From: Rivularia sp. PCC 7116
Lineage (GTDB): Bacteria; Cyanobacteriota; Cyanobacteriia; Cyanobacteriales; Nostocaceae
Assembly: GCF_000316665.1 (NCBI RefSeq)
Contig: NC_019678.1
Coordinates: 4,526,001-4,590,000 of the forward strand
Direction of reading: 5' to 3'
Length of the DNA stretch: 64,000 bases
The position numbers and the translations under genes were made by a program. This document shows, one piece after another, positions 1-64,000 of this stretch. Position 1 is the first letter of the stretch. Each line of letters starts with the position of its first letter. The notes beneath the pieces were generated by a model. The model was not told the DNA's origin, searched no databases, and saw only the letters and a program-made list of their open reading frames with translations.

Positions 1-1
1 A

Positions 2-1087
2 GTTACATTATTTAGACATTTTGGAAACAAACACGGGTTGCTTTTAGCAATAATTTCCGAATCACCTGTATTTCAAGAGCTTAGCGAATATTTAAAAAAT
101 CAAGCTACTGAAAGTAAGAGCGTTCGCCAAGCCTTGAAAAACTATTGTGAGGATCGCTTGCAGGCTTTAGAGCGATCGCCGAATTTAGTTCGCTCGGTGG
201 TAGGAGAGGCTGGTAATTATCCTTTAGAAAATCGTCAAGCATTAGGACGAAGTTTGAAAGAAGCAAACCATTATGTTGCTGAATTTTTAGCCATAGTGAT
301 GGAGAGGGAGCAATTGCAGGCACATTTAGCACCTCAAAAACTAGCGAGCTTGCTGAATATTATGCTGTTAGGGTATGCCGTGATGGAATTTACGAGTGAA
401 TTTCATGAACTTTGGCATGATAAAGATGATTTTTTAGAGGATTTGGTAAGTTTATTTTTGATGGGGGCTACTAATTCTAAGAGTTTAGTTACGTCGGAGT
501 TAGTACATGTAGAAAAAGTAGTCGATTTACCAGCAAATACAGTTCAGTTGATTTTGCAACGTGCTAAAAAATCTGGATTACGAGATTACGCTTTAATATA
601 TATTTTATTTGGAACAGGTTTATCAACCGCAGAAATTACTAATTTAGAGCGAAATCATCAAATTTGCGACACAAATCAACACTTATTGCAAATAGTTAAA
701 GGTGAATTTCGCCAAGTTCCGATTAATCAATGGATTATGGGTAAACGCTATGGTTCCTATACTAACAACCCATTAACTAGATATTTGAAAATTCGCAAAG
801 ACAAGCATTCGGCATTATTACTTAATAATGATGCAATGCCAATTTCAGTAACAGAAATACAAGAATATTGGCAGAAAATAGTTGAGGGATTATCAACGCC
901 AGAAGGACAACAACCAGCCATCGAACAAGCTCAACATACTTGGTGTGTAGAAATGCTTATGAAAGGAATAAGCTTAGAAAATATGAGTTTAATTACGGGT
1001 TGGGATTTGCAAGAATTAGAACCATATGAACATAGAGCTAAAGAAAAATTAGCTTTAGAACAAGCGATAAAATTAGATAAAAATTAG
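2..1087 (+). CDS. TetR-type regulator fused to a degenerate tyrosine-recombinase domain (5' truncated)
   Basis: The frame is open to the window edge, so the true start lies upstream. The first visible residues (VTLFRHFGNKHGLLLAI) are the recognition helix and following helix of a TetR/AcrR DNA-binding domain. A helical ligand-domain-like region follows to about residue 165. The last 180 residues resemble a phage-integrase catalytic fold: RDYALIYILFGTGLSTAEITNL matches the box I region, and a QHTW...GISLENMSLITGW...PYEHRAK stretch matches box II. Both conserved arginines appear lost (GLR is GLS, and HxLRHT is EQAQHT), while the tyrosine position (PYEHR) is kept, so recombination is unlikely. 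I infer a transcription regulator that borrowed a recombinase fold, perhaps for DNA binding. The TetR part is firm; the recombinase assignment is by motif reading only. Confidence 0.65.
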   Translation, partial: VTLFRHFGNKHGLLLAIISESPVFQELSEYLKNQATESKSVRQALKNYCEDRLQALERSPNLVRSVVGEAGNYPLENRQALGRSLKEANHYVAEFLAIVMEREQLQAHLAPQKLASLLNIMLLGYAVMEFTSEFHELWHDKDDFLEDLVSLFLMGATNSKSLVTSELVHVEKVVDLPANTVQLILQRAKKSGLRDYALIYILFGTGLSTAEITNLERNHQICDTNQHLLQIVKGEFRQVPINQWIMGKRYGSYTNNPLTRYLKIRKDKHSALLLNNDAMPISVTEIQEYWQKIVEGLSTPEGQQPAIEQAQHTWCVEMLMKGISLENMSLITGWDLQELEPYEHRAKEKLALEQAIKLDKN

Positions 1088-1477
1088 ATAAAAACTAGAT
1101 AAAAATTTTTGACTTCCAACCTAATAATTTACAGTTGCTTGAATTTTACTTTCTTCAACTAATAATAGTTTCTATTAAGTATAAATTACTATAGTACAGA
1201 TGCTTGTATTTAAATTGTGAGTGTTTTATTATCGAGACTCTATAGATAGTCAAAGATTCTTAAATGGTTACGGCAGCATTTTAAGAAAACTTTGTAGTAA
1301 AGTAAATTTAAGTTGCTGAAGAAAGATTGTAGAAGATATAATTTCAATACAGTTTAATTGTAATTTATGATTTCAAATATTTGCTTAACTTAAGTTAAGA
1401 CTTTGACACAAAAGTATAACTGTATTGATGATATTTTTCTATAAAATCAAATTTAAGCTTATTTTAGGAGAAAGAGT
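1088..1477. other. AT-rich gene-free spacer
   Basis: About 390 bases between the regulator and the small gene at 1478. No convincing ORF, hairpin or dispersed repeat is visible. A TATAAAAT stretch near 1440 could be part of the promoter of the next gene, but no start site can be fixed. Confidence 0.4.
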
Positions 1478-1723
1478 ATGGCGAATAATATTACTAGAAG
1501 TAGTTTAGCTAGATATATTTTTAGACCTTTTTCTATCGCACGCTCAAAGTTATTTGCTCTAAATCAATCAAAACCGAATCAAAGTTATAAGGAATTAGAA
1601 GATTCTCAATCAGAAGAATATCAAATAGATACAAATTTACAACAAAATTTGCATCCTTATTTAGAGGATAGAGTAGAACCATCAGTTCAGCATATTATAT
1701 TCTCTTCGTATATTAAGTATTGA
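1478..1723 (+). CDS. small hypothetical protein, 81 aa
   Basis: I do not recognise this protein. It begins with ATG preceded by a good Shine-Dalgarno (AGGAGA, seven bases upstream), which is the main reason to believe it. The N-terminal 30 residues are basic and partly hydrophobic (SLARYIFRPFSIARSKLFAL), and the middle is acidic and Glu/Gln/Ser-rich (ELEDSQSEEYQID). There is no signal peptide or clear membrane span. It stands alone, facing away from the regulator upstream and converging with the small gene at 1849-2064. Composition matches the neighbours. It could be a lineage-specific small protein or, less likely, chance. Confidence 0.5.
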   Translation: MANNITRSSLARYIFRPFSIARSKLFALNQSKPNQSYKELEDSQSEEYQIDTNLQQNLHPYLEDRVEPSVQHIIFSSYIKY

Positions 1724-1848
1724 AATAATTCTTTATGATGTCGGTTTGGAGCAATTTGTCCAAAGTATTATCATTTTAGATTATTTTGCTTCAAAACCAG
1801 ACTTATAGACATAAATAAAATTTTGTTTATTGTCTTTGTAGATAATAT

Positions 1849-2064
1849 TCAATCCAAATTCAACCTTTTATCTATCCATTGCTTTGATTTCTGGATAGCT
1901 TCAGTCGGAGTCACAGCGTAAGGTACTGCAATAGCACAGCCTCTATCGTAATTTACCCAAGCAGCATAAATATTTTGTTTGTTAAATGTATCGCGTTCAA
2001 TTTGAATTTTGCATTCGCGATACTCAAAGGACATCATAATTTTCGGATAATGAGGTTCTATCAT
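1849..2064 (-). CDS. small conserved-looking hypothetical protein, up to 71 aa
   Basis: A compact soluble protein with a mixed alpha/beta pattern: a strand-rich start (FEYRECKIQIERD), a tyrosine/tryptophan core (YAAWVNYDRGCAIAVPYAVT) and a C-terminal helix (EAIQKSKQWIDKRLNLD). Translation may start at either Met of the MM pair at residues 10-11 rather than at residue 1, because the first nine residues do not look like part of the fold. The function is unknown to me; the pattern resembles small single-domain cyanobacterial proteins rather than a random frame. It lies downstream of sodB on the same strand but beyond sodB's terminator, so it is probably transcribed separately. Confidence 0.5.
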   Translation of the reverse strand: MIEPHYPKIMMSFEYRECKIQIERDTFNKQNIYAAWVNYDRGCAIAVPYAVTPTEAIQKSKQWIDKRLNLD

Positions 2065-2144
2065 AGTTTTTGATTATAAGATTGGGGAAAATATTTATGT
2101 AGAGATTTTATCTCCTATGCTTTTACCAAATTAATATTTAGAAA

Positions 2145-2183
2145 TAAAAAAGCTCAAAATTGGGTGAGTTGTTACCCACCCAA
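2145..2183 (-). terminator. rho-independent terminator of sodB
   Basis: Read on the minus strand, a TTGGGTG/CACCCAA stem with a ten-base loop follows the sodB stop codon, and is followed by TTTTGAGCTTTTTT. Stem plus T-tract placed about 15 bases past the stop make this a standard intrinsic terminator. Confidence 0.75.
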
Positions 2184-2197
2184 AGTTAATTAAAAAA

Positions 2198-2797
2198 TTA
2201 TGCTGCTGCCATATTTTGAGCAACAAAGTCCCAATTAACTAGCTTACCTAAAAAATCTTCGATATAAGCGGGGCGTTTATTTTGATAATCCAAATAATAA
2301 GCATGTTCCCATACATCCATAGTTAATAAGGGAATTTGTCCGCTAGTTAAAGGATTATCAGCATTCAAGGTTTTGGTGACTTTTAAAGTATCATTATCTA
2401 GCACCAACCAAGCCCAACCGCTACCAAATTGAGTCGCACCGGCAGTTTTGAAAGCTTCGACAAATTTATCAAAGCTACCGAAATCAGCATCGATTTTTTT
2501 AGCTAATGTTCCAGCAGGAGTACCACCACCATTGGGTTTCATGCATTGCCAATAAAAAGTATGATTCCAAGCTTGTGCAGCGTTGTTAAAAAGTCCCTGC
2601 TTTTCGGAATTTCCAGCTATCTCCTTGATTACTTCTTCAATTGACTTTTTATCAAATTCTGTACCTGAAACTGCATCATTGTACTTCTTAACATAAGCAG
2701 CATGATGTTTGTCATGATGAAACTCTAAGGTACTTTTAGAAATAGCAGGTTCTAAAGCAGTGTATTCATAGGGTAAAGGTGGTAATTCGTATGCCAT
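2198..2797 (-). CDS. sodB: superoxide dismutase [Fe]
   Basis: This enzyme converts superoxide to oxygen and hydrogen peroxide and protects photosynthetic cells from reactive oxygen made at photosystem I. The 199-residue length is standard. The four metal ligands are visible: His27 (FHHDKHH), His79 (NHTFYW), Asp161 and His165 (DVWEHAYY). Iron is favoured over manganese because of the FNNAAQAWNH context, with the active-site glutamine at residue 75 as in Fe enzymes. No signal peptide is present, so it acts in the cytosol. An AGGAGA-type Shine-Dalgarno precedes the ATG. It is monocistronic, ending in its own terminator at 2145-2183. Confidence 0.96.
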   Translation of the reverse strand: MAYELPPLPYEYTALEPAISKSTLEFHHDKHHAAYVKKYNDAVSGTEFDKKSIEEVIKEIAGNSEKQGLFNNAAQAWNHTFYWQCMKPNGGGTPAGTLAKKIDADFGSFDKFVEAFKTAGATQFGSGWAWLVLDNDTLKVTKTLNADNPLTSGQIPLLTMDVWEHAYYLDYQNKRPAYIEDFLGKLVNWDFVAQNMAAA

Positions 2798-3176
2798 TTT
2801 ATTCTCCTCTCTTAATATCTCTCTTGGAACGTTTTAGAAGTTAAGGTTAGAAATTACTTGATGTTAAATCTTCTTCCAATGGTTTAGCATTTTAGTTTAA
2901 CTATGCTATTCCATAACGAATAATTTATTTATTGAAACTACCAAAAGTAGTAAAAAAAATACAAGTAAAACTACCTTAACTTCCTTGCGTTTAGATAGTA
3001 TCGCAATCTGAGAAAATTAAAAATCCTCTTCCAGGGGATGGGGAACTTATCCCGATAATGGATAAGTAAACTTTTATAGTTATTATTATGCTAATGACAT
3101 AGATATTTTATTTAAGTATGGTTAACGCAAAAGATTCTCAAAAAAATATCTCCTCGTTCTAACGAGTTGTTTAACA

Positions 3177-3332
3177 ATCATATCAAGTCCGGCTAATTAC
3201 TTACGATATAACCTTACTGAAAAGATGGCGGTTATTATCTACTACTCATTACTCATTACTTATTACTTATTACTTATTACTTATTACTTAGCCCTCACAG
3301 ATATGATAACTGTTTAACCGGACATGATATCA
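3177..3332. repeat. MITE-like segment with imperfect terminal inverted repeats
   Basis: The left end (ATCATATCAAGTCCGGCTAA) and the reverse complement of the right end (CTGATATCATGTCCGGTTAA) match at most positions, which brackets about 155 bases. There is no ORF inside. A period-seven ATTACTT array fills 3238-3292. No target duplication can be called with confidence. Confidence 0.45.
3238..3292. repeat. STRR array, ATTACTT-type heptamer
   Basis: About seven tandem copies of a seven-base unit alternating ATTACTC and ATTACTT. This is the first of many heptameric arrays in the window and is of the STRR kind known from heterocystous cyanobacteria. Confidence 0.85.
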
Positions 3333-3502
3333 GTGGGCACTTTATCAAAAAATTTTAAAAACAGACCTGATTTAGGAAGATATTAATAAATACTTTGCAT
3401 TACTATACTTAAAAGGAAATGAAAGTTGTTGAACAAAAAATCAGGTTGTGATTTCACATTGTTGGAGATGTCGCACTGCTAAGTCTCTACAGCAGTTTGA
3501 TG

Positions 3503-6208
3503 TTAATTTTGAGGGTTGGGATAATTATAATTTAAAAACTCCTCCGCACTATTCTTATCACTCACTTCTTTATCCAAAGTAGCTGTCAATAAATCATCTA
3601 AAATTTGCTTATATTTTGGTCCTGGTTTATATCCCAACTTTTTCAAATCATTACCATTTAACGGTGCTTCTACATTTGATAATACTGTCAAATAATACCA
3701 AATTTTTCGTCTAAGACTTCGCGGACTTTGTAACGCTATAAAAATCAACATTGGTAAATCGTATTTCCGTAGCAACTTAACTACTTCAGAACGTTTTACA
3801 CATTTATCTAAATTATCTAAAACTATCTTCTTCGCTTTGTCTAAATTTTCTAATCTTTTAATACTTTCATCCGGAAATTGTAAGTTTTTCGCGACTTTTC
3901 CGCTATATTCCGATGCTAAATGAGCAACTATAACCTCCAAACGCATCTGCCAATGAGAAAATCTTTTTTCCCCAGAATCAAACTTCTGCAAACAACGTTC
4001 CATTAAATGCAATTGTCGTAGTAAACTCTCATCTAATTTCAAAGTCGGATGAATGCACTGTAGGGCATCTAATTCACCCAGCATTTTTAAAGCACTTTTC
4101 CAATAGGAAGTTTGCAAAATATATTTCAATTCCGACTTCAGACGAGTTTGCAAAGCTGGAGTTTTAGAATTTTCTTTTGCAGTACGGTTATAGACACCAC
4201 TTTCGATTGCGTAGCGAATATATTCTTCTGTTTGTTTTTCTAAGTGGAAACCAAGACGTACTGCAAAACGCACGGCTCGGTAAATCCTTGTGGGGTCTTC
4301 AATAAAGCTATTAGCGTGTAAAACTCGAACTTGTTTGGCTTGTAAATCTAATAACCCACCAAAGAAATCAAGTAATTTACCTGGTTGAGGAGGAGTTAAC
4401 CGCAAAGCCAAAGCATTAATCGTAAAATCGCGGCGATATAAATCTTGACGAATCGAACTTGCTTCAACTACCGGATTTGCTGCTGGATAAGGATAAAACT
4501 CAGTTCTTGCCGTGGCGATATCTACACACAGCGAATCTAATTTTGCATCATTGTGCCATAACAAAGCAGCAGTTTGAAAATCACCGTGGACATCCAAACG
4601 CGCACCAGGGTAAATTTGCTGAATCGCTGAAGCTAATTCCACACCAGCACCAACATCGGCTGCATTGTGGAAACCGTCAACCACCATATCAATATCTGGA
4701 ATCAGTAACGGTTCCTCGGAATTCGCTAACAATAAATCTCGTACCGCACCACCAACTATATATAAATGCCAACCCCGTTGTTTCGCCTCTTTTGATACTT
4801 TGGTGAGAAACTCCCATAAAGCAGGTGCAAGTCGGTTACGTAATTCTGCTAAAGTCGGAGTTTCTGGACTATCTCTTTTTTCTTCTTCTCTATTCTCATT
4901 TATAGTTTTCTGATGCAGTTCCCGTAAAACATCGGTACGAGTTACAATTCCCAGCAGCTTTCCATCTTCTAAAACTGGTAAACGTCCGATATCGTAAGTC
5001 ACCATTAAAGATTCAATTTCAGGTAATTCCGAATTCGGTGAAATCGTCTTGAGATTCTTGGACATATAGCCTTTCACCGGAGCATGAGCAAAACCGTGGT
5101 GTAAAGCAATATCCAAATCGCGCCGCGAAATTATACCAACTAAATCCCCCGAAGTCTCTACTACAGATAAACCAGAATGTCCGTAACGCAGCAAAATCCT
5201 ATGTGCTTCCTCAATAGTTGTATCTGATGGAATAGTACGCACCGGAGAAGACATCAAATCTCGCGCAGTTGGTGGATGGGGAATTGAGTTTTTTAATTTT
5301 TCAACAACTTGAATTAATAATTCCTGCGAATTAACATCCTTTAAACTCGCAGAAGCAGCTTTTGCGTGTCCACCACCACCCAAAGGAGCCAAAATCTCGT
5401 TAAGATTAGTCTCCGGAATTTGCGAACGACCAATTATTGATAAACGATTCCCACTTTTTTTCTCATATTCATGAGCCAATAGCAAAGCGTCAATTTCCAT
5501 CAAGTCAACTAATTCTGACGCTAAACCAGACAACCCACCAACAAAATCATCAGTTGCCAGAATTACCCAACCAACCTTGTAACCGCGTACCTTTTCAATT
5601 TCAATATCTTCTAAAGCAATTTTTAATAACTGTTGTAAATGAGGAGATAAACCAGGCTCAATATAGTCACTCACCACCGATAAACTAGCACCCTGCCGCA
5701 TCAACCAAGCCAAAGCCAAAGCGTCTTCTGGTGTAGTGTGGTCAAAGGTTAAAGAGCCAGTGTCAACATGAATACCCAAAGCCATCACAGTAGCTTCAGT
5801 CGCAGTTAGAGCAATACCCTGCTTACGTAATTCTTGTACAACCAAAGTAGTAGCAGCACCCACTGGATAAATATGAGATTCTGTAGCGGGAATATCCAAA
5901 GTTTGTTCTAAATGATGGTCATAAACAATAATTTTTTCAACATTCGGTAAATCTAACCATTCCGCAGCCTTTCCCAAACGTTCCCGCTGCTGAGTATCAA
6001 CCACCGCTAAACAGTGAATATCCTCAGTCACTACCGCACGTCGTTCGATTAGCGGATATTCATCTCGATGCAGCGCCAAAAAATCCTTGACAGCAGGATG
6101 GCAGCCACCGGGTAAAACGATTTTGCTACCCTCAAGCAACCGCGTCAGCCCCACCGCAGCCCCTAGCGTATCAAAATCTGCTGTTGTGTGGCATAGAATT
6201 AAATTCAT
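3503..6208 (-). CDS. DHH phosphoesterase / CBS pair / tRNA nucleotidyltransferase fusion
   Basis: A 901-residue three-part enzyme that acts on tRNA 3' ends. Residues 1-310 form a DHH/DHHA1 unit (ADFDTLGAAVG, VYDHHLE, HVDTGSLTFDHTTPEDA, GGGGHAKAAS). Residues 320-435 hold two CBS domains (DLMSSPVRTI and YMSKNLKTIS). Residues 450-900 are a class II poly(A) polymerase/CCA-type nucleotidyltransferase with GGAVRDLLL, the metal-binding DIDMVVDG, RRDFTINALAL and EDPTRIYRAVRFA. Cyanobacteria often split CC- and A-addition between two proteins, and this architecture fits the A-adding or CCA-adding member; the sequence alone does not decide which. CBS domains suggest adenylate sensing. The product is soluble. 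It stands alone between repeat-rich gaps. Confidence 0.9.
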   Translation of the reverse strand: MNLILCHTTADFDTLGAAVGLTRLLEGSKIVLPGGCHPAVKDFLALHRDEYPLIERRAVVTEDIHCLAVVDTQQRERLGKAAEWLDLPNVEKIIVYDHHLEQTLDIPATESHIYPVGAATTLVVQELRKQGIALTATEATVMALGIHVDTGSLTFDHTTPEDALALAWLMRQGASLSVVSDYIEPGLSPHLQQLLKIALEDIEIEKVRGYKVGWVILATDDFVGGLSGLASELVDLMEIDALLLAHEYEKKSGNRLSIIGRSQIPETNLNEILAPLGGGGHAKAASASLKDVNSQELLIQVVEKLKNSIPHPPTARDLMSSPVRTIPSDTTIEEAHRILLRYGHSGLSVVETSGDLVGIISRRDLDIALHHGFAHAPVKGYMSKNLKTISPNSELPEIESLMVTYDIGRLPVLEDGKLLGIVTRTDVLRELHQKTINENREEEKRDSPETPTLAELRNRLAPALWEFLTKVSKEAKQRGWHLYIVGGAVRDLLLANSEEPLLIPDIDMVVDGFHNAADVGAGVELASAIQQIYPGARLDVHGDFQTAALLWHNDAKLDSLCVDIATARTEFYPYPAANPVVEASSIRQDLYRRDFTINALALRLTPPQPGKLLDFFGGLLDLQAKQVRVLHANSFIEDPTRIYRAVRFAVRLGFHLEKQTEEYIRYAIESGVYNRTAKENSKTPALQTRLKSELKYILQTSYWKSALKMLGELDALQCIHPTLKLDESLLRQLHLMERCLQKFDSGEKRFSHWQMRLEVIVAHLASEYSGKVAKNLQFPDESIKRLENLDKAKKIVLDNLDKCVKRSEVVKLLRKYDLPMLIFIALQSPRSLRRKIWYYLTVLSNVEAPLNGNDLKKLGYKPGPKYKQILDDLLTATLDKEVSDKNSAEEFLNYNYPNPQN

Positions 6209-6300
6209 CTTGTTGATGTTTGGGAAGAGTTTTATTTATTTATTTTAAATCGTATTCGGACGGGTGAAAGGAAGCCGAAGCCAACATTACGCGAACATTC

Positions 6301-6356
6301 ACCCTCAGACTATAAGTCTGGGGCTATACAAACAAAGCCCACCTTCGTGGGCTATT
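6301..6356. repeat. paired-hairpin repeat, family B copy 1
   Basis: Two neighbouring hairpins: CAGACT-ata-AGTCTG, then GGGGCTATACAAACAA, then AGCCCAC-cttc-GTGGGCT. The same layout in the opposite orientation occurs at 36862-36920, where the variable stem has changed on both arms. It lies upstream of the DHH/CBS gene and covers no ORF. Confidence 0.65.
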
Positions 6357-6378
6357 AAATGATTAATTTTATTGCTTT

Positions 6379-6625
6379 GTAGGTTGGGTGAAGCAAAGCG
6401 CAACCCAACATTATACGAATTAGAGTGTTCGCGAAGCGTGTCCGGAGCACATAACCCAACATTACCAAAAATTAGAAGAATTCAAAAACAAATAAATACT
6501 ACGCTTGTTTATAAACGCATTTGGCATTCTCATAAAAATCAAAACTCGGATGTTGGGTTACGACGCGTTTATATTTTTCGGTATTGATATAAATTTTTCG
6601 TGCGTCTAACTCAACCTACAATCTA
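6379..6625. repeat. GTAGGTTGGGT-bounded palindromic module 1
   Basis: Begins with GTAGGTTGGGTGAAGC...GCAACCCAACAT and ends with GGATGTTGGGTTACGACGCG...GTGCGTCTAACTCAACCTACA, so the outer ends are inverted repeats. About 50 bases (TTTGGCATT...CTCGGATG) recur almost exactly near 7466-7505. An apparent 71-codon frame across this module is repeat-derived and not called. Confidence 0.7.
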
Positions 6626-6682
6626 CCAAATAATTTTAACTGTTCGGAACGGTAGTTGTTAAATTTAAGTTAGTTGTAAGTT

Positions 6683-6832
6683 CGTAGGTTGGGTTGAGGA
6701 ACGAAACCCAACATCATAATATAAATTCAAAAAAATAATTTTAAAATATCTTATCAAATAAAAAATCTCTGATTTTGGGTTACGACGCATTTATATCAAT
6801 TACTCGTGCGTCTAACCCAATCTACAATCTAT
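6683..6832. repeat. GTAGGTTGGGT-bounded palindromic module 2 (shorter)
   Basis: Same end sequences as module 1: CGTAGGTTGGGTTGAGG...AAACCCAACATC on the left and TTTTGGGTTACGACGCAT...GTGCGTCTAACCCAATC on the right, with a shortened middle. It lies just upstream of the acetyltransferase gene at 6931. Confidence 0.65.
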
Positions 6833-6930
6833 TCTATTAAGGTATCCATATAATTTTTTCCACCTTGTTTTATTTTAAGTGCAATTGATTCTTGTATTCT
6901 TAGGCTAGGGATATTCAGAGGTTTTAATTC

Positions 6931-7350
6931 ATGTTGGTTAATTTAGCCGAATCCGACGAGCAAATTCTGGAATGTTTTCCTACAATATTTCAATTACGTC
7001 CGCATCTCAATAAGGATAATTTTGTAGAACAAGTTCGTCGTCAACAAAAAGATGGGTATCAACTTGCTTTTATAAAGGTTGATAATCAAGTAGTAGCTGT
7101 AGCAGGATTTTTTGTTTCTGAATCTTTAGCTCATGGAAAATTTTTGTATGTTTATGATTTAGTTGTGGACGAAAATGTCCGTTCAAAAGGTTATGGGAAG
7201 CATATCTTTGATTGGTTGCTTGATTATGCTAAGTCTAAGAATTGTAATGTATTCAGATTAGATTCTGGGGTTCAACGTTTTGATGCTCATAGATTTTATT
7301 TCACACAAAGAATGAAAATTGCTAGCTATCATTTTTCTTTGTCTTTATAA
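6931..7350 (+). CDS. GNAT-family N-acetyltransferase, 139 aa
   Basis: A small single-domain acetyl-CoA-dependent acetyltransferase; the substrate cannot be told. The acetyl-CoA signature is clear at residues 68-90: YVYDLVVDENVRSKGYGKHIFDWLLDYA, with strand 4 followed by the pyrophosphate-binding loop (RSKGYG). The N-terminal helices and the central strands (YQLAFIKVDNQVVAVAGFFVSES) fit the fold. The end (RFDAHRFYFTQRMKIASYHFSL) matches the usual motif B, where the tip helix carries H/R-x-F-Y. It sits between copies of the same palindromic module, which could mean that it arrived as a repeat-flanked cassette; this is inference. Confidence 0.85.
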   Translation: MLVNLAESDEQILECFPTIFQLRPHLNKDNFVEQVRRQQKDGYQLAFIKVDNQVVAVAGFFVSESLAHGKFLYVYDLVVDENVRSKGYGKHIFDWLLDYAKSKNCNVFRLDSGVQRFDAHRFYFTQRMKIASYHFSLSL

Positions 7351-7372
7351 TTAATTATTTAACTAAAAATAT

Positions 7373-7571
7373 TTTGTAGGTTGGGTTAAACGGAGTGCAA
7401 CCCAACTTCAGCAATAACTTAAATAATTAAATACAAAATTAGATATAAACATTCATATATAAATGTATTTGGCATTGCCTCATAAAAATCAAAACTCGGA
7501 TGTTGGGTTACGACGCATTTATATTTTTCGTTCTTTATATAAATTACTCATGCGTCTAACCCAACCTACAA
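7373..7571. repeat. GTAGGTTGGGT-bounded palindromic module 3
   Basis: TGTAGGTTGGGTTAAACGG...GTGCAACCCAACTTC on the left and GGATGTTGGGTTACGACGCAT...ATGCGTCTAACCCAACCTACA on the right. It shares a near-identical internal block with module 1. Modules 1-2 and 3 lie on either side of the acetyltransferase gene at 6931-7350. Confidence 0.7.
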
Positions 7572-7600
7572 ATATTAATTATTTTCTACCCCCTCTCCCC

Positions 7601-8092
7601 TCACCCAAGCCTCAATCCTAAAATCACCAAGTCCCTTTCTACACCATCAAGCTCCGCAATTCCTGGCATATGTCCCCAACGTTCAAAACCAAATTGCTCA
7701 AATAGTTTTAAACTTGCTTCATTATGACCAAAAATAAATCCAATCAAGGTTTTCAAACCCAAGTTCGGGCTTTGACGAATCGCTTCTTGTAAAAGTATTT
7801 TTCCTAAGCCACGCCGCTGATAGTTTGAAGCGATATAAATACTCACTTCGGCGGTTGCGTGATAAGCTGGTCTTCCATAAAAAGGTTGAAAACTCAACCA
7901 TCCAGCAATCACTTCCCCAGTTTCTACTACCCAAAGGGGATGTTTTAAAGGAGAACGTTTTTTAAACCAATTGATGCGACTCATTACAGATACTGGTTCT
8001 AAATCCGCTGTTGCCATACGGCTGGGTATTGAAGCGTTATATATTGCGACAATCGCGGGTAAATCATTTTCAGTCGCATGACGGATAATCAT
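7601..8092 (-). CDS. phosphinothricin-type GNAT acetyltransferase, 163 aa
   Basis: The closest pattern I recognise is the Pat/YncA (MnaT)-like group of GNAT enzymes that acetylate amino-acid-like amines such as phosphinothricin or methionine sulfoximine. The N-terminus (IRHATENDLPAIVAIYNASIPSRMATADLEPVS) carries the group's signature, followed by GWLSFQPFYGRPAYHATAEVSIYIASNYQRRGLGKILLQEAI, where QRRGLG binds acetyl-CoA, and by GHNEASLKLFEQFGFERWGHMPGIAELDGVERDLVILGLRL at the end. Its length is normal. It is soluble and convergent with the 6931 gene, divergent from the dehydrogenase at 8151 with only 58 bases between starts. Confidence 0.88.
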   Translation of the reverse strand: MIIRHATENDLPAIVAIYNASIPSRMATADLEPVSVMSRINWFKKRSPLKHPLWVVETGEVIAGWLSFQPFYGRPAYHATAEVSIYIASNYQRRGLGKILLQEAIRQSPNLGLKTLIGFIFGHNEASLKLFEQFGFERWGHMPGIAELDGVERDLVILGLRLG

Positions 8093-8150
8093 TTGTTGTT
8101 TATGAACGACAATATTAAGAAATGATACAGAAATATAGATTATATTTGTT

Positions 8151-8951
8151 ATGCCTAGTGCAATTATTACAGGTGGCTCTCAAGGAATCGGTAAAGCAAC
8201 GGCGCTTTTATTTGCCCGTAAAGGATACGACTTGGTTTTAACAGCGCGATCGCTAGAAACTTTGGAAGCGACGGCAGCCGAAATTCGCGCAATTGGAACC
8301 AAAGTATTAGCTGTACCTTGTGATGTCAGCCAAGAAGCAGAAGTAAATAATTTAATACCCAAGGCTTTGGAATATTTCGGCAGCATTGATGTTTTAATCA
8401 ATAATGCCGGGGTTTGCATGACTGGCCCCATTGAAAATACTTCTTTGGATGATTGGCATAGAGTAATCGATGTAAATCTCTGGGGATATATTCATACAAT
8501 TCATGCACTTTTACCACATTTTTTAGTCCGCAGTGCTGGAACAATTGTAAATGTTGGTTCTATCGGTGGTAAATTACCGTTACCAGAAATGACTGTTTAC
8601 TGTACCAGCAAGTACGCAATTACGGGTTTAACGGAAACCTTGCGATTGGAATTAAAACCGAAAAATATTCATGTAAGTGCGGTACATCCGAGTGCTACCA
8701 ACAGCAACTTTATGGAAAGAGCGCAGTTTCGTGGAAGTAGCGAACAAGAAGCAGAAAAACGACGTAATTCCATGAGCAGTTTTTTAGAATCTCCAGCAGC
8801 GAGCAAACCAGAAGATGTTGCGAATGCTGTTTGGGATGCAGTCAAACATCAAAAAGACGAAGTAGTAGTTGGTAGTGGTTCGTTTATGTCAGCCGCTTAT
8901 AAATTTTTCCCCGGATTAATGCAGTTGGCGATGCAGACATCTAAACAGTGA
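8151..8951 (+). CDS. short-chain dehydrogenase/reductase
   Basis: A classical SDR oxidoreductase of 266 residues that uses NAD(P). The nucleotide-binding TGGSQGIG is at residues 7-14, NNAG at 84-87, and the catalytic residues are Ser137, Tyr150 and Lys154 (YCTSK). The arginine after the second strand (TARSLETL) favours NADPH; the substrate cannot be inferred. The last codons (AAA CAG TGA) run straight into an AACAGTGA-type heptamer array, so the stop codon lies inside the repeat and the C-terminus may have been set by repeat insertion. It diverges from the acetyltransferase at 7601-8092. Confidence 0.92.
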   Translation: MPSAIITGGSQGIGKATALLFARKGYDLVLTARSLETLEATAAEIRAIGTKVLAVPCDVSQEAEVNNLIPKALEYFGSIDVLINNAGVCMTGPIENTSLDDWHRVIDVNLWGYIHTIHALLPHFLVRSAGTIVNVGSIGGKLPLPEMTVYCTSKYAITGLTETLRLELKPKNIHVSAVHPSATNSNFMERAQFRGSSEQEAEKRRNSMSSFLESPAASKPEDVANAVWDAVKHQKDEVVVGSGSFMSAAYKFFPGLMQLAMQTSKQ

Positions 8952-8975
8952 ACAGTTAACAGTGAACAGTTAGCG
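8943..8975. repeat. STRR array overlapping the stop codon of the dehydrogenase
   Basis: Tandem AACAGTGA/AACAGTTA units beginning inside the last codons of the gene ending at 8951. The TGA stop is part of the repeat unit. Confidence 0.8.
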
Positions 8976-9650
8976 TTACTTTAACAATTCAGCAATCCGA
9001 ACGCGCGGGGTGTACGGCTCAGCTTATTCTAGAGGGACATACAGTTATCAATCAACAATAAGATTTTGAGACGAATGTATATTTAGTCCTCTTAAGAGGA
9101 CTTTTGCTATGAGCCGGGGAATTGCATTCCCCGGTAGATTGGTTGCTAAAGATTATTTGCTCTGATATTCTTACTCGCTTCCCACTTTTGCCCACGCCAC
9201 TTGCTACAACCGTCGTGTCCCTCGGCAACACAGTGGCTCCTCTTCCCCCTCTCATTCCGCTGCTCACTGTTTACTGATAACTGCCTTCAGACTGATGTAA
9301 ATCATCAATTCTTGAATAAATTTCAGACTATAGACATAAATAACTATATTGCCGTAAAAGTCAATATATTTTTACTAAAATAAATATATGTATCCTGATA
9401 CCCTATATTTTTAATTGCAAATTAAGGAAAATAAATATATTTCCAAGGTATATCTAGATGCTATTTAGGTATTTGTGTTTTACAGGGACACAAATAAAAA
9501 CTTTTTAGATTAATCTGATTGGTGCATCATACTTTCCTTTTTGTAACTGTATAAATTTATTCTTTAAAAGTTGATTGTTGACACAAAACCCTCTTGCTTT
9601 ATGTAAGTGATTGGGTAAATTTCGCTATGCCAACAAGATGGTAATATCCT
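8952..9650. other. gene-free spacer containing a paired-hairpin repeat
   Basis: About 700 bases with an STRR at its start and the paired hairpin at 9085-9134. The frames across it (for example 9052-9267 on the minus strand) show no protein-like pattern. From 9380 onward it is AT-rich and probably holds the promoter of the gene at 9651. Confidence 0.45.
9085..9134. repeat. paired-hairpin repeat, family A copy 1
   Basis: First hairpin AGTCCTCTTAAGAGGACT, linker TTTGCTATGAG, second hairpin with arms CCGGGGAA and TTCCCCGG. The same order of stem, CTATTAG-like linker and GC-rich stem occurs at 40655-40704 and, inverted, at 40516-40565. The arms differ between copies yet stay complementary. Confidence 0.75.
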
Positions 9651-10562
9651 ATGCAAGATAATATTACAACAAAGAAACCGGTTGAAAATAGAAAAATTAA
9701 TAAAGCTGAGGAAATTGCTTTTCTTGTTAGTAGAATTAGAAGCGGTATTTGGCTCTTTGGTATTCCATCTTGGCTGTTCGGGATTGGTGACAGGAGTTTT
9801 GCTGCATTTGCCGATGGTTATATATCTGTAATTGAAGTTATACAGTTATTTACAGCTTCTTTGTTTTTTGCAAGTTGGCTATTCTTAAGACCTGAAAATT
9901 CGCCCTTAAATGATGATGTCATAGCTTTACAAGGTAAATATTGCACTAATTATGCTTTAAAGTCGAATTTGAAGCAGAGATACATGATTAGTCAAGAATA
10001 TATATTACCTTTTCCTTATATCTGCCAAATTTATCATTTATTAAATTTAAAGCATTTAGAAAGCATTCACCACTTTAGTCTCAATAATTTGAAAGTTGTT
10101 AATGTTAGTGATTTTCAGCTTACAGAGAATGGTGGAGCCATCAAATTTCAAACTATTTTAGATTCTCCTTTTAATCCGCTACGCATTTGGAGACAGCCGA
10201 CTGTCGAAGTCGATTTAATTTTGCATAATCCTTACACTGTAGAATTAAGTATTCCCGTTTACAATCAAAAAAGAATAACTGTTATTTTTCATGCCGTTCC
10301 TTTGAATGAAAACGAACATTATTTCTTTATCGATATTTACAGCGATTTAGAATGGTTCAAACCATTTTTACAGTTGTTGCTACATTTTGCTTCTTGCTTA
10401 ACTTTGTTTGAAGATATACCTTATTTACGCAATTTATCTGAAAAGAACCGAGATAGTTTACTTAAATTAGGTAGAGCTTCCAACTGCAAAAGTATGTCGC
10501 TTTACAGAAGATTTGTTGAACTATACGGGACTAATTTGAATAGTTACCCGATGCTTAATTAA
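9651..10562 (+). CDS. hypothetical membrane-anchored protein, 303 aa
   Basis: I do not recognise this family. The N-terminal 30 residues are charged, followed by two hydrophobic segments (roughly residues 33-50, SGIWLFGIPSWLFGIGD, and 58-78, ISVIEVIQLFTASLFFASWLF) that could form a membrane hairpin. The remaining 220 residues look like a soluble beta-rich domain (VVNVSDFQLTENGGAIKFQTIL, VEVDLILHNPYTVELSIPVYNQKRITVIFHAVPL) ending in a helical tail. The ATG has no obvious Shine-Dalgarno. It stands alone, convergent with the ABC ATPase gene. Base composition is like the neighbours. Coding status is supported by length and coherent hydrophobicity; function is unknown. Confidence 0.7.
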   Translation: MQDNITTKKPVENRKINKAEEIAFLVSRIRSGIWLFGIPSWLFGIGDRSFAAFADGYISVIEVIQLFTASLFFASWLFLRPENSPLNDDVIALQGKYCTNYALKSNLKQRYMISQEYILPFPYICQIYHLLNLKHLESIHHFSLNNLKVVNVSDFQLTENGGAIKFQTILDSPFNPLRIWRQPTVEVDLILHNPYTVELSIPVYNQKRITVIFHAVPLNENEHYFFIDIYSDLEWFKPFLQLLLHFASCLTLFEDIPYLRNLSEKNRDSLLKLGRASNCKSMSLYRRFVELYGTNLNSYPMLN

Positions 10563-10569
10563 ATTAAGA

Positions 10570-10702
10570 GAATTGGGAATGGGGCATTGGTAATTGGTAA
10601 TTGGTGATTGGTAATTATTTCAAGATATATTCTGGGAGCAAGATGCTCCCACTATGTATGGTTTTACAATTCCTAACTCTTAATTCCTAACTCCTAACTT
10701 TA
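10570..10702. repeat. STRR arrays and hairpin between convergent genes
   Basis: Heptamer units of the GGTAATT type (10585-10617) are followed by a perfect hairpin, TGGGAGCA-aga-TGCTCCCA (10633-10651), and then by TCCTAAC-type heptamers (10671-10698) just past the stop of the ABC gene. The hairpin could terminate one or both convergent transcripts. Confidence 0.65.
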
Positions 10703-10703
10703 T

Positions 10704-12377
10704 TTAAGCTCTTGCTAACAATGGCGCGGCGGCTAGCAAAGTTTTCGTATAAGGATGTTGGGGGTTGGAGAAAATTGCTTGGGTTGCTCCGAGTTCGACG
10801 ATTTTACCACCGTTCATGACGGCGATTCTGTCGCACAAAAATCTGGCTAACCATAAATCATGGGTGATAAATAAATAAGTTAATTCAAATTCGTCTTTTA
10901 ATTCCAACATCAAATCTAAAACTTGCGACTGTACGCTGGCATCTAACATACTTACAGGCTCATCGCAAATTACTAATTTGGGACGGGTTATTAAAGCACG
11001 AGCGATCGCAACTCTTTGTTGTTGTCCCCCGGATAAGTCGGAAGGATAACGTTGGTAGTACATTTCTGATGGGTTTAACCCGACTTTGTCGAGCATCCAC
11101 AATACTTCCTCTTTTGCTGCTCCGGCATCGGCTAAGTTATGGATGATTAAGGGATCGGCTATATTCTGCCCTACTGTCATTGTAGGATTTAAACAAGCAT
11201 GGGGATCTTGAAATATCATCTGCATTTGTCGTCTTTGAGAACGTACTTGTTTGCGCGACAAACTGGTTAATTCTTTACCTAGAAATTCAACTTTACCCCC
11301 GGTAGGACGAATTAATTGCAAGATTGTCCGCGATAAGGTACTTTTTCCGCAACCGGATTCGCCAACTAATCCGAGAATTTCTCCTGAATACAATTCCAAG
11401 TTGATCCCATCTACTGCTTTGATGGTTTGTCCTTGCCCTTTAAATATTCTTTCTATAAAGTTTGGTTCAATAGTATAGTGCTGTTTTAATTCTTTGATTG
11501 CAAGTAAGGGCGTGACGTTGGATGATTTTTTGTTGAGACTGGTTGAGAATTCTGCGGCTGTATCTACATTTTCATCTGTAGAAAAAGTTTGAATGTGCAG
11601 TGCTGCTTGTAAAAGCGAACGAGTATATTCGTGCTGCGGATTTTGAAACACTTCCTTAGATAAACCAGTTTCTACCATCTTTCCCTGGAACATTACCCCA
11701 ATGCGATCGCAATATTCGGCAACCATTGCTAGGTCGTGGGATATTAGTAGCAATGCCATGTTTTCTTCAGCGCATAATCTGGTCAATTCTTGCAAAATTT
11801 GGGCGGAAACTGTGACATCTAGACTAGTTGTCGGTTCGTCAGCAACGATTAATTTCGGATTCAATAATAACGCTAAAGCGATTGCAACTCTTTGACGCAT
11901 TCCACCGCTAAATTCGTGGGGATATTGACTCCATCTTTCGGGGGGGATATTTACTTTTTTTAAGGTGGCAATGGCTTTTTCTTTTGCCTGCAAGCTAGAA
12001 AGTTGAGGGGAATGGGCTTTGAGAGTTTCAAGACAGTGGTTACCAATTGTCATTAGTGGATCTAACCGAGTCATGGGATCTTGAAAGATTAATGCTACTG
12101 CCTCTCCACGAAATTTACGCAGTTGTTCGGCAGTCATATCAAATACAGGTCGTCCTTGAAACATTACCTGCCCCTGAATACGTGTAGAGTCGGGTAGCAA
12201 TCGCATCGCTGCACGTCCTAATGTCGATTTACCACAACCGGATTCTCCAACCAGTCCCATTCTCTCTCCCGGTTGCAGAACAAAAGAGACATCATCAACT
12301 GCCCACTTTTCCTCTTCATTGCTGCTTGTAGGGTAACCCACGCGGAGGCTTTCAATCGACAATAAAACATCACTCAT
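10704..12377 (-). CDS. ABC transporter ATPase, duplicated nucleotide-binding domains (oligopeptide/nickel type)
   Basis: A 557-residue ATPase with two complete ABC domains in one chain, as in YejF or fused DppD-DppF. Each half has a Walker A (GESGCGKST), signature motif (FSGGMRQRV in the first, LSGGQQQRV in the second) and Walker B with catalytic Glu (LIVADEPTT, LVICDEPVS). The C-terminal tail of each half (NPQHEYTRSLLQAAL, NPQHPYTKTLLAAAP) is the oligopeptide/dipeptide ATPase hallmark. It powers import of peptides, nickel or similar solutes together with membrane subunits that are not in this window, so the gene is an orphan here. The gene is followed by repeats and has a 574-base upstream gap. 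Confidence 0.92.
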   Translation of the reverse strand: MSDVLLSIESLRVGYPTSSNEEEKWAVDDVSFVLQPGERMGLVGESGCGKSTLGRAAMRLLPDSTRIQGQVMFQGRPVFDMTAEQLRKFRGEAVALIFQDPMTRLDPLMTIGNHCLETLKAHSPQLSSLQAKEKAIATLKKVNIPPERWSQYPHEFSGGMRQRVAIALALLLNPKLIVADEPTTSLDVTVSAQILQELTRLCAEENMALLLISHDLAMVAEYCDRIGVMFQGKMVETGLSKEVFQNPQHEYTRSLLQAALHIQTFSTDENVDTAAEFSTSLNKKSSNVTPLLAIKELKQHYTIEPNFIERIFKGQGQTIKAVDGINLELYSGEILGLVGESGCGKSTLSRTILQLIRPTGGKVEFLGKELTSLSRKQVRSQRRQMQMIFQDPHACLNPTMTVGQNIADPLIIHNLADAGAAKEEVLWMLDKVGLNPSEMYYQRYPSDLSGGQQQRVAIARALITRPKLVICDEPVSMLDASVQSQVLDLMLELKDEFELTYLFITHDLWLARFLCDRIAVMNGGKIVELGATQAIFSNPQHPYTKTLLAAAPLLARA

Positions 12378-12951
12378 AATTAGTTGCTAGTCCTGTTAGT
12401 CATAAGTCCCCGAAAGGCGCATTTTTACCGTTACGGATGAATATCCACATTCCCACAATGGTTGAGAATAATTAACTGCACGCTTAAATTTTTATACTTT
12501 AGCAGATTCGCTTTATAAACCTTGTTACCTATAGCATCCAAATCTACGAATTATTATTGGGTATTATCAATTACACGGGTCGGCATAAACCTTTATATTG
12601 CAATTGTTTTAATCGACAACCTATTTTTATTGCCAGACGCGAAAAAAAACAAAAAAATCGCGCTGTAACTAATCCTTTTAACCTAAATCGGCAGAAACAA
12701 CCGAACTACAACTAATTCATCAGACATAGTAGAAAATACTTCTATATGAGTATGACCTAGTTGCCAAAATATCGGAGAAAAATGTTAATATCAACTTTAA
12801 AGCTAAACACCACTCTACGAGTAGATGTGTTGAAAAAATATCAAGGCTAATACTAAGTTTTTACAAATTTTTTCTTTTCTAAAAAGGAAAAAATGGTGTA
12901 AGAATATACTATTAGTTGTTTTTAGTTAGTTAATATTTTCATTTTAATTAT
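12378..12951. other. gene-free spacer
   Basis: Some 570 bases upstream of the ABC gene and downstream of the PatD-like gene, both on the minus strand. I see no protein-like frame, no dispersed repeat and no strong hairpin. It probably contains the ABC promoter. Confidence 0.4.
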
Positions 12952-13308
12952 TCATTCGTCATCTGCTACTTTATCCATCTTAAGAATGGCATCGCAGTAT
13001 CCAATCAGGGTTGTTAAACGTTCTGTTAGAGCATCTATTCTTTCTTTGATAGTAGAAGCTTGTCGCGCTCCTTGAAAAAACATTATATCTATTTGTAATA
13101 GCCGTAACTGCTTGCTCATTTCAGTCTGATAGGACTGCTCTGTAGGATATTGAGTAGTCAAAGGTACAATATCGGCACGAAAGAAGCTTTGCAAAGATGC
13201 CAGCCGTTGGCGCAGTTCGGCAGCATTGGTTAGATTAGAAGAGATATCAGCTTGCAATTGGCGCAACAAGGTCTTAAATGCTCGATATTTCTGCTTATTA
13301 AGAGACAT
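12952..13308 (-). CDS. patD: probable heterocyst frequency control protein PatD
   Basis: A 118-residue, entirely helical soluble protein. The start MSLNKQKYRAFKTLLRQLQ, the middle SYQTEMSKQLRLLQIDIMFFQGARQASTIKERI and the tail LIGYCDAIL match what I remember of PatD, a small protein of Anabaena reported to be under NtcA control and to tune heterocyst frequency. I could not check this by alignment. If right, it implies a heterocyst-forming host. No clear GTA-N8-TAC NtcA site was found in the 141-base gap to the divergent relA/spoT gene. Alternatives are an uncharacterised coiled-coil protein of cyanobacteria. Confidence 0.6.
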   Translation of the reverse strand: MSLNKQKYRAFKTLLRQLQADISSNLTNAAELRQRLASLQSFFRADIVPLTTQYPTEQSYQTEMSKQLRLLQIDIMFFQGARQASTIKERIDALTERLTTLIGYCDAILKMDKVADDE

Positions 13309-13449
13309 AGCAATGTTTATTGAGATAGTATTAATGTCAAGAATTTTATCTCATACAATAATCTAATCTTTTAAAATTAATTTTTCCATAGCCAACTGCC
13401 TCAAATTTGATATTGAGGCTTTATTCGCCATTACTCTTTTTCAACAATT

Positions 13450-15867
13450 ATGATGCGGAACAATTATTCCATTAGAAAAACATTGCTAGCGGAGAAAAAT
13501 TCTTCTAAATTAGCAAAATTACCCCGTTCTTTAAAAGCAGCATCGCAAAAACAGCAATGTCGTTTGCGTCGTCCATCTTCTTTAGATATTAGCCCCGTTC
13601 TCTCAAATATGAACCCTACAGTTGTAGATTCGCAGATTAATATTCCTCTTCCGGAATGGTTGGAAGATTGTTTAAATTCAAAAGTAGATCGTAGCGATCC
13701 TCAAGCTGCGGATAAAGATTTAATTAGTCGTGCATTTAGATTTGCTTACCATCTTCATGAAGGACAGATGCGTAAATCTGGAGAACCATATATTTGTCAT
13801 CCTGTGGCTGTTGCCGGAATTCTCAGGGATTTAGGAGGCAGCTCTGTTATGATAGCAGCTGGGTTTTTACATGATGTAGTTGAAGATACAGAAATTACAA
13901 TTGAAGAAATTGAAGAACGGTTTGGTGAAGAGGTAAGACGCTTAGTTGAAGGGGTTACAAAGCTTTCTAAAATCAATTTTAAAAGTAAAACCGAAAGTCA
14001 AGCAGAAAACTTTCGCCGCATGTTTCTAGCTATGGCGCAGGATATTCGCGTCATTGTTGTAAAATTGGCAGACCGCTTGCATAATATGCGGACGTTAGAA
14101 GCCATGCCGGAACACAAACGCCGCGCTAAAGCTTTGGAAACTCGGGAAATTTTTGCTCCCTTAGCGAATCGTTTGGGTATTTGGCATGTCAAATGGGAAT
14201 TAGAAGATTTAGCGTTTAAGTATCTTGAAACCGATTCTTATCGGCAAATACAGCAGCTAGTCGCCGATAAACGAGCGGCGAGAGAAGAAAGATTGACCAA
14301 CGTCACCGAAACATTACGTTCTCGTTTGAAGAAAGCCGGAATTGAATGCGTTGATTTATCAGGTCGTCCCAAGCATCTTTATAGCATTTATCAAAAGATG
14401 CAGCGCCAAAATAAAGAATTTCACGAAATTTTCGATTTAGCAGCCCTAAGAATTATCGTTAAAACCAACGAAGAATGCTATCGCGCTTTAGCATTAGTCC
14501 ACGATTCTTTTCGTCCAATTCCTGGCAGATTTAAAGACTATATTGGGTTGCCAAAACCAAACCGTTACCAATCATTGCATACAGGTGTAATTGGACCTTG
14601 GGGTCGTCCGATGGAAGTACAAATCCGCACTTTAGAAATGCACCGTATCGCTGAGTACGGCATCGCAGCCCACTGGATCTATAAGGAAAGTGGTGGTTCT
14701 AGCAATACTCAATTGACCGCAGCAGATGAGAAATTTACCTGGTTGCGACAATTGCTAGAATGGCAAAACGACCTCAAGGACGCTCAAGAATATTTAGAAA
14801 GCATTAAAGATAATTTATTTGAAGACGATATTTATGTTTTTACACCAAAAGGCGATTTAGTTGCATTAAGCCCGAATTCGACCACAGTGGATTTCGCCTA
14901 TCGCATTCATACAGAAGTAGGCAACCATTGTGCCGGAGCCAAAGTGAATGGAAGGATGGTTCCACTTTCTACAAAGTTAGACAATGGCGATATTGTAGAC
15001 ATCATCACTCAGAAAAACAGTCATCCAAGTTTAGATTGGTTAAATTTTTCTGCTACTTCAGCAGCCAAAAATCGCATCAAGCAATGGTATAAACGTTCGC
15101 GTAGAGAAGAAAATATTGCCCGTGGTAAGGAATTATTAGAAAAAGAGTTAGGTAAATCTGGCTTTGAAAACGTTTTAAAATCCGAGCCGATGCAAACCGT
15201 AGCAGACAAATGTAACTATCATACCGTTGAAGACTTGCTTGCTGCTTTAGGTTACGGTGAAGTCACTTTGAACTTAGTGTTAAATAGATGGCGAGAAATA
15301 GTTAAAGAACAACAGCCTGTAGTCACAGACTTAGATGAAATTCTTTCTAATTTACCTACTTCCGCATCAAAAGCACTACGGGAAACAACTACCACACATC
15401 GTAATAGCGATTCTCCAATAGTTGGGGTGGAAGGGTTAATGTACTATATTGCAGGTTGCTGTACTCCCATTCCAGGAGAACCAATTATCGGTATAGTTAC
15501 CAGGGGTAGGGGAATTTCTATCCATCGCCAGGGATGTCAGAACCTGAAAAATACGGGTTGCGAGCGATTAGTTCCCGTTAGTTGGAACAACAGCGAGGAA
15601 AGTAAGCGTCATTCCCAGAGTTATAGCGTTAATGTCCAGATTGAAGCTTTAGATCGCGTTGGAGTTTTCAAAGATATTCTGTCACGCTTGAGCGACCAAG
15701 GAATCAACGTATCTCATGCAAATGTTAAAACCGCTATCAATCAACCAGCATTAATAGATTTAGGAATAGAAGTATCGGATAGAAAACAATTAGAACACGT
15801 TTTTACTCAAATCAAAAAAATGAGCGATATTCTGAATATTCGTCGTCAAGGGCAAGTTGAAGATTAA
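13450..15867 (+). CDS. bifunctional (p)ppGpp synthetase/hydrolase, RelA/SpoT family
   Basis: This enzyme makes and degrades the alarmone (p)ppGpp in response to starvation. Domains in order: HD hydrolase (HPVAVAGILRDLG, GFLHDVVEDTE, KLADRLHNMRTL), synthetase (SGRPKHLYSIYQKM, DLAALRIIV, YIGLPKPNRYQSLHT), TGS (IYVFTPKGDLVALSPNSTTVDFAYRIH), and a C-terminal ACT (VNVQIEALDRVGVFKDILSRLSDQGINV). The RFKD motif is the RxKD type of bifunctional enzymes, not the ExDD of RelA-only ones. The first 53 residues look unlike the family, so the ATG at 13609 (MNPTVVDSQINIPLPEWLEDCL) is a plausible true start, giving 752 residues. It diverges from the PatD-like gene. Confidence 0.95.
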   Translation: MMRNNYSIRKTLLAEKNSSKLAKLPRSLKAASQKQQCRLRRPSSLDISPVLSNMNPTVVDSQINIPLPEWLEDCLNSKVDRSDPQAADKDLISRAFRFAYHLHEGQMRKSGEPYICHPVAVAGILRDLGGSSVMIAAGFLHDVVEDTEITIEEIEERFGEEVRRLVEGVTKLSKINFKSKTESQAENFRRMFLAMAQDIRVIVVKLADRLHNMRTLEAMPEHKRRAKALETREIFAPLANRLGIWHVKWELEDLAFKYLETDSYRQIQQLVADKRAAREERLTNVTETLRSRLKKAGIECVDLSGRPKHLYSIYQKMQRQNKEFHEIFDLAALRIIVKTNEECYRALALVHDSFRPIPGRFKDYIGLPKPNRYQSLHTGVIGPWGRPMEVQIRTLEMHRIAEYGIAAHWIYKESGGSSNTQLTAADEKFTWLRQLLEWQNDLKDAQEYLESIKDNLFEDDIYVFTPKGDLVALSPNSTTVDFAYRIHTEVGNHCAGAKVNGRMVPLSTKLDNGDIVDIITQKNSHPSLDWLNFSATSAAKNRIKQWYKRSRREENIARGKELLEKELGKSGFENVLKSEPMQTVADKCNYHTVEDLLAALGYGEVTLNLVLNRWREIVKEQQPVVTDLDEILSNLPTSASKALRETTTTHRNSDSPIVGVEGLMYYIAGCCTPIPGEPIIGIVTRGRGISIHRQGCQNLKNTGCERLVPVSWNNSEESKRHSQSYSVNVQIEALDRVGVFKDILSRLSDQGINVSHANVKTAINQPALIDLGIEVSDRKQLEHVFTQIKKMSDILNIRRQGQVED

Positions 15868-15933
15868 GCTTATTGTCTCTATCTTGATAAGAAAAAAGGA
15901 TTTTAGATTCTGCATCCAAAATAATTTGTTGTA

Positions 15934-15962
15934 AAGACGGTTTACTTAAAAGCAACCGTCTT
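15934..15962 (+). terminator. hairpin downstream of relA/spoT
   Basis: Perfect nine-base arms AAGACGGTT and AACCGTCTT around an eleven-base loop, 66 bases past the stop. The following sequence has only a weak T content, so termination is probable but not certain. Confidence 0.55.
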
Positions 15963-16063
15963 ATTCCTATATGAATTAACAAAAATGCTGTAATCAAAAC
16001 TTATTGACGATTTACAAGTCTTGTATAAAATAGAGCATAAATACATTATGTTAGGAGCATTTA

Positions 16064-16786
16064 ATGAGTCGTTATAGCTTATTAATTAAAAGTCTTGCCA
16101 GTATTATTGTCGCTACACTTACTGTTTCATGTAACGCTCAAGTAGATAGAACAAGACAGCAGTCTCAAGTTAATGCACAGCAAACTCCACAGCCGAATCT
16201 TGTTTACGGCGATATGATTATTAAGAAAGAATCGGATTATTTAATGATTCCAGTTAGTATATTTCCTGATGCAAACCAGGGAGAGAAAAGCTGGACAAAT
16301 TTATCTAGCAGTTCTTATTCTCGTTCTTATAAAGACAGAAAAAATGTATATAATTTAATATTTTATTCTAAAAAAGACGCTTCGATTAATACTTTGCTAG
16401 ATAAGAAAGCTATTATTAAGTCATTTGATTTAATTGAAAAAAAAACAATTGGGCAACCACGCAAGAGATTTTGGCTGTATAGAATTATTGAACAAGATAC
16501 AAATAAAGATAATAAGTTAAATTATCAAGATGCAACTATTGGATACTTATCCGACTTATCAGGAAGAAACTTACAGCAAATTACCCCAAACAACACTCAG
16601 CTAAATGGTTGGAATGTAGTACAAAGTACTGGAGCAATATTCCTTGAGATAACCAAAGATACAAACAATGATCAAAGGTTTGATACTAAAAGTTATATGC
16701 GAGTAAATTTAGATAACCCCGGTATTGGCAAAGAAATTATTAGCAGTGACTTAGAAAATCAAATAAAATCATATATCGTTGAGTAG
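16064..16786 (+). CDS. hypothetical lipoprotein, 240 aa
   Basis: A lipoprotein signal peptide is visible: basic start MSRYSLLIKS, hydrophobic stretch LASIIVATL and lipobox TVSC at residues 20-23, so the mature protein is probably tethered to a membrane. The rest is a soluble domain with strand-rich segments (MIIKKESDYLMIPVSIFPD, FWLYRIIEQDTNKDNKLNYQDATIGYLSDL). The DTNKDNKLNYQDA and DTNNDQRFD segments resemble calcium-binding DxNxDxxxxxxD loops, which suggests but does not prove metal binding. AGGAG precedes the ATG. I do not recognise the family. It converges with the DMT permease gene. Confidence 0.7.
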   Translation: MSRYSLLIKSLASIIVATLTVSCNAQVDRTRQQSQVNAQQTPQPNLVYGDMIIKKESDYLMIPVSIFPDANQGEKSWTNLSSSSYSRSYKDRKNVYNLIFYSKKDASINTLLDKKAIIKSFDLIEKKTIGQPRKRFWLYRIIEQDTNKDNKLNYQDATIGYLSDLSGRNLQQITPNNTQLNGWNVVQSTGAIFLEITKDTNNDQRFDTKSYMRVNLDNPGIGKEIISSDLENQIKSYIVE

Positions 16787-16800
16787 CAAAAAGTTACCAA

Positions 16801-17670
16801 TTACTCGTTGACAGATACAGCTTTTTCTCGACTGCGAAGTGCTAAAAAACCAGCAGCAGTAATAAATATAGCCCCAACAAATGAATTAGCATCCCATAAT
16901 TCGTTCCAAAACAACCAACCAACTAAAGCACCAAATACAACTGAAGAATAAGAAAAAACTCCCACTTGCGAAGCCGGTGCCGATGCATAGCCGCGAGTAG
17001 TTAACAATTGAACTAAAGTACTGCAAATACCCACACTTATTAACAGCAACCATTCATTAGTTGTGGGAGTCTTCCAAGCCCAAGTTAAAGGTACAACTGA
17101 AACTAAGCTCGCAATTATTGCAAAATACAACACAGTACGTACAGCCGGTTCTGTCGCCGATAATTTACGTATAGTTACCATCGAAACCGAAGCAAAAGCA
17201 CTGCTAAATAAACCAACTAACATTACCCAATTGAAATCCGTACCAGGTTTTAATATTAGGAATACACCGCAAAAACCAACGGCGATCGCCAAACGAGCTA
17301 TAACTGAAATACTCTCTTTTAACCAGCTAAAAGCAACCAAAGGAATAAATATCGGAATAGTCGCTTTCAGCAGCATTGCATTCGCTAATTCAAGATTACC
17401 TAGCACGAAAAACAAAGAATACATAGCAGTAACACCACAGATTCCTCGCACTAAATGCAAATGCAATTTTTGTGTTTGTATAATAGCCGTACCTTCACGA
17501 GCAAATATCGGCATTAAACTTAATAAACCAAACACATTTCTGAAACAAACAATCATTTCGTTTGGTAAACCATCGGATGCTAACTTAATAATTGCTCCAT
17601 TTATAGTTAACATCAATTCCGCTGCAATAATAAATATCGCCCCACGGACAATACTTTGTTTATAACCCAT
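16801..17670 (-). CDS. EamA-type (drug/metabolite transporter superfamily) permease
   Basis: About ten transmembrane helices in two EamA repeats, 289 residues from the ATG at 17670. The frame continues upstream to a TTG at 17709, but the extra 13 residues lie in the GGTCAAA heptamer array, so I take the ATG. The first repeat begins SIVRGAIFIIAAELMLTINGAIIKLASDGLPNEMIVCFRNVFGLL, typical of the family where R-x-x-x-G follows helix 2; the second starts near WVMLVGLFSSAFASVSMVTIRKLS. Such permeases export amino acids, metabolites or purines; substrate unknown. It sits in the plasma membrane. Upstream and downstream genes are unrelated. Confidence 0.88.
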   Translation of the reverse strand: MGYKQSIVRGAIFIIAAELMLTINGAIIKLASDGLPNEMIVCFRNVFGLLSLMPIFAREGTAIIQTQKLHLHLVRGICGVTAMYSLFFVLGNLELANAMLLKATIPIFIPLVAFSWLKESISVIARLAIAVGFCGVFLILKPGTDFNWVMLVGLFSSAFASVSMVTIRKLSATEPAVRTVLYFAIIASLVSVVPLTWAWKTPTTNEWLLLISVGICSTLVQLLTTRGYASAPASQVGVFSYSSVVFGALVGWLFWNELWDANSFVGAIFITAAGFLALRSREKAVSVNE

Positions 17671-17695
17671 GAAATAATTAATAAAGGTTAAAGAA

Positions 17696-17753
17696 AGGTC
17701 AAAGGTCAAAGGTCAAAGGTTAAAGGTCAAAGGTCAAAGGTTAAAGGTTAATT
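17696..17753. repeat. STRR array, GGTCAAA heptamer
   Basis: About eight tandem copies of GGTCAAA/GGTTAAA between the permease start and the hydrolase stop. The same unit recurs near 32530 and 54360. Confidence 0.85.
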
Positions 17754-17762
17754 TCCAATGCC

Positions 17763-18704
17763 CTATGCCCTATGCCCAATTCCTAAAACCCAATCTCGCA
17801 ATAAGGGATTAAGCTGGTTGGGAACTTCATCGTGAGGACAATGACCCGCTCGCAGATAGTATTCTGTTAATTGGGGATAATATTGACGATACTTCTGGGA
17901 ACGTTCTCTGGCACTCATCCAAGGATCTGCTTCTCCCCATAATAACAACAGCGGACAAGATAGCTGCTGCAAAAGTACGTCTACTTTCTCTCCTTGGGGA
18001 GTACTAAAAACAGAGCAAAATACATCAAAAGCACCCTTATCGCTAGAAGGACGACGAATTTCTTCTATTAATTGGTCTGTAATTGCACTTTTATCTAAAT
18101 ATACTTTTTCAAGAGTTTGGCGAATTACCCAAGGTTGGCGAATATATTGAAATAAAATAAATTGAAATAAAGGTAGTTTAAAAATAGATTTTGCAAAATC
18201 GCCTAATAAGTTTTGCAGCTTTTGATTAAAGTCCGGTTCTATTTCGGTTTGTAATGCTTCCGGTTCCGCTGTTGGTTGCTCTTTACTAAAGGGACCAGCA
18301 CTATTAAGCAATACCAAACCCGCAGCAGAATCTGGACGTTGCGCTGCTACACACAAACTTGCATAACCACCGAGGGAATTACCCGCCAATACAGCTTTTT
18401 CACCAATCACTTCGGTAATAAAATCATGTAATTGGTCGCGCCACAAATCACCACCGTACTGCAACTTGGGCTTTTCCGAACGTCCAAACCCTAATAAATC
18501 GATAGCGTATACCTCAAAATCTTGCTGAAGTTCGGCAATATTTTTGCGCCAGTGGTCGGTGGAAGCTCCGAAACCATGTACTAATAGTAACGGCGGACGT
18601 TGAGAATGCTTCTCTCCGGCTTTGACATAGTAAACATTATGTCCGCGCCATTGCCAATATTTACCGGGAATTGGAGTTGTAGAGGAAATTGTAGCTGCCT
18701 GCAT
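17763..18704 (-). CDS. alpha/beta-fold hydrolase, 313 aa
   Basis: A serine hydrolase with all family landmarks: oxyanion-loop HGFGASTDHW (residues 43-52), nucleophile elbow GNSLGG with Ser110, acid Asp in LLLWGEADPW, and catalytic His in AGHCPHDEVP. Length and the YAIDLLGFGRSEKP segment fit the plant/cyanobacterial esterase-haloperoxidase group; in plants relatives act on chlorophyll or lipid intermediates, but the substrate here is unknown. No signal peptide. The last residues, GIGHRA and the TAG stop, are encoded by ATTGGGCATAGGGCATAG, a tandem heptamer array, so the C-terminus is repeat-derived. Its gene is next to moaC on the same strand with 131 bases between. Confidence 0.9.
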   Translation of the reverse strand: MQAATISSTTPIPGKYWQWRGHNVYYVKAGEKHSQRPPLLLVHGFGASTDHWRKNIAELQQDFEVYAIDLLGFGRSEKPKLQYGGDLWRDQLHDFITEVIGEKAVLAGNSLGGYASLCVAAQRPDSAAGLVLLNSAGPFSKEQPTAEPEALQTEIEPDFNQKLQNLLGDFAKSIFKLPLFQFILFQYIRQPWVIRQTLEKVYLDKSAITDQLIEEIRRPSSDKGAFDVFCSVFSTPQGEKVDVLLQQLSCPLLLLWGEADPWMSARERSQKYRQYYPQLTEYYLRAGHCPHDEVPNQLNPLLRDWVLGIGHRA

Positions 18705-18788
18705 TTTTTAAGATTTGTTAAGCATGTTCTCATTATTGTAAAGCAGATAGCAGAAATTTTTCTCCTTCCGATGGAAGAAGCATTTTCG

Positions 18789-18838
18789 GTAATCAATTAC
18801 CAATTCCCAATAACCAATTACCAATTACCAATTCTCTA
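18789..18838. repeat. STRR array, CCAATTA heptamer
   Basis: Tandem CCAATTA/CCAATTC units between the alpha/beta hydrolase start and the moaC stop. It probably does not encode anything. Confidence 0.8.
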
Positions 18839-19351
18839 TTTAAAATAATCTCCCGATTTACCACCACTCTTACTAACTAAATGTATTGATTCAATTTGAA
18901 TCGATTTTTCTATGGCTTTCGCCATATCATATAAAGTTAATGCAGCAATAGAAACTGCTGTTAGAGCTTCCATTTCTACCCCGGTTTCAGCTTTAGTTTT
19001 TACTGTTGCTTGAATCTCGTAACCCGGTAGCTCGGGTAGAGGGATTATGTAAACTTGAATTTTCTGTAACGGTAAAGGATGGCATAAGGGAATTAAATTT
19101 GCTGTTTGTTTTGCAGCCATAATTCCAGCTAGCCTCGCTGTTGCTAATACGTCACCTTTCGGAGCGTTTCCCGATTCAATTGCGGCAAAAGTTTCTGGTT
19201 TCATCCGCACTTTACCAGCAGCTACAGCTTGTCTGATGCTAGAATCTTTCGCTGATACATCTACCATCTGGGCTTCTCCACGATTATCCAAATGAGTTAA
19301 ACCCTTTTGAGCAGACGAACGCAAGGAATTTTGAAATTTTTCTTGTGTCAT
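18836..19351 (-). CDS. moaC: cyclic pyranopterin monophosphate synthase
   Basis: Second step of molybdenum-cofactor synthesis: converts 3',8-cyclo-7,8-dihydroguanosine triphosphate to cyclic pyranopterin monophosphate in the cytosol. The family pattern is continuous: [33 protein letters not shown] at residues 19-52, [34 protein letters not shown] in the centre, and [25 protein letters not shown] in the second half, with [14 protein letters not shown] at the end. The 171-residue length is normal. No other moa gene is nearby. It is divergent from the tRNA-Arg gene, whose 5' end is only 35 bases away. Nitrate reductase is the likely main client in a cyanobacterium. Confidence 0.96.
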
Positions 19352-19385
19352 TTGGCTGACATATGCTAATATTATTGAGTTGCAA

Positions 19386-19459
19386 GGGCGTGTAGCTCAG
19401 TGGACTAGAGCACGTGGCTACGGACCACGGTGTCAGGGGTTCAAATCCCTTCTCGCCCG
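19386..19459 (+). tRNA. tRNA-Arg (anticodon ACG)
   Basis: A 74-base cloverleaf. Acceptor arms GGGCGTG and CTCGCCC pair with one U-U mismatch; the anticodon stem is CGTGG/CCACG around loop CTACGGA, giving anticodon ACG; the T arm is AGGGG-TTCAAAT-CCCTT. The CCA end is not encoded. A run of seven T follows, and probably ends transcription. ACG is usually converted to ICG and reads CGU, CGC and CGA. Confidence 0.96.
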
Positions 19460-20145
19460 TTTTTTTAATATTTGGAATATAAGAGTGAAGAGTTAGAATT
19501 TAACTTTTCGCTCTTATCTTTTTAACTATACGTTACTGCGAGCATTTCGACTCTACTTATGTAGTGTGTACTTTGTAAAGACTCTCGTTCCAAGTCTCTG
19601 GCTGGAATGCCTTCTCAAGAGGCTCTGCCTCTTATATTGAAAGGAGGCAGAGCCTCCAATACTGTATTCCTTGCCGGAGACAAGGAACAAGTAATATTAA
19701 GTCTAAAGAAACCCGGTTTCTAGTCATGAAAGCATCTCAACGTCTTTGCTAAATTACAAAGAAACCGGGTTTCTCTCACTGGTGCAATAAAGTTAAATTC
19801 AAAAAACTTTTGCTAAAAGAGCGCAGAATTAAATTCTCTGGCGAATTAAGAACAACATTATAAAGATATTCTGAAGTTGATTGGAAATTAACTCAAAAAA
19901 ATTGAAGTAATAGCAATCGCTGGCACTTAGCTAATAGCTAATGGGTGGTGCATTTTTGTGTGAAATCAGTTTTCAACACGTCTAAAAATCGCTAAATGCA
20001 TAAGCCAGAATCATTCAAACGTATAGTTAACAAGTGAAACTCAATTTCAGTATTACCAGTCTTCTGAATTAATCACCAGAAACTGTGTAATACAATTTGC
20101 AATATATTAGTAATACAACATTCCTCATTTAGGAGGAGAGGTAAC
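19460..20145. other. gene-free spacer with dispersed inverted repeats
   Basis: Holds a CTCTGGCTGGAATGCC...GAGGCTCTGCCTC repeat (19595-19690) that also occurs in part at 36306-36350, and an inverted pair AAAGAAACCCGGTTTCT (19705-19721) and AAAGAAACCGGGTTTCT (19758-19774). Related CCGG hairpins occur near 42930, 56758 and 58457. The last 150 bases upstream of the sigma gene show no obvious ORF. Confidence 0.55.
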
Positions 20146-20790
20146 ATGCCCTCAAAGCAGATGGCAGAAACTAACGAACACCTATTGATTGACTCGAAAT
20201 ATCGACAGATAGTCGAACAAATTGCCCGCAAGCATACTAGAAATAGCTCGATGTCTTGGGAAGATGCGGCGCAAACGGCTCATGTAAAGGTTTTTCGGAT
20301 GGTAAAGGCGGGTAAATTTCAATCTCAGAAAACGAATAATTTTTACTGTTGGGCGGCTACTGTAGCACGTAATTCAGTGATTGATTTTGTGCGTAAGGAG
20401 AGTTTGCGTAACTGCCCAAGTTTAGATAGAACAATTGCAGGAACTGATGTTTCGTTGTTAGATACTGTTGCGGATAAGTTCAATTTGTTGGATGCGGTAG
20501 AGCGTGCTGATGTTGTAGTAGTAGCCAAAGAAGCAATTAAAAAACTTGTAATATTGTATCCGGAGCGAGGATATCTCAAGCTTTGGCAAGGATTAGTGGA
20601 AGGTAAAAAGCAGACTGAGTTAGCGTTAGATTTGAAGATAACTCAAAGTGAAGTTTCCCGTCGTCGCAAAGAACTTTTAGGGCGTGTTGCTCAAGAGTTA
20701 GGGTTATTACAGCCTGGAGCTATCAAGCAAGAGCAAAATAAAAATCGTCAATCGAAAGCGAGTAGAAAACGTTCTCAAGAGCAGTGGTAG
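20146..20790 (+). CDS. sigma-70 family (ECF-like) RNA polymerase sigma factor
   Basis: A 214-residue sigma factor with the two-domain ECF layout. Region 2 is visible at about residues 20-85 (MSWEDAAQTAHVKVFRMVKAG...YCWAATVARNSVIDFVRKESLRN) and region 4 at about 125-190, with a helix-turn-helix KKQTELALDLKITQSEVSRRRKELLGR. The C-terminal tail is basic and Gln/Lys/Ser-rich. A strong Shine-Dalgarno (AGGAGGAGAGG) precedes the ATG, stronger than most in this window. It is the first of three co-oriented genes, with 157 bases to the DUF1822-like gene and then 323 to the CHAT gene. No conventional anti-sigma gene is nearby, so one of the partners may control it. Promoter targets are unknown. Confidence 0.88.
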   Translation: MPSKQMAETNEHLLIDSKYRQIVEQIARKHTRNSSMSWEDAAQTAHVKVFRMVKAGKFQSQKTNNFYCWAATVARNSVIDFVRKESLRNCPSLDRTIAGTDVSLLDTVADKFNLLDAVERADVVVVAKEAIKKLVILYPERGYLKLWQGLVEGKKQTELALDLKITQSEVSRRRKELLGRVAQELGLLQPGAIKQEQNKNRQSKASRKRSQEQW

Positions 20791-20947
20791 CGGCGAGCAT
20801 TTATTTTGCAATTTTATTATGATTAATCAAAAAAATAGAAAAACTGCACATAGAATCATCATCTCTTTCGTTAAAAGTAATAGACACCTCCATAACTACT
20901 AAATTATTGACGAGAAGCAATGCTAATTCGTCTAGGAATATAAACCT

Positions 20948-22330
20948 ATGGGTAGAAATATCAGTAACTCAACATCTTATACGGGACAAAAAATTATCCA
21001 GCGAATGCCGCAACCTGGAGAAATCTGGGAAGTAAATCGCTCGATACATTCTCCTGTAGAATTTTCTCAAGAGCAGCAATATCAACTTTACTCGGATGCA
21101 GCAAGACAGTTTATGAGAGGAATTTATCCTCCTATGAATGTGATGATTGTCACTAAGGAAGACAGCGGTGTTTTTTCTCAAGAATGGCAATTAATCACGG
21201 TAATGATGCTGTCTGGAGAAACTCAATTTCTGAGCGATGTTGATTTACTGATTCCCTCAGATATTTCTGGTTTAGAAAAAGATGTGCTAGCTCAAACTTG
21301 GTTAGTAGAAGAAATGTTTGCTTGCAATTTAGTTAAACCAGTGGGTAAGCGCTTATCGCGGAATATTTATGATTTATTGCTAAGTGTGGGAGATTTTGAT
21401 CGTCAAATAGTTGCTCAACCACCGGAAAAATCGGAAATCGAACTTGCTGGTTTAAAAATAGGAACGAAAAAAGCGATAGAAGATTTGCGAATAATGGATT
21501 TTCATCGACATAAATTAGCCTGTAGCGATGTATTAAGCATTCCCGTTGCAGCTTACCGCACTTATTTAGACAGTTTGAATTTTACAGAAGCGGTATTAGA
21601 AGAAGCTTTAGAAGTTGATAAAGACTTGTTAGTTGACGCGAAAAAAAAAGAAAGCAAAGTTAATGTTCTTAGTCAATGGCTGCAAAATACATTTGATGCT
21701 CAGTGGCAGTTACTTTGGCAAACTCCATCTTTAGCGATTGCAACTAGAAGTAAGTTTGATTCAAAACCGGATGGGGATGAAATTGCAGCATTAATAAAAC
21801 AAGTATTTTCTCCAGATGAGCATTATAGAAGAAAAGCTGCGAAAAAGTTGGGAGAAATAGCTTTAGGAAATGCCGATGGGATTGAAGCTTTAGTTAATTT
21901 AATACGCACCACCCAAAACGATGAAACTTTATGGGTAGCGGTAGAAAGTTTATGGAAAATAAATCCCGGAAACCCAGCAGCAGGTGTGAGAAAAGTCAAG
22001 CTGCTTGATTTGGGAATGCAGCTAGCTGGTGAAGCGGTGGCTTTAGCAGTAGCTTTGGTACCCAAAGCTGATGGAAAAATAGGTGTTTTGCTACAGGCTT
22101 ACTCTACAGATACTGAAACTGACGATAGCGATAATTCTAAACCGTTACTATATTTACCTCCTGGATTAAAGTTAATATTGCTTTCCGAAACGGGAGAAAC
22201 TTTACGGGAAGTTACAGCTAGAAATGCTGATATTTATGTTCAGCTTAAATTCAGCGGTGAAAAGAGCGAACAATTTAGCGTCAGGGTGGCTTTAAATGAA
22301 GCAAGTATTACAGAAGATTTTGAAATTTAA
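20948..22330 (+). CDS. HEAT-repeat protein with C-terminal DUF1822-like domain, 460 aa
   Basis: A soluble protein with no signal peptide. The N-terminal half is unassigned. Residues 275-340 (IAALIKQVFSPDEHYRRKAAKKLGEIALGNADGIEALVNLIRTTQ) look like HEAT repeats, a protein-binding scaffold. The last 120 residues (VKLLDLGMQLAGEAVALAVALVPKADGKIGVLLQAY, LYLPPGLKLILLSETGETLREVTARNADIYVQLKFSGEKSEQFSVRVALNEASITEDF) match my memory of the cyanobacterial DUF1822 family. The WLQNTFDAQWQLLW segment at about 240 is also typical. DUF1822 genes are, to my recollection, often placed beside sigma factors and CHAT proteases, as here. Function is unknown; I infer an adaptor between them. Confidence 0.75.
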   Translation: MGRNISNSTSYTGQKIIQRMPQPGEIWEVNRSIHSPVEFSQEQQYQLYSDAARQFMRGIYPPMNVMIVTKEDSGVFSQEWQLITVMMLSGETQFLSDVDLLIPSDISGLEKDVLAQTWLVEEMFACNLVKPVGKRLSRNIYDLLLSVGDFDRQIVAQPPEKSEIELAGLKIGTKKAIEDLRIMDFHRHKLACSDVLSIPVAAYRTYLDSLNFTEAVLEEALEVDKDLLVDAKKKESKVNVLSQWLQNTFDAQWQLLWQTPSLAIATRSKFDSKPDGDEIAALIKQVFSPDEHYRRKAAKKLGEIALGNADGIEALVNLIRTTQNDETLWVAVESLWKINPGNPAAGVRKVKLLDLGMQLAGEAVALAVALVPKADGKIGVLLQAYSTDTETDDSDNSKPLLYLPPGLKLILLSETGETLREVTARNADIYVQLKFSGEKSEQFSVRVALNEASITEDFEI

Positions 22331-22653
22331 TAATTAGACATTGGGCATTGGATTATAAATTCCACACTATTCCTGATGCAATTTTCTCACGTATGAATGT
22401 AGGGTGTGTTGTCGCTCCGCGCAACGCACCATGATAATTTATACGTAAACCCAAATTTAGGCTCTCAATTTCTATCGAAATCTCTTTAAAATCAATCAGT
22501 AATTGTTACCTCGCTCCCATTTATATAGAAATAATTCTCTTTTAATTTTTCTCTTTCTCTTCCTCTGCGGTTTTTATCATCAAATACTACCTGATGAAAT
22601 ATTGATTGATGAACTATATAAACGGTAAAAATTAATCATTGTGAATTGACTCC
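22331..22653. other. spacer between the DUF1822-like and CHAT genes with a hairpin repeat
   Basis: Contains a hairpin repeat at 22400-22434 (arms AGGGTGTGTTG and CAACGCACCA, imperfect). The remainder is AT-rich with no ORF. The gap is long for an operon, so the CHAT gene may have its own promoter. Confidence 0.45.
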
Positions 22654-25467
22654 ATGTCTTTAAATTTTTCTCATAAAAATCTCCGGGGTTATTCTTTCAA
22701 AAATCAAGACTTAACAAAAGCGGATTTTTCGTATTCAGATATTCGCGGTGCTAATTTCACGAATGCTATTTTAAAAGATGCCAATTTTCACCATGCTGTT
22801 GCTGGAGTGCAAAATTTTAGAGTCATTTGTTTAATGGCTTTTTCATTTTTTATGGCTGCGCTTTGCGGATATGCATCTGGTTTAACGGGAATTATTGCTT
22901 CACAATATCTTGCTTCTGTTTACGGTGGAAGTACAAGTATTGTTAGCGGTGTTAGTGGGATAACTAATCATGTGGTTGGAGTTACTGCTGTGATTATCTT
23001 TTCACTACTAGGACTTTTCTTTATTGGGACTATTTATAGAGGCTTTTCAGCAGATGTATGGTTTATTTTAGCTGGCTCTGAAGCTGTAATTATCGTAATT
23101 ATTGGGTTAGTTTCAATTATTATTTGGGGTTATCCTGGTTTAAAAGCTGCGGTTTTAGGAGCTTGGGGTGCCGCTGGAGCGGGACTTTGGTCTTTAATTG
23201 GAGTTATTACTATTGCTTTAGCAGTATTTTGGTCTGCCCAAGAACCTTTTTTTGGCAAAATATTAAAAGTAGCGGCTTGGGTTTTAGGTTTATTAACTGC
23301 AATATTTATTTTTAGTGCTGTATTTCAAGTTTCAGATGTTGCTTTACCTCTAACTTTGTTTTTGGCTACAGTGGTTACTTGTGTGGGAATATATTCTGGT
23401 TTCAAAGCTTTAGGTGAAGATAAAAAATATGCTTTGATTCGTACTGTAGGAATTAATATTTCTACTATTGGTGGAACAAGTTTCCGCAGTACAGATTTGA
23501 CGAATGCCGATTTATCTCATGCAATTCTCAAAAATACTGACTTTACAAATGCTAATTTGACTCGTACTAATTTTCATTTAGCAAAAAAGCTCGATCTATC
23601 CAGAGTAAAAAATACTATTTTAATTAATTCAGAAGTGAGAAATTTAGTTGTTACCAAACAAGGTGCAAATAAATCCTACAAAGGCTTCAATCTTCAAGGT
23701 GCAAATCTTGAAAATGCTAATCTCAACGATATTAACTTAACCGAAGCCGATATCAGCGAAGCCACTTTAAAAAATGCTGTACTAGAAAGAGCTAATTTAA
23801 CAAAAACTCAAGCTTTAAAATCTAACTTTCAACAAGCTAATTTAACTGCTGCTTGTTTAGAAGGATGGAATATTGACAGCACTACACAACTAGAAAACAC
23901 AATTTGCGAATATATCTTTTTGCTTAACAATCAACGCGAACGTCGTCCGAGTAGCGGAGATTTTGCACCTGGTGAATTTGCAAAGTTATTTCAAGTAGTA
24001 CTAAATACTGTTGATCTAATTTTTCGTAATGGCTTGGATTTACAGGGTTTATCTGCTGCTTTAACAAAAGTTAGGAATGCAAACCAAGGTACCAATATTG
24101 CGATTCAAAGTATTGAAAATAAAGGTGATGGTGTTGTTGTCGTGCGGGTAGAAGTCCCCGAAGATACCGATAAACAAAAAATTCATGCCGAATTTACTCA
24201 AGGTTATCAAGTCGCATTGCAAGCTTTAGAAGCAAAATATCAAGCCGAATTGCAAAGTAAGGACGAGCAAATTGCACTTTATCGCCAGCATCAAGCAGAT
24301 TTAAGAAATTTAATGCAGATAGCTGCTCCCAGGCACAAGCAGCAACAAGAAAAATTGGTAATTCTCAATTTGCATCAAGGTGATTTACAAAATGGCTTTT
24401 CGGTAACGTTGCGAATTGCCAAACAAGGAAATCATCCTTATTTTGAATCTAAAGGTAAATTACCACCGGCGATAGAGTTAAAAGAATATTATCAAAAATG
24501 GCGAATAGCTTACCGGCAAAGTTTAGGAATTAATTCTCGGTTAGATATTCCCGATACTCAAATTACTAATATCAGTCAGTGCGATTATTTTCATGAATGC
24601 TCTGTAAGTGCTGAAAAGTTACAGCAAAATATCAATTCATGGCTCAATTCTGATATATTTAGACCTATAAAAGAACAACTTTTAGAACAGTTAAACCCCA
24701 GCGACGCAGTTAGGTTTATTCTGCAAACCGAAGATAAACAAGTACGAAAATTGCCTTTACAACTGTGGGATTTTTTTGATCGGTATCTTAAGGTAGAAAT
24801 GGCTTTAAGCAGTGCGAGCTATAAAAGTTCGGAGAAATTATTAGCTCCAGGTAAAGTCAGAATTCTAGCAATTTTGGGTAACAGCAGCGGAATTAATATT
24901 GATAAAGATCGAGAATTATTAGAAAATTTACCAAATGCAGAAGTTGTCTTTTTAGTAGAGCCTCAAAGACAGCAGCTAAACGATGAACTTTGGGCACAAT
25001 CTTGGAATATTTTATTTTTTGCGGGACATAGTTCTACTGTATCTGTTGAAAATACAAAAGCGGATAACCCCAGAAACATTGAGCAGAAAGAGGAAAGAGA
25101 AGAAGGACGAATTTGTATTAATCAAACGGACACTTTAACTATTGCCGAGTTGAAATATGCTCTTACAAAAGCGATTGAGCGAGGTTTATTTTTGGCAATC
25201 TTTAACTCCTGCGATGGTTTAGGGTTAGCTGCGGATTTAGCAGATTTACAGCTTCCGCAAATGATAGTTATGCGCGAGCCGGTTCCCGATAAAGTAGCGC
25301 AGGAGTTTCTTAAAAACTTCTTGCAAGAATATTCTCAAGGAAAAACCTTGTATCAATCGGTACGTGGAGGTAGAGAAAAATTGCAAGGTTTAGAGAATGA
25401 ATTTCCCTGCGCTACTTGGTTACCGGTTATCTGTCAAAATCCCGCAGAAATTCCACCTTTGTGGTAG
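22654..25467 (+). CDS. pentapeptide-repeat, polytopic membrane, CHAT-protease fusion, 937 aa
   Basis: Residues 8-50 are pentapeptide repeats (FKNQDLTKADFSYSDIRGANFTNAIL). Residues 55-265 hold about six to seven hydrophobic segments (for example VICLMAFSFFMAALCGYASG). Residues 275-430 carry a second pentapeptide block (TDLTNADLSHAILKNTDFTNANL and onward). After a linker with a possible coiled coil (about 520-570), residues 570-937 are a CHAT caspase-like peptidase with His792 (FAGHSS) and Cys853 (NSCDG), the catalytic pair. CHAT enzymes cut proteins when triggered by a sensor. I infer a membrane-anchored signal-gated protease. It is third in line after a sigma gene and a HEAT/DUF1822-like gene. 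The substrate is unknown. Confidence 0.85.
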   Translation: MSLNFSHKNLRGYSFKNQDLTKADFSYSDIRGANFTNAILKDANFHHAVAGVQNFRVICLMAFSFFMAALCGYASGLTGIIASQYLASVYGGSTSIVSGVSGITNHVVGVTAVIIFSLLGLFFIGTIYRGFSADVWFILAGSEAVIIVIIGLVSIIIWGYPGLKAAVLGAWGAAGAGLWSLIGVITIALAVFWSAQEPFFGKILKVAAWVLGLLTAIFIFSAVFQVSDVALPLTLFLATVVTCVGIYSGFKALGEDKKYALIRTVGINISTIGGTSFRSTDLTNADLSHAILKNTDFTNANLTRTNFHLAKKLDLSRVKNTILINSEVRNLVVTKQGANKSYKGFNLQGANLENANLNDINLTEADISEATLKNAVLERANLTKTQALKSNFQQANLTAACLEGWNIDSTTQLENTICEYIFLLNNQRERRPSSGDFAPGEFAKLFQVVLNTVDLIFRNGLDLQGLSAALTKVRNANQGTNIAIQSIENKGDGVVVVRVEVPEDTDKQKIHAEFTQGYQVALQALEAKYQAELQSKDEQIALYRQHQADLRNLMQIAAPRHKQQQEKLVILNLHQGDLQNGFSVTLRIAKQGNHPYFESKGKLPPAIELKEYYQKWRIAYRQSLGINSRLDIPDTQITNISQCDYFHECSVSAEKLQQNINSWLNSDIFRPIKEQLLEQLNPSDAVRFILQTEDKQVRKLPLQLWDFFDRYLKVEMALSSASYKSSEKLLAPGKVRILAILGNSSGINIDKDRELLENLPNAEVVFLVEPQRQQLNDELWAQSWNILFFAGHSSTVSVENTKADNPRNIEQKEEREEGRICINQTDTLTIAELKYALTKAIERGLFLAIFNSCDGLGLAADLADLQLPQMIVMREPVPDKVAQEFLKNFLQEYSQGKTLYQSVRGGREKLQGLENEFPCATWLPVICQNPAEIPPLW

Positions 25468-25921
25468 TTAATCAAGTTCGGATAGTTATAATACAAGATA
25501 ATATAAGGCTCGTAGTTGCGCTTCAGCACCTCTTTTATGAAGTACTGAAGCACAACTACGAACATATGTACTTCACCACATTAAATTTGAGGGCTACCAG
25601 CGCTCGATTAAAAAAATTCTTCTAGAGCGCAGAGTACGCAGAGAAAGAGAGAAGAAGAGGAATTGATTATTATTCCGATACAAATAAATTTGATGCCAAA
25701 TGTTGGGTTACGACACGATTCAATAATTTTTGTTCTCAGCCAAATTAAACCGTGTCTAACCCAACCTACTACTTTTATTGTGTCAACATTATGGTGCGTT
25801 AGATGATGTAGAAAAAGTTTTCATATTAACAGATGAATTTTCGTACATCTAACACACCCTACAATAATCTGGTAACTGGTAACTGGTAACTGATTACTGT
25901 TCACTGTTCACTGTTAACTGT
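25468..25921. other. repeat-filled spacer between convergent genes
   Basis: Contains the hairpin at 25510-25561, a GTTGGGTTACGACACG...CGTGTCTAACCCAACCTAC palindrome (25694-25769, the same end sequence as the modules at 6379-7571), and a TGGTGCGTTAGATG...CATCTAACACACCCTAC pair (25793-25863). Confidence 0.6.
25510..25561 (+). repeat. imperfect hairpin after the CHAT gene
   Basis: Arms TCGTAGTTGCGCTTCAG (25510-25526) and CTGAAGCACAACTACGA (25545-25561) pair except at one position. It lies about 45 bases past the CHAT stop and may act as a terminator or be a dispersed repeat; there is no T-tract. Confidence 0.6.
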
Positions 25922-25932
25922 TCACTGTTCCC
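25869..25932. repeat. STRR array overlapping the stop codon of the GH74-like gene
   Basis: AACTGGT units pass into CTGTTCA units. The final codons and stop of the minus-strand gene (GAA CAG TGA) belong to the array. Confidence 0.8.
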
Positions 25933-28465
25933 CAACCATAATTCCACGCCCTGCCAAAGCTGCATAAACTAAGTTGGTATTTCGCATGTCGCCTTCTAAC
26001 CAGGTAAGTCCGGGAAATTGCTGCTTTTCGGGGTTGCTAATTTGCTTCCAGGTTCTACCCATATTTTTGGAAATGTACATGGCATCTTTTTTTGCTCCAT
26101 TGACACGTCCAAATATATAAACGTAAGGATTTTTACTGGAAGAACCTTTACCAAAGGTGACAAATTCGCAAGTATCTACTGATGCGATTGGTTTAAAATT
26201 TTTACCTCCGTCAACAGAACGATACAGTTTGTTGCCTTCAACATCTTCCGGGTTGCGAGCAAAACTCATCCACACATCACTCTGCTTGGTTGGATTGGGA
26301 ACTATTGCCGGACGCACCATCCACGTAGGTAATTCATTCGATGCCCCCTTCCTCCAATTTGCTCCACCATCGTTGCTGTAAAAGAATGTCCAACCGTTGT
26401 AATAGTAAAAAGTTTTACCTTCGGGGTCTTGACGGTCGGCTGCTAAAATATACGAGCTTAAGTATGGATGTATGCTATTTGCCCAAGATTTAGGTAATGC
26501 ATCGTAATGGGTATGTTTGTCGTTGTTGGGGTCAAAAGGTTTTGGTTTTGGATCGTGGTCTAAATTATGCGCTAGTTTCCAGGTTTTACCACCATCTTTG
26601 GTGTAGTGCGTATAAGGTCCCCAAGTCGGCGACCAAACCATGTTGTTGGGATTTGTCGGCGACATGGCAATTTGACCGCCCATTGCAACGGTTTTTCCTC
26701 GCTGAGATTTTTCCTCTTTCCACATATTTTCTGTGGGTACTGACTCAAAACCTTGCCAAGTTTTTCCGTTATCTTTAGTTATACCGTGTACTGGATGATA
26801 TGCCTGCCACTGGTGAAAACCCACAAATGCAGCATAGTTAGGTTTTTTGTAAGCATAATCCATACCCGTTGCTCCCGCTACGTGAGGAAATGGTACGGGG
26901 TATTTATCCCAGTCGGGATTTGCCCATTTATAAGCTGGATTTACACTTATGTTTGCTGGATTAATTTTTTCCTTCGGTACTTGATGACGGTTGGCGTGGC
27001 GAAAACCAATCATGTCCTGTACCGCACTGATTAAATCTGCTCCTCCTTGAGATTTAGGAACCGGGGGAACTCGCACTAAGTTCGCATCAAGTTCTTCCAA
27101 ATTCTGCATCAACCATTTAAAATTCGGCTCTTTTGCAGTTATGTTATCGGTACAAGCCACACCCCAACCGTTTGTCCACCAAACTCTTTTTGGGTTTGCT
27201 GGATCGATTACAACCACCGATGCACCGGTTCCAGAATAAGACTGATAGTATTTTGGTGCTGACGGATTTACTTTATCTTTGGGATAGTTTGGATCGTAAG
27301 CACCCATGTACATAGTTTGCTTGTTCCAAGTATTACCACCATTATTGGAACGGTAAAGATATTTATCGGCAATTGCTATTACTGATTTGGGATTATTCTT
27401 CTGTACTGTTACAGCTGAATAAACTCTTTTATCGCCATCGGGAGTGATATCATTCCATTTTCCGTTTTCATATTTACGCACTCCACCGGATTTCTTACCA
27501 CCATTTTTCGGTTTGGTGCCAAAACTCACGTACAGCGTACCATCAGAAGCAACTGTTCCGCGTAAGGGGTCTTTTCCTCCCGAAATATTGCGCCAGGTTT
27601 GACCTGCATTTTTACTTTGCCATACGCCTTTTCCGTGAACTCCGACGTATATTATTTTTGTCGCTTGGTTGGCTTTGCCAGCATTTTGATCGAAAGCAAC
27701 AAAAGTAAAGCCCGGTATATCTTTGTTCTCTTTACCATTTGATTTATTGTATTCCGGTAAGCTTTTAGCCGCCGGTAATCCACTACTAACCTGCGTCCAC
27801 CCTTGCTTGTCGCTCTTTCTCCACAGTCCGTCGCGGCGGGAAGCAAAGTAAATTATGTCACTTTTATTTGGGTCTACCATCAAGCGTTCACCCGTATCGG
27901 AACGATATTCTTGGTTAGCTCCCATGAAGACATCTTTCTTACCTAATCCTGTTGGTTTCCAAGTATTTCCTCTATCATCGGAAACCATCACCTCACCAGA
28001 ATATTTATACTTCTTTCTCTTGTTCTCCGTAATAATCGAGCTTCCATGCTTTACCGCAACATAAACGCGGCTAGGCTTTTGCGGGTCAACAGCTATACTT
28101 TCAACACCTATGCCACCACCGGAAAAGTTTGTATCAAACATATCCATCAGTGGCAGCCATTTCTGATTTTTGCGGTCGAAGCGATAAGCACCACCAATAT
28201 CCGTGCGGACATATACATCATTGGTTTTTACGGGTGCGTTACCCCGAAGGGGTTTAGCTTCGCTAATCGCCATTCCCGTAACGTAACCCATACCCTGAAT
28301 ATTAACGTTACTCCATTTAAATGATTGCTGCGTATTTGCTCGAACAGATATGACGCTAAAGTTATTGCTAACTAGCAGTATTGCTGCTGTAGATATCAGC
28401 AATATAAAAAAACTTAATTTACGCAGTAGATGAGTGAAATGTAGTTGTTTGCGGAGGATATTCAT
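25922..28465 (-). CDS. secreted GH74-like glycosidase (BNR/sialidase-type propeller)
   Basis: From the ATG at 28465 the protein has 847 residues; a TTG 27 bases earlier is less likely. An N-terminal signal peptide is visible (RKLSFFILLISTAAILLV). The mature part begins FKWSNVNIQGMGYVTGMAISEA, then DVYVRTDIGGAYRFD, the opening pattern of GH74 xyloglucanases, and repeated blades such as SKNAGQTWRNISGG, SNNGGNTWNKQ and SKNMGRTWKQI. In GH74 the Asp of RTDIGGAYR is a catalytic residue; the second is expected in the DPANPKRVWWTNGWG region. Likely extracellular or periplasmic polysaccharide hydrolase; xyloglucan is inferred, not shown. The last codons lie in a heptamer array. Confidence 0.8.
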   Translation of the reverse strand: MNILRKQLHFTHLLRKLSFFILLISTAAILLVSNNFSVISVRANTQQSFKWSNVNIQGMGYVTGMAISEAKPLRGNAPVKTNDVYVRTDIGGAYRFDRKNQKWLPLMDMFDTNFSGGGIGVESIAVDPQKPSRVYVAVKHGSSIITENKRKKYKYSGEVMVSDDRGNTWKPTGLGKKDVFMGANQEYRSDTGERLMVDPNKSDIIYFASRRDGLWRKSDKQGWTQVSSGLPAAKSLPEYNKSNGKENKDIPGFTFVAFDQNAGKANQATKIIYVGVHGKGVWQSKNAGQTWRNISGGKDPLRGTVASDGTLYVSFGTKPKNGGKKSGGVRKYENGKWNDITPDGDKRVYSAVTVQKNNPKSVIAIADKYLYRSNNGGNTWNKQTMYMGAYDPNYPKDKVNPSAPKYYQSYSGTGASVVVIDPANPKRVWWTNGWGVACTDNITAKEPNFKWLMQNLEELDANLVRVPPVPKSQGGADLISAVQDMIGFRHANRHQVPKEKINPANISVNPAYKWANPDWDKYPVPFPHVAGATGMDYAYKKPNYAAFVGFHQWQAYHPVHGITKDNGKTWQGFESVPTENMWKEEKSQRGKTVAMGGQIAMSPTNPNNMVWSPTWGPYTHYTKDGGKTWKLAHNLDHDPKPKPFDPNNDKHTHYDALPKSWANSIHPYLSSYILAADRQDPEGKTFYYYNGWTFFYSNDGGANWRKGASNELPTWMVRPAIVPNPTKQSDVWMSFARNPEDVEGNKLYRSVDGGKNFKPIASVDTCEFVTFGKGSSSKNPYVYIFGRVNGAKKDAMYISKNMGRTWKQISNPEKQQFPGLTWLEGDMRNTNLVYAALAGRGIMVGEQ

Positions 28466-29113
28466 TGGCTTGAAACCGCAGATAAACAGCAAAATTTGTT
28501 TCTATGTCTTTCCTCTCTTTCTTTATGTTCCTTTCAAGGAAGAAAATCAAGATGCAACCAAAAGGAAAGCATACAAACAGGTATTGTCACTGTTTATATA
28601 ACTACAAACCCGGTGTGAAATTCATTCTATTGATTTATATGAAGATAAATATTATTAATTCTTCATCAAAACTTTATAAATTAGTTTTGGTTAAAGGGGA
28701 AGAGGTAAAGGTCGAATACTCCTATGCGAGGATATAACACACTTTTATTTTGTAATAGGAGTGACACTCTTAATTACTTGTGCTGTACGGTTGTTATGGA
28801 TATGATGCTTTTGCTACCTAAGAAGATGGTATTGCTGAATTGAAATATGAATTTGTTTTTCTAACATTTACTAGCCCCCTAAATCCCCCAATTCTGGGGG
28901 ACTTGAAATGATTTATCTCCCCCAGTATTGGGGGTTGGGGGGCTTCGGCATACTTTTAATCAGCAACGCCAAGAAGATGAACTTGTAGTAATAATCCAGA
29001 GTAGGTTACTTTAAGCATCTTCGAGTTTATCAGCGTAAATTAAAGCATCAACGGAGTCAGTAATCAACACCACTCTCCAGTGCAAATTTAGAGCAAAAAA
29101 TACAAATAAAACC
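28466..29113. other. intergenic region with a GC-rich inverted repeat
   Basis: Between divergent glycosidase genes. It includes an inverted pair, AGCCCCCTAAATCCCCCAAT (28873-28892) and ATTGGGGGTTGGGGGGCTT (28927-28945), bounding about 75 bases. A 77-codon frame at 28504-28737 shows no family pattern and is not called. Confidence 0.5.
28872..28945. repeat. GC-rich terminal inverted repeat element, about 75 bp
   Basis: Ends TAGCCCCCTAAATCCCCCAA and TTGGGGGTTGGGGGGCTT are near-complementary, and a second nested CCCCC/GGGGG pair lies inside. Such GC-rich palindromes stand out against this AT-rich spacer. There is no coding content. Confidence 0.65.
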
Positions 29114-30439
29114 ATGCGCGACGTAATCTTTCATGCTTTTAATTGGAAATACAAAGATATTATCAATGCAGTCGATAAAATTCATGATATTGGTTATGGT
29201 GCAATCCTAATTCCTCCGCCTTTATACTCAGATAAAAATGGCGACCAATGGTGGCAACGTTATCAACCGAAAGATTATCGAGTTCTTTTGTCTCATTTAG
29301 GAGGAAAACAAGAACTCCTTGACTTGATTGAGAAATGTCATCAGACTGAACCCAAAATTCGAGTCTATGCCGATATAGTCATTAATCATATGGCTAATGA
29401 AAATAGAGCGGATCGATTAAATTTTCCAGGTGAAGCTGAACTTGAGAAATATAGAACCGATCCAACATTTGAAGATAATCTTTTATACGGTGATTTAAGC
29501 GAAGGTCTGTTCTCGCCTTGGGATTTTAATCAAACTGGCAATATTCAAGGTCATGAATGGTCTAACCGAAATAGAGTTATATATGGCAGTTTAAGCAATT
29601 TGCCCGATCTCAACGATTCACCTTGGGTTTTATTGCAACAACGAAATATGTTTATTGCCCTAGCAAATATGGGTTTTGATGGTTTTCGGATTGATGCAAT
29701 CAAACACATAACGGAAAGGATGATTGATAATTTTGCCGATCGCGACGAAATAGCTTCTAAGTATCTATTCGGCGAAGTTTTAACTGGTAGCGATGACGAT
29801 GAGAATATTTTTATCGATCCTTTTCTTCAAGAAACTTGGATATCTGCCTACGATTTTCCTCTATTCCAAACTATTAGAGAGGCGTTTGGTTTTGGTGGCT
29901 CATTAAGAAGACTAGCTCGTCCCGAAGCTGAGGGCAATGCCCTGCCTTGGTATCGGGCAGTCACTTTTGTTATTAATCATGACATTCCCTATAACGATGG
30001 TTTTCGCAGTTGGTTGTTAGATCGACACGATGAGCATTTGGCTTATGCTTATATCCTAGGAAAAGATGGAGGAGTTCCTTTAATATTTTCTGACCATAAT
30101 GAATCAGTCGAGAAACATCCTGAAGACACAGATAGATGGACAAAGATTACCGAACGGGTAGATCTGCTCAAGATGATTCGTTTCCATAATGCTGTTCGCG
30201 GACAACCAATGGCAATCTTATACGAAAGCGATACTGTATTAGTCTTCCGTCGAGGAAATATGGGAATTGTTGCTATTAATAAAGGTGGAACGGAGAATTG
30301 GGTTGAATTTAATACTTGGGGTTTAAAAAATCCAGGTAACTATCAAGATTTTATTCACCAACATGAGATGAAACTTTCTGGCGATCGCTTTACTCTCTAT
30401 GTTCCTCCCAGAACCGCCCAAATGTGGCTGGCAGATTAG
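29114..30439 (+). CDS. alpha-amylase family (GH13) glycosidase, 441 aa
   Basis: A cytoplasmic-type GH13 enzyme that acts on alpha-glucans such as glycogen; no signal peptide. The four conserved regions are visible: I YADIVINH (residues 85-92), II GFDGFRIDAIKH with the nucleophile Asp194, III GEVL with the acid/base Glu221, and IV FVINHD with the stabilising Asp290. The beginning, VIFHAFNWKYKDIINAVDKIHDIGYGAILIPPP, is the first strand and helix of the barrel. A small C-terminal beta domain follows (VFRRGNMGIVAINKGG). It is monocistronic, divergent from the GH74-like gene. The exact specificity cannot be read from sequence. Confidence 0.92.
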   Translation: MRDVIFHAFNWKYKDIINAVDKIHDIGYGAILIPPPLYSDKNGDQWWQRYQPKDYRVLLSHLGGKQELLDLIEKCHQTEPKIRVYADIVINHMANENRADRLNFPGEAELEKYRTDPTFEDNLLYGDLSEGLFSPWDFNQTGNIQGHEWSNRNRVIYGSLSNLPDLNDSPWVLLQQRNMFIALANMGFDGFRIDAIKHITERMIDNFADRDEIASKYLFGEVLTGSDDDENIFIDPFLQETWISAYDFPLFQTIREAFGFGGSLRRLARPEAEGNALPWYRAVTFVINHDIPYNDGFRSWLLDRHDEHLAYAYILGKDGGVPLIFSDHNESVEKHPEDTDRWTKITERVDLLKMIRFHNAVRGQPMAILYESDTVLVFRRGNMGIVAINKGGTENWVEFNTWGLKNPGNYQDFIHQHEMKLSGDRFTLYVPPRTAQMWLAD

Positions 30440-30515
30440 TTTGCGAAGCTTTAACCTGCCGCAATATCAGTATTTTAACAAAGGCTTCTAATAAGTTTTC
30501 CTTCTTAAAATACAT

Positions 30516-30543
30516 ACAAAAAAGAGGTCTTCTCTGACCTCTT
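30516..30543 (-). terminator. rho-independent terminator of the apc operon
   Basis: On the minus strand, AAGAGGTC-agagaa-GACCTCTT followed by TTTT, 50 bases past the apcC stop. A textbook intrinsic terminator. Confidence 0.88.
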
Positions 30544-30590
30544 CGGAACTCCCAAAATATTATTATTGGTTTATTTTTTTATATTAATGT

Positions 30591-30794
30591 CTACTTTAAA
30601 CCAGTATTCATACCTTGCTTTCCGGTAGCTAGTTCTACCTTAACAATCTGTCCACCCATTTTTTGAATGCGTTGCTGTTCGCGGAACCAGTTTTCGTAAG
30701 GAACTAATTTGGTAAAGTAGGTATTTTGAAGTTCGCGTTGAGTACGAATTCTAGTTTGGCTGGGAACGCAAGCAGTAACTTTAAACATCCGCAT
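30591..30794 (-). CDS. apcC: phycobilisome 7.8-kDa core linker
   Basis: The small linker that caps allophycocyanin trimers in the phycobilisome core. It has 67 residues from the ATG at 30794, chosen because MRMFKVTACVPSQTRIRTQRELQNTYFTKLV is the standard start and AGGAGAT lies seven bases upstream; upstream in-frame codons are not part of the family. The middle (PYENWFREQQRIQKMGGQIVKVELATGK) forms the usual CpcD-like fold. It is the last gene of apcE-apcA-apcB-apcC, 314 bases after apcB, and is followed by the operon terminator. Confidence 0.96.
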   Translation of the reverse strand: MRMFKVTACVPSQTRIRTQRELQNTYFTKLVPYENWFREQQRIQKMGGQIVKVELATGKQGMNTGLK

Positions 30795-31108
30795 GGGATT
30801 AAATCTCCTAATTGTAGTAACTGAGAATTTTTTTATTAGAGGAATTCCAGAAATCACTAAATTCTGAATTTCTTTATTATTTATTTCAAAAAGAGTAAAT
30901 CTTTAGGTCTTTATTGCGAGGCTGGGAATCAATCATCAATACTAGATAGCCAACACATATCATCTCAAATTTTGATTCAAATTCTGAAACAATAAGCCAT
31001 CGAACTTCCTAGCACTCATGACTGATTTCCAGACCATCATCATTAGTCATGCTTAAACTAATTCATGAAATAATTCAAGATTTAACTCAAGCAATCCTAA
31101 AAATGCTA
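30795..31108. other. apcB-apcC spacer
   Basis: A 314-base gap with no ORF. It contains the apcC ribosome-binding site and AT-rich sequence; a leader or processing site is plausible but I see no strong hairpin. Confidence 0.4.
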
Positions 31109-31594
31109 CTAGCTTAAGCCAGAGCAAATGTAGTCGAAGTATACGCCCATTTCTTTACCAGCGTCGGGACCAACCAAGCTAGCAGTAACTTCTTTCATGG
31201 AATTGATAGCTTGTACGGTAGCACCAACAGGTACGCCCAAGGAATTGTAGGTTTCTTTCAAACCGTTCAATACACGCTCATCCAAGATGGAAGGATCGCC
31301 AGCCAACATAGCGTAGGTGGAGTAACGTAGGTAGTAGTCCAAATCGCGGATACAAGCAGCGTAACGGCGAGTGGTGTACATGTTACCACCGGGACGGGTG
31401 ATATCAGAGTACAACAAGGACTTAGCTACAGCTTCCTTAACGATTGCAGCAGCGTTAGCAGCAATGGTGGTAGCAGCACGTACTCTCAATTCACCAGTCT
31501 GGAAATAGCCCTTGAGCTTTTCCATAGCGCCGGTATCGAGGTACTTACCTTGAACGTCTGAAGAATTGATGACAGAAGTAATTGCGTCTTGCAT
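31109..31594 (-). CDS. apcB: allophycocyanin beta subunit
   Basis: A phycobiliprotein of the phycobilisome core that absorbs near 650 nm and passes energy on. 161 residues; the phycocyanobilin-binding Cys lies in [27 protein letters not shown], at about residue 81, and the asparagine expected of beta subunits falls in GGNMYTT. Globin-like helices continue through [25 protein letters not shown]. Pairs with ApcA. It follows apcA by 63 bases on the same strand, so the two are co-transcribed. Shine-Dalgarno is GGAAAT-like, weak. Confidence 0.98.
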
Positions 31595-31657
31595 TTTATT
31601 ATTTCCTTATTTCCAACTTTTTTACAAGGAGATGTTATAGGGTTTCGATAATTCGCC

Positions 31658-32143
31658 CTACTGCATCGCACCTACTAAATAGTCAAAGTAAGAACCAGCT
31701 TCGCCAGAGTCTTCAGCAGACATCATGCCAGTAGCAACGTTCTTCATAGCGCGAACGCCTTCGGCAACTGCATCAATAGGAGTTCCGAGGGACTTGTACA
31801 TTTCGCGAACGCCTACGATACCGATTTCTTCGATGGGTGTAACATCACCAGCAACGATTCCGTAGGTAACCAAGCGTAGATAGTAATCCATATCGCGCAA
31901 GCAGGTAGCGGTCATTTCTTGACCGTAAGCATTACCGCCAGGAGATACAACGTCAGGACGCTTTTGGAACAATTGGTCGCCAGCTTGCTTAACGATGCGC
32001 TCGCGATTTTCGGTTAGCATTTGAGCAATCCGCAAACGCTTCTCGCCGCCTGTAACAAAACCTTTAATTCTATCTAATTCGCCAGGGCTGAGGTAACGAG
32101 CCTCTGCATCAGCATTAACGATGGACTTTGTGACGATACTCAT
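31658..32143 (-). CDS. apcA: allophycocyanin alpha subunit
   Basis: Partner of ApcB in (alpha-beta)3 trimers of the phycobilisome core. It has 161 residues. [33 protein letters not shown] is the standard opening and [24 protein letters not shown] carries the chromophore Cys at about residue 81. AGGAATCC-type sequence precedes the ATG. The 417-base gap from apcE contains inverted heptamer arrays; apcA may have its own promoter there, as is usual for highly expressed apcA. Confidence 0.98.
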
Positions 32144-32560
32144 AAAAGGATTCCTCCAATACGAATGAAACCTGAGTTTATTTCAAAACGGTGTTAAAAA
32201 AAAACAATAACCGAGTTTTCTTACTTCGGAACTTCAAGTACATTCCGAGCCTGTTTGAGTAAACACCAGTACCAAACTTGGAAACTCAATTATCCACAGA
32301 AAACATTCTCCGATATTTCGTTGAGTATTTATAACTCTTTTTAACAGTTCGTAACATTTATTTTCATGTTCGACTGTTTTGGTAGTTGGTAATTGGTAAT
32401 TGGGCATTGGGCATTGGAGAGGGGGAAGAGGGGGTAGAGGGGGAGACAAGGAGACAAAGAGAATTTTAATTCTTAACTCCTAATTCCCAACTCTTTCCAA
32501 TGCCCCATGCCCTATGCCCTATTCCCAATTTGACCTTTAACCTCTAACCTTTGACCTGGA
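32144..32560. other. apcE-apcA spacer with inverted STRR arrays
   Basis: Heptamer arrays GGTAATT/GGGCATT at 32381-32418 and their complement CCAATGC/CCCTATG at 32469-32557 face each other across a G-rich GGGGGAAGAGG segment. The transcript could fold into a long imperfect hairpin between apcE and apcA. The apcA promoter probably lies in the remaining 230 bases. Confidence 0.65.
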
Positions 32561-36097
<3,537 letters not shown>

Positions 36098-36230
36098 TTA
36101 ACCCACTAGCTTTTAGATTAGAATGTTTTGAGTTCTATCGGGGTATTTGTTAAGAAGTATGTCAAAATCCCATTAATTATGAATTGGGCATGGGGGATTG
36201 GGGATTGGGCATAAGGAATTAAAAACTGTA

Positions 36231-36296
36231 TGGTGTGTGACGCTTTAAAAAAAACATGATGAGGTCTGGTAACGTATGTTACAGCGTCATGCACCA
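36231..36296. repeat. 66-bp inverted-repeat element upstream of apcE
   Basis: Arms TGGTGTGTGACGCT (36231-36244) and AGCGTCATGCACCA (36283-36296) are complementary with few mismatches. Similar TGGTGCGT/ACGCACCA ends occur near 22400 and 25793. It lies in the 5' region of the apc operon. Confidence 0.6.
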
Positions 36297-36627
36297 ATTA
36301 ACTTCCAATCTCTGGCTGGGAAACCTTACCAAGAGACTCTGCCTCCGAAAAAGCACTTTGTTAATAATAGATATTTTTTACAGCCCTAAATAACAAAATA
36401 TTTTTCGATAAATAAGTTTTTATTTAAGTGTATTAGTATTGTCCTCGGTGGCTTTAAGAGAATTTGTGAAAAGGCGATCGCACTTAATTTCAGTTCAGCC
36501 TCACATAAGCATTATCGGTAAAAACTGGCACGCAATCGCTAACATTAATCTCCGCAGCTAATACAACATCCAATTCAAAACCTCTTGCAATCAATTCTTT
36601 CCCCGAACTGTATTTTTTCAAAGTATT

Positions 36628-36752
36628 TAGGACTTACGCAAGCGGCACATTTTGTTGTAGGGTGCCGTGACACTTTGAGTAATGTTGAACGTAGTAATAA
36701 GCTTTTCAGTGTCACGCACCATCCGAGTACTGTGACAATTGCGTAAGTCCTG
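36628..36752. mobile_element. MITE copy 1, 125 bp, 5-bp target duplication
   Basis: Terminal inverted repeats are AGGACTTACGCAA and TTGCGTAAGTCCT, perfect over 13 bases, with one extra outer base that mismatches here. Flanked by GTATT on both sides (36623-36627 and 36753-36757), a 5-bp target duplication. No transposase is encoded. The left 65 bases are nearly identical to copy 2 at 58875-58984, and the interiors then differ. It must be mobilised by a transposase elsewhere in the genome. Confidence 0.85.
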
Positions 36753-36861
36753 GTATTTAATAAATCATTTCTAAAACCATTAAATACAGCCACAGCAGCT
36801 TCAGGCTACACATACGAAGTCCAACTCTACGCTAACGTGGACTTAAAAATCTTTGTTTTTC

Positions 36862-36920
36862 ATAGCCCACCTTACGGTGAGCTTTGCAATTGTAGCCCCA
36901 CCCTTCGAGGGTGAGAGCTA
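36862..36920. repeat. paired-hairpin repeat, family B copy 2 (inverted)
   Basis: AGCCCAC-cttac-GGTGAGCT, then TTGCAATTGTAGCCCC, then a hairpin ACCCT-tcg-AGGGT. It aligns with the reverse complement of the copy at 6301-6356; the second stem differs on both arms and remains paired. Confidence 0.6.
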
Positions 36921-37021
36921 TAAATCTTGTGAGACAAGCATCCTGCCCGTTCTTTTAATTTTTTTATCTACATTAAATCCATTTCGGCTTTTGCTCTGTA
37001 TATAAATAAAGCTCGATTCGG

Positions 37022-37552
37022 ATGGACATCAAAATGAAGAACTTCTTTACTCAAACTAAAACTATCAAAGCTCTAACTCTAGCAGCTACTGTTGGTATTA
37101 TGACGACCTTAGCAGCTTGTAGCAACGCTACCGATAACAATAGCGCTAGTGTTAGTGAACCACAAACAGAAGAAGTTACAGCTGCATCATCAGCTACTCA
37201 AGGATTAGCGCAACAGTTACAGGGTAAACCGGTGGTTGTGGATATTTATGCAGATTGGTGTGCTGGATGTAAGAAAATTAAACCTACTTTGGAAGCTTTA
37301 AAGAAGGAGTATGGTGATACAGCTAATTTCGTCGTTTTTGATGTTACAGACAAAAAAACTACTGAAGCTTCTGAGGCTAAAGCTAAAGAGTTAGGTTTGT
37401 CAGATGTATTTGCTAAATATAAGGCTAAAACCGCTACTGTTGCTGTAATGAATCCAGCGACTGGTGAAGTAGTTGAATTATTTCAAAAAAATCAAAATAA
37501 AGCCGATTATGTTGCAGCTTTAGATACAACTAAGCAACAGATAACTAATTAA
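37022..37552 (+). CDS. thioredoxin-fold lipoprotein
   Basis: A membrane-tethered thiol-disulfide protein facing the periplasm or lumen. Lipobox LAAC has Cys33; the thioredoxin fold follows with active site DWCAGCK (Cys80 and Cys83) and VVVDIYADW strand. The C-terminal part (VVELFQKNQNKADYVAAL) is shorter than in cytosolic thioredoxin. Either ATG 37022 or the in-frame ATG 37034 could be used. It is first of five genes in one direction (thioredoxin, exported protein, CcdA, sigma, anti-sigma). CcdA is a natural reductant source for it, so I infer a redox relay for extracytoplasmic disulfides or cytochrome c maturation. Confidence 0.88.
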   Translation: MDIKMKNFFTQTKTIKALTLAATVGIMTTLAACSNATDNNSASVSEPQTEEVTAASSATQGLAQQLQGKPVVVDIYADWCAGCKKIKPTLEALKKEYGDTANFVVFDVTDKKTTEASEAKAKELGLSDVFAKYKAKTATVAVMNPATGEVVELFQKNQNKADYVAALDTTKQQITN

Positions 37553-37639
37553 TTTTTTCCTGAAAAACTTCTTTTTTTATAAATCCAATTTGGCATCTAG
37601 TTTGTATTTAAAAGGAATCGATAATCAAATAGATGCCAA

Positions 37640-38119
37640 ATGAAAAATTATTTTTTTGCAACATTCACAACTTTATTTATCGCTAGTACTTCTTTTGTAA
37701 ATGCTGAAACAGTATTAGCTAATAAAGCTTTAATAAATAAACAGACTACAACTCCTATAATTACCAGGTCTGTTGCTGATGATGATAGATTTTTGATTAA
37801 ATTAAGTCCGGGGACATTACCTATTAAAGACTTAGAAATTATTCTTCCCCAGCAAATGGATGATTTAGGGAATATGAAGATTACAGATAAGTCTGGTAAA
37901 GAAATTAAAACTGAAATTAAACAAGATAAAAATTTGGTTTTACTTACTTTTACTGAGAGTGTAGAACCTGGAAATACATTAAAAATAAGATTTACAGCAA
38001 TTGACACTGAATCAATCAAGGGTGAAACGTTACTTTATAAATTAAGCGTTCAGCAGGAAGGTTTACTTCAAAGAATTCCTGTTGGTACAGCTATAATTGA
38101 CGTTCCGGATGCAAGTTGA
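37640..38119 (+). CDS. exported DUF2808-like protein, 159 aa
   Basis: A signal peptide is visible (KNYFFATFTTLFIASTSFVNA) with likely cleavage at VNA-ET. The mature domain is beta-rich: LIKLSPGTLPIKDLEIILPQQMDDLGNMKITDKSGKEIKTEI, VLLTFTESVEPGNTLKIRFTAID, and a final YKLSVQQEG. This resembles the DUF2808 family of exported cyanobacterial proteins, but I rate that as probable only. It sits between the thioredoxin lipoprotein and ccdA, so its partner may be one of these. An AGGA-containing leader precedes the ATG but spacing is long. Confidence 0.7.
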   Translation: MKNYFFATFTTLFIASTSFVNAETVLANKALINKQTTTPIITRSVADDDRFLIKLSPGTLPIKDLEIILPQQMDDLGNMKITDKSGKEIKTEIKQDKNLVLLTFTESVEPGNTLKIRFTAIDTESIKGETLLYKLSVQQEGLLQRIPVGTAIIDVPDAS

Positions 38120-38141
38120 AAGAATTCGCTTCTGATTCAAA

Positions 38142-38162
38142 GACGTTGCAGTGCAGCGTCTC
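38142..38162. repeat. palindrome between exported protein and ccdA
   Basis: A near-perfect 21-base palindrome with arms AGACGTTGCA and TGCAGCGTCT centred on one base. It lies in the 72-base gap upstream of ccdA and could be a dispersed repeat or an RNA processing signal. Confidence 0.5.
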
Positions 38163-38191
38163 TAAATTACTATATTTCTAACCTAAAATTT

Positions 38192-39004
38192 ATGAAACAT
38201 AAATTAAAATCAAACAATCTCTATCTATTAGCATTTCTTTGCTTGGGAACAATCGTTATAGTTGTTTTCGGAAGCCATTTTCAAAACTTGTATTACAATT
38301 TAGAAGATTTAGTCAGACAGTTAGAAGCTCCCTATCATAAATGGGTAGCAAATCAAAATTCAACTAGTCCTATTCTTCTAATTCCTATTGCTTTTATTGG
38401 CGGTTTAATTGCTAGCATTTCTCCTTGTATTTTATCTTTGCTTCCAGTTAATCTCAGCTATATCGGAACCCTAAATATAGAATCTCGAAAAGATGCATTT
38501 TTTAAAGCCAGCTTTTTCGTTTTAGGAGCAGTAAGTATATTCAGCTTGTTCGGATTATTTGCAGCTTTCGCTTCATCTGTAATGGTGGATTTTCGCGGAT
38601 ACATTAATGTTGTAGTTGGTGCAATTATTCTGCTGATGGGGTTGAGTTTTGCGGGAATATTTCATTTGCCTTTACCTAAAAAACAGGTACGCATACCCGT
38701 TCCAGGTCCCTTTGGTGCTGGTTTAACGTTTGCTCTAGTTACCTCTCCTTGTGCTTCTCCGGTGCTTTTCGCGGTACTCGCAACCGCTGCGGCTAGTGGT
38801 TCTCAAGTTCTGAGTACGGTAACGATGATAAGTTATGCTCTCGGATATACAGCGGTAATATTTTTTGCTAGCTTATTTACAGGATTAGTAAAGCAAAGAC
38901 AAGTATTGTTGACTAAATCCCAATGGATTATTCGTTTGGGAAGCGGTGCCTTGATTTTAGCAGGTGGCTTTTATTTGGTTACGGGCATTAAATGGTTTTT
39001 CTGA
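38192..39004 (+). CDS. ccdA: CcdA-type thiol-disulfide transmembrane reductase
   Basis: Carries reducing power from cytosolic thioredoxin across the membrane for cytochrome c biogenesis and disulfide repair. Six or seven membrane helices; the two redox cysteines Cys79 (SISPCILSLLP) and Cys187 (TSPCASPVLF) are in the conserved internal repeat. The protein has 270 residues, and the first 60 (one helix plus FQNLYYNLEDLVRQLEAPYHKW) extend ahead of the usual start. The gene follows a thioredoxin-type lipoprotein, its probable electron acceptor. The downstream sigma gene begins within or right after its stop, so the two are probably co-transcribed. Confidence 0.9.
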   Translation: MKHKLKSNNLYLLAFLCLGTIVIVVFGSHFQNLYYNLEDLVRQLEAPYHKWVANQNSTSPILLIPIAFIGGLIASISPCILSLLPVNLSYIGTLNIESRKDAFFKASFFVLGAVSIFSLFGLFAAFASSVMVDFRGYINVVVGAIILLMGLSFAGIFHLPLPKKQVRIPVPGPFGAGLTFALVTSPCASPVLFAVLATAAASGSQVLSTVTMISYALGYTAVIFFASLFTGLVKQRQVLLTKSQWIIRLGSGALILAGGFYLVTGIKWFF

Positions 39005-39005
39005 T

Positions 39006-39617
39006 ATGAATGTAGCAACACATACCAAAAAACCAAGTAGGTTGCAATCTGATTCGGATATGAGTTTATCAAACCAGACAGAAGCTGAATTATTCCAAGC
39101 ATTGCAAGCGGGAGATTTATCCGCATTAGGTGCTATTTATGACCGCTACGGCGAGGCTGTATACCGTCTGGCTCTACGAATATTAAAGGATAAAAGCGAA
39201 GCTGAGGACTTAACACAAGAAATTTTTTTGGCATTTTGGCGCAGTGCTAAATATGACCCCAATCGCGGAAAGATGATTGTTTATTTGCTGACAATGACTA
39301 GAAGTAGAGCAATTAATCGGTTGCATCAAAAGTCTACTCAACAGAAGCTTTTACAAAGGTGTCAGCGCAGTACTCCGACTCATAGTGAAAGTAATTTGAT
39401 GGAAAAGGTTTCTTTGGGAGAAGTTTCTCAAATCATCGGTAAAGCTTTAGAGGAAATACCAGAAAACCAGCAGCAAGTTCTAAAAATGGCTTACTACGAA
39501 GGATTGAGCCAATCAGAAATCACCGAAAAACTAAATATACCTTTGGGAACTGTAAAAACCCGTACCCGCCAAGGACTTTTGAAACTGAGAAAATTATTAA
39601 AGGATTTAGTAGATTAA
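39006..39617 (+). CDS. ECF sigma factor
   Basis: A group IV sigma factor with region 2 (FQALQAGDLSALGAIYDRYGEAVYRLALRILKDKSEAEDLTQEIFLAFWRS) and region 4 (ALEEIPENQQQVLKMAYYEGLSQSEITEKLNIPLGTVKTRTRQGLLKLRKLL) intact. The start may be ATG 39006 or ATG 39060 (MSLSNQTEAELF); the latter fits the family best. It begins within two bases of the ccdA stop and ends two bases before the next start codon. The following gene is an RskA-type anti-sigma, so this is a classic ECF/anti-sigma pair. Targets are unknown, but the neighbours suggest control of the redox cluster. Confidence 0.93.
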   Translation: MNVATHTKKPSRLQSDSDMSLSNQTEAELFQALQAGDLSALGAIYDRYGEAVYRLALRILKDKSEAEDLTQEIFLAFWRSAKYDPNRGKMIVYLLTMTRSRAINRLHQKSTQQKLLQRCQRSTPTHSESNLMEKVSLGEVSQIIGKALEEIPENQQQVLKMAYYEGLSQSEITEKLNIPLGTVKTRTRQGLLKLRKLLKDLVD

Positions 39618-39619
39618 TC

Positions 39620-40456
39620 ATGGAACCCCTCGAACTACCTTCAAACTGGGAAGCTTTGATAACAGGTTATGTTTTGAGCGATTTAACCCCAGAAGAAGCA
39701 GCATTAGTAAAACAGTATTTAGAAACTTATCCAGAATTAGCATGTGAAGTCGAAAGCTTGCAGGCAACTTTAGCACTGTTTCCCCTATCATTACCCGAAA
39801 CTAAACCATCTGAAGGATTGCGATCGCAAATTCTCGAAGCAGCCGAAAAGGATTTATTAACCACCGTAGAAACTAATACACAAACATCTCCCCCCCTCTC
39901 ACCCTCCCCCCCTCTCCCCCTCCCTTCCTCCAAACCCTGGCTAAAAATAGCCGGAATAGCAGCAGTAGGAATAATCGCGAGTTTGGGATTTTTTAATTAT
40001 CGATTGAACCAAAAACTTGCAAAAGTAGAAACCGACTTATCCAATTACCGCTTGCAAGCTGAATTATCCAAAACACAGCAAGAATTATCTCGCTATCAAG
40101 AAGCTTTATCCGTACTCAAACAACCTAATAACCGTTTACTAGCACTCAAAAGTATTACTCCCGATATTTCGTCTTCCGGTAGTTTAGTAATTGCACCCAA
40201 CTCTGAAGCTGCAATATTAACTTTGAAACAGCTACCCGATTTACCAGAAGATAAAGTGTATCGCTTATGGGCTTTTGTTGATGGGAAAAAAGTCAAATGT
40301 GCAAAATTCAATCCGGATTCTCAAGGTAAAGTTCTGCAAAAAATTCCTTTGAAACAATGGGGAAATACTACTGAAGTTTTTGTCACTGTCGAGCCAAAAG
40401 AAGGTTTTGATTTACCAGTAGGAGAAACAGTTATAAAAGGTTCTAGAGCGATTTGA
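39620..40456 (+). CDS. RskA-type anti-sigma factor, 278 aa
   Basis: Holds the adjacent ECF sigma inactive at the membrane. Residues 1-80 are the sigma-binding part (WEALITGYVLSDLTPEEAALVKQYLETYPELACEVESL); a Pro/Ser-rich linker (89-106) is followed by one membrane helix (LKIAGIAAVGIIASLGFF, about 108-125), a coiled coil (about 127-163) and a C-terminal extracytoplasmic anti-sigma-K domain (AILTLKQLPDLPEDKVYRLWAFVDG...TEVFVTVEPKEG). It has no zinc HxxxCxxC motif. The start is two bases after the sigma stop, so translation is coupled. The linker is encoded by C-rich repeat DNA (39890-39940), probably acquired. Confidence 0.9.
   Translation: MEPLELPSNWEALITGYVLSDLTPEEAALVKQYLETYPELACEVESLQATLALFPLSLPETKPSEGLRSQILEAAEKDLLTTVETNTQTSPPLSPSPPLPLPSSKPWLKIAGIAAVGIIASLGFFNYRLNQKLAKVETDLSNYRLQAELSKTQQELSRYQEALSVLKQPNNRLLALKSITPDISSSGSLVIAPNSEAAILTLKQLPDLPEDKVYRLWAFVDGKKVKCAKFNPDSQGKVLQKIPLKQWGNTTEVFVTVEPKEGFDLPVGETVIKGSRAI
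39887..39943 (+). repeat. C-rich low-complexity tract inside the anti-sigma gene
   Basis: Tandem CCCCCTCTC-like units with a run of seven C (39905-39911) encode the linker PPLSPSPPLPLPSS. Very similar CCCCCTCTCCCC tracts occur between genes near 7590 and 46760. Homopolymer runs can slip. Confidence 0.8.
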
Positions 40457-40515
40457 AGAAGGGAAAGAGAGAACAGAAATGAAGATATCATATTATTCAG
40501 CTTTGTTTTAACCCG

Positions 40516-40565
40516 ACTGGGATTGCAAATCCCAGTCTAATAGCACAAGTCCTATAAATAGGACT
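40516..40565. repeat. paired-hairpin repeat, family A copy 2 (inverted)
   Basis: ACTGGGATT/AATCCCAGT hairpin, linker CTAATAGCACA, then AGTCCTATAAATAGGACT. This is the reverse-oriented form of the copies at 9085-9134 and 40655-40704. Confidence 0.75.
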
Positions 40566-40654
40566 ATATAAACCTTTAAAAGTTTTTACATCTTTTGCAA
40601 GAAAACTGAAATATTTTAAATTTTGCAATACATTTTTTTATATTATATGTTTTT

Positions 40655-40704
40655 AGTCCTATTTATAGGACTTTCACTATTAGCCAGGGGTTTGGAACCC
40701 CTGG
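40655..40704. repeat. paired-hairpin repeat, family A copy 3
   Basis: AGTCCTATTTATAGGACT, linker TTCACTATTAG, then CCAGGGGTT/AACCCCTGG. Compared with copy 1 the GC-rich stem has changed at several positions with matching changes in the other arm. Confidence 0.75.
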
Positions 40705-40857
40705 GAAACAAAAGTAAAAACAAACAACTTCTTAATTCTATTCCTTATTCCCTATTCCCTATTCTCTATTATCTACTTCTGAAGTTAACTTTACTCTAAA
40801 TACAATCTAAGATAATATGCGGGGCAAAAGTAACTTTTATAAAAATTCCCCCCCGTA

Positions 40858-42270
40858 ATGAATAACTCTTCTCCACCAGCAACTTCTTCTTCTCATCAAG
40901 AAAAATTAGATTTCAAAACAAAAATAGCCTATGGTGCTGGAGAACTAGGAGGAGCGATTCCGAACAATATCTTAGTATTCTTCGTACTTTATTTTTTTAC
41001 TAATGTTGCCGGATTGAATGCAAGTTTGGCTGGTAGTTTAATATTAGTTGGTAAAGCTTGGGATTCAATTAATGACCCTTTAATTGGTTGGTTAAGCGAT
41101 AAAACTCGTTCTCGTTTGGGTAGACGGTATCCTTGGATGCTGATTGGTGCAATTCCTCTTGTAATATCTTTTTGCTTACTTTGGTTTACTCCACCAATAG
41201 CAAATCAATGGCTAAAATTTGCTTATTACAATCTTATTTTTATAATTTATTATGCAGCTGTTAGTTCCGTATGGATTCCTTACTCTACATTAGGAGCGGA
41301 ATTAACTACAACTTACAACGAACGCACCAATGTGACTGGTTTTAGGTCGGCTTTTGCGATTGGTGGTAGTATATTTGCTTTAATTTTAGCTCAAATAATT
41401 TTAGATATTTTTGAAGCACCCCAAAGCTATTTTTACATGGCTGGTATTGCTAGCTTAATATCATTTTTAGCAGTTTATTTGTGCGTTTGGGGAACTTATA
41501 AACGCTATAAAATCATTCAAAATCAACGAGAACAAATTAAGCACGAACCATCAGAACCACTTTTACAACAAATCAAAATAGTTTTAAGCAACAAACCATT
41601 TCTTTGCGTAGTTGGAATTTATCTTTGTTCTTGGTTGGGAACCCAAGTAACGGCAGCAGTTTTACCTTACTTCGTCGTAGACTGGATGCAATTACCAAAA
41701 ACTCATTTTACTCAAATGGCTTTAACAATCCAAGGAACAGCATTAATTTTAATGCCTTTCTGGAGCATCATGGGACAAAAAATTGGTAAAAAAGCTATTT
41801 ACTGTATGGGTATACCAGGAACAATCATTGCTCAAGCAGGATTTTTCTTTCTGCAACCGGGACAAACCACATTAATGTACATCTTGTCAGTTATGGCAGG
41901 AATTGGTATTTCAGTTGCTTATATTACACCTTATGCAATGTTACCGGATGTAGTCGATTTAGATGAATTAAATACCGGACAACGTAGAGAAGGAATTTTT
42001 TACGGATTTGTTGTACAAACGCAAAAACTTTGTGTTGCAGCAGCGATATTTTTAGTAGGTAAAATATTAGATTGGTCGGGATTAATATCCTCAGTAGCCA
42101 CTGAAGCACCACCAGTACAGCCAGAATCAGCATTATGGGCAATTCGCTTAATCATTGGTCCCATACCAACTTTAATTTTAATTATCGGTTTGGTTATAGC
42201 TTACTTTTACCCAATTACTCAATCTAAGCATGAGGAAATTGTTTTAAAACTAAAAGAAAGAAGAAAATAG
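40858..42270 (+). CDS. GPH-family sugar:cation symporter (MFS)
   Basis: A 470-residue, twelve-helix permease of the glycoside-pentoside-hexuronide group (MelB-like), which imports glycosides with sodium or protons. The family start is clear: KIAYGAGELGGAIPNNILVFFVLYFFTNVAGLNASLAGSLI, and the loop after helix 2, VGKAWDSINDPLIGWLSDKTRSRLGRRYPWMLIG, has the cation-binding Asp and the RxGRR signature. Helix 7 onwards begins ICLCSW-like VGIYLCSWLGTQVTAA. The substrate is unknown. It lies between the anti-sigma and a GNAT gene and may not be part of either unit. A GGTAATT heptamer array starts right after the stop codon. Confidence 0.9.
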   Translation: MNNSSPPATSSSHQEKLDFKTKIAYGAGELGGAIPNNILVFFVLYFFTNVAGLNASLAGSLILVGKAWDSINDPLIGWLSDKTRSRLGRRYPWMLIGAIPLVISFCLLWFTPPIANQWLKFAYYNLIFIIYYAAVSSVWIPYSTLGAELTTTYNERTNVTGFRSAFAIGGSIFALILAQIILDIFEAPQSYFYMAGIASLISFLAVYLCVWGTYKRYKIIQNQREQIKHEPSEPLLQQIKIVLSNKPFLCVVGIYLCSWLGTQVTAAVLPYFVVDWMQLPKTHFTQMALTIQGTALILMPFWSIMGQKIGKKAIYCMGIPGTIIAQAGFFFLQPGQTTLMYILSVMAGIGISVAYITPYAMLPDVVDLDELNTGQRREGIFYGFVVQTQKLCVAAAIFLVGKILDWSGLISSVATEAPPVQPESALWAIRLIIGPIPTLILIIGLVIAYFYPITQSKHEEIVLKLKERRK

Positions 42271-42300
42271 GTAATTGGTAATTGGTAATTGAGAATGGGG
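42266..42300. repeat. STRR array after the symporter gene
   Basis: Four GGTAATT units beginning at the stop codon region, part of the same family as those at 10585 and 32381. Confidence 0.7.
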
Positions 42301-42329
42301 AATATTAATAGTAATAGTTATAGTTATTT

Positions 42330-42354
42330 CCCCTCTCCTTATTAAGGAGAGGGG
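42330..42354. repeat. perfect palindrome upstream of the GNAT gene
   Basis: Twelve-base arms CCCCTCTCCTTA and TAAGGAGAGGGG with one central base. The flanking GTCCGGAGGACGGGGTGAGG is typical of a dispersed cyanobacterial repeat. It could end the symporter transcript. Confidence 0.6.
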
Positions 42355-42429
42355 TGTCCGGAGGACGGGGTGAGGTTTGCGACATGTACCTCAATCAACC
42401 GAGAATCCATATATTCAATAATGAAATAA

Positions 42430-42909
42430 ATGTCTTACCTTTTCTCACCAATGAACGAAAAAAGCGCCAGAATCATTTTAAACTGGCGCTATGATGAATC
42501 ATTACATTTTTATAATTATAATCCTTCTGAAATTGAAGAAACCGTACAAGAGTTTTTGAACCCTAAAAATGCGTACTACAGTATTTTCAATAATCGTAAT
42601 GAATTAATTGCTTATTGTTGCTTTGGTACAGATGCAAGAGTTAAAGGTGGAAATTACGATACTGAAGCTTTAGATGTTGGATTTGGTATACGTCCAAATT
42701 TGAGCAAACGAGGAATCACATTTCGGATAATAAATGCTGTATATAATTTTGCGAAAAGTCATTTTTTAACAACTTTATTTCGCGTGACGGTGGCTGAATT
42801 TAACCAGCAAGCAATAAGAATATATAAAAAAGCTGGTTTTAAACAAGTTCAGAAATTTAAACGAAAGCAAGATGGTATGGATTTCTTGGTTTTTACTTTG
42901 GAAGCTTAG
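42430..42909 (+). CDS. GNAT-family N-acetyltransferase, 159 aa
   Basis: An acetyltransferase of the RimJ/RimL-like layout. The beginning (MNEKSARIILNWRYDESLHFYNYNPSEIEETVQEFL) is the family's substrate-side helix pair. The acetyl-CoA region is ALDVGFGIRPNLSKRGITFRIINAVYNFAKSHF, where the usual R-G-x-G loop reads KRGITF, so the second glycine is replaced. The end (FRVTVAEFNQQAIRIYKKAGFKQVQKFKRKQDGMDFLVFTLE) is typical motif B. Substrate unknown. It is a single-gene unit preceded by a dispersed palindrome. Confidence 0.87.
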   Translation: MSYLFSPMNEKSARIILNWRYDESLHFYNYNPSEIEETVQEFLNPKNAYYSIFNNRNELIAYCCFGTDARVKGGNYDTEALDVGFGIRPNLSKRGITFRIINAVYNFAKSHFLTTLFRVTVAEFNQQAIRIYKKAGFKQVQKFKRKQDGMDFLVFTLEA

Positions 42910-42984
42910 TAATTTTAGATACTGAAAAACCCAGTTTTTATGAAAAACCGGATTTCTAAATCTTTCATTTTGCTATCAATACTT

Positions 42985-43716
42985 TTATTTATCTTCCGCA
43001 TCCAAAACTTTATAATCACTCAACTTAAACAAAGTAGCAGCCCAACGTTCGTTTGGATAAATTTCTTTCACATCTCCACTAAAACGAATCATTAAACCAT
43101 CTTTTTTTAATTCATCGGGAAAATTACAAGGAGCAAATCGACTGCGATTCTCTTCACTCACAATAATATAAAGCCTATCGTGAATTCTTCTTACTTTACC
43201 AACTTTATTTTCAACAGTATCTACAGTTTTTCTACTATCAAAAGCACATTTAGAATCTTTTTTAACTTTTTTACCAATCAATCCCAATTCCCTTAACTCT
43301 TCCCTAGTTTTAGTATCCCAAGAGCGTACCGATCCAAAAGCACCATCATAAACTGCATTCCAAGGTTGCTTGCCTCGATTCTCTGCAAAAAATATAAAAT
43401 TACCTCCCGGTTTCTGAATAAAATTATCGCAGGAAGTTTGATTAAATCCTTTAAGATTTACAAGTTTCGGTCCAGCGCCTTTTAAATATCGTTTAACGTA
43501 AATTACAATAGTATCCCCTTTGACTCTTCTTACAACTCCTTGAAAAACAATAGGGGTTTTGTTTACTCTTTGAGCAATAGTTGCTGGTTTACTTCCAGGT
43601 GCTGGAGAACAAGCATAAGCTGGTTGTATGGGATTTAAATTTAAAGAAATAGAAATTGGTAAACTTAATCCGATAATTCCTAATAAATATAGAGAAGCAG
43701 ATTTTAATCTAAGCAT
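42985..43716 (-). CDS. secreted protein with TIMP/NTR-like N-terminal pattern
   Basis: From the ATG at 43716 the protein has 243 residues; an upstream TTG frame extension is not favoured. A signal peptide (MLRLKSASLYLLGIIGLSLPISISLNLNPIQPAYA) is followed by CSPAPGSKPATIAQRVNKTPIVFQGVVRRVKGDTIVIYVKRYLKGAGPKLVNLKGFNQTSCDNF, which resembles the CxP start and beta-barrel pattern of TIMP/netrin-like OB-folds. The second half is charged, with two more cysteines. Function unknown. It is exported and probably periplasmic or external. The assignment of the fold is inference. The gene faces the GNAT gene. Confidence 0.65.
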   Translation of the reverse strand: MLRLKSASLYLLGIIGLSLPISISLNLNPIQPAYACSPAPGSKPATIAQRVNKTPIVFQGVVRRVKGDTIVIYVKRYLKGAGPKLVNLKGFNQTSCDNFIQKPGGNFIFFAENRGKQPWNAVYDGAFGSVRSWDTKTREELRELGLIGKKVKKDSKCAFDSRKTVDTVENKVGKVRRIHDRLYIIVSEENRSRFAPCNFPDELKKDGLMIRFSGDVKEIYPNERWAATLFKLSDYKVLDAEDK

Positions 43717-43992
43717 ATCAGCTAACCTGAAAGAACAAAAAATATTTAACAACTTTAGTTTGAACCTACAAGGTTACATTATTTATACGTAAATTAACAG
43801 ACTATATTATTCTTGATTTTAAAAGTTTTCTTGTGGCAATTCTATATTGTAATAACTTGAATTACTGATAAACCCTATTTTTTTCTCAAATTCAATTTTT
43901 TGCTTCAATGAATAATTTAGAAAAAATATCACCCTACATATACTAAATATAAATATAGTGAGTATTTATGCTTTTGCCTGATTCATAATTAA

Positions 43993-45087
43993 CTAGATGC
44001 ATGGTAGCTTTACTTGTACAGTTGTTTTATCACCTGGGTTACTTTGAATATTCAGGCTACCTTGATGTAATTCAGCTAAACGCTTGACGATGCTTAAACC
44101 CAATCCAGAACCTTGTTGTTCATAAACACGGCGATTGAATTGTCTATAGGCTCCTAAATTTCTAATTTCTGAAGCACTCATACCTCTACCATAATTACTA
44201 AAAGATAGAATTAGATAATTATTCTCAATCGCACTGCTTACAGAAATACTTGTATTAGATTCAGAAAATTTAAAACAGTTATCAATCAGTTCTTCAATAA
44301 TTGTATAAAGTCTATTTACTGCTATTTTAACTTTACAGGTCGAATTAAAAAATATTTTTAAATCCTTTTCTCGCTCAACTTTGCTAGCTCTTTTCTTAAT
44401 CAATGAAATTAATGAATCGATGGGAAAATAAGTATTTTGAGATTGTATTAATTTTATTTGTTCGGGGTCTGTTGCTATAGACTCAAGCTTTGCATATAAT
44501 AAGAACCTTTGAGTAAAATCTAAGAGACGATGACCCGATTTATAAATACCTTCTGCCATTTCATAAATTTCTTGCTTTTCTAGAGTTTCATTTTCGTTTA
44601 TAAGTATCTGTGAAAAACCTAAGATTCCATTTAACGGTGTTCGCATCTCATGGGGTAGTGCAAGGGTAATATTCTGTCGTAATTCGTGCAACTCGTGTTG
44701 AGATTTTTTCTGGAGGGTAAATTGTTTTTCTAATCTACACTTAATAGTTTCTAATAATTCATCTTTTGTAAAAGGCTTTGTTAGATAATCATCAGCACCC
44801 AATCTCATCCCTTGACGAAAATCCTTTTTATCCGATTTCCCACTTAAAAAAACAAAAGGTATTGTGGAAGTAACAATATTTTGCCGCAATTTACTTAATA
44901 AACTATAGCCATCTAATTCTGGCATATTCACATCACAAATGATTAAATCTGGGATTTCTTGATTTGCTAGTTCCAATCCAATCAGACCATCTTTTGCTGC
45001 GATTGTATCAAAGTTTTCGGCATCCAATAAGTCTAAAAGATTTTCTCTCAAATTAATATCGTCTTCCACGACCAAAATCTTGTTCAT
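43993..45087 (-). CDS. hybrid response regulator - histidine kinase
   Basis: A cytosolic signalling protein of 364 residues. It starts with a receiver domain (residues 1-120) with phospho-acceptor Asp52 (LIICDVNMPELDG) and Lys104 (TKPF), then a HisKA dimerisation helix with His146 (LPHEMRTPLNGILGFSQIL) and an HATPase domain with N box (EELIDNCFKFSESN), G1 (YGRGMSASE) and G2 (GSGLGLSIVKRL). Receiver first and kinase second is common in cyanobacteria, where a separate sensor kinase feeds the receiver. No membrane segment or sensor domain is present. No partner kinase is adjacent. Confidence 0.94.
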   Translation of the reverse strand: MNKILVVEDDINLRENLLDLLDAENFDTIAAKDGLIGLELANQEIPDLIICDVNMPELDGYSLLSKLRQNIVTSTIPFVFLSGKSDKKDFRQGMRLGADDYLTKPFTKDELLETIKCRLEKQFTLQKKSQHELHELRQNITLALPHEMRTPLNGILGFSQILINENETLEKQEIYEMAEGIYKSGHRLLDFTQRFLLYAKLESIATDPEQIKLIQSQNTYFPIDSLISLIKKRASKVEREKDLKIFFNSTCKVKIAVNRLYTIIEELIDNCFKFSESNTSISVSSAIENNYLILSFSNYGRGMSASEIRNLGAYRQFNRRVYEQQGSGLGLSIVKRLAELHQGSLNIQSNPGDKTTVQVKLPCI

Positions 45088-45486
45088 TTTTAGTTAGATT
45101 ATTAACTCAAACGATACAATTTTAATGTTGACGATAAAGAAATAGAATTAGGGAATACTCTTATTTTTTATGTAAGTTTGGTATGAACTAGCAAGCCTAA
45201 ATATAAAGTAAAAATCGAATAATAATTTTGATTATCTTGTATCAAGATATTACTGTTGTCCTTAACTACTTATTTAAATAAGCTATGTTGACCATAAGTA
45301 CTTAGTAATAAAGTAATATTTGATACTAGACGATGCCGGTTAATGCTCATCCATAAGCATTTATAGATATTGATGTATAAGAAAGATGCAGGCACGACTT
45401 ACTATCAGAGCTAAATAGGGAAAAATAAAAATGCTACAGCTATTCGATAAACTCATTAATAATGTGTTTATTCTCGAATATTTAAT
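45088..45486. other. gene-free divergent intergenic region
   Basis: Some 400 AT-rich bases between the hybrid kinase and methyltransferase starts, which face away from each other. No clear repeat or ORF. It must contain both promoters. Confidence 0.4.
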
Positions 45487-46668
45487 ATGTCCGATTTAGA
45501 ATCCGTTAGTAAAACCGTCGCGAATCTCTACAATACTTATCCCTTTCCCCCAGAACCTTTACTTGACGAACCGCCACCAGGTTACAATTGGCGCTGGAAT
45601 TGGTTGGCTGCTTATAATTTTTGTACGGGAAGAAAACCGCAAAAACAAAATATTCGTATTCTTGATGCTGGTTGTGGTACTGGTGTCGGAACGGAATATT
45701 TAGTTCATTTAAATCCGCAAGCAACAGTCGTAGGTATTGATTTGAGCGAAGGAGCGCTAAATGTTGCTAAAGAAAGATGTCAGCGCTCCGGTGCAAATCG
45801 GGCTGAATTTCATCATCTGAGCTTATTCGACGTTGAAAAAATACCTGGCGAATTCGATTTGATTAACTGTGTGGGGGTTTTGCATCATACATCAGAACCA
45901 ATTCGCGGTATTCAAGCTTTAGCAAAAAAATTAGCACCTGGTGGTTTGATGCATATTTTTGTATATGCTGAATTGGGGCGCTTTGAAGTTCGTTTAATGC
46001 AGCAGGCTATTTCCTTACTTCAAGGTAATAAACGTGGCGATTATCGCGATGGTGTCAGCGTCGGAAGAAAAATTTTCGATTCTCTGCCAGAAAACAATCG
46101 CATAGTCAAACGAGAAAAAGAAAGATGGGCTTTAGAAAATCAACGCGATGAAAATTTCGCCGATATGTACGTTCATCCCCAAGAAATTGATTACAATATC
46201 GAAACTTTGTTTGAGTTGATTGATGCTTCCGGCTTAGATTTTGTCGGTTTTTCTAATCCCAACTACTGGAATTTAGAAAGACTTTTAGGAAAAGCACCAG
46301 AATTAATTCAAAGAGCAGAACAATTAGGGGAACGCGAACGTTTCAGACTGATAGAATTATTAGATCCAGATATTAGCCACTACGAATTTTTTCTTAGTCG
46401 CCCACCTTTAGAAAAAGCCAGTTGGGCTGATGAAAATGTAATATTAGCAGCAATCCCAGAATTAAACCCTTGCATAGATGGATTTCCCGCATCAAGCATA
46501 TTTAATTACGACTATCAGCTAATCAGATTGTCAGAAACCGAGATTGAATTTATGCAAGCTTGCAACGGAAAATCAACGGTAAGAGAAATTTTGAATCACG
46601 TTCAACTGGACTTAGAAAAAATCAAAGAACTTCAGAAACAACAATTAATAATGCTCAGTGAGCAGTGA
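45487..46668 (+). CDS. class I SAM-dependent methyltransferase, 393 aa
   Basis: A soluble methyltransferase. The SAM-binding motif I is ILDAGCGTGVGTEYL (about residues 59-73), followed by the acidic VVGIDLSEGAL and the motif IV-V region FDLINCVGVLHHTSEPIRGIQALAKKLAPGGLMHIFVYAE. The N-terminus YNTYPFPPEPLLDEPPPGYNWRWNW is distinctive. The C-terminal 150 residues are a helical extension with a PqqD-like end (CNGKSTVREILNHV). The substrate is unknown. The final codons (AGT GAG CAG TGA) are the first units of a GTGAGCA array, so the natural C-terminus was probably replaced or set by the repeat. Confidence 0.88.
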   Translation: MSDLESVSKTVANLYNTYPFPPEPLLDEPPPGYNWRWNWLAAYNFCTGRKPQKQNIRILDAGCGTGVGTEYLVHLNPQATVVGIDLSEGALNVAKERCQRSGANRAEFHHLSLFDVEKIPGEFDLINCVGVLHHTSEPIRGIQALAKKLAPGGLMHIFVYAELGRFEVRLMQQAISLLQGNKRGDYRDGVSVGRKIFDSLPENNRIVKREKERWALENQRDENFADMYVHPQEIDYNIETLFELIDASGLDFVGFSNPNYWNLERLLGKAPELIQRAEQLGERERFRLIELLDPDISHYEFFLSRPPLEKASWADENVILAAIPELNPCIDGFPASSIFNYDYQLIRLSETEIEFMQACNGKSTVREILNHVQLDLEKIKELQKQQLIMLSEQ

Positions 46669-46735
46669 GCAGTGAGCAGTGAGCAGCGAGCAGTGAGCAG
46701 TGAGCAGTGAGCAGTGAGCAGTGAGTGGCGAGTTA
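46655..46735. repeat. STRR array, GTGAGCA heptamer, overlapping a stop codon
   Basis: Ten or so tandem GTGAGCA units, one changed to GCGAGCA, starting inside the last codons of the methyltransferase gene. The TGA stop is within a unit. Confidence 0.88.
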
Positions 46736-47210
46736 CTAATTATTTTCTTCTTTCTTCCCCCTCTCCCCACTCTTCCCCCTCTTGCAATTACCCATTACCC
46801 ATTACTCATTAACAATCCGAGACTGTTCCGAGTTAACAGTTAAACCTTTACCAAATGCTAATATCGCTCATGACAATCCTATAAATTCGGAGATAAAATC
46901 CTGGATAAGCGTTTTTCTGCAAGCTATCGTCTTCTCTCCAAGAATGTCGAATCTGATAGCTTCGGGTAAACATATTAATCTGGGGTTTGTCATCCGTGTA
47001 GTCCCGTACTTTTTACTACGATTTTTCTTCGCCAATGTTGTTTATGCTTGTAAATGTGTCGAAAAATTAACGTAAACGGTTAGTTGAGTGATGGTCTATG
47101 GTAACAAGAAGTTAATTGTTTTTTTCTAAAGTAATGTTACCCAACCGTGATATGATTCAACTGACTGGATTTGCAGTCAACATCAAACTTCTGTACTGGT
47201 TTCAAGTCTC
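46669..47210. other. spacer upstream of the ATP synthase operon
   Basis: 540 bases with the GTGAGCA array, a C-rich CCCCCTCTCCCCACTC tract near 46755 and ATTACCC heptamers near 46785. A 97-codon frame at 46782 shows no protein pattern. The atp promoter is probably in the last 150 bases. Confidence 0.5.
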
Positions 47211-47645
47211 GTGAGCTTGTCAGATAATACGATTGAATCCGCACCTTCGACAATAGAAAATGCTCAAACTGGTTCTGAGAATGCAGAACCAGATCCGATG
47301 CAAGATTTCTACAAACTCTATCAAGAGTTGTTAGTTATTACTCTTGCTTTAACAGGGGTTATTTTCATCTCTGTTTGGATATTTTATTCCTTAAACATTG
47401 CTCTAAATTATTTGATTGGAGCTTGTGCGGGTTTAGTTTATCTGAGGATGTTAGCAAAAGATGTTGAGCGCTTGGGTAGAGAAAAGCAACAACTGAGTAA
47501 AACTCGGTTGGCTTTAATAGTGTTGTTGATTTTGCTCGCAGGAAAGTGGAATCAATTGGAAATACTGCCTATATTTTTAGGCTTTTTAACCTATAAAGCA
47601 ACGCTGATGATCTACGTGATTCGAGTGGCATTCAATCCTGACTAG
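47211..47645 (+). CDS. atp1: ATP synthase subunit I (Atp1-like assembly factor)
   Basis: First gene of the atp operon. A small membrane protein needed for assembly of the c-ring. It uses a GTG start and has 144 residues. The first 40 are polar and poorly conserved; three to four helices follow ([76 protein letters not shown]). The loop [15 protein letters not shown] is usual for cyanobacterial AtpI. The gene lies 60 bases before atpB. Confidence 0.9.
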
Positions 47646-47705
47646 CATAAAACTGGATAACAACAAAAAAGCGAACTATCCAGTTAATATGGTCGAAACG
47701 TAGTA

Positions 47706-48473
47706 ATGGTCAGCAAAATGGTAGATTTTCTGAGTGCTTTCAATTCTGTGACTCTTGCAGAATTGGAAGTAGGAAAACATCTGTACTGGCAAATCGGTAA
47801 CTTAAAATTACACGGACAGGTGTTTCTAACTTCCTGGTTTGTAATTGCCGTGCTGGTACTGGTTTCCGTGTTAGCAAGCAGTAATATTAAGCGGATTCCG
47901 AGTGGTATACAGAATTTAATGGAGTATGCCCTCGAATTCATTCGAGATTTGGCTAAAAACCAGATTGGCGAGAAAGAATATCGCCCCTGGGTGCCATTTG
48001 TAGGCACTTTGTTTTTGTTCATTTTTGTGTCAAATTGGTCAGGGGCACTTGTTCCTTTCAAGTTGATAGAGTTACCTGAAGGCGAATTAACTGCTCCAAC
48101 TAGTGACATCAATACAACTATTGCCTTAGCATTGTTGACATCATTGGCGTATTTTTACGCTGGGTTCAGCAAGAAGGGTTTAGGGTACTTTGGCAACTAC
48201 GTTCAGCCGGTATCGTTTATGTTGCCCTTCAAGATAATTGAAGATTTTACAAAGCCTCTTTCTCTAAGCTTCCGTTTGTTCGGTAATATTTTGGCTGATG
48301 AACTGGTTGTAGGAGTATTAGTCTTACTGGTACCTTTATTTGTGCCACTACCTGTAATGGCTTTGGGTTTATTTACCAGCGCTATTCAGGCACTAATTTT
48401 TGCTACCTTGGCGGCTGCTTACATCGGTGAAGCGTTGGAAGACCACCACGGTGCTGAAGAAGGGGAACATTAA
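47706..48473 (+). CDS. atpB: ATP synthase subunit a
   Basis: The F0 stator channel for protons (also called atpI in plastid nomenclature). 255 residues, five to six helices. The helix with the essential arginine is [22 protein letters not shown] and the conserved C-terminal helix contains [24 protein letters not shown]. The start [12 protein letters not shown] could be at either Met; the family begins near the second. A GC-poor leader precedes it. It is followed by a 147-base gap that carries an AACTAGC heptamer array (48536-48572). Confidence 0.96.
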
Positions 48474-48535
48474 AACTCCCCATAATCCGTTGGTTATTAG
48501 AACTAGAAGTTAGATGTGGCGGATTATTCATTAAT

Positions 48536-48573
48536 CATTAACAACTAACAACTAGCAACTAGCAACTAACAAA
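48536..48573. repeat. STRR array between atpB and atpE
   Basis: Five AACTAAC/AACTAGC heptamers in the atpB-atpE spacer, with no clear inverted partner on the other side. Confidence 0.8.
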
Positions 48574-48584
48574 TTTCAAATTGA

Positions 48585-48866
<282 letters not shown>

Positions 48867-48890
48867 TTTAAGTACTGAGAAAACAAATAA

Positions 48891-49048
48891 AAGTTAGGAG
48901 TTAGGAGTTAGGAATTAACAGTTAGGAATTAGGAGTAAAGAGTTAATAGTGAAGAGTTAATAATTAATTAGTAGCTCAGGACTTTTAACTAATAACTCTT
49001 AGCTAATAACTTATAATTCGTAACTCATAACTCATGACTCATAACTTG
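48891..49048 (+). repeat. inverted STRR arrays between atpE and atpG
   Basis: Left arm: AGTTAGG-type heptamers (48891-48960). Right arm: AACTCAT-type heptamers (48989-49047). The reverse complement of the right arm is an AGTTATG series, differing by about one base per unit from the left arm, so the spacer RNA can fold into a long imperfect hairpin ending about 20 bases before the atpG start codon. Confidence 0.75.
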
Positions 49049-49068
49049 TAAAAGCTGGAGCAAACAAT

Positions 49069-49560
49069 ATGATTCATTGGACGACTTTATTAGCAGTAGA
49101 AGAAGTCGCGAAAGAAGGTGGTCTGTTTGATATAGATGCAACTCTTCCTTTGATGGCGATCCAGTTTCTACTTTTAGCTTTAATTCTGAACGCGATTTTT
49201 TACAAGCCTCTAGGAAAAGCAATTGATGAGCGGAACGAGTATATCCGTAGCAATCAGTTGTCAGCAAAAGAGCGCTTAACGAAAACAGAAAAATTAGCGC
49301 AGCAGTACGAAGAAGAATTAGCAGGTGCAAGAAGACAAGCGCAAAAAGTAATTGCTGATGCTCAAGCAGAAGCCGAGAAAACTGCTTCCGAGAAAGTAGC
49401 AGCTGCTCAACAAGAAGCGCAAGGACAAAGAGAACAGGCTGCTCAAGAAATAGAGCAACAAAAACAGCAGGCTTTTGCTTCTTTAGAGAAAGAAGTTGAT
49501 GGTCTCTCTCGCCAAATATTAGAGAAGCTTCTAGGAGCGGATTTAGCAGCACAGCGCTAA
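49069..49560 (+). CDS. atpG: ATP synthase subunit b'
   Basis: One half of the b/b' stator stalk found in cyanobacteria and chloroplasts (atpF2 in some databases). 163 residues: one N-terminal membrane helix ([34 protein letters not shown]), followed by a long Ala/Glu/Gln-rich helix ([36 protein letters not shown]). The start ATG at 49069 has GCTGGAGC upstream. It is preceded by the inverted arrays and followed by a 452-base gap before atpF, the longest spacer in the operon. Confidence 0.95.
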
Positions 49561-50012
49561 CAAACTTCAAGAAAAGAATGGAGAAAGTTTGTAAAATTGC
49601 TTGGCTCAAATTCAGTAATTACTATTTTGTAATTCGTAATTATTACCCCATATATATGTAAAGGGTGGATTCAATTTTAGATTTTGGATTTTGGAGCCAC
49701 TGTGTATTGGTAAAGCAGAAAAATATTGGGGTTTTCCCAAGTTGAGCGACTGCTAAACCCGAAAGAGGTTTCCCCCTTGTAAGGCAACTGGCATGATTGA
49801 ATGGTTGTTCTCTTTTTGAAAAAAAGTCGAGCAACTTTAGATTTTATCCAACACCCTACTTAAAATAAAAATTGATTAATTACGAATTATAAAAAAAGTA
49901 AGTTACTACTAGTTTTTTGGTTATAGAGAGATTTAGATTTATAGATGCTTGAACGATATTGCATCGTAATTTTTTATGCTGAAGGCAGCGCAATAGTGGA
50001 TGAAATAACAAC
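49561..50012. other. atpG-atpF spacer
   Basis: At 452 bases this is the longest spacer of the operon, and it lacks STRRs. Short frames (for example 63 codons at 49643 on the minus strand) have no protein pattern. A stretch at 49760-49800 (AACCCGAAAGAGGTTTCCCCCTTG) is GC-richer but has no clear dyad. Confidence 0.4.
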
Positions 50013-50570
50013 ATGGGGACATTCTTAATATTGATGGCGGAAGCCAGCGCCGTCGGAAGTGAGTTAGTAGAAGAAGCAGGTCACGAAGGTTTTGGTTTTA
50101 ATACCAATATCTTAGATACTAACTTGATTAACCTGGCAATTATTTTTGTAGTTTTATTCGTTTTTGGACGTAAAGCTTTAGGAGGTTCTTTAAAAGAACG
50201 TCGCGAAAAAATTGAAGCTGCAATTAAAGCTGCTGAAAAACGTGCCAACGATGCACAAACTGCTTTAGCCGAACAACAAAATAAATTGGCTCAAGCCCAA
50301 GCAGAAGCCGAAAAAATTAAGCAAGCGGCACAAGAAAATGCTGGTAAAGCGAAAGAATCAATACTCGCACAAGCCGCTGTTGATGTGGAAAGAATGAAGC
50401 AGACAGCAGCAGCAGATTTGAATACAGAAAGAGATAAAGCTATTAACCAATTGCGACAGCGCGTAGTCGCTCAGGCTTTAGAAAAAGTAGAGTCGCAACT
50501 CCGTGGTGGAATTGCCGACGATGCTCAGCATACATTAGTTGATCGTAGCATCGCGCAATTAGGGAGTTAA
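50013..50570 (+). CDS. atpF: ATP synthase subunit b
   Basis: The other half of the stator stalk. 185 residues: short N-terminal leader, membrane helix ([46 protein letters not shown]), then the long helix to the C-terminus ([45 protein letters not shown]). The gene ends two bases before the atpH start codon (TTA in between), so translation is coupled. Confidence 0.96.
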
Positions 50571-50572
50571 TT

Positions 50573-51124
50573 ATGGCAAAGAATACAGCAACCGCAGCAG
50601 TATCGCGTCCTTACGCCGAAGCGCTTATGTCTATAGCGCAGTCAAACAACGTTGCAGATAAGTTTGACTCTGATGTACGTTCTTTACTGAACTTAATCAA
50701 AGAAAGCCAACCCCTGCAAAACTTTTTTGCTAACCCGTTTATCAGCGGTGAAGATAAAAAGGGTGTTATTAGCAAGATACTCAGCGACGACACTAACCCA
50801 ATTTTCCGCAATTTCTTAATGCTGTTGGTAGATAGACGGCGAATTACCTTGGTAGAGGATATAGCCGAGGAATATTTGGCAAAGTTGCGAGAACTAAATC
50901 AAACAGTATTAGCCGAAGTTATTTCTGCCGTTCCCCTTACAGACGAACAGCAGCAGACAATCAAGGAAAAAGTTAAGTCAATGACTGATGCTCGCGAGGT
51001 CGAGTTAAACAGTACTATTGATAGCGATATCATTGGTGGCGTAATTATTAAGGTAGGTTCTCAAGTTGTTGATTCCAGTTTACGGGGTCAGTTACGCCGC
51101 TTATCTTTGAACTTGAAAAGCTAA
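50573..51124 (+). CDS. atpH: ATP synthase subunit delta
   Basis: Joins the F1 head to the b/b' stalk (atpD in some cyanobacterial naming). 183 residues. It begins VSRPYAEALMSIAQ, with an N-terminal helical bundle and a C-terminal domain (VLAEVISAVPLTDEQQQTIKEKVKSMTDAREVELNSTIDSDIIGGVIIKVGSQVVDSSLRGQLRRLSLNL) that contains the family signature. Immediately after the stop an AGTTAGG heptamer array begins. Confidence 0.96.
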   Translation: MAKNTATAAVSRPYAEALMSIAQSNNVADKFDSDVRSLLNLIKESQPLQNFFANPFISGEDKKGVISKILSDDTNPIFRNFLMLLVDRRRITLVEDIAEEYLAKLRELNQTVLAEVISAVPLTDEQQQTIKEKVKSMTDAREVELNSTIDSDIIGGVIIKVGSQVVDSSLRGQLRRLSLNLKS

Positions 51125-51306
51125 AAGTTAGGAGTAAGGAGTTAGAAGTGAGGAATTAAAGGTTAGGAATGAGGAATGAGTAATTAAGGATTTAATGCCG
51201 CAGTTTGAGGCTAACTGGTGAAACCACAAAAAGCTGAAAACTGAAAACTTAGAACTCATAACTCATAACTAAAAATTTATAGCCCAGAACTCATAACTCA
51301 TTACTT
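51124..51306 (+). repeat. inverted STRR arrays between atpH and atpA
   Basis: Left arm: AGTTAGG/GAGGAAT heptamers from 51124 to about 51190, beginning at the stop codon. Right arm: AACTCAT heptamers 51247-51306, ending about 35 bases before the atpA ATG. The arms are imperfect reverse complements. Confidence 0.75.
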
Positions 51307-51344
51307 AGGTTTCTTTTCCGTATTGTAAGAAAGAAGATAAAAAA

Positions 51345-52865
51345 ATGGCAATTAGCATTAGACCAGACGAAATTAGTAACATTATCCAACAGCAAATCGA
51401 GCAATACGACCAACAGGTCAAAGTTGCGAATGTTGGTACCGTATTGTCAGTAGGTGACGGTATTGCTCGTATCTATGGCTTGGAAAAAGCTATGGCTGGC
51501 GAGTTGTTGGAATTTGAAGATGGTACCGCTGGTGTTGCTCTTAACTTAGAAGAAGACAACGTTGGTGCAGTATTGATGGGTGACGGTCGCCAAATTCAAG
51601 AAGGTAGTACCGTTACAGCTACTGGTAAAATTGCTCAGGTACCCGTTGGCGATGCCATGATTGGCAGAGTTGTTAATGCTTTGGGTGAAGCGATCGACGG
51701 TAAAGGTGATATCCAAACTTCTGAAGGTCGTTTGATTGAGTCGATGGCTCCCGGTATCATTCAACGTCGTTCCGTACACGAACCAATGCAAACCGGAATT
51801 ACCGCTATTGACGCGATGATTCCTGTAGGAAGGGGACAGCGCGAATTAATTATTGGTGACAGACAAACTGGTAAGACAGCAATTGCAATTGACACCATTA
51901 TTAACCAGAAGTCAGAAGACGTAGTTTGCGTTTACGTTGCGATCGGTCAAAAAGCTTCTACCGTTGCGAACGTAGTTCAAACTTTACAAGACAATGGCGC
52001 GATGGATTACACCATTGTGGTAGCAGCGAGTGCTTCCGAACCCGCACCATTGCAGTGGTTGGCTCCTTATTCTGGTGCTGCTCTTGCTGAATACTTTATG
52101 TATAAGGGCAAAGCAACCTTAATTATTTACGACGATTTGACCAAGCAAGCACAAGCTTACCGTCAAATGTCCTTGTTACTACGTCGTCCACCCGGTCGTG
52201 AAGCATATCCTGGAGACGTATTTTACCTCCACTCCCGCTTGTTGGAACGCGCTGCAAAACTCAGCGACGACCTTGGAGCAGGTAGCATGACCGCGTTACC
52301 AATTATTGAAACCCAAGCTGGTGACGTATCTGCTTACATTCCTACAAACGTAATTTCGATTACCGACGGTCAGATATTCTTATCTTCCGACTTATTTAAC
52401 GCCGGTATTCGTCCCGCAATCAACCCCGGTATTTCCGTATCCCGCGTGGGTTCTGCTGCTCAAACCAAAGCAATGAAGAAAGTTGCTGGTAAATTGAAGT
52501 TGGAATTAGCGCAATTTGACGAATTGCAAGCATTCTCGCAGTTCGCATCTGACTTAGATAAAGCGACTCAAGACCAACTGGCACAAGGTGTACGCTTGCG
52601 GGAAACCTTAAAGCAGCCACAAAACCAACCACGTGCAGTATACGAGCAAGTTGCAATCTTGTATGCGGGTCTTAACGGATATTTAAGTGATATCGAAGTT
52701 AATAAAATTACAGATTTTGTTGAAGGATTCCAAGAATACTTGAAGAACAACAAAACTGAATACAAGCAAGGAATTGAAGAAAAGAAAGTCCTTGGTGAAG
52801 ACGAAGAAAAAGCGCTAAAAGAAGCGATTAGCGAATACAAGAAGACCTTCTTAGCAACAGCGTAA
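51345..52865 (+). CDS. atpA: ATP synthase subunit alpha
   Basis: Non-catalytic nucleotide-binding subunit of the F1 head. 506 residues, standard. The P-loop is GDRQTGKT (residues 171-178), the Walker B region is [12 protein letters not shown], and the [17 protein letters not shown] signature with the arginine that reaches the catalytic site is intact. The beta and epsilon genes are absent, as expected in cyanobacteria where they form a separate operon. AGAAAGAAGAT precedes the ATG. The stop is followed by a CAGTGAACAG heptamer array. Confidence 0.98.
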
Positions 52866-53046
52866 ACAGTCAGCAGTGAACAGCGAACAGTGAACAGTAA
52901 AGAGTAGGAGGAGAGGGGTTGATGGCTTGGAGAAAAGTTTCTAGTTCTTATTTCTTTAGCATTAACTCTTGATTCTCTGACTGTTAAACGCTAACTGTTA
53001 ACTGCTCACTGCTCACTGCTCACTGTTAACTGTTCACTGTTCACTG
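52866..53046 (+). repeat. inverted STRR arrays between atpA and atpC
   Basis: Left arm: AACAGTGA units (52866-52900), starting one base past the stop. Right arm: CTGCTCA/CTGTTCA units (52981-53046), ending about 10 bases before the atpC ATG. The reverse complement of the right arm closely matches the left arm, giving the strongest of the three atp-spacer hairpins. Confidence 0.8.
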
Positions 53047-53055
53047 AAAGAAATT

Positions 53056-54000
53056 ATGCCTAATTTAAAAGCAATACGAGACAGAATAAGTTCTGTTAAA
53101 AATACCAAGAAAATTACAGAAGCCATGCGCTTAGTGGCTGCTGCTAGAGTACGTCGCGCACAAGAGCAGGTTACTTCTACCCGTCCATTTGCTGACCGTT
53201 TAGCACAAGTATTATTTGGTTTACAAAGCCGTCTAGCCTTTGAAGATGTTGACTTACCGCTGATGAAAAAGCGCGAAGTTAAATCAGTCGGGTTGCTAGT
53301 AGTTTCAGGCGATCGCGGTTTGTGCGGTGGTTACAACACCAACGTTATCAAGCGTGCGGAAAATCGTGCCAAAGAACTCAAAGCTGAAGGTTTAGATTAT
53401 AAATATGTATTGGTAGGGCGTAAAGCTACCCAATATTTTCAACGTCGAGAAGAAACTATTGACGCTACATATACCGGCTTAGAACAAATACCTACAGCAG
53501 CGGAAGCTTCTAATATCGCTGACGAACTACTTTCTTTATTTTTATCAGAAAGCGTAGATAGAATCGAATTAGTTTATACCAAATTCGTTTCCTTAGTTAG
53601 CTCTCGTCCAGTAGTACAAACCTTACTTCCTTTAGATGCTAATGGTTTGTCAGCAGACGACGAGTTTTTCCGTTTAACAACCCGTGGTGGTGAATTTGAA
53701 GTTGAAAGAGAGAAAGTTACGACTCAAATGCGTGCTTTCCCTCGCGACATGATTTTTGAACAAGATCCAGTCCAAATTTTAGATTCTTTACTGCCGCTAT
53801 ACTTAAGCAACCAACTATTGCGAGCATTGCAAGAATCCGCAGCCAGCGAACTCGCAGCGCGAATGACAGCAATGAGCAGCGCTAGCGATAACGCAGCAGA
53901 ATTAATGAAGAGTCTTTCATTGTCTTATAACAAAGCACGACAAGCCGCAATTACTCAAGAAATTTTAGAAGTTGTGGGTGGTGCTCAAGCGCTAGGGTAA
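53056..54000 (+). CDS. atpC: ATP synthase subunit gamma
   Basis: The central rotor shaft (also atpG). 314 residues. The N-terminal helix [36 protein letters not shown] and C-terminal helix [45 protein letters not shown] are the coiled-coil shaft. The middle region [25 protein letters not shown] is the Rossmann-like domain. It has the longer cyanobacterial insert but I see no chloroplast-type dithiol. Last gene of the operon, with a terminator 30 bases later. The ATG's upstream region is heptamer repeat and lacks a strong Shine-Dalgarno. Confidence 0.97.
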
Positions 54001-54030
54001 TTAGAAATTTTAAATTATCAAAGTTGTTAA

Positions 54031-54078
54031 TAGCTAATTGTTGATTTTATCTGAATTGACAATTGGCTATTTTTATTT
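54031..54078 (+). terminator. terminator of the atp operon
   Basis: Arms TAGCTAATTGT (54031-54041) and ACAATTGGCTA (54059-54069) with one G-T pair, followed by TTTTTATTT. Thirty bases past the atpC stop. Confidence 0.85.
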
Positions 54079-54124
54079 ATTAAGTTTCAAGTTTATCAAG
54101 TTTATGAAGTGCGATATAACTGAA

Positions 54125-54339
54125 ATCTTGCACCATTGTCGTTAAGCCCTAATACCGCCTTGTAAGCCGGAGGCTTTCTAGCCCGCACGCTCTGCGTGAA
54201 CGCAGAGAAATCAAAATCCGAGGCTCATATACAAAGTACGTTTTTACGCACTAACACCCTTGCCCAGTCTGATTTATCAGACTTTGTGTATTAGCCTGAG
54301 AATTTATGAATACGGCGGTTGTTGAAAATGGTGCAAGAT
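54125..54339. repeat. inverted-repeat bounded segment, possible MITE remnant
   Basis: Ends ATCTTGCACCATT (54125-54137) and AATGGTGCAAGAT (54327-54339) are perfect inverted repeats. Internal hairpins include GTCTGAT/ATCAGAC. A third copy of the end lies at 55287-55299, on the other side of the tmRNA. There is no ORF. Confidence 0.55.
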
Positions 54340-54559
54340 GTGAGCCTCCGATGAAGGTTAAAGGTTAAAGGTCGAAGGTCAAAGGTGTTAAAATCCTTCA
54401 CAACTAATGAAACTAACCCTTTTTTTTACTTTGGCTAAAAGCTTTACTGTATAAGGGTTTGAAAATGTGTTAGTTAGGAGATATAACTTAAATCTCTTTT
54501 CTCTTAAGTCACTTAAACCCAATCCAAAATCCATTGTGGCAATTTTCAAAAAGTAGAAC

Positions 54560-54565
54560 TATAAT
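54560..54565 (+). promoter_or_regulatory. -10 element of ssrA
   Basis: A perfect TATAAT 16 bases before the mature tmRNA 5' end. No good -35 hexamer at standard spacing is visible, which is common for cyanobacterial promoters. Confidence 0.5.
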
Positions 54566-54581
54566 AGAATATGATTCACAT

Positions 54582-54958
54582 GGGTCTGTAATGGTTTCGA
54601 CGGGGTGGCGAAAGCTTCTCGTTGATTCAGGTCGAGAGTGAACCTAATCTCGTAAATCAAGGTTCAAACAAATAATAACTGCAAACAACATTGTAGCATT
54701 CAAGCGTCAAGCAGTAGCTGCTTAAACTTTTTTCGTACGCTTCTCTCTAATGTGACTCCGTTAAGCATTAGAGAGCAACCCCCAACGGATGCTCTAATAA
54801 GTTCCCTTTGGTGGACTTATTAGAAAAGACTTTACCAAAGCATCCCACCGTTCGGGATAATGAACGGTCCCTGCCTCAAGGGTTAACGAGGCTAAACCTG
54901 TGAACGATGCGGGGGTAAATACCCATTTCGGACGGCAGTTCAATTCTGCCCAGATCCA
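54582..54958 (+). ncRNA. ssrA: tmRNA (transfer-messenger RNA)
   Basis: Rescues stalled ribosomes. The tRNA-like ends pair: GGGTCTG at the 5' end with CAGATCC at the 3' end, discriminator A, and a T arm GGCAG-TTCAATT-CTGCC. The tag frame after the resume codon reads ANNIVAFKRQAVAA then TAA, matching the cyanobacterial tag pattern ANNIV...AA. Pseudoknot stems follow, for example CTAATAAGT with ACTTATTAG and CCGTTC with GAACGG. One-piece form, not permuted. The terminator follows at 54975-55018. Confidence 0.96.
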
Positions 54959-55352
54959 TTAGTACGTAATTACTAAATCCACCTTGTACTTAAATGTAGA
55001 GGTGGATTTGTTTTTTATTTGTTTTTGATGTGTTTGTCATAAGCGTTTAGAAATGATTTATGAGTAAGTTGCAAGTAACTTGTCCAGTTTGTTAGCGTAA
55101 TGGCTAACTATGCGAAGAGGGATTTTTTGTGAAGCGGTAGCTGCTACTAATTGTTATATTTAGTCAGTTTGACTAAAAATTTGCTGTATTTTTAGTTAGC
55201 TTGCAACAGCTTCAAATCGATTCTAAGGGTAATAAACGAGGCAGATTAAAATGCACAAAAAAGATTATACATTCTGATTCTTTCATATCTTGCACCATTT
55301 TTATTAGCTAAAGATTGTACGTTAAGTTATTAATAGTGGTTCAAAATTATTC
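54959..55352. other. spacer after ssrA
   Basis: After the ssrA terminator this region is AT-rich with no ORF. It contains a solo ATCTTGCACCATT end (55287-55299) that matches the bounded segment upstream of ssrA. Confidence 0.45.
54975..55018 (+). terminator. terminator of ssrA
   Basis: Arms AAATCCACCT and AGGTGGATTT, loop of about 16 bases, then GTTTTTTATTT. About 17 bases past the mature 3' end. Confidence 0.88.
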
Positions 55353-55856
55353 TCAATCAACTTCAGTCACTAATAATTGCCACTCTGTAACAACCTCTTC
55401 GGGAATTTCTAAAACCTTCTGTTCTTTTCCCGAAACTGGTAAATTCAACTTCAACGACTCAACTTCAGTTAACTTTGGTAAAACGTCAGTTAAGCTATAT
55501 TCCCCTACATTTGGCGCTGGTGAAGAATTGGCGTAAACGTCAGACGCATTCAGAAATTTACCTGATGCTGTAATTATTTCTAGAGAATGAGGATGAAAAA
55601 ATTCAAAGACACCCGGAAAACCAACTATTCTTAAATTTAATTCTTGTTTCACACCGGGATTAATCTTTTTAAATAGCAATACTTGCCAGGTGTATTCTTG
55701 TTTATCTTTAATAGATACTTGGGAATGGTAGCGTAATACTCCTGGTGCGTCGTGATGCTGGCGCAGCATTGCTATGGATTCTTGGGAAGTAAATCCAATT
55801 GCAATAAATATTAAAATTATGATTGTAAAACAGCGTCGCAATAAGTTTGTAAACAT
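55353..55856 (-). CDS. exported DUF3122-like protein, 167 aa
   Basis: A signal peptide is visible (RRCFTIIILIFIAIGFTSQESIA). The mature protein begins MLRQHHDAPGVLRYHSQVSIKDKQEYTWQVLLFKKINPGVKQELNLRIVGFPGVFEFFHPHSLEIITASGKFLNASDVYANSSPAPNVGEYSLTDVLP. This matches my memory of the cyanobacterial DUF3122 family (short exported proteins). The function is unknown. It is a single gene between the ssrA region and the gene at 56172, divergent from the latter. Confidence 0.75.
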   Translation of the reverse strand: MFTNLLRRCFTIIILIFIAIGFTSQESIAMLRQHHDAPGVLRYHSQVSIKDKQEYTWQVLLFKKINPGVKQELNLRIVGFPGVFEFFHPHSLEIITASGKFLNASDVYANSSPAPNVGEYSLTDVLPKLTEVESLKLNLPVSGKEQKVLEIPEEVVTEWQLLVTEVD

Positions 55857-56171
55857 TGGTTTTGATTGAGGAATTGAAGATGAGAAAATAGGTCTAAGGG
55901 ATTAACAACAGCTACAATAAACTCAAATTTTACACCTCGACCGCGAACTAGCTTTTTTATTCATAACACTATCAAAAAATCATCTTTTACTCAAGCAGCC
56001 GGATTTCTTGCAGTTTATTGAGAATAGTATGAGATACGAATAAAATAAACTTACCTTAATCTAGGTTTTACCTTTGTTCTTCTCAGATTGTATAGAAAAA
56101 ATGAATCAATCTTAAATAAGTCTCTCTTAGTGATAGGATGTTACCTCGATGCTTATTCGTTGAGATAAATC
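55857..56171. other. divergent promoter region
   Basis: 315 bases between divergent genes at 55353-55856 and 56172-56678. No dispersed repeat or ORF seen; both promoters are expected here. Confidence 0.4.
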
Positions 56172-56678
56172 ATGCCTAATCTACGTAATTTGCTTATCGG
56201 TGCAGGGATTGCAGCTGCTGGTGCAATCGGAACAAAGAAAGCTGTAGACTACTTCAAGAATCGTGGAAAAGAAGAAGCACCACCTGAAGCTGAAGGTGAT
56301 GCTGAAATATCGGCACCAGATGAGGTTGCTTATGCTTCTGTAGAAGAAAGCTCCGTTCAAGGCTTTTTAGATGCAAGCTTTGGCGATGCTGGACGTTACG
56401 TTCCAAATCGTCCGCCTAAGATTTTTGAATATCAAGGCGAACAGTATATGGTCATTTGGGCTTACGATAATAAGCAGGAGAAAAATCAAATGCTGGCTTT
56501 CAAATATACTGATGCGGGTCGTAAGATGGTTGCTAGTGTTGGATATACTTCTGATAAAACAGATTATAATCTCAGTTTAGATCCAACACCTTTTGCTATT
56601 GAAGTAAATGGTCAAAAGTTGCAATCTGGGCAATCTGAAACTGCTGGAACCAGCGATGTAGATTTCGTTCTAGCTTAA
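56172..56678 (+). CDS. conserved-looking hypothetical protein, 168 aa
   Basis: I do not recognise the family. The N-terminus (LRNLLIGAGIAAAGAIGTKKAVDYFKNRGK) is a short hydrophobic segment with basic residues and may be a membrane anchor or a Gly/Ala hairpin. An acidic linker (EEAPPEAEGDAEISAPDEVAYA) is followed by a folded domain (PPKIFEYQGEQYMVIWAYDNKQEKNQMLAFKYTDAGRKMVASVGYTS). The tail is Ser/Gly-rich. There is a terminator at 56708-56738. It diverges from the DUF3122-like gene. Likely membrane-associated with the domain exposed on one face. Confidence 0.65.
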   Translation: MPNLRNLLIGAGIAAAGAIGTKKAVDYFKNRGKEEAPPEAEGDAEISAPDEVAYASVEESSVQGFLDASFGDAGRYVPNRPPKIFEYQGEQYMVIWAYDNKQEKNQMLAFKYTDAGRKMVASVGYTSDKTDYNLSLDPTPFAIEVNGQKLQSGQSETAGTSDVDFVLA

Positions 56679-56707
56679 GGTATTCAGAAAAAAGATGTTT
56701 TGACAAT

Positions 56708-56738
56708 AAAAGGTTATAAAAATTTAGCCTTTTTTGTT
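56708..56738 (+). terminator. terminator after the 168-aa gene
   Basis: Arms AAAGGTTA and TAGCCTTT with one G-T pair, followed by TTTTGTTTT. Thirty bases past the stop. A CCGG-type dispersed hairpin (AAACCCGG/CCGGGTTT) follows at 56758-56787. Confidence 0.7.
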
Positions 56739-56828
56739 TTTTGTTTAAAAATTTTACAAACCCGGTTTTTTAATGAAAGCCGGGTTTATAACTGCTATCT
56801 AATGTTTACTCAATCTGGATATTTGTTT

Positions 56829-57458
56829 TTAATGCTCGAACAAACCTTGGAACTGTAATAAATCCAACTGCACTATGGTTGGTAAACATTTGAAACAGTC
56901 TTCGGCTAATTCTAATCTTTCTTCGCGTTGAAGCATTTCTATTAGCTTTCGCCGTATGCTGACTAAGTATCGTACATCATTTGCGGCATAACTAAGTTGA
57001 GCATCGGATAAGTTAGCAGCATTGCCCCAGTCAGAAGATTGAGCGCTTTTGTCAAGCTCAACTTGCTCTAATTGCTGTACCAATTCCTTAAGTCCGTGTC
57101 TAGGAGTATAAGTACGAACTAATTTACTCGCAATTTTTGTACAAAAAACGGGATTTACCATGATGCCCAAGTAATGGCGTAAAGTTGCTAAATCAAAACG
57201 GGCAAAGTGGAATATTTTGACAACACTCTCTGCTTCTAAAAGTTTTTTCATATTAGGGGCTTCGGTTTGTCCTTTCTCAATCCGAACAACCGTAACCTTA
57301 CCTTTATCGTCCGCTATCTGCACCAAGCATAAACGGTCTCTTAAAGGTAATAGTCCCATAGTTTCGGTATCTACAGCAATCGCTTCACATTTAAGATATG
57401 CCGAAAGAGTCGAATCATTTATATCGCGATCGCAAACCTGAAAATCTTGTAATTCCAT
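56829..57458 (-). CDS. RNase D-like 3'-5' exonuclease, 209 aa
   Basis: A DEDDy exonuclease domain without the HRDC domains of full RNase D. The five catalytic residues are visible: Asp30 and Glu32 (VDTETMGL), Asp89 (FHFARFDLATLRHYLG), Tyr157 and Asp161 (YAANDVRYL). It probably trims RNA 3' ends, such as tRNA precursors. The short length is common in cyanobacteria and alphaproteobacteria. It has no signal peptide and is soluble. The gene lies in the same direction as the CAP gene but separated by 84 bases with no clear overlap. Confidence 0.92.
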   Translation of the reverse strand: MELQDFQVCDRDINDSTLSAYLKCEAIAVDTETMGLLPLRDRLCLVQIADDKGKVTVVRIEKGQTEAPNMKKLLEAESVVKIFHFARFDLATLRHYLGIMVNPVFCTKIASKLVRTYTPRHGLKELVQQLEQVELDKSAQSSDWGNAANLSDAQLSYAANDVRYLVSIRRKLIEMLQREERLELAEDCFKCLPTIVQLDLLQFQGLFEH

Positions 57459-57542
57459 GAATCCTTAAAAATCAATGCAGTGTCCGCTCCCATAAAAAAA
57501 GGCAAACACTACTTTATTGTTTAAAAAAATAATAAATCAAAC

Positions 57543-58088
57543 TTATCTACTAAGAATAAAAATTTGAGTAAGGAAATATTCGTCTTCACTGTTTACAGCT
57601 ACACCAACCCCAGTCAAGTTATATTTACCCTTGATATTTTTTAGGTGTCCGGGACTCTCAATCCAACCTTTTACAGCTTCTGCAACCGGATCGTCATACC
57701 CATAATTAAAAGCTACATTTTCAGATGCACTGTTGTAGCGAATAGAAATAGTATCAACTCTTTTAGCAAATCCGTTATGGCTAAAGGGGACTCGATGTTT
57801 TGCCATATTTTGACTGTGAATCCTCGCTTGTTTGGAAATTTTGCTATCTAGCTTCAACTTAGGCAATTTTTTAGAAGCTCGATATTGATTTATTTTCTCA
57901 AATATAGACTTTTCTAATTCAGCAGTTTTTACATTGTTAGATAATTTAACCGGATGTGTTGGAATTAACAAGTCTTCCTTTGCTGTCGGTTCGCTGGTAG
58001 ACGTATGACCCGGTACAGGCTTTGTAGCCATTGCGCTAGCCAGGACAATTGTAGTAAAAGCAATGCCAAGTATAGTTTTTCGACTCAT
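57543..58088 (-). CDS. secreted CAP/SCP-domain protein, 181 aa
   Basis: A signal peptide (KTILGIAFTTIVLASAMA) leads into a CAP (cysteine-rich secretory protein, antigen 5, PR-1) domain: IFEKINQYRASKKLPKLKLDSKISKQARIHSQNMAKHRVPFSHNGFAKRVDTI, with the two conserved histidines, SENVAFNYGYDDPVAEAVKGWIESPGHLKNIKGKYNLTGVGVAV, ending in the ThrGlnIlePhe-type strand FLTQIFI. Bacterial members act outside the cytoplasm with unclear function. The start ATG is at a normal spacing from the hydrophobic core. Upstream is a 1.1-kb gene-free gap. Confidence 0.93.
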   Translation of the reverse strand: MSRKTILGIAFTTIVLASAMATKPVPGHTSTSEPTAKEDLLIPTHPVKLSNNVKTAELEKSIFEKINQYRASKKLPKLKLDSKISKQARIHSQNMAKHRVPFSHNGFAKRVDTISIRYNSASENVAFNYGYDDPVAEAVKGWIESPGHLKNIKGKYNLTGVGVAVNSEDEYFLTQIFILSR

Positions 58089-59254
58089 GGACGATTACAT
58101 AGTTTATAGGCTCTTGAGACGCTAACCCAGGTTTTATGGTTTCTTTGTATACCCGTATTTATTTAGGTGTTTTATTATTTAAAGAATCTTTGCATATCCT
58201 TTCTTAGCCGTCAAGACTAGCTAATTAAGGCAATTTTGATATTATTTTTAGATTAAGCAATCTAAAATTATAAATGAAGACTTTAAAAAGTTTTAATTTA
58301 TCTGGGCAAATATTCTGACTCAGTATAAGAGATTTAAGTTCGTTGTCAAAACAAACTCTACTTTTATTACCGATAAATAGTGTAAAATAATACTTTACGT
58401 TTCCAAGTAAGAATCCGATCATCCGTACAAAATGCTTTCGGATAATAAATGTCAAAACCCGGTTTTGTACAAACCGGGTTTGAAACGAGCAAAGAGTTTA
58501 CATATACTTAGCATCGTGAAGTTACATGTAATACATATTGCTCTGACCACGACACTTACTATAAGGCAGCGCTACTTTGCTTCCCCTCTCGTTATTAAAA
58601 GGAAAGTTTTTCTGTATCTCTTTATTTATTTTTTGCCTATGATTAGCTAAGTGCAACCTATTCTTAGTAGCAGAATAATAAGCATTTAATTTTGTATATA
58701 AACTGCTCACAATCTTATTCACTATTGCGATTAATGCTTACAGTAAATAATTATTATATTTAGAAAATTTTTTTATTTTAATATATTTTAAACCGTAGTT
58801 TTAGATTAATGATCTATATTTATTTTTGAAATTAGCTCTATTCTGAGTAAGCATTATATTGTATCTGAATACATCAGGACTTACGCAAGCGGCACATTTT
58901 TCTGTAGGGTGCTGTGACACTTTGAGTAATGTCGAAACCTAATAATAGCACCAACAGGATAGTGTAACAATTGCGTAAGTCCTGTACATGTAGATGTTGC
59001 GATATAGCAAGTAAAAGTATCCAGCTTATTTTCAGTCTTTAGGAATACAATATATTCACTCTTTTGATAGACGCGAGAATAATTTTTTATATATTGAAGT
59101 GAATGTCTTCACATATAAATGAAAATCAACTATATCTAAACTGCCAAAATAAATAGCATTAATAGATTATAATTACGATGAGATTAAAGAACAATTTTAA
59201 AATTAGCGAACTATAACCTAACTAGAAGTTAGCCTCAAGCTTGATAATTAATTA
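58089..59254. other. long gene-free region with a MITE
   Basis: 1.17 kb with no protein-like frame; the 58225-58455 and 58432-58650 frames lack family patterns and are AT-rich. It holds an AAACCCGG/CCGGGTTT hairpin (58457-58479) and the MITE at 58875-58984. The promoters of the CAP gene and the gene at 59255 must be here. Confidence 0.5.
58875..58984. mobile_element. MITE copy 2, 110 bp, 5-bp target duplication
   Basis: Terminal inverted repeats CAGGACTTACGCAA and TTGCGTAAGTCCTG, perfect over 14 bases. Flanked by TACAT on both sides (58870-58874 and 58985-58989), a 5-bp target duplication. Shares its left 65 bases with copy 1 (36628-36752) and is 15 bases shorter in the interior. No coding capacity. 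Confidence 0.88.
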
Positions 59255-60013
59255 ATGAGTGTATTATTTTCATCCATACCTTTTGGTTTTATTTCTACAG
59301 CGGCAATTGCTATCGGGTTAGCACTAACCCATTTATATTGTGGCAAGCTGCGCTTTATTAAAGTTCCCCGCAGCCGCTGGTTGAGTGGTGCTGGTGGAGT
59401 TTCCGTTGCTTATGTTTTCGTGCATATTTTGCCAGAATTAAGCGAGCATCAAGCAGTTTTAGAAGAGACACATAAAGGTTTTATTTCGTTCTTTGAACAC
59501 CATGTTTATCTACTAGCATTATTAGGATTAACCGTATTTTATGGTTTAGAAAGAATGGCAAGTGAGTCTCGCGAGAACCAAGAAGAAGCTGGGAAAGGTG
59601 ACGTTACGACACCAGGAGTTTTCTGGGTACATATCGGCTCTTTTGCTGTTTACAATGCTTTGATTGGTTATTTGTTAATGCATCGAGAAAAACCAGGAAT
59701 GGACAATTTATTGCTATACACTTTAGCAATGGCATTGCATTTTGTAGTTAATGATTTCGGTTTACGAGAAAACCATAAGCATATTTATGACCATATTGGA
59801 CGCTGGATATTAGCAGCAGCAATTATTGTAGGATGGGTAATAGGTGGAGGTACTCAAATCGGAGAAACAGCAATAGCTATTCTTTTTGCTTTTTTAGCAG
59901 GTGGAATTGTTCTTAATGTGTTAAAAGAAGAACTTCCTGAAGAACGAGAAAGCCGTTTTTGGGCATTTGGGTTAGGTGCGCTGATTTATACTGCTTTACT
60001 TTTAGCTGTATAG
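59255..60013 (+). CDS. polytopic membrane protein, ZIP-like
   Basis: A 252-residue protein with seven to eight hydrophobic segments: FGFISTAAIAIGLALTHLYC, LLALLGLTVFYGLERM, HIGSFAVYNALIGYLL, and others to the end. Histidine/acid-containing helices such as VSVAYVFVHILPELSEHQAVL and LAMALHFVVNDFGLRENHKHIYDHIG resemble metal-binding helices of ZIP-type zinc/iron transporters, but the overall pattern is divergent and I rate this as tentative. Located in the cytoplasmic or thylakoid membrane. It stands alone; no metal-response site is recognised upstream. Confidence 0.6.
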   Translation: MSVLFSSIPFGFISTAAIAIGLALTHLYCGKLRFIKVPRSRWLSGAGGVSVAYVFVHILPELSEHQAVLEETHKGFISFFEHHVYLLALLGLTVFYGLERMASESRENQEEAGKGDVTTPGVFWVHIGSFAVYNALIGYLLMHREKPGMDNLLLYTLAMALHFVVNDFGLRENHKHIYDHIGRWILAAAIIVGWVIGGGTQIGETAIAILFAFLAGGIVLNVLKEELPEERESRFWAFGLGALIYTALLLAV

Positions 60014-60368
60014 TTTAATCTTTTAATTTTTTTAACATTGTGCCTAATTATTTTTAATTTTTAATCGATGATAAATAATAGCTCAAAACTTTTGCAAATA
60101 GAAAATAACCAAAACAGTTTTTACTATTTCTTAAGATATTTCTTATTCTTTCTGAAGATAGATTCCCATAATTAGAATAACTATTGCCTTAGCTAGAAGA
60201 TTTTAACAGAAAAAAAGTATAAATTATTATCATCAATTAAGACATTATTTCAATTGTTGTATTAACTTCAATTAGATTTTGTCTCTTCTATTGAAGATAT
60301 TGAAAAATAATTATTTAAGTGCATCTACTAAAAAAAACTAACTTGATTGAAACAAGAACAAGGTATTT
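60014..60368. other. gene-free AT-rich spacer
   Basis: 355 bases of very AT-rich sequence between the membrane protein and the exported gene at 60369. No repeats or ORFs noted. Confidence 0.4.
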
Positions 60369-60998
60369 ATGCTTAATGAGAAACGAAAAATAAAAGCGTT
60401 GAAGAGAATAGCGAGTGGCTTTGCAGTTATAATTCCTTTTCTCCCTTTAGCTGCATTTGCGATTCCAAAACGCCCCAACCCGAAACGCAATCCTTGCCCT
60501 AAAATATATTACGAAGAACCTTACAACAGTAAGATATTAGTACCAGCAACCTGCCCGCCGAATGCTGCAACTTCTCGTTGGAAAAAGACAGGGCAAGCTG
60601 TAGATCAATCTATTAATATTGTAAGTCCAGATTCAAGCGTGACACCGCTTCAGCCTCCGATTCCTGAGAATCGTGCGAATGCTATTGCTAACATCAAGCC
60701 AATGATGGGTAAAGTAAGCGTGAAATTGAAAAACGACACCAACGCTCGCATTTCCTATCAAGCTGTTACTCATACTCAAGTTCGATATTTAGAAGGTGGA
60801 GAGGAAGTTACTTTACGCGATGTTCCCACACCTGCAACTATCACAATGATAAGAGAAGACAAAGGATTGTTACGAGTAATGCCGATGTCTGAGAAAGAAG
60901 ACGGTATGTTAACAGTTACTTTGGATGAAAAAACAAAGTTTGATAATAATCAAGGTGTTTTGAGAATTCAGGAAGATGGACAAGTCTTTTTGAATTAG
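60369..60998 (+). CDS. exported hypothetical protein, 209 aa
   Basis: I do not recognise this family. A signal peptide is visible (RIASGFAVIIPFLPLAAFA) followed by a mature part beginning IPKRPNPKRNPCPKIYYEEPY, with three cysteines in the first 60 residues. The C-terminal half has a beta-strand character (KVSVKLKNDTNARISYQAVTHTQVRYLEGGEEVTLRDVPTPATITMIREDKGLLRVMP) and may be an immunoglobulin-like or small barrel domain. It lies 101 bases before the lipoprotein gene at 61100 in the same direction and may be co-transcribed with it. Confidence 0.6.
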   Translation: MLNEKRKIKALKRIASGFAVIIPFLPLAAFAIPKRPNPKRNPCPKIYYEEPYNSKILVPATCPPNAATSRWKKTGQAVDQSINIVSPDSSVTPLQPPIPENRANAIANIKPMMGKVSVKLKNDTNARISYQAVTHTQVRYLEGGEEVTLRDVPTPATITMIREDKGLLRVMPMSEKEDGMLTVTLDEKTKFDNNQGVLRIQEDGQVFLN

Positions 60999-61099
60999 TC
61001 GCCAACAAAGTCGTGTAGGTGACTTCTAAAGTTTAGAAAGATGAACCAAGTTCGCAACAAAAATATAAGTTTTATTTCAATAATAGTAAGGTTGGATTA

Positions 61100-61882
61100 A
61101 TGAATAAGTTTTGGAAATTTCAGGGTGCAATTAGTTTAGCTTTAATGCTGTTCGTACTTCCTGCTTGCAGCAACGATAGTGCAGAAGTTCCCGGCGCAGG
61201 AAATGTTACTACTAAGGAAGTTGCAAATAATGCTGCTGCATTAGATGGCAAAACTGTAACAGTAAGGAGCGAGCCAAAAAGTAAAGTAGGTCCTGCTTCA
61301 TTTACTGTTGGTGATGAAAAATTCTTTGGTAACGAATCTATCTTGGTTATTAACGCTTCTGGAGAACCTTTCACCTTACCGGAAGATGACGATACAGAAA
61401 TTCAAGTAACGGGTATAGTTCGCAATTTTGTAATTGCAGATGTGGAGAAAGAATATAATCTTAAGTTAGATAAGCAATATTACGTTGAATTTGAGAACAA
61501 GCCAGCAATTATTGCTCAGTCTATGGCATTATCACCCGATCCAGGTGACATTACAAAAAATCCTCAAAAGTATTACAACAAAAGACTTGCAGTAGTAGGG
61601 GAAGTAGAAGATATTCAAGACGCTAATACCTTTACTTTAGATGAAGAGAAGCTATTTGGTGCTACCGATTTACTTGTTCTTAATCCTAAACCAAAAACAG
61701 CTATCAAAGATGATGAAGTAGTAGCGGTTACTGGAGTACTTCGTCCTTTTGTGCTAGCTGAATTTGAAAGAGAATACGATTTAGGTTGGGATTTAAAGCT
61801 TAAGCAGAAGTTGGAAGCCGATTACAGCACTAAACCTGTATTTGTAGCTGATAGCGTTTATCCTTCTGCAATTTCCGAATAA
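61100..61882 (+). CDS. lipoprotein with two internal repeats, paralogue 1
   Basis: Lipobox LPAC with Cys23 after a hydrophobic stretch (ISLALMLFVLPAC), so a membrane-tethered lipoprotein. The mature part has two copies of one roughly 85-residue domain: first SFTVGDEKFFGNESILVINASG...EIQVTGIVRNFVIADVEKEYNL, second TFTLDEEKLFGATDLLVLNPKP...VAVTGVLRPFVLAEFEREYDL. The strand pattern suggests an OB-like barrel, but no family is certain. The neighbour at 61977 is clearly a paralogue. Function is unknown. Confidence 0.8.
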   Translation: MNKFWKFQGAISLALMLFVLPACSNDSAEVPGAGNVTTKEVANNAAALDGKTVTVRSEPKSKVGPASFTVGDEKFFGNESILVINASGEPFTLPEDDDTEIQVTGIVRNFVIADVEKEYNLKLDKQYYVEFENKPAIIAQSMALSPDPGDITKNPQKYYNKRLAVVGEVEDIQDANTFTLDEEKLFGATDLLVLNPKPKTAIKDDEVVAVTGVLRPFVLAEFEREYDLGWDLKLKQKLEADYSTKPVFVADSVYPSAISE

Positions 61883-61902
61883 AAAAACTGGTAATCTGAA
61901 TT

Positions 61903-61929
61903 TAGGCTGGGATTATTCTTATCTCAGCC
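61903..61929 (+). terminator. hairpin between the two paralogues
   Basis: Arms AGGCTGGGA and TCTCAGCCT with one G-T pair, followed by TTTTAAATGTTTTTTATTG. A possible terminator or attenuator between the tandem genes. Confidence 0.65.
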
Positions 61930-61976
61930 TTTTAAATGTTTTTTATTGTCTACCATCAACTAATATCAGTGGAAAA

Positions 61977-62789
61977 ATGACTAATCAAACAAAAAAACGT
62001 TTTCAGTGGAGTCCCAAAATAATTTTCACGATTGCTTTTTTTGGGTTTTTATTTGGGCTATACTTCATATTTACTCGGGAGCCAGCCCCAACTCCGGGAT
62101 TGATGTCAGTATCCAAAATAGCCAGAGAAAAAGATGATTTGATTGGTAAATTTGTCACCATTAGAAGCAAATATATTGAAAAACTCGGTCCTACTTCCTT
62201 TGCTGTTAGAAAAAGGAAGTTTTTTATTAAAAGTAAACCAGTTATTATTATTAATGCATCTGGTAAAGTTTTTGATTTGCCCTCTGAGAAAGATACAGAA
62301 GTACAAGTAACGGGTACGATTCGTCAACTAGATATACCCAAACTTGAAAAAGAATTTAATTTAAGATTGCAAGATAAAGTTTACGAAGATTATAAAAATG
62401 GCACTGCTATTGTAGCTCAACATATTGCTTTAGCACCAGAAGTAAATGATATTGCTGACAATCCTAAAAAATACTATAACAGGAGGTTAGCATTAACTGG
62501 AGAAATAGAGAATATCAAAAATCCAAAAATGTTCACTTTAGACGAAGATGATTTGCTCGGAGAGCAAGATTTATTAGTATTAAATCCGACTCCTGCAATG
62601 GCTGTAAATAACGGACAAACAGTTGCTGTCACAGGTGTTGTACGTCCATTCCGGTTAGCAGAATTAGAAAAAGATTATAAATTAACTTGGAACTCAGGAT
62701 TAAAAAAAGAGATGGAGTTAAAATATAAAGAGAAACCTGTATTAATTGCAGACACTGTTTATCCTTCTAGAATTTCAACTTTAGATTAA
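61977..62789 (+). CDS. membrane-anchored protein with two internal repeats, paralogue 2
   Basis: Clear paralogue of the preceding lipoprotein: SFAVRKRKFFIKSKPVIIINASG...EVQVTGTIRQLDIPKLEKEFNL and MFTLDEDDLLGEQDLLVLNPTP...VAVTGVVRPFRLAELEKDYKL line up with both copies in paralogue 1. The signal differs: instead of a lipobox there is one membrane helix (KIIFTIAFFGFLFGLYFIF, about residues 13-32), so the same domain is anchored in another way. The gene is 94 bases downstream of paralogue 1 in the same direction. Function unknown. Confidence 0.8.
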   Translation: MTNQTKKRFQWSPKIIFTIAFFGFLFGLYFIFTREPAPTPGLMSVSKIAREKDDLIGKFVTIRSKYIEKLGPTSFAVRKRKFFIKSKPVIIINASGKVFDLPSEKDTEVQVTGTIRQLDIPKLEKEFNLRLQDKVYEDYKNGTAIVAQHIALAPEVNDIADNPKKYYNRRLALTGEIENIKNPKMFTLDEDDLLGEQDLLVLNPTPAMAVNNGQTVAVTGVVRPFRLAELEKDYKLTWNSGLKKEMELKYKEKPVLIADTVYPSRISTLD

Positions 62790-63271
62790 CTGATGATATT
62801 GTCATAAATATTGAAGTTAATCTCAATAAAACTTATGCGGTTAATAAGAGTTATCGATTGTAAAACATCTTCCAATTTTGACAAAATAAAATGTAAGGAA
62901 CCCTATTGTGAAAAATAATAGGTTCCTTACATTTGGTTTTAAATAGCACTAAAACATTTATCTTCGATTCGCTGTTATAGATGCCAGTTTTTAAATAACA
63001 ATCAACAACTTCCCTGTCCCATAAAGCCTTTATTAGTTCTAAATGAAAAAGCATTTACTTGTAGTGATTATAGTTAAATAAAGATAGAATTATAACTTAA
63101 ACAAAATTAAGGTTTTAGGGGTAATTGGAGAATTTAGAAGCCTGGTGTTATTAATTTTTCGGTGTGGTTGCATAAGTCCCGAGGAAACTAAGGTCATCGC
63201 GTCAAACATGTCATAATTTATGCTAAATATCAAACAATATTGATTTTTTCGCATAAAAAGTAAATTATCCA
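62790..63271. other. spacer upstream of the kinase gene
   Basis: 480 bases with the long hairpin at 62889-62934. The short frames on the minus strand (62851-63054, 63090-63278) show no protein pattern. The kinase promoter must lie here. Confidence 0.45.
62889..62934 (+). terminator. long hairpin after paralogue 2
   Basis: Arms AAATGTAAGGAACCCTATT and AATAGGTTCCTTACATTT pair over 18 bases with one bulged C. It lies 100 bases past the gene and is followed only by GGTTTT, so it may be a dispersed repeat rather than a terminator. Confidence 0.6.
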
Positions 63272-64000
63272 ATGTCACAGCAACCTATAGCTCAAGTCCT
63301 TGCCCAAAGGTATAAAATAATTAAATTAATTGGTAGAGGAGCATTTGGGGTGACATTTTTAGCTGAGGATATGCAGCGCCCAGGTAATCCTCATTGTATT
63401 GTCAAACAGTTTCAACCTATTCATACTGATGAAAATACATTAAGAATAGGTAAAAATTTATTTGATAGAGAAGCCGAAACTTTAGAAAAGTTAGGAAAGC
63501 ATGACCAAATTCCTCAACTTCTGGCGCACTTTGAAGAAAATCAACAGTTTTATTTAATTCAAGAATATATCCCAGGTCATGACCTTACGCAAGAAATTTC
63601 CCCTAAAAGTAGTCAAAATTTAACAGAAGCAGAAACTATCAAATTATTAATCGAAATATTAGAAGTTTTAGATTTTATTCATCAACAACAACATATTCAC
63701 CGTGATATCAAACTTTCCAATATTAGACGTAGAAGTTCCGATAATAAAATAGTCTTAATTGACTTTGGTGCGGTTAAACAAGTTACGACTCAAGTGGTAA
63801 ATCAAAATGGAAACGTTCGTTTAACTGTAGGAATTGGAACTCCTGGCTATATGCCCAGCGAACAAAGCCAAGGGCAACCTAGATTTAGTAGCGATGTCTA
63901 CGCTGTGGGAATGATCGGGATTCAGGCTATGACGGGAGTTGCTGCACATCTTTTACCGCAAAGCCAGAATACAAGTGAGATTATTTGGCGGCAACAAGCA
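63272..64000 (+). CDS. serine/threonine protein kinase (3' truncated by the window edge)
   Basis: The frame from the ATG at 63272 stays open to the last base, so the C-terminal part is outside. Visible: glycine loop GRGAFGVTFLAED (residues 21-33), ATP lysine Lys45 (CIVKQF), catalytic loop HRDIKLSN with Asp145, and DFG with Asp164 (LIDFGAVKQV), then the APE-type GTPGYMPSEQSQG. The loop reads HRDIKLSNIRRR instead of the usual HRDIKPENILR, but all catalytic residues are there. Cyanobacterial kinases of this type usually carry repeats or sensor domains after the kinase domain; these cannot be seen here. Confidence 0.93.
   Translation, partial: MSQQPIAQVLAQRYKIIKLIGRGAFGVTFLAEDMQRPGNPHCIVKQFQPIHTDENTLRIGKNLFDREAETLEKLGKHDQIPQLLAHFEENQQFYLIQEYIPGHDLTQEISPKSSQNLTEAETIKLLIEILEVLDFIHQQQHIHRDIKLSNIRRRSSDNKIVLIDFGAVKQVTTQVVNQNGNVRLTVGIGTPGYMPSEQSQGQPRFSSDVYAVGMIGIQAMTGVAAHLLPQSQNTSEIIWRQQA

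Follow-up and report, generated by a model that had tools for sequence, protein, structure and literature searches.

A three-gene locus in the cyanobacterium Rivularia sp. PCC 7116 may encode a relay by which a membrane CHAT protease governs a dedicated ECF sigma factor, with a two-domain protein as intermediary – a reading drawn from sequence and from analogy with known systems, which we hold to be evenly poised. The locus lies within a stretch of 64,000 nucleotides, here called the window, and its features are listed in Table 1. An earlier note on this DNA had described three genes in line, and all three are present, as open reading frames on the forward strand for proteins of 214, 460 and 937 amino acids; its view that they form one module is supported, because, apart from the window, the complete trio is found at 22 further loci, of which one is decayed. 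The genes are thus neighbours in other genomes as well, and the outcome that the note had named as refuting did not arise.

Table 1. Features of the locus, with positions in the window
Feature	Position	Strand	Basis
ECF-like sigma factor gene, 214 aa, rare subfamily 'SIG'	20146..20790	+	Sigma70_r2, TIGR02937
Promoter-like element CACATA-N16-CGTTAA, upstream of DUF1822 gene	20847..20874	+	pattern search
NDOM-HEAT-DUF1822 protein gene, 460 aa, candidate anti-sigma/adaptor	20948..22330	+	DUF1822 2e-33
NDOM, aa 1-230, sigma-linked domain, no Pfam family	20948..21637	+	linkage to SIG
DUF1822 C-half, protease-linked, terminal beta-sandwich aa 350-459	21644..22327	+	hhalign, model
HEAT-like helical insert inside DUF1822 C-half, about aa 267-349	21746..21994	+	hhalign gap, repeat matches
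Pentapeptide / 6-TM / pentapeptide / TRADD-N-like / EACC2-like / CHAT protein gene, 937 aa	22654..25467	+	Pfam, alignments
Six predicted transmembrane segments, aa 57-247	22822..23394	+	Kyte-Doolittle scan
TRADD-N-like region, aa 421-560, by resemblance only	23914..24333	+	conserved in 32 aligned rows
EACC2-like domain, aa 561-735	24334..24858	+	shared with CHAT-CHASE2 type proteins
Predicted CHAT protease domain; His792 codon 25027-25029, Cys853 codon 25210-25212	24859..25464	+	Pfam, alignment

The general gene set has already been predicted in print, in an eLife paper of 2021 reportedly by Kaur, Iyer, Burroughs and Aravind, and the window holds an unusual version of it. The available part of that paper (PMC8195603) describes neighbourhoods of EACC2-caspase, ECF sigma factor and DUF1822, which share with the window an ECF-like sigma factor, DUF1822, an EACC2-like domain (putative in the window) joined to a caspase or CHAT domain, and a variable part, multi-transmembrane in some cases; in the window, too, the ECF sigma gene stands beside the caspase gene with a DUF1822 gene nearby, though the latter is DUF1822 in its C-terminal half only. 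The published module is N-terminal and its variable part C-terminal, whereas in the window the sensor is N-terminal and the module C-terminal, and the locus is therefore a variant rather than a plain member. The sigma-linked N-terminal domain, the HEAT insert and the promoter-like element belong to the window and do not figure in that part of the published description.

The sigma factor and its genomic setting

The first protein matches Sigma70_r2 at 1e-9, above the Pfam cut-off, and is of ECF type as judged by the general ECF sigma-70 model TIGR02937, which covers aa 18–185 with 47.4 bits (cut-off 42.9); region 4 alone has no Pfam match. The profile of its subfamily, SIG, finds SigW in the PDB (8.8e-7). 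SIG occurs in 32 of the 291 genomes of the window's order (weakly in one of the 32), with a single copy in the Rivularia genome itself, and beyond the order, weak matches aside, in just two genomes, both belonging to the same class. Such a restricted range would suit a developmental or cell-division regulator resembling HetF of Anabaena, likewise cyanobacterial and a putative CHAT-domain protease, on which heterocyst development depends and which is linked to division (PMC8406250). The excerpted text of that paper mentions no sigma or DUF1822 partner for HetF, however, and the patchy occurrence of SIG is unlike that of a core developmental gene; we regard this explanation as very improbable.

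The flanking genes examined encode RelA/SpoT, EamA, an alpha/beta-hydrolase, MoaC and an alpha-amylase; no CRISPR gene is present among the neighbours examined (13450–30439), and PADLOC gave no match up to an E value of 1 for any of the three proteins. The earlier note had entertained a cell-fate or defence response, for which no positive evidence, and no specific support as phage defence, emerged. On that account the CHAT protease would digest many proteins and kill or arrest the cell, with the sigma factor merely tuning expression, and the gene set does stand among the counter-invader systems predicted by Kaur et al. in the part of their paper available (PMC8195603). Against it speak the empty PADLOC search, the housekeeping-like neighbours examined, and the dedicated sigma factor with its promoter-like element, which suggest a transcriptional output; we consider it improbable.

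A two-domain middle protein

The earlier note saw a sigma factor without a recognisable anti-sigma factor: the sigma assignment stands, and the rest was incomplete, as the second gene is itself a candidate anti-sigma gene, argued from its linkage, its fusion pattern and the position of the promoter-like element. The N-terminal domain of its product, for which the name NDOM was coined in this analysis, is found in 25 of the 291 genomes of the order, and beside SIG in 24 of the 25 (lists compared by hand). Among 42 SIG loci, the window counted, 34 have NDOM no more than 1.6 kb from SIG and 8 lack it; L130, taken as the same locus as L104 since both contigs measure 73,687 bases, was left out of the count, as were L106 (E 1e-6), L107 (3e-5) and other SIG matches with E above 1e-9.

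The DUF1822 half is fused to NDOM at 23 of 23 SIG–NDOM loci that bear CHAT and at 0 of 11 that lack it, so that fusion and CHAT presence agree at 34 of 34 – counting among the 23 L100, where a sigma fragment is fused to NDOM–DUF1822 and the CHAT gene is broken, and with CHAT absence unsure for two of the 11, which lie near contig ends (L076, 11 bases past NDOM, and L082, with about 1.3 kb on one side). NDOM thus goes with the sigma factor, while the DUF1822 half accompanies the protease, which refines the generic adaptor of the earlier note into a protein with one sigma-linked and one protease-linked domain. On the sigma tree (40 rows; L099 and L100, being too short, omitted, and L093 unlabelled), the state with neither DUF1822 half nor CHAT changes at least three times on supported branches and five times in the best tree. 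Inter-locus distances at 20 loci correlate with a rho of 0.44 for SIG and NDOM against 0.78 for SIG and the DUF1822 half, and hence no specially tight co-evolution of SIG with NDOM is seen.

For comparison, CHAT loci of the same architecture that do not lie beside SIG were taken from the matches listed, provided that they matched from query position 12 or earlier; this gave 20 regions, and 18 once the short contigs L153 and L031 were set aside. Among these 18 uncut loci from the matches listed, NDOM occurs at none, and at 12 (L157 included) the CHAT gene is preceded, in the same orientation, by a sigma-like gene of another kind and an ordinary DUF1822 gene. Those of these sigma-like genes that were scanned matched sigma models below curated cut-offs, except that of L157, and the CHAT relatives at L139 and L145 adjoin neither a sigma nor a DUF1822 gene.

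SIG–NDOM pairs with neither DUF1822 half nor CHAT (11 of 34), and DUF1822 genes without CHAT (in the Rivularia genome, 6 of 15 are not immediately followed by a CHAT gene in the same orientation), would fit a non-proteolytic relay, where the second protein serves the sigma factor as positive co-factor or membrane tether and CHAT acts by binding. Binding alone, however, would not need the near-invariant His and Cys described below, and such a relay seems rather unlikely.

Within the second protein, the DUF1822 match is confined to aa 212–459, and this half aligns with DUF1822 proteins of the same and related genomes at an hhalign value of 99.9%, with aa ~267–349 mostly unaligned. The HEAT/DUF1822-like character given to the protein earlier holds up: HEAT_2 scores 25 bits, slightly below its cut-off of 27.7, and is backed by profile matches of aa ~274–339 to designed armadillo/alphaRep repeats and by helices at 276–338 in a structural model. 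As the mean pLDDT of that model is only 52.5 (by tens 56–88 in the beta-sandwich region, with a dip to 39), its Foldseek matches – mainly spliceosome Brr2 chains at an rmsd of ~17 – were treated as noise. No recognised anti-sigma fold was found for NDOM, whose model is poor, and its 32 family members gave single weak Pfam matches only (best E 0.036). A degenerate DUF1822 N-half was ruled out (hhalign 1.2%), and so was a MazF/PemK-like barrel, to which weak PDB leads pointed (E 0.26–0.75) but which hhalign to the PemK_toxin family did not bear out (0.3%).

The membrane CHAT protein

The third protein is, as proposed earlier, a predicted pentapeptide–CHAT membrane protein (Pfam: Pentapeptide 2.3e-27, CHAT 1.8e-10). 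Its six hydrophobic segments, whose number and loop charges were judged by eye, are even in number, and both ends of the protein therefore probably lie on one side. The region at aa 421–560, which we take to resemble bacterial TRADD-N, had no match to TRADD in PDB or Pfam, where just weak unrelated Pfam matches appeared. The stretch that follows recurs as the constant domain at the N-terminus of CHAT–CHASE2 type proteins in DUF1822 loci, and its putative EACC2 identity comes from this match rather than from an EACC2 profile.

The catalytic dyad, correctly numbered in the earlier note, is conserved across the aligned CHAT proteins (His792 in 30 of 30, Cys853 in 29 of 30, the sole row missing the Cys being an ORF split in two). 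With this dyad and a caspase-like fold in the model, the protein has the marks of a CHAT peptidase, as far as sequence and prediction can tell. The model is of low confidence (mean pLDDT 60.2), and its Foldseek matches, at low TM-scores, include SAVED-CHAT (4.6e-7), Craspase (7zoq, 3.9e-6) and separase (1.1e-5). It also matches the transmembrane anti-sigma factor DdvA (1.8e-4), an unexplained lead.

The EACC2-like and CHAT module stays constant and the attached part differs among proteins, a pattern that would suit an autopeptidase: a stimulus would trigger self-cleavage, with the sigma factor as downstream effector, as the available text of Kaur et al. proposes for EACC2-caspase loci that also hold an ECF sigma factor and DUF1822 (PMC8195603). 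The role of the DUF1822 protein as a scaffold rather than a substrate is an addition of the present analysis to that proposal. Left unexplained would be why the DUF1822 half and the sigma-linked domain are fused at precisely those loci that have CHAT (agreement at 34 of 34), and we consider the autopeptidase possible but on the whole unlikely.

The promoter-like element and the proposed relay

The promoter-like element is conserved, mostly as GTYATA-N16-CGTTAA: a loose pattern, picked after the gaps had been inspected, finds it in 15 of 19 gaps between SIG and NDOM against 0.56 expected, compared with 1 of 38 regions upstream of the sigma gene (1.08 expected), and it was seen at two of four loci added later. 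No broad CGTTAA regulon is visible, the strict pattern SWYATA-N16-CGTTAA being rarer than its reversed control in all eight genomes searched; in the Rivularia genome it has 9 sites against 35, namely the window element, three between listed ORFs (L132, L133, L135) and five within ORFs. As a regulon test the strict pattern is weak, because it recovers the SIG–NDOM site in just four of the eight genomes (G000, G154, G274, G091).

In the proposed relay, NDOM would bind and inhibit the SIG sigma factor, and the DUF1822 half with its HEAT-like insert would either dock the complex on the CHAT protein or be the substrate of CHAT. The pentapeptide and transmembrane N-terminus would sense a stimulus and switch on the cytoplasmic CHAT domain, which would cleave or remodel the intermediary and so free the sigma factor. 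Free sigma – SIG itself is presumably the one that uses the element – would then start transcription of the intermediary gene at the CGTTAA promoter-like element, thereby resetting the switch.

Analogy and anatomy make such proteolytic release of transcription, also suggested in the earlier note, what appears to be the best-supported mechanism. Precedent comes from Craspase of type III-E CRISPR, where, according to the accessible part of the source (PMC10028731), the TPR-CHAT protease Csx29 cleaves the middle protein Csx30, which inhibits the ECF-like CASP-sigma, a factor with motif matches in its own locus. Craspase is activated by RNA guidance, whereas the window has a membrane sensor; nor is the window locus a Craspase, as no Csx30 chain turned up when the second protein was matched to the PDB and no CRISPR gene among the neighbours examined. 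In the Calp system (CalpL–CalpT–CalpS, type III CRISPR), too, as far as the available account goes, protease activation leads to a transcriptional response, as proposed here, through a Lon/SAVED protease, whereas that of the window is a CHAT protein. CalpT is said to be an anti-sigma factor and CalpS its sigma factor.

More tentatively, the window may exemplify a modular, CRISPR-independent relay from caspase to transcription in cyanobacteria, in which the DUF1822 half would plug swappable sigma/inhibitor heads – NDOM with the SIG subfamily, and different N-halves with different sigma-like proteins – into swappable sensor–CHAT proteases; Craspase would in that case represent one recruited form of a broader CHAT–anti-sigma–sigma arrangement. 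This proposes a function for DUF1822, a family rarely named in the literature searched; the domain split predicts that NDOM binds the sigma factor and that the DUF1822 half is bound or cut by the CHAT protein, and the candidate promoter offers a ready-made reporter. If true, caspase-like control of a sigma factor outside CRISPR would give bacterial caspase homologues a direct link to gene expression.

Gene linkage and the fusion of NDOM to DUF1822

The idea, put forward in the earlier note, that the sigma factor, the DUF1822 protein and the membrane CHAT protein form one module is borne out: a neighbourhood survey finds the trio at 23 of the 42 loci of SIG – the rare ECF-like sigma subfamily of the first gene – and the module is real and conserved. 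These 42 loci, the window counted, derive from order genomes, named loci and a phylum-wide search, which contributed four. SIG is matched in 32 of the 291 genomes of the order (one match weak), and NDOM – our name for the N-terminal domain (aa 1-230) of the second protein – in 25, in 24 of which it adjoins SIG by hand comparison (the exception is genome G051; in G216 the two are on opposite strands).

NDOM lies within 1.6 kb of SIG at 34 of the 42 loci, on the same strand at 33, and is missing at eight. Of these 34, 23 carry both a fusion to the DUF1822 half and, no more than 5.5 kb away, a CHAT gene (including the decayed locus L100), 11 carry neither (including two near contig ends) and none is mixed (Fisher's p = 3.5e-9, kinship ignored). 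On a sigma tree of 40 rows, the state with neither partner changes at least three times on supported branches, and five times in the best tree; the fusion rule has thus held through several changes. One locus, L103, has two modules in tandem, and at L084 and L086 the sigma gene overlaps the NDOM gene. In the own genome (cyanobacterial, 8.73 Mb, 3 contigs), with 44 CHAT and 15 DUF1822 matches, a CHAT gene stands directly downstream on the same strand for nine DUF1822 genes, where even scattering would give about 0.1.

Features of the window and of compared loci (L) and genomes (G000, own genome)
Feature	Position	Strand	Description
Module, three genes	window 20146-25467	+	sigma 214 aa, DUF1822 protein 460 aa, membrane CHAT protein 937 aa
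Promoter-like element	window 20847-20874		CACATA-N16-CGTTAA, between sigma and intermediary genes
tRNA gene	window 19386-19459		between MoaC and the module (Rfam RF00005, 60 bits)
Second sigma gene, then 278-aa gene	window 38964-40456		sigma 217 aa, Sigma70_r2 above cut-off
Pentapeptide-repeat protein, 655 aa	L071:3632-5599		has the CHAT protein's 140-aa region, lacks the CHAT domain; immediately precedes a SIG-NDOM pair without DUF1822 and CHAT
Strict element match	G000:C1:3223318-3223345 (L135:819-846)		ends 42 bases ahead of a 615-aa ORF

Domain composition of the three proteins

All three families are backed by Pfam and NCBIfam matches. The sigma factor, whose closest named relative (93% identical) is in a Rivularia MAG, scores above the cut-off of the general ECF model TIGR02937, and the SIG profile finds SigW in the PDB (8.8e-7). 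The 278-aa gene following the second sigma gene of the window resembles an ordinary membrane anti-sigma.

In the second protein, the DUF1822 match is confined to aa 212-459, which by profile comparison corresponds to the C-terminal half of an ordinary DUF1822 protein (99.9%), here split by a HEAT-like insert. NDOM was also considered as the DUF1822 N-half and rejected as unrelated (profile comparison, 1.2%); no fold could be assigned to it. For 32 NDOM members Pfam gave just four single weak matches (best E 0.036).

The third protein, described earlier as polytopic with two pentapeptide blocks and a CHAT domain, indeed has this make-up: pentapeptide block, six TM segments, second pentapeptide block, conserved 140-aa region, EACC2-like domain and CHAT. 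The TM block probably has its two ends in the cytoplasm, given the even segment number and inner loops richer in Lys/Arg. The proposed dyad is likewise confirmed, His792 being kept in 30/30 and Cys853 in 29/30 CHAT proteins aligned from SIG and own-genome loci. An AlphaFold2 model of aa 421-937, of low confidence (mean pLDDT 60.2, 6 sequences), has SAVED-CHAT, Craspase and separase as its best PDB matches (TM-scores 0.21-0.27 by query length). A further Foldseek match of the model is DdvA, a transmembrane anti-sigma factor (8rw5, 1.8e-4); some CHAT-like proteins might thus act as anti-sigma factors themselves.

A promoter-like element and the proposed release of sigma

The pattern NNNATA-N16-CGTWNN occurs in 15 of 19 SIG-NDOM gaps of at least 60 bases (0.56 expected from dinucleotide shuffles), a count to be read with the pattern having been picked after inspection of the gaps and with several loci being close kin (about 8 lineages), and in 1 of 38 regions of up to 300 bases upstream of sigma (1.08 expected). 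CGTTAA as a -10 element fits an ECF sigma. Most copies outside the window's lineage read GTYATA-N16-CGTTAA, those within it CACATA or TACATA. Two of four later-added loci have the pattern; the other two and the first L103 module show, by eye, GGCATA or GGCGTA and TGTTAA at the same 16-base spacing. The strict pattern is not enriched genome-wide (in the own genome it has 9 sites and the reversed control 35; rarer than the control in 8/8 genomes searched), so the module itself is the only target seen. The 615-aa ORF after the L135 match is a possible further target.

Many anti-sigma genes have a promoter-like element before them. The simplest account of the domain split is that NDOM would handle the sigma and the DUF1822 half the protease. 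We favour a mechanism in which CHAT-dependent cleavage or remodelling of the second protein, the intermediary, would free the sigma, on account of the domain split, the element before the intermediary's gene and the experimentally demonstrated Csx29-Csx30-CASP-sigma relay (PMC10028731). Of its steps, the linkage, the fusion rule, the dyad and the element are observed; we infer binding, inhibition, cleavage, stimulus and the identity of the sigma using the element. Against it stand a SIG-NDOM distance correlation (rho 0.44) weaker than that of SIG with the DUF1822 half (0.78), the eight SIG loci lacking NDOM, and the want of an NDOM fold and of a regulon.

Known systems and apparent modular exchange

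Kaur et al. 2021 (PMC8195603) find that EACC2-caspase neighbourhoods without a TRADD-N gene mostly contain genes for an ECF sigma and a DUF1822 protein, and propose autopeptidase activation with sigma as an output. The window module is of this type in gene content, but the CHAT protein does not fit the published layout, in which the constant module is N-terminal. Besides that paper, the literature searched yielded a genome comparison for DUF1822 and unrelated papers for EACC2, and no paper came up that combines caspase, sigma factor and CHAT domain with cyanobacteria; NDOM, the fusion rule and the element did not come up there either, in a corpus mostly without subscription papers and preprints. 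The general idea is thus already published; this variant and its internal logic are absent from the literature searched.

The architecture of the window's CHAT protein is not confined to the neighbourhood of SIG; among the matches listed, 18 uncut loci have it elsewhere, none with NDOM. Directly upstream at 11 of these lie another sigma-like gene – so called for its likeness to own-genome proteins upstream of DUF1822 – and an ordinary DUF1822 gene of about 305 aa. At L157 both sit inside a longer array and at L142 downstream of the CHAT gene; L150 has DUF1822 but no sigma-like gene, the DUF1822 gene of L151 and L152 runs on the opposite strand, and neither neighbour is present at L139 or L145. 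Tandem arrays of two or three such CHAT proteins occur at L145 (18 kb without a sigma-like or DUF1822 gene) and L157. Conversely, at L088 SIG and NDOM-DUF1822 are paired with a CHAT-CHASE2 protein of classical layout. Sensor-protease and sigma-head therefore appear to be exchanged, with the DUF1822 half constant between them.

Eight of the 11 upstream sigma-like genes, compared with NCBIfam, match sigma models below the curated cut-offs (best E 8e-8 to 2e-4 for seven, 0.018 for L146); that of L157 exceeds the TIGR02937 cut-off, and Pfam sigma matches for these genes are few or none. These sub-threshold matches slightly lower the odds of the broadest reading, which we hold only tentatively and consider rather doubtful: that the module may belong to a CRISPR-independent modular relay, in which the DUF1822 half would be the plug joining interchangeable sigma/inhibitor heads to sensor-CHAT proteases.
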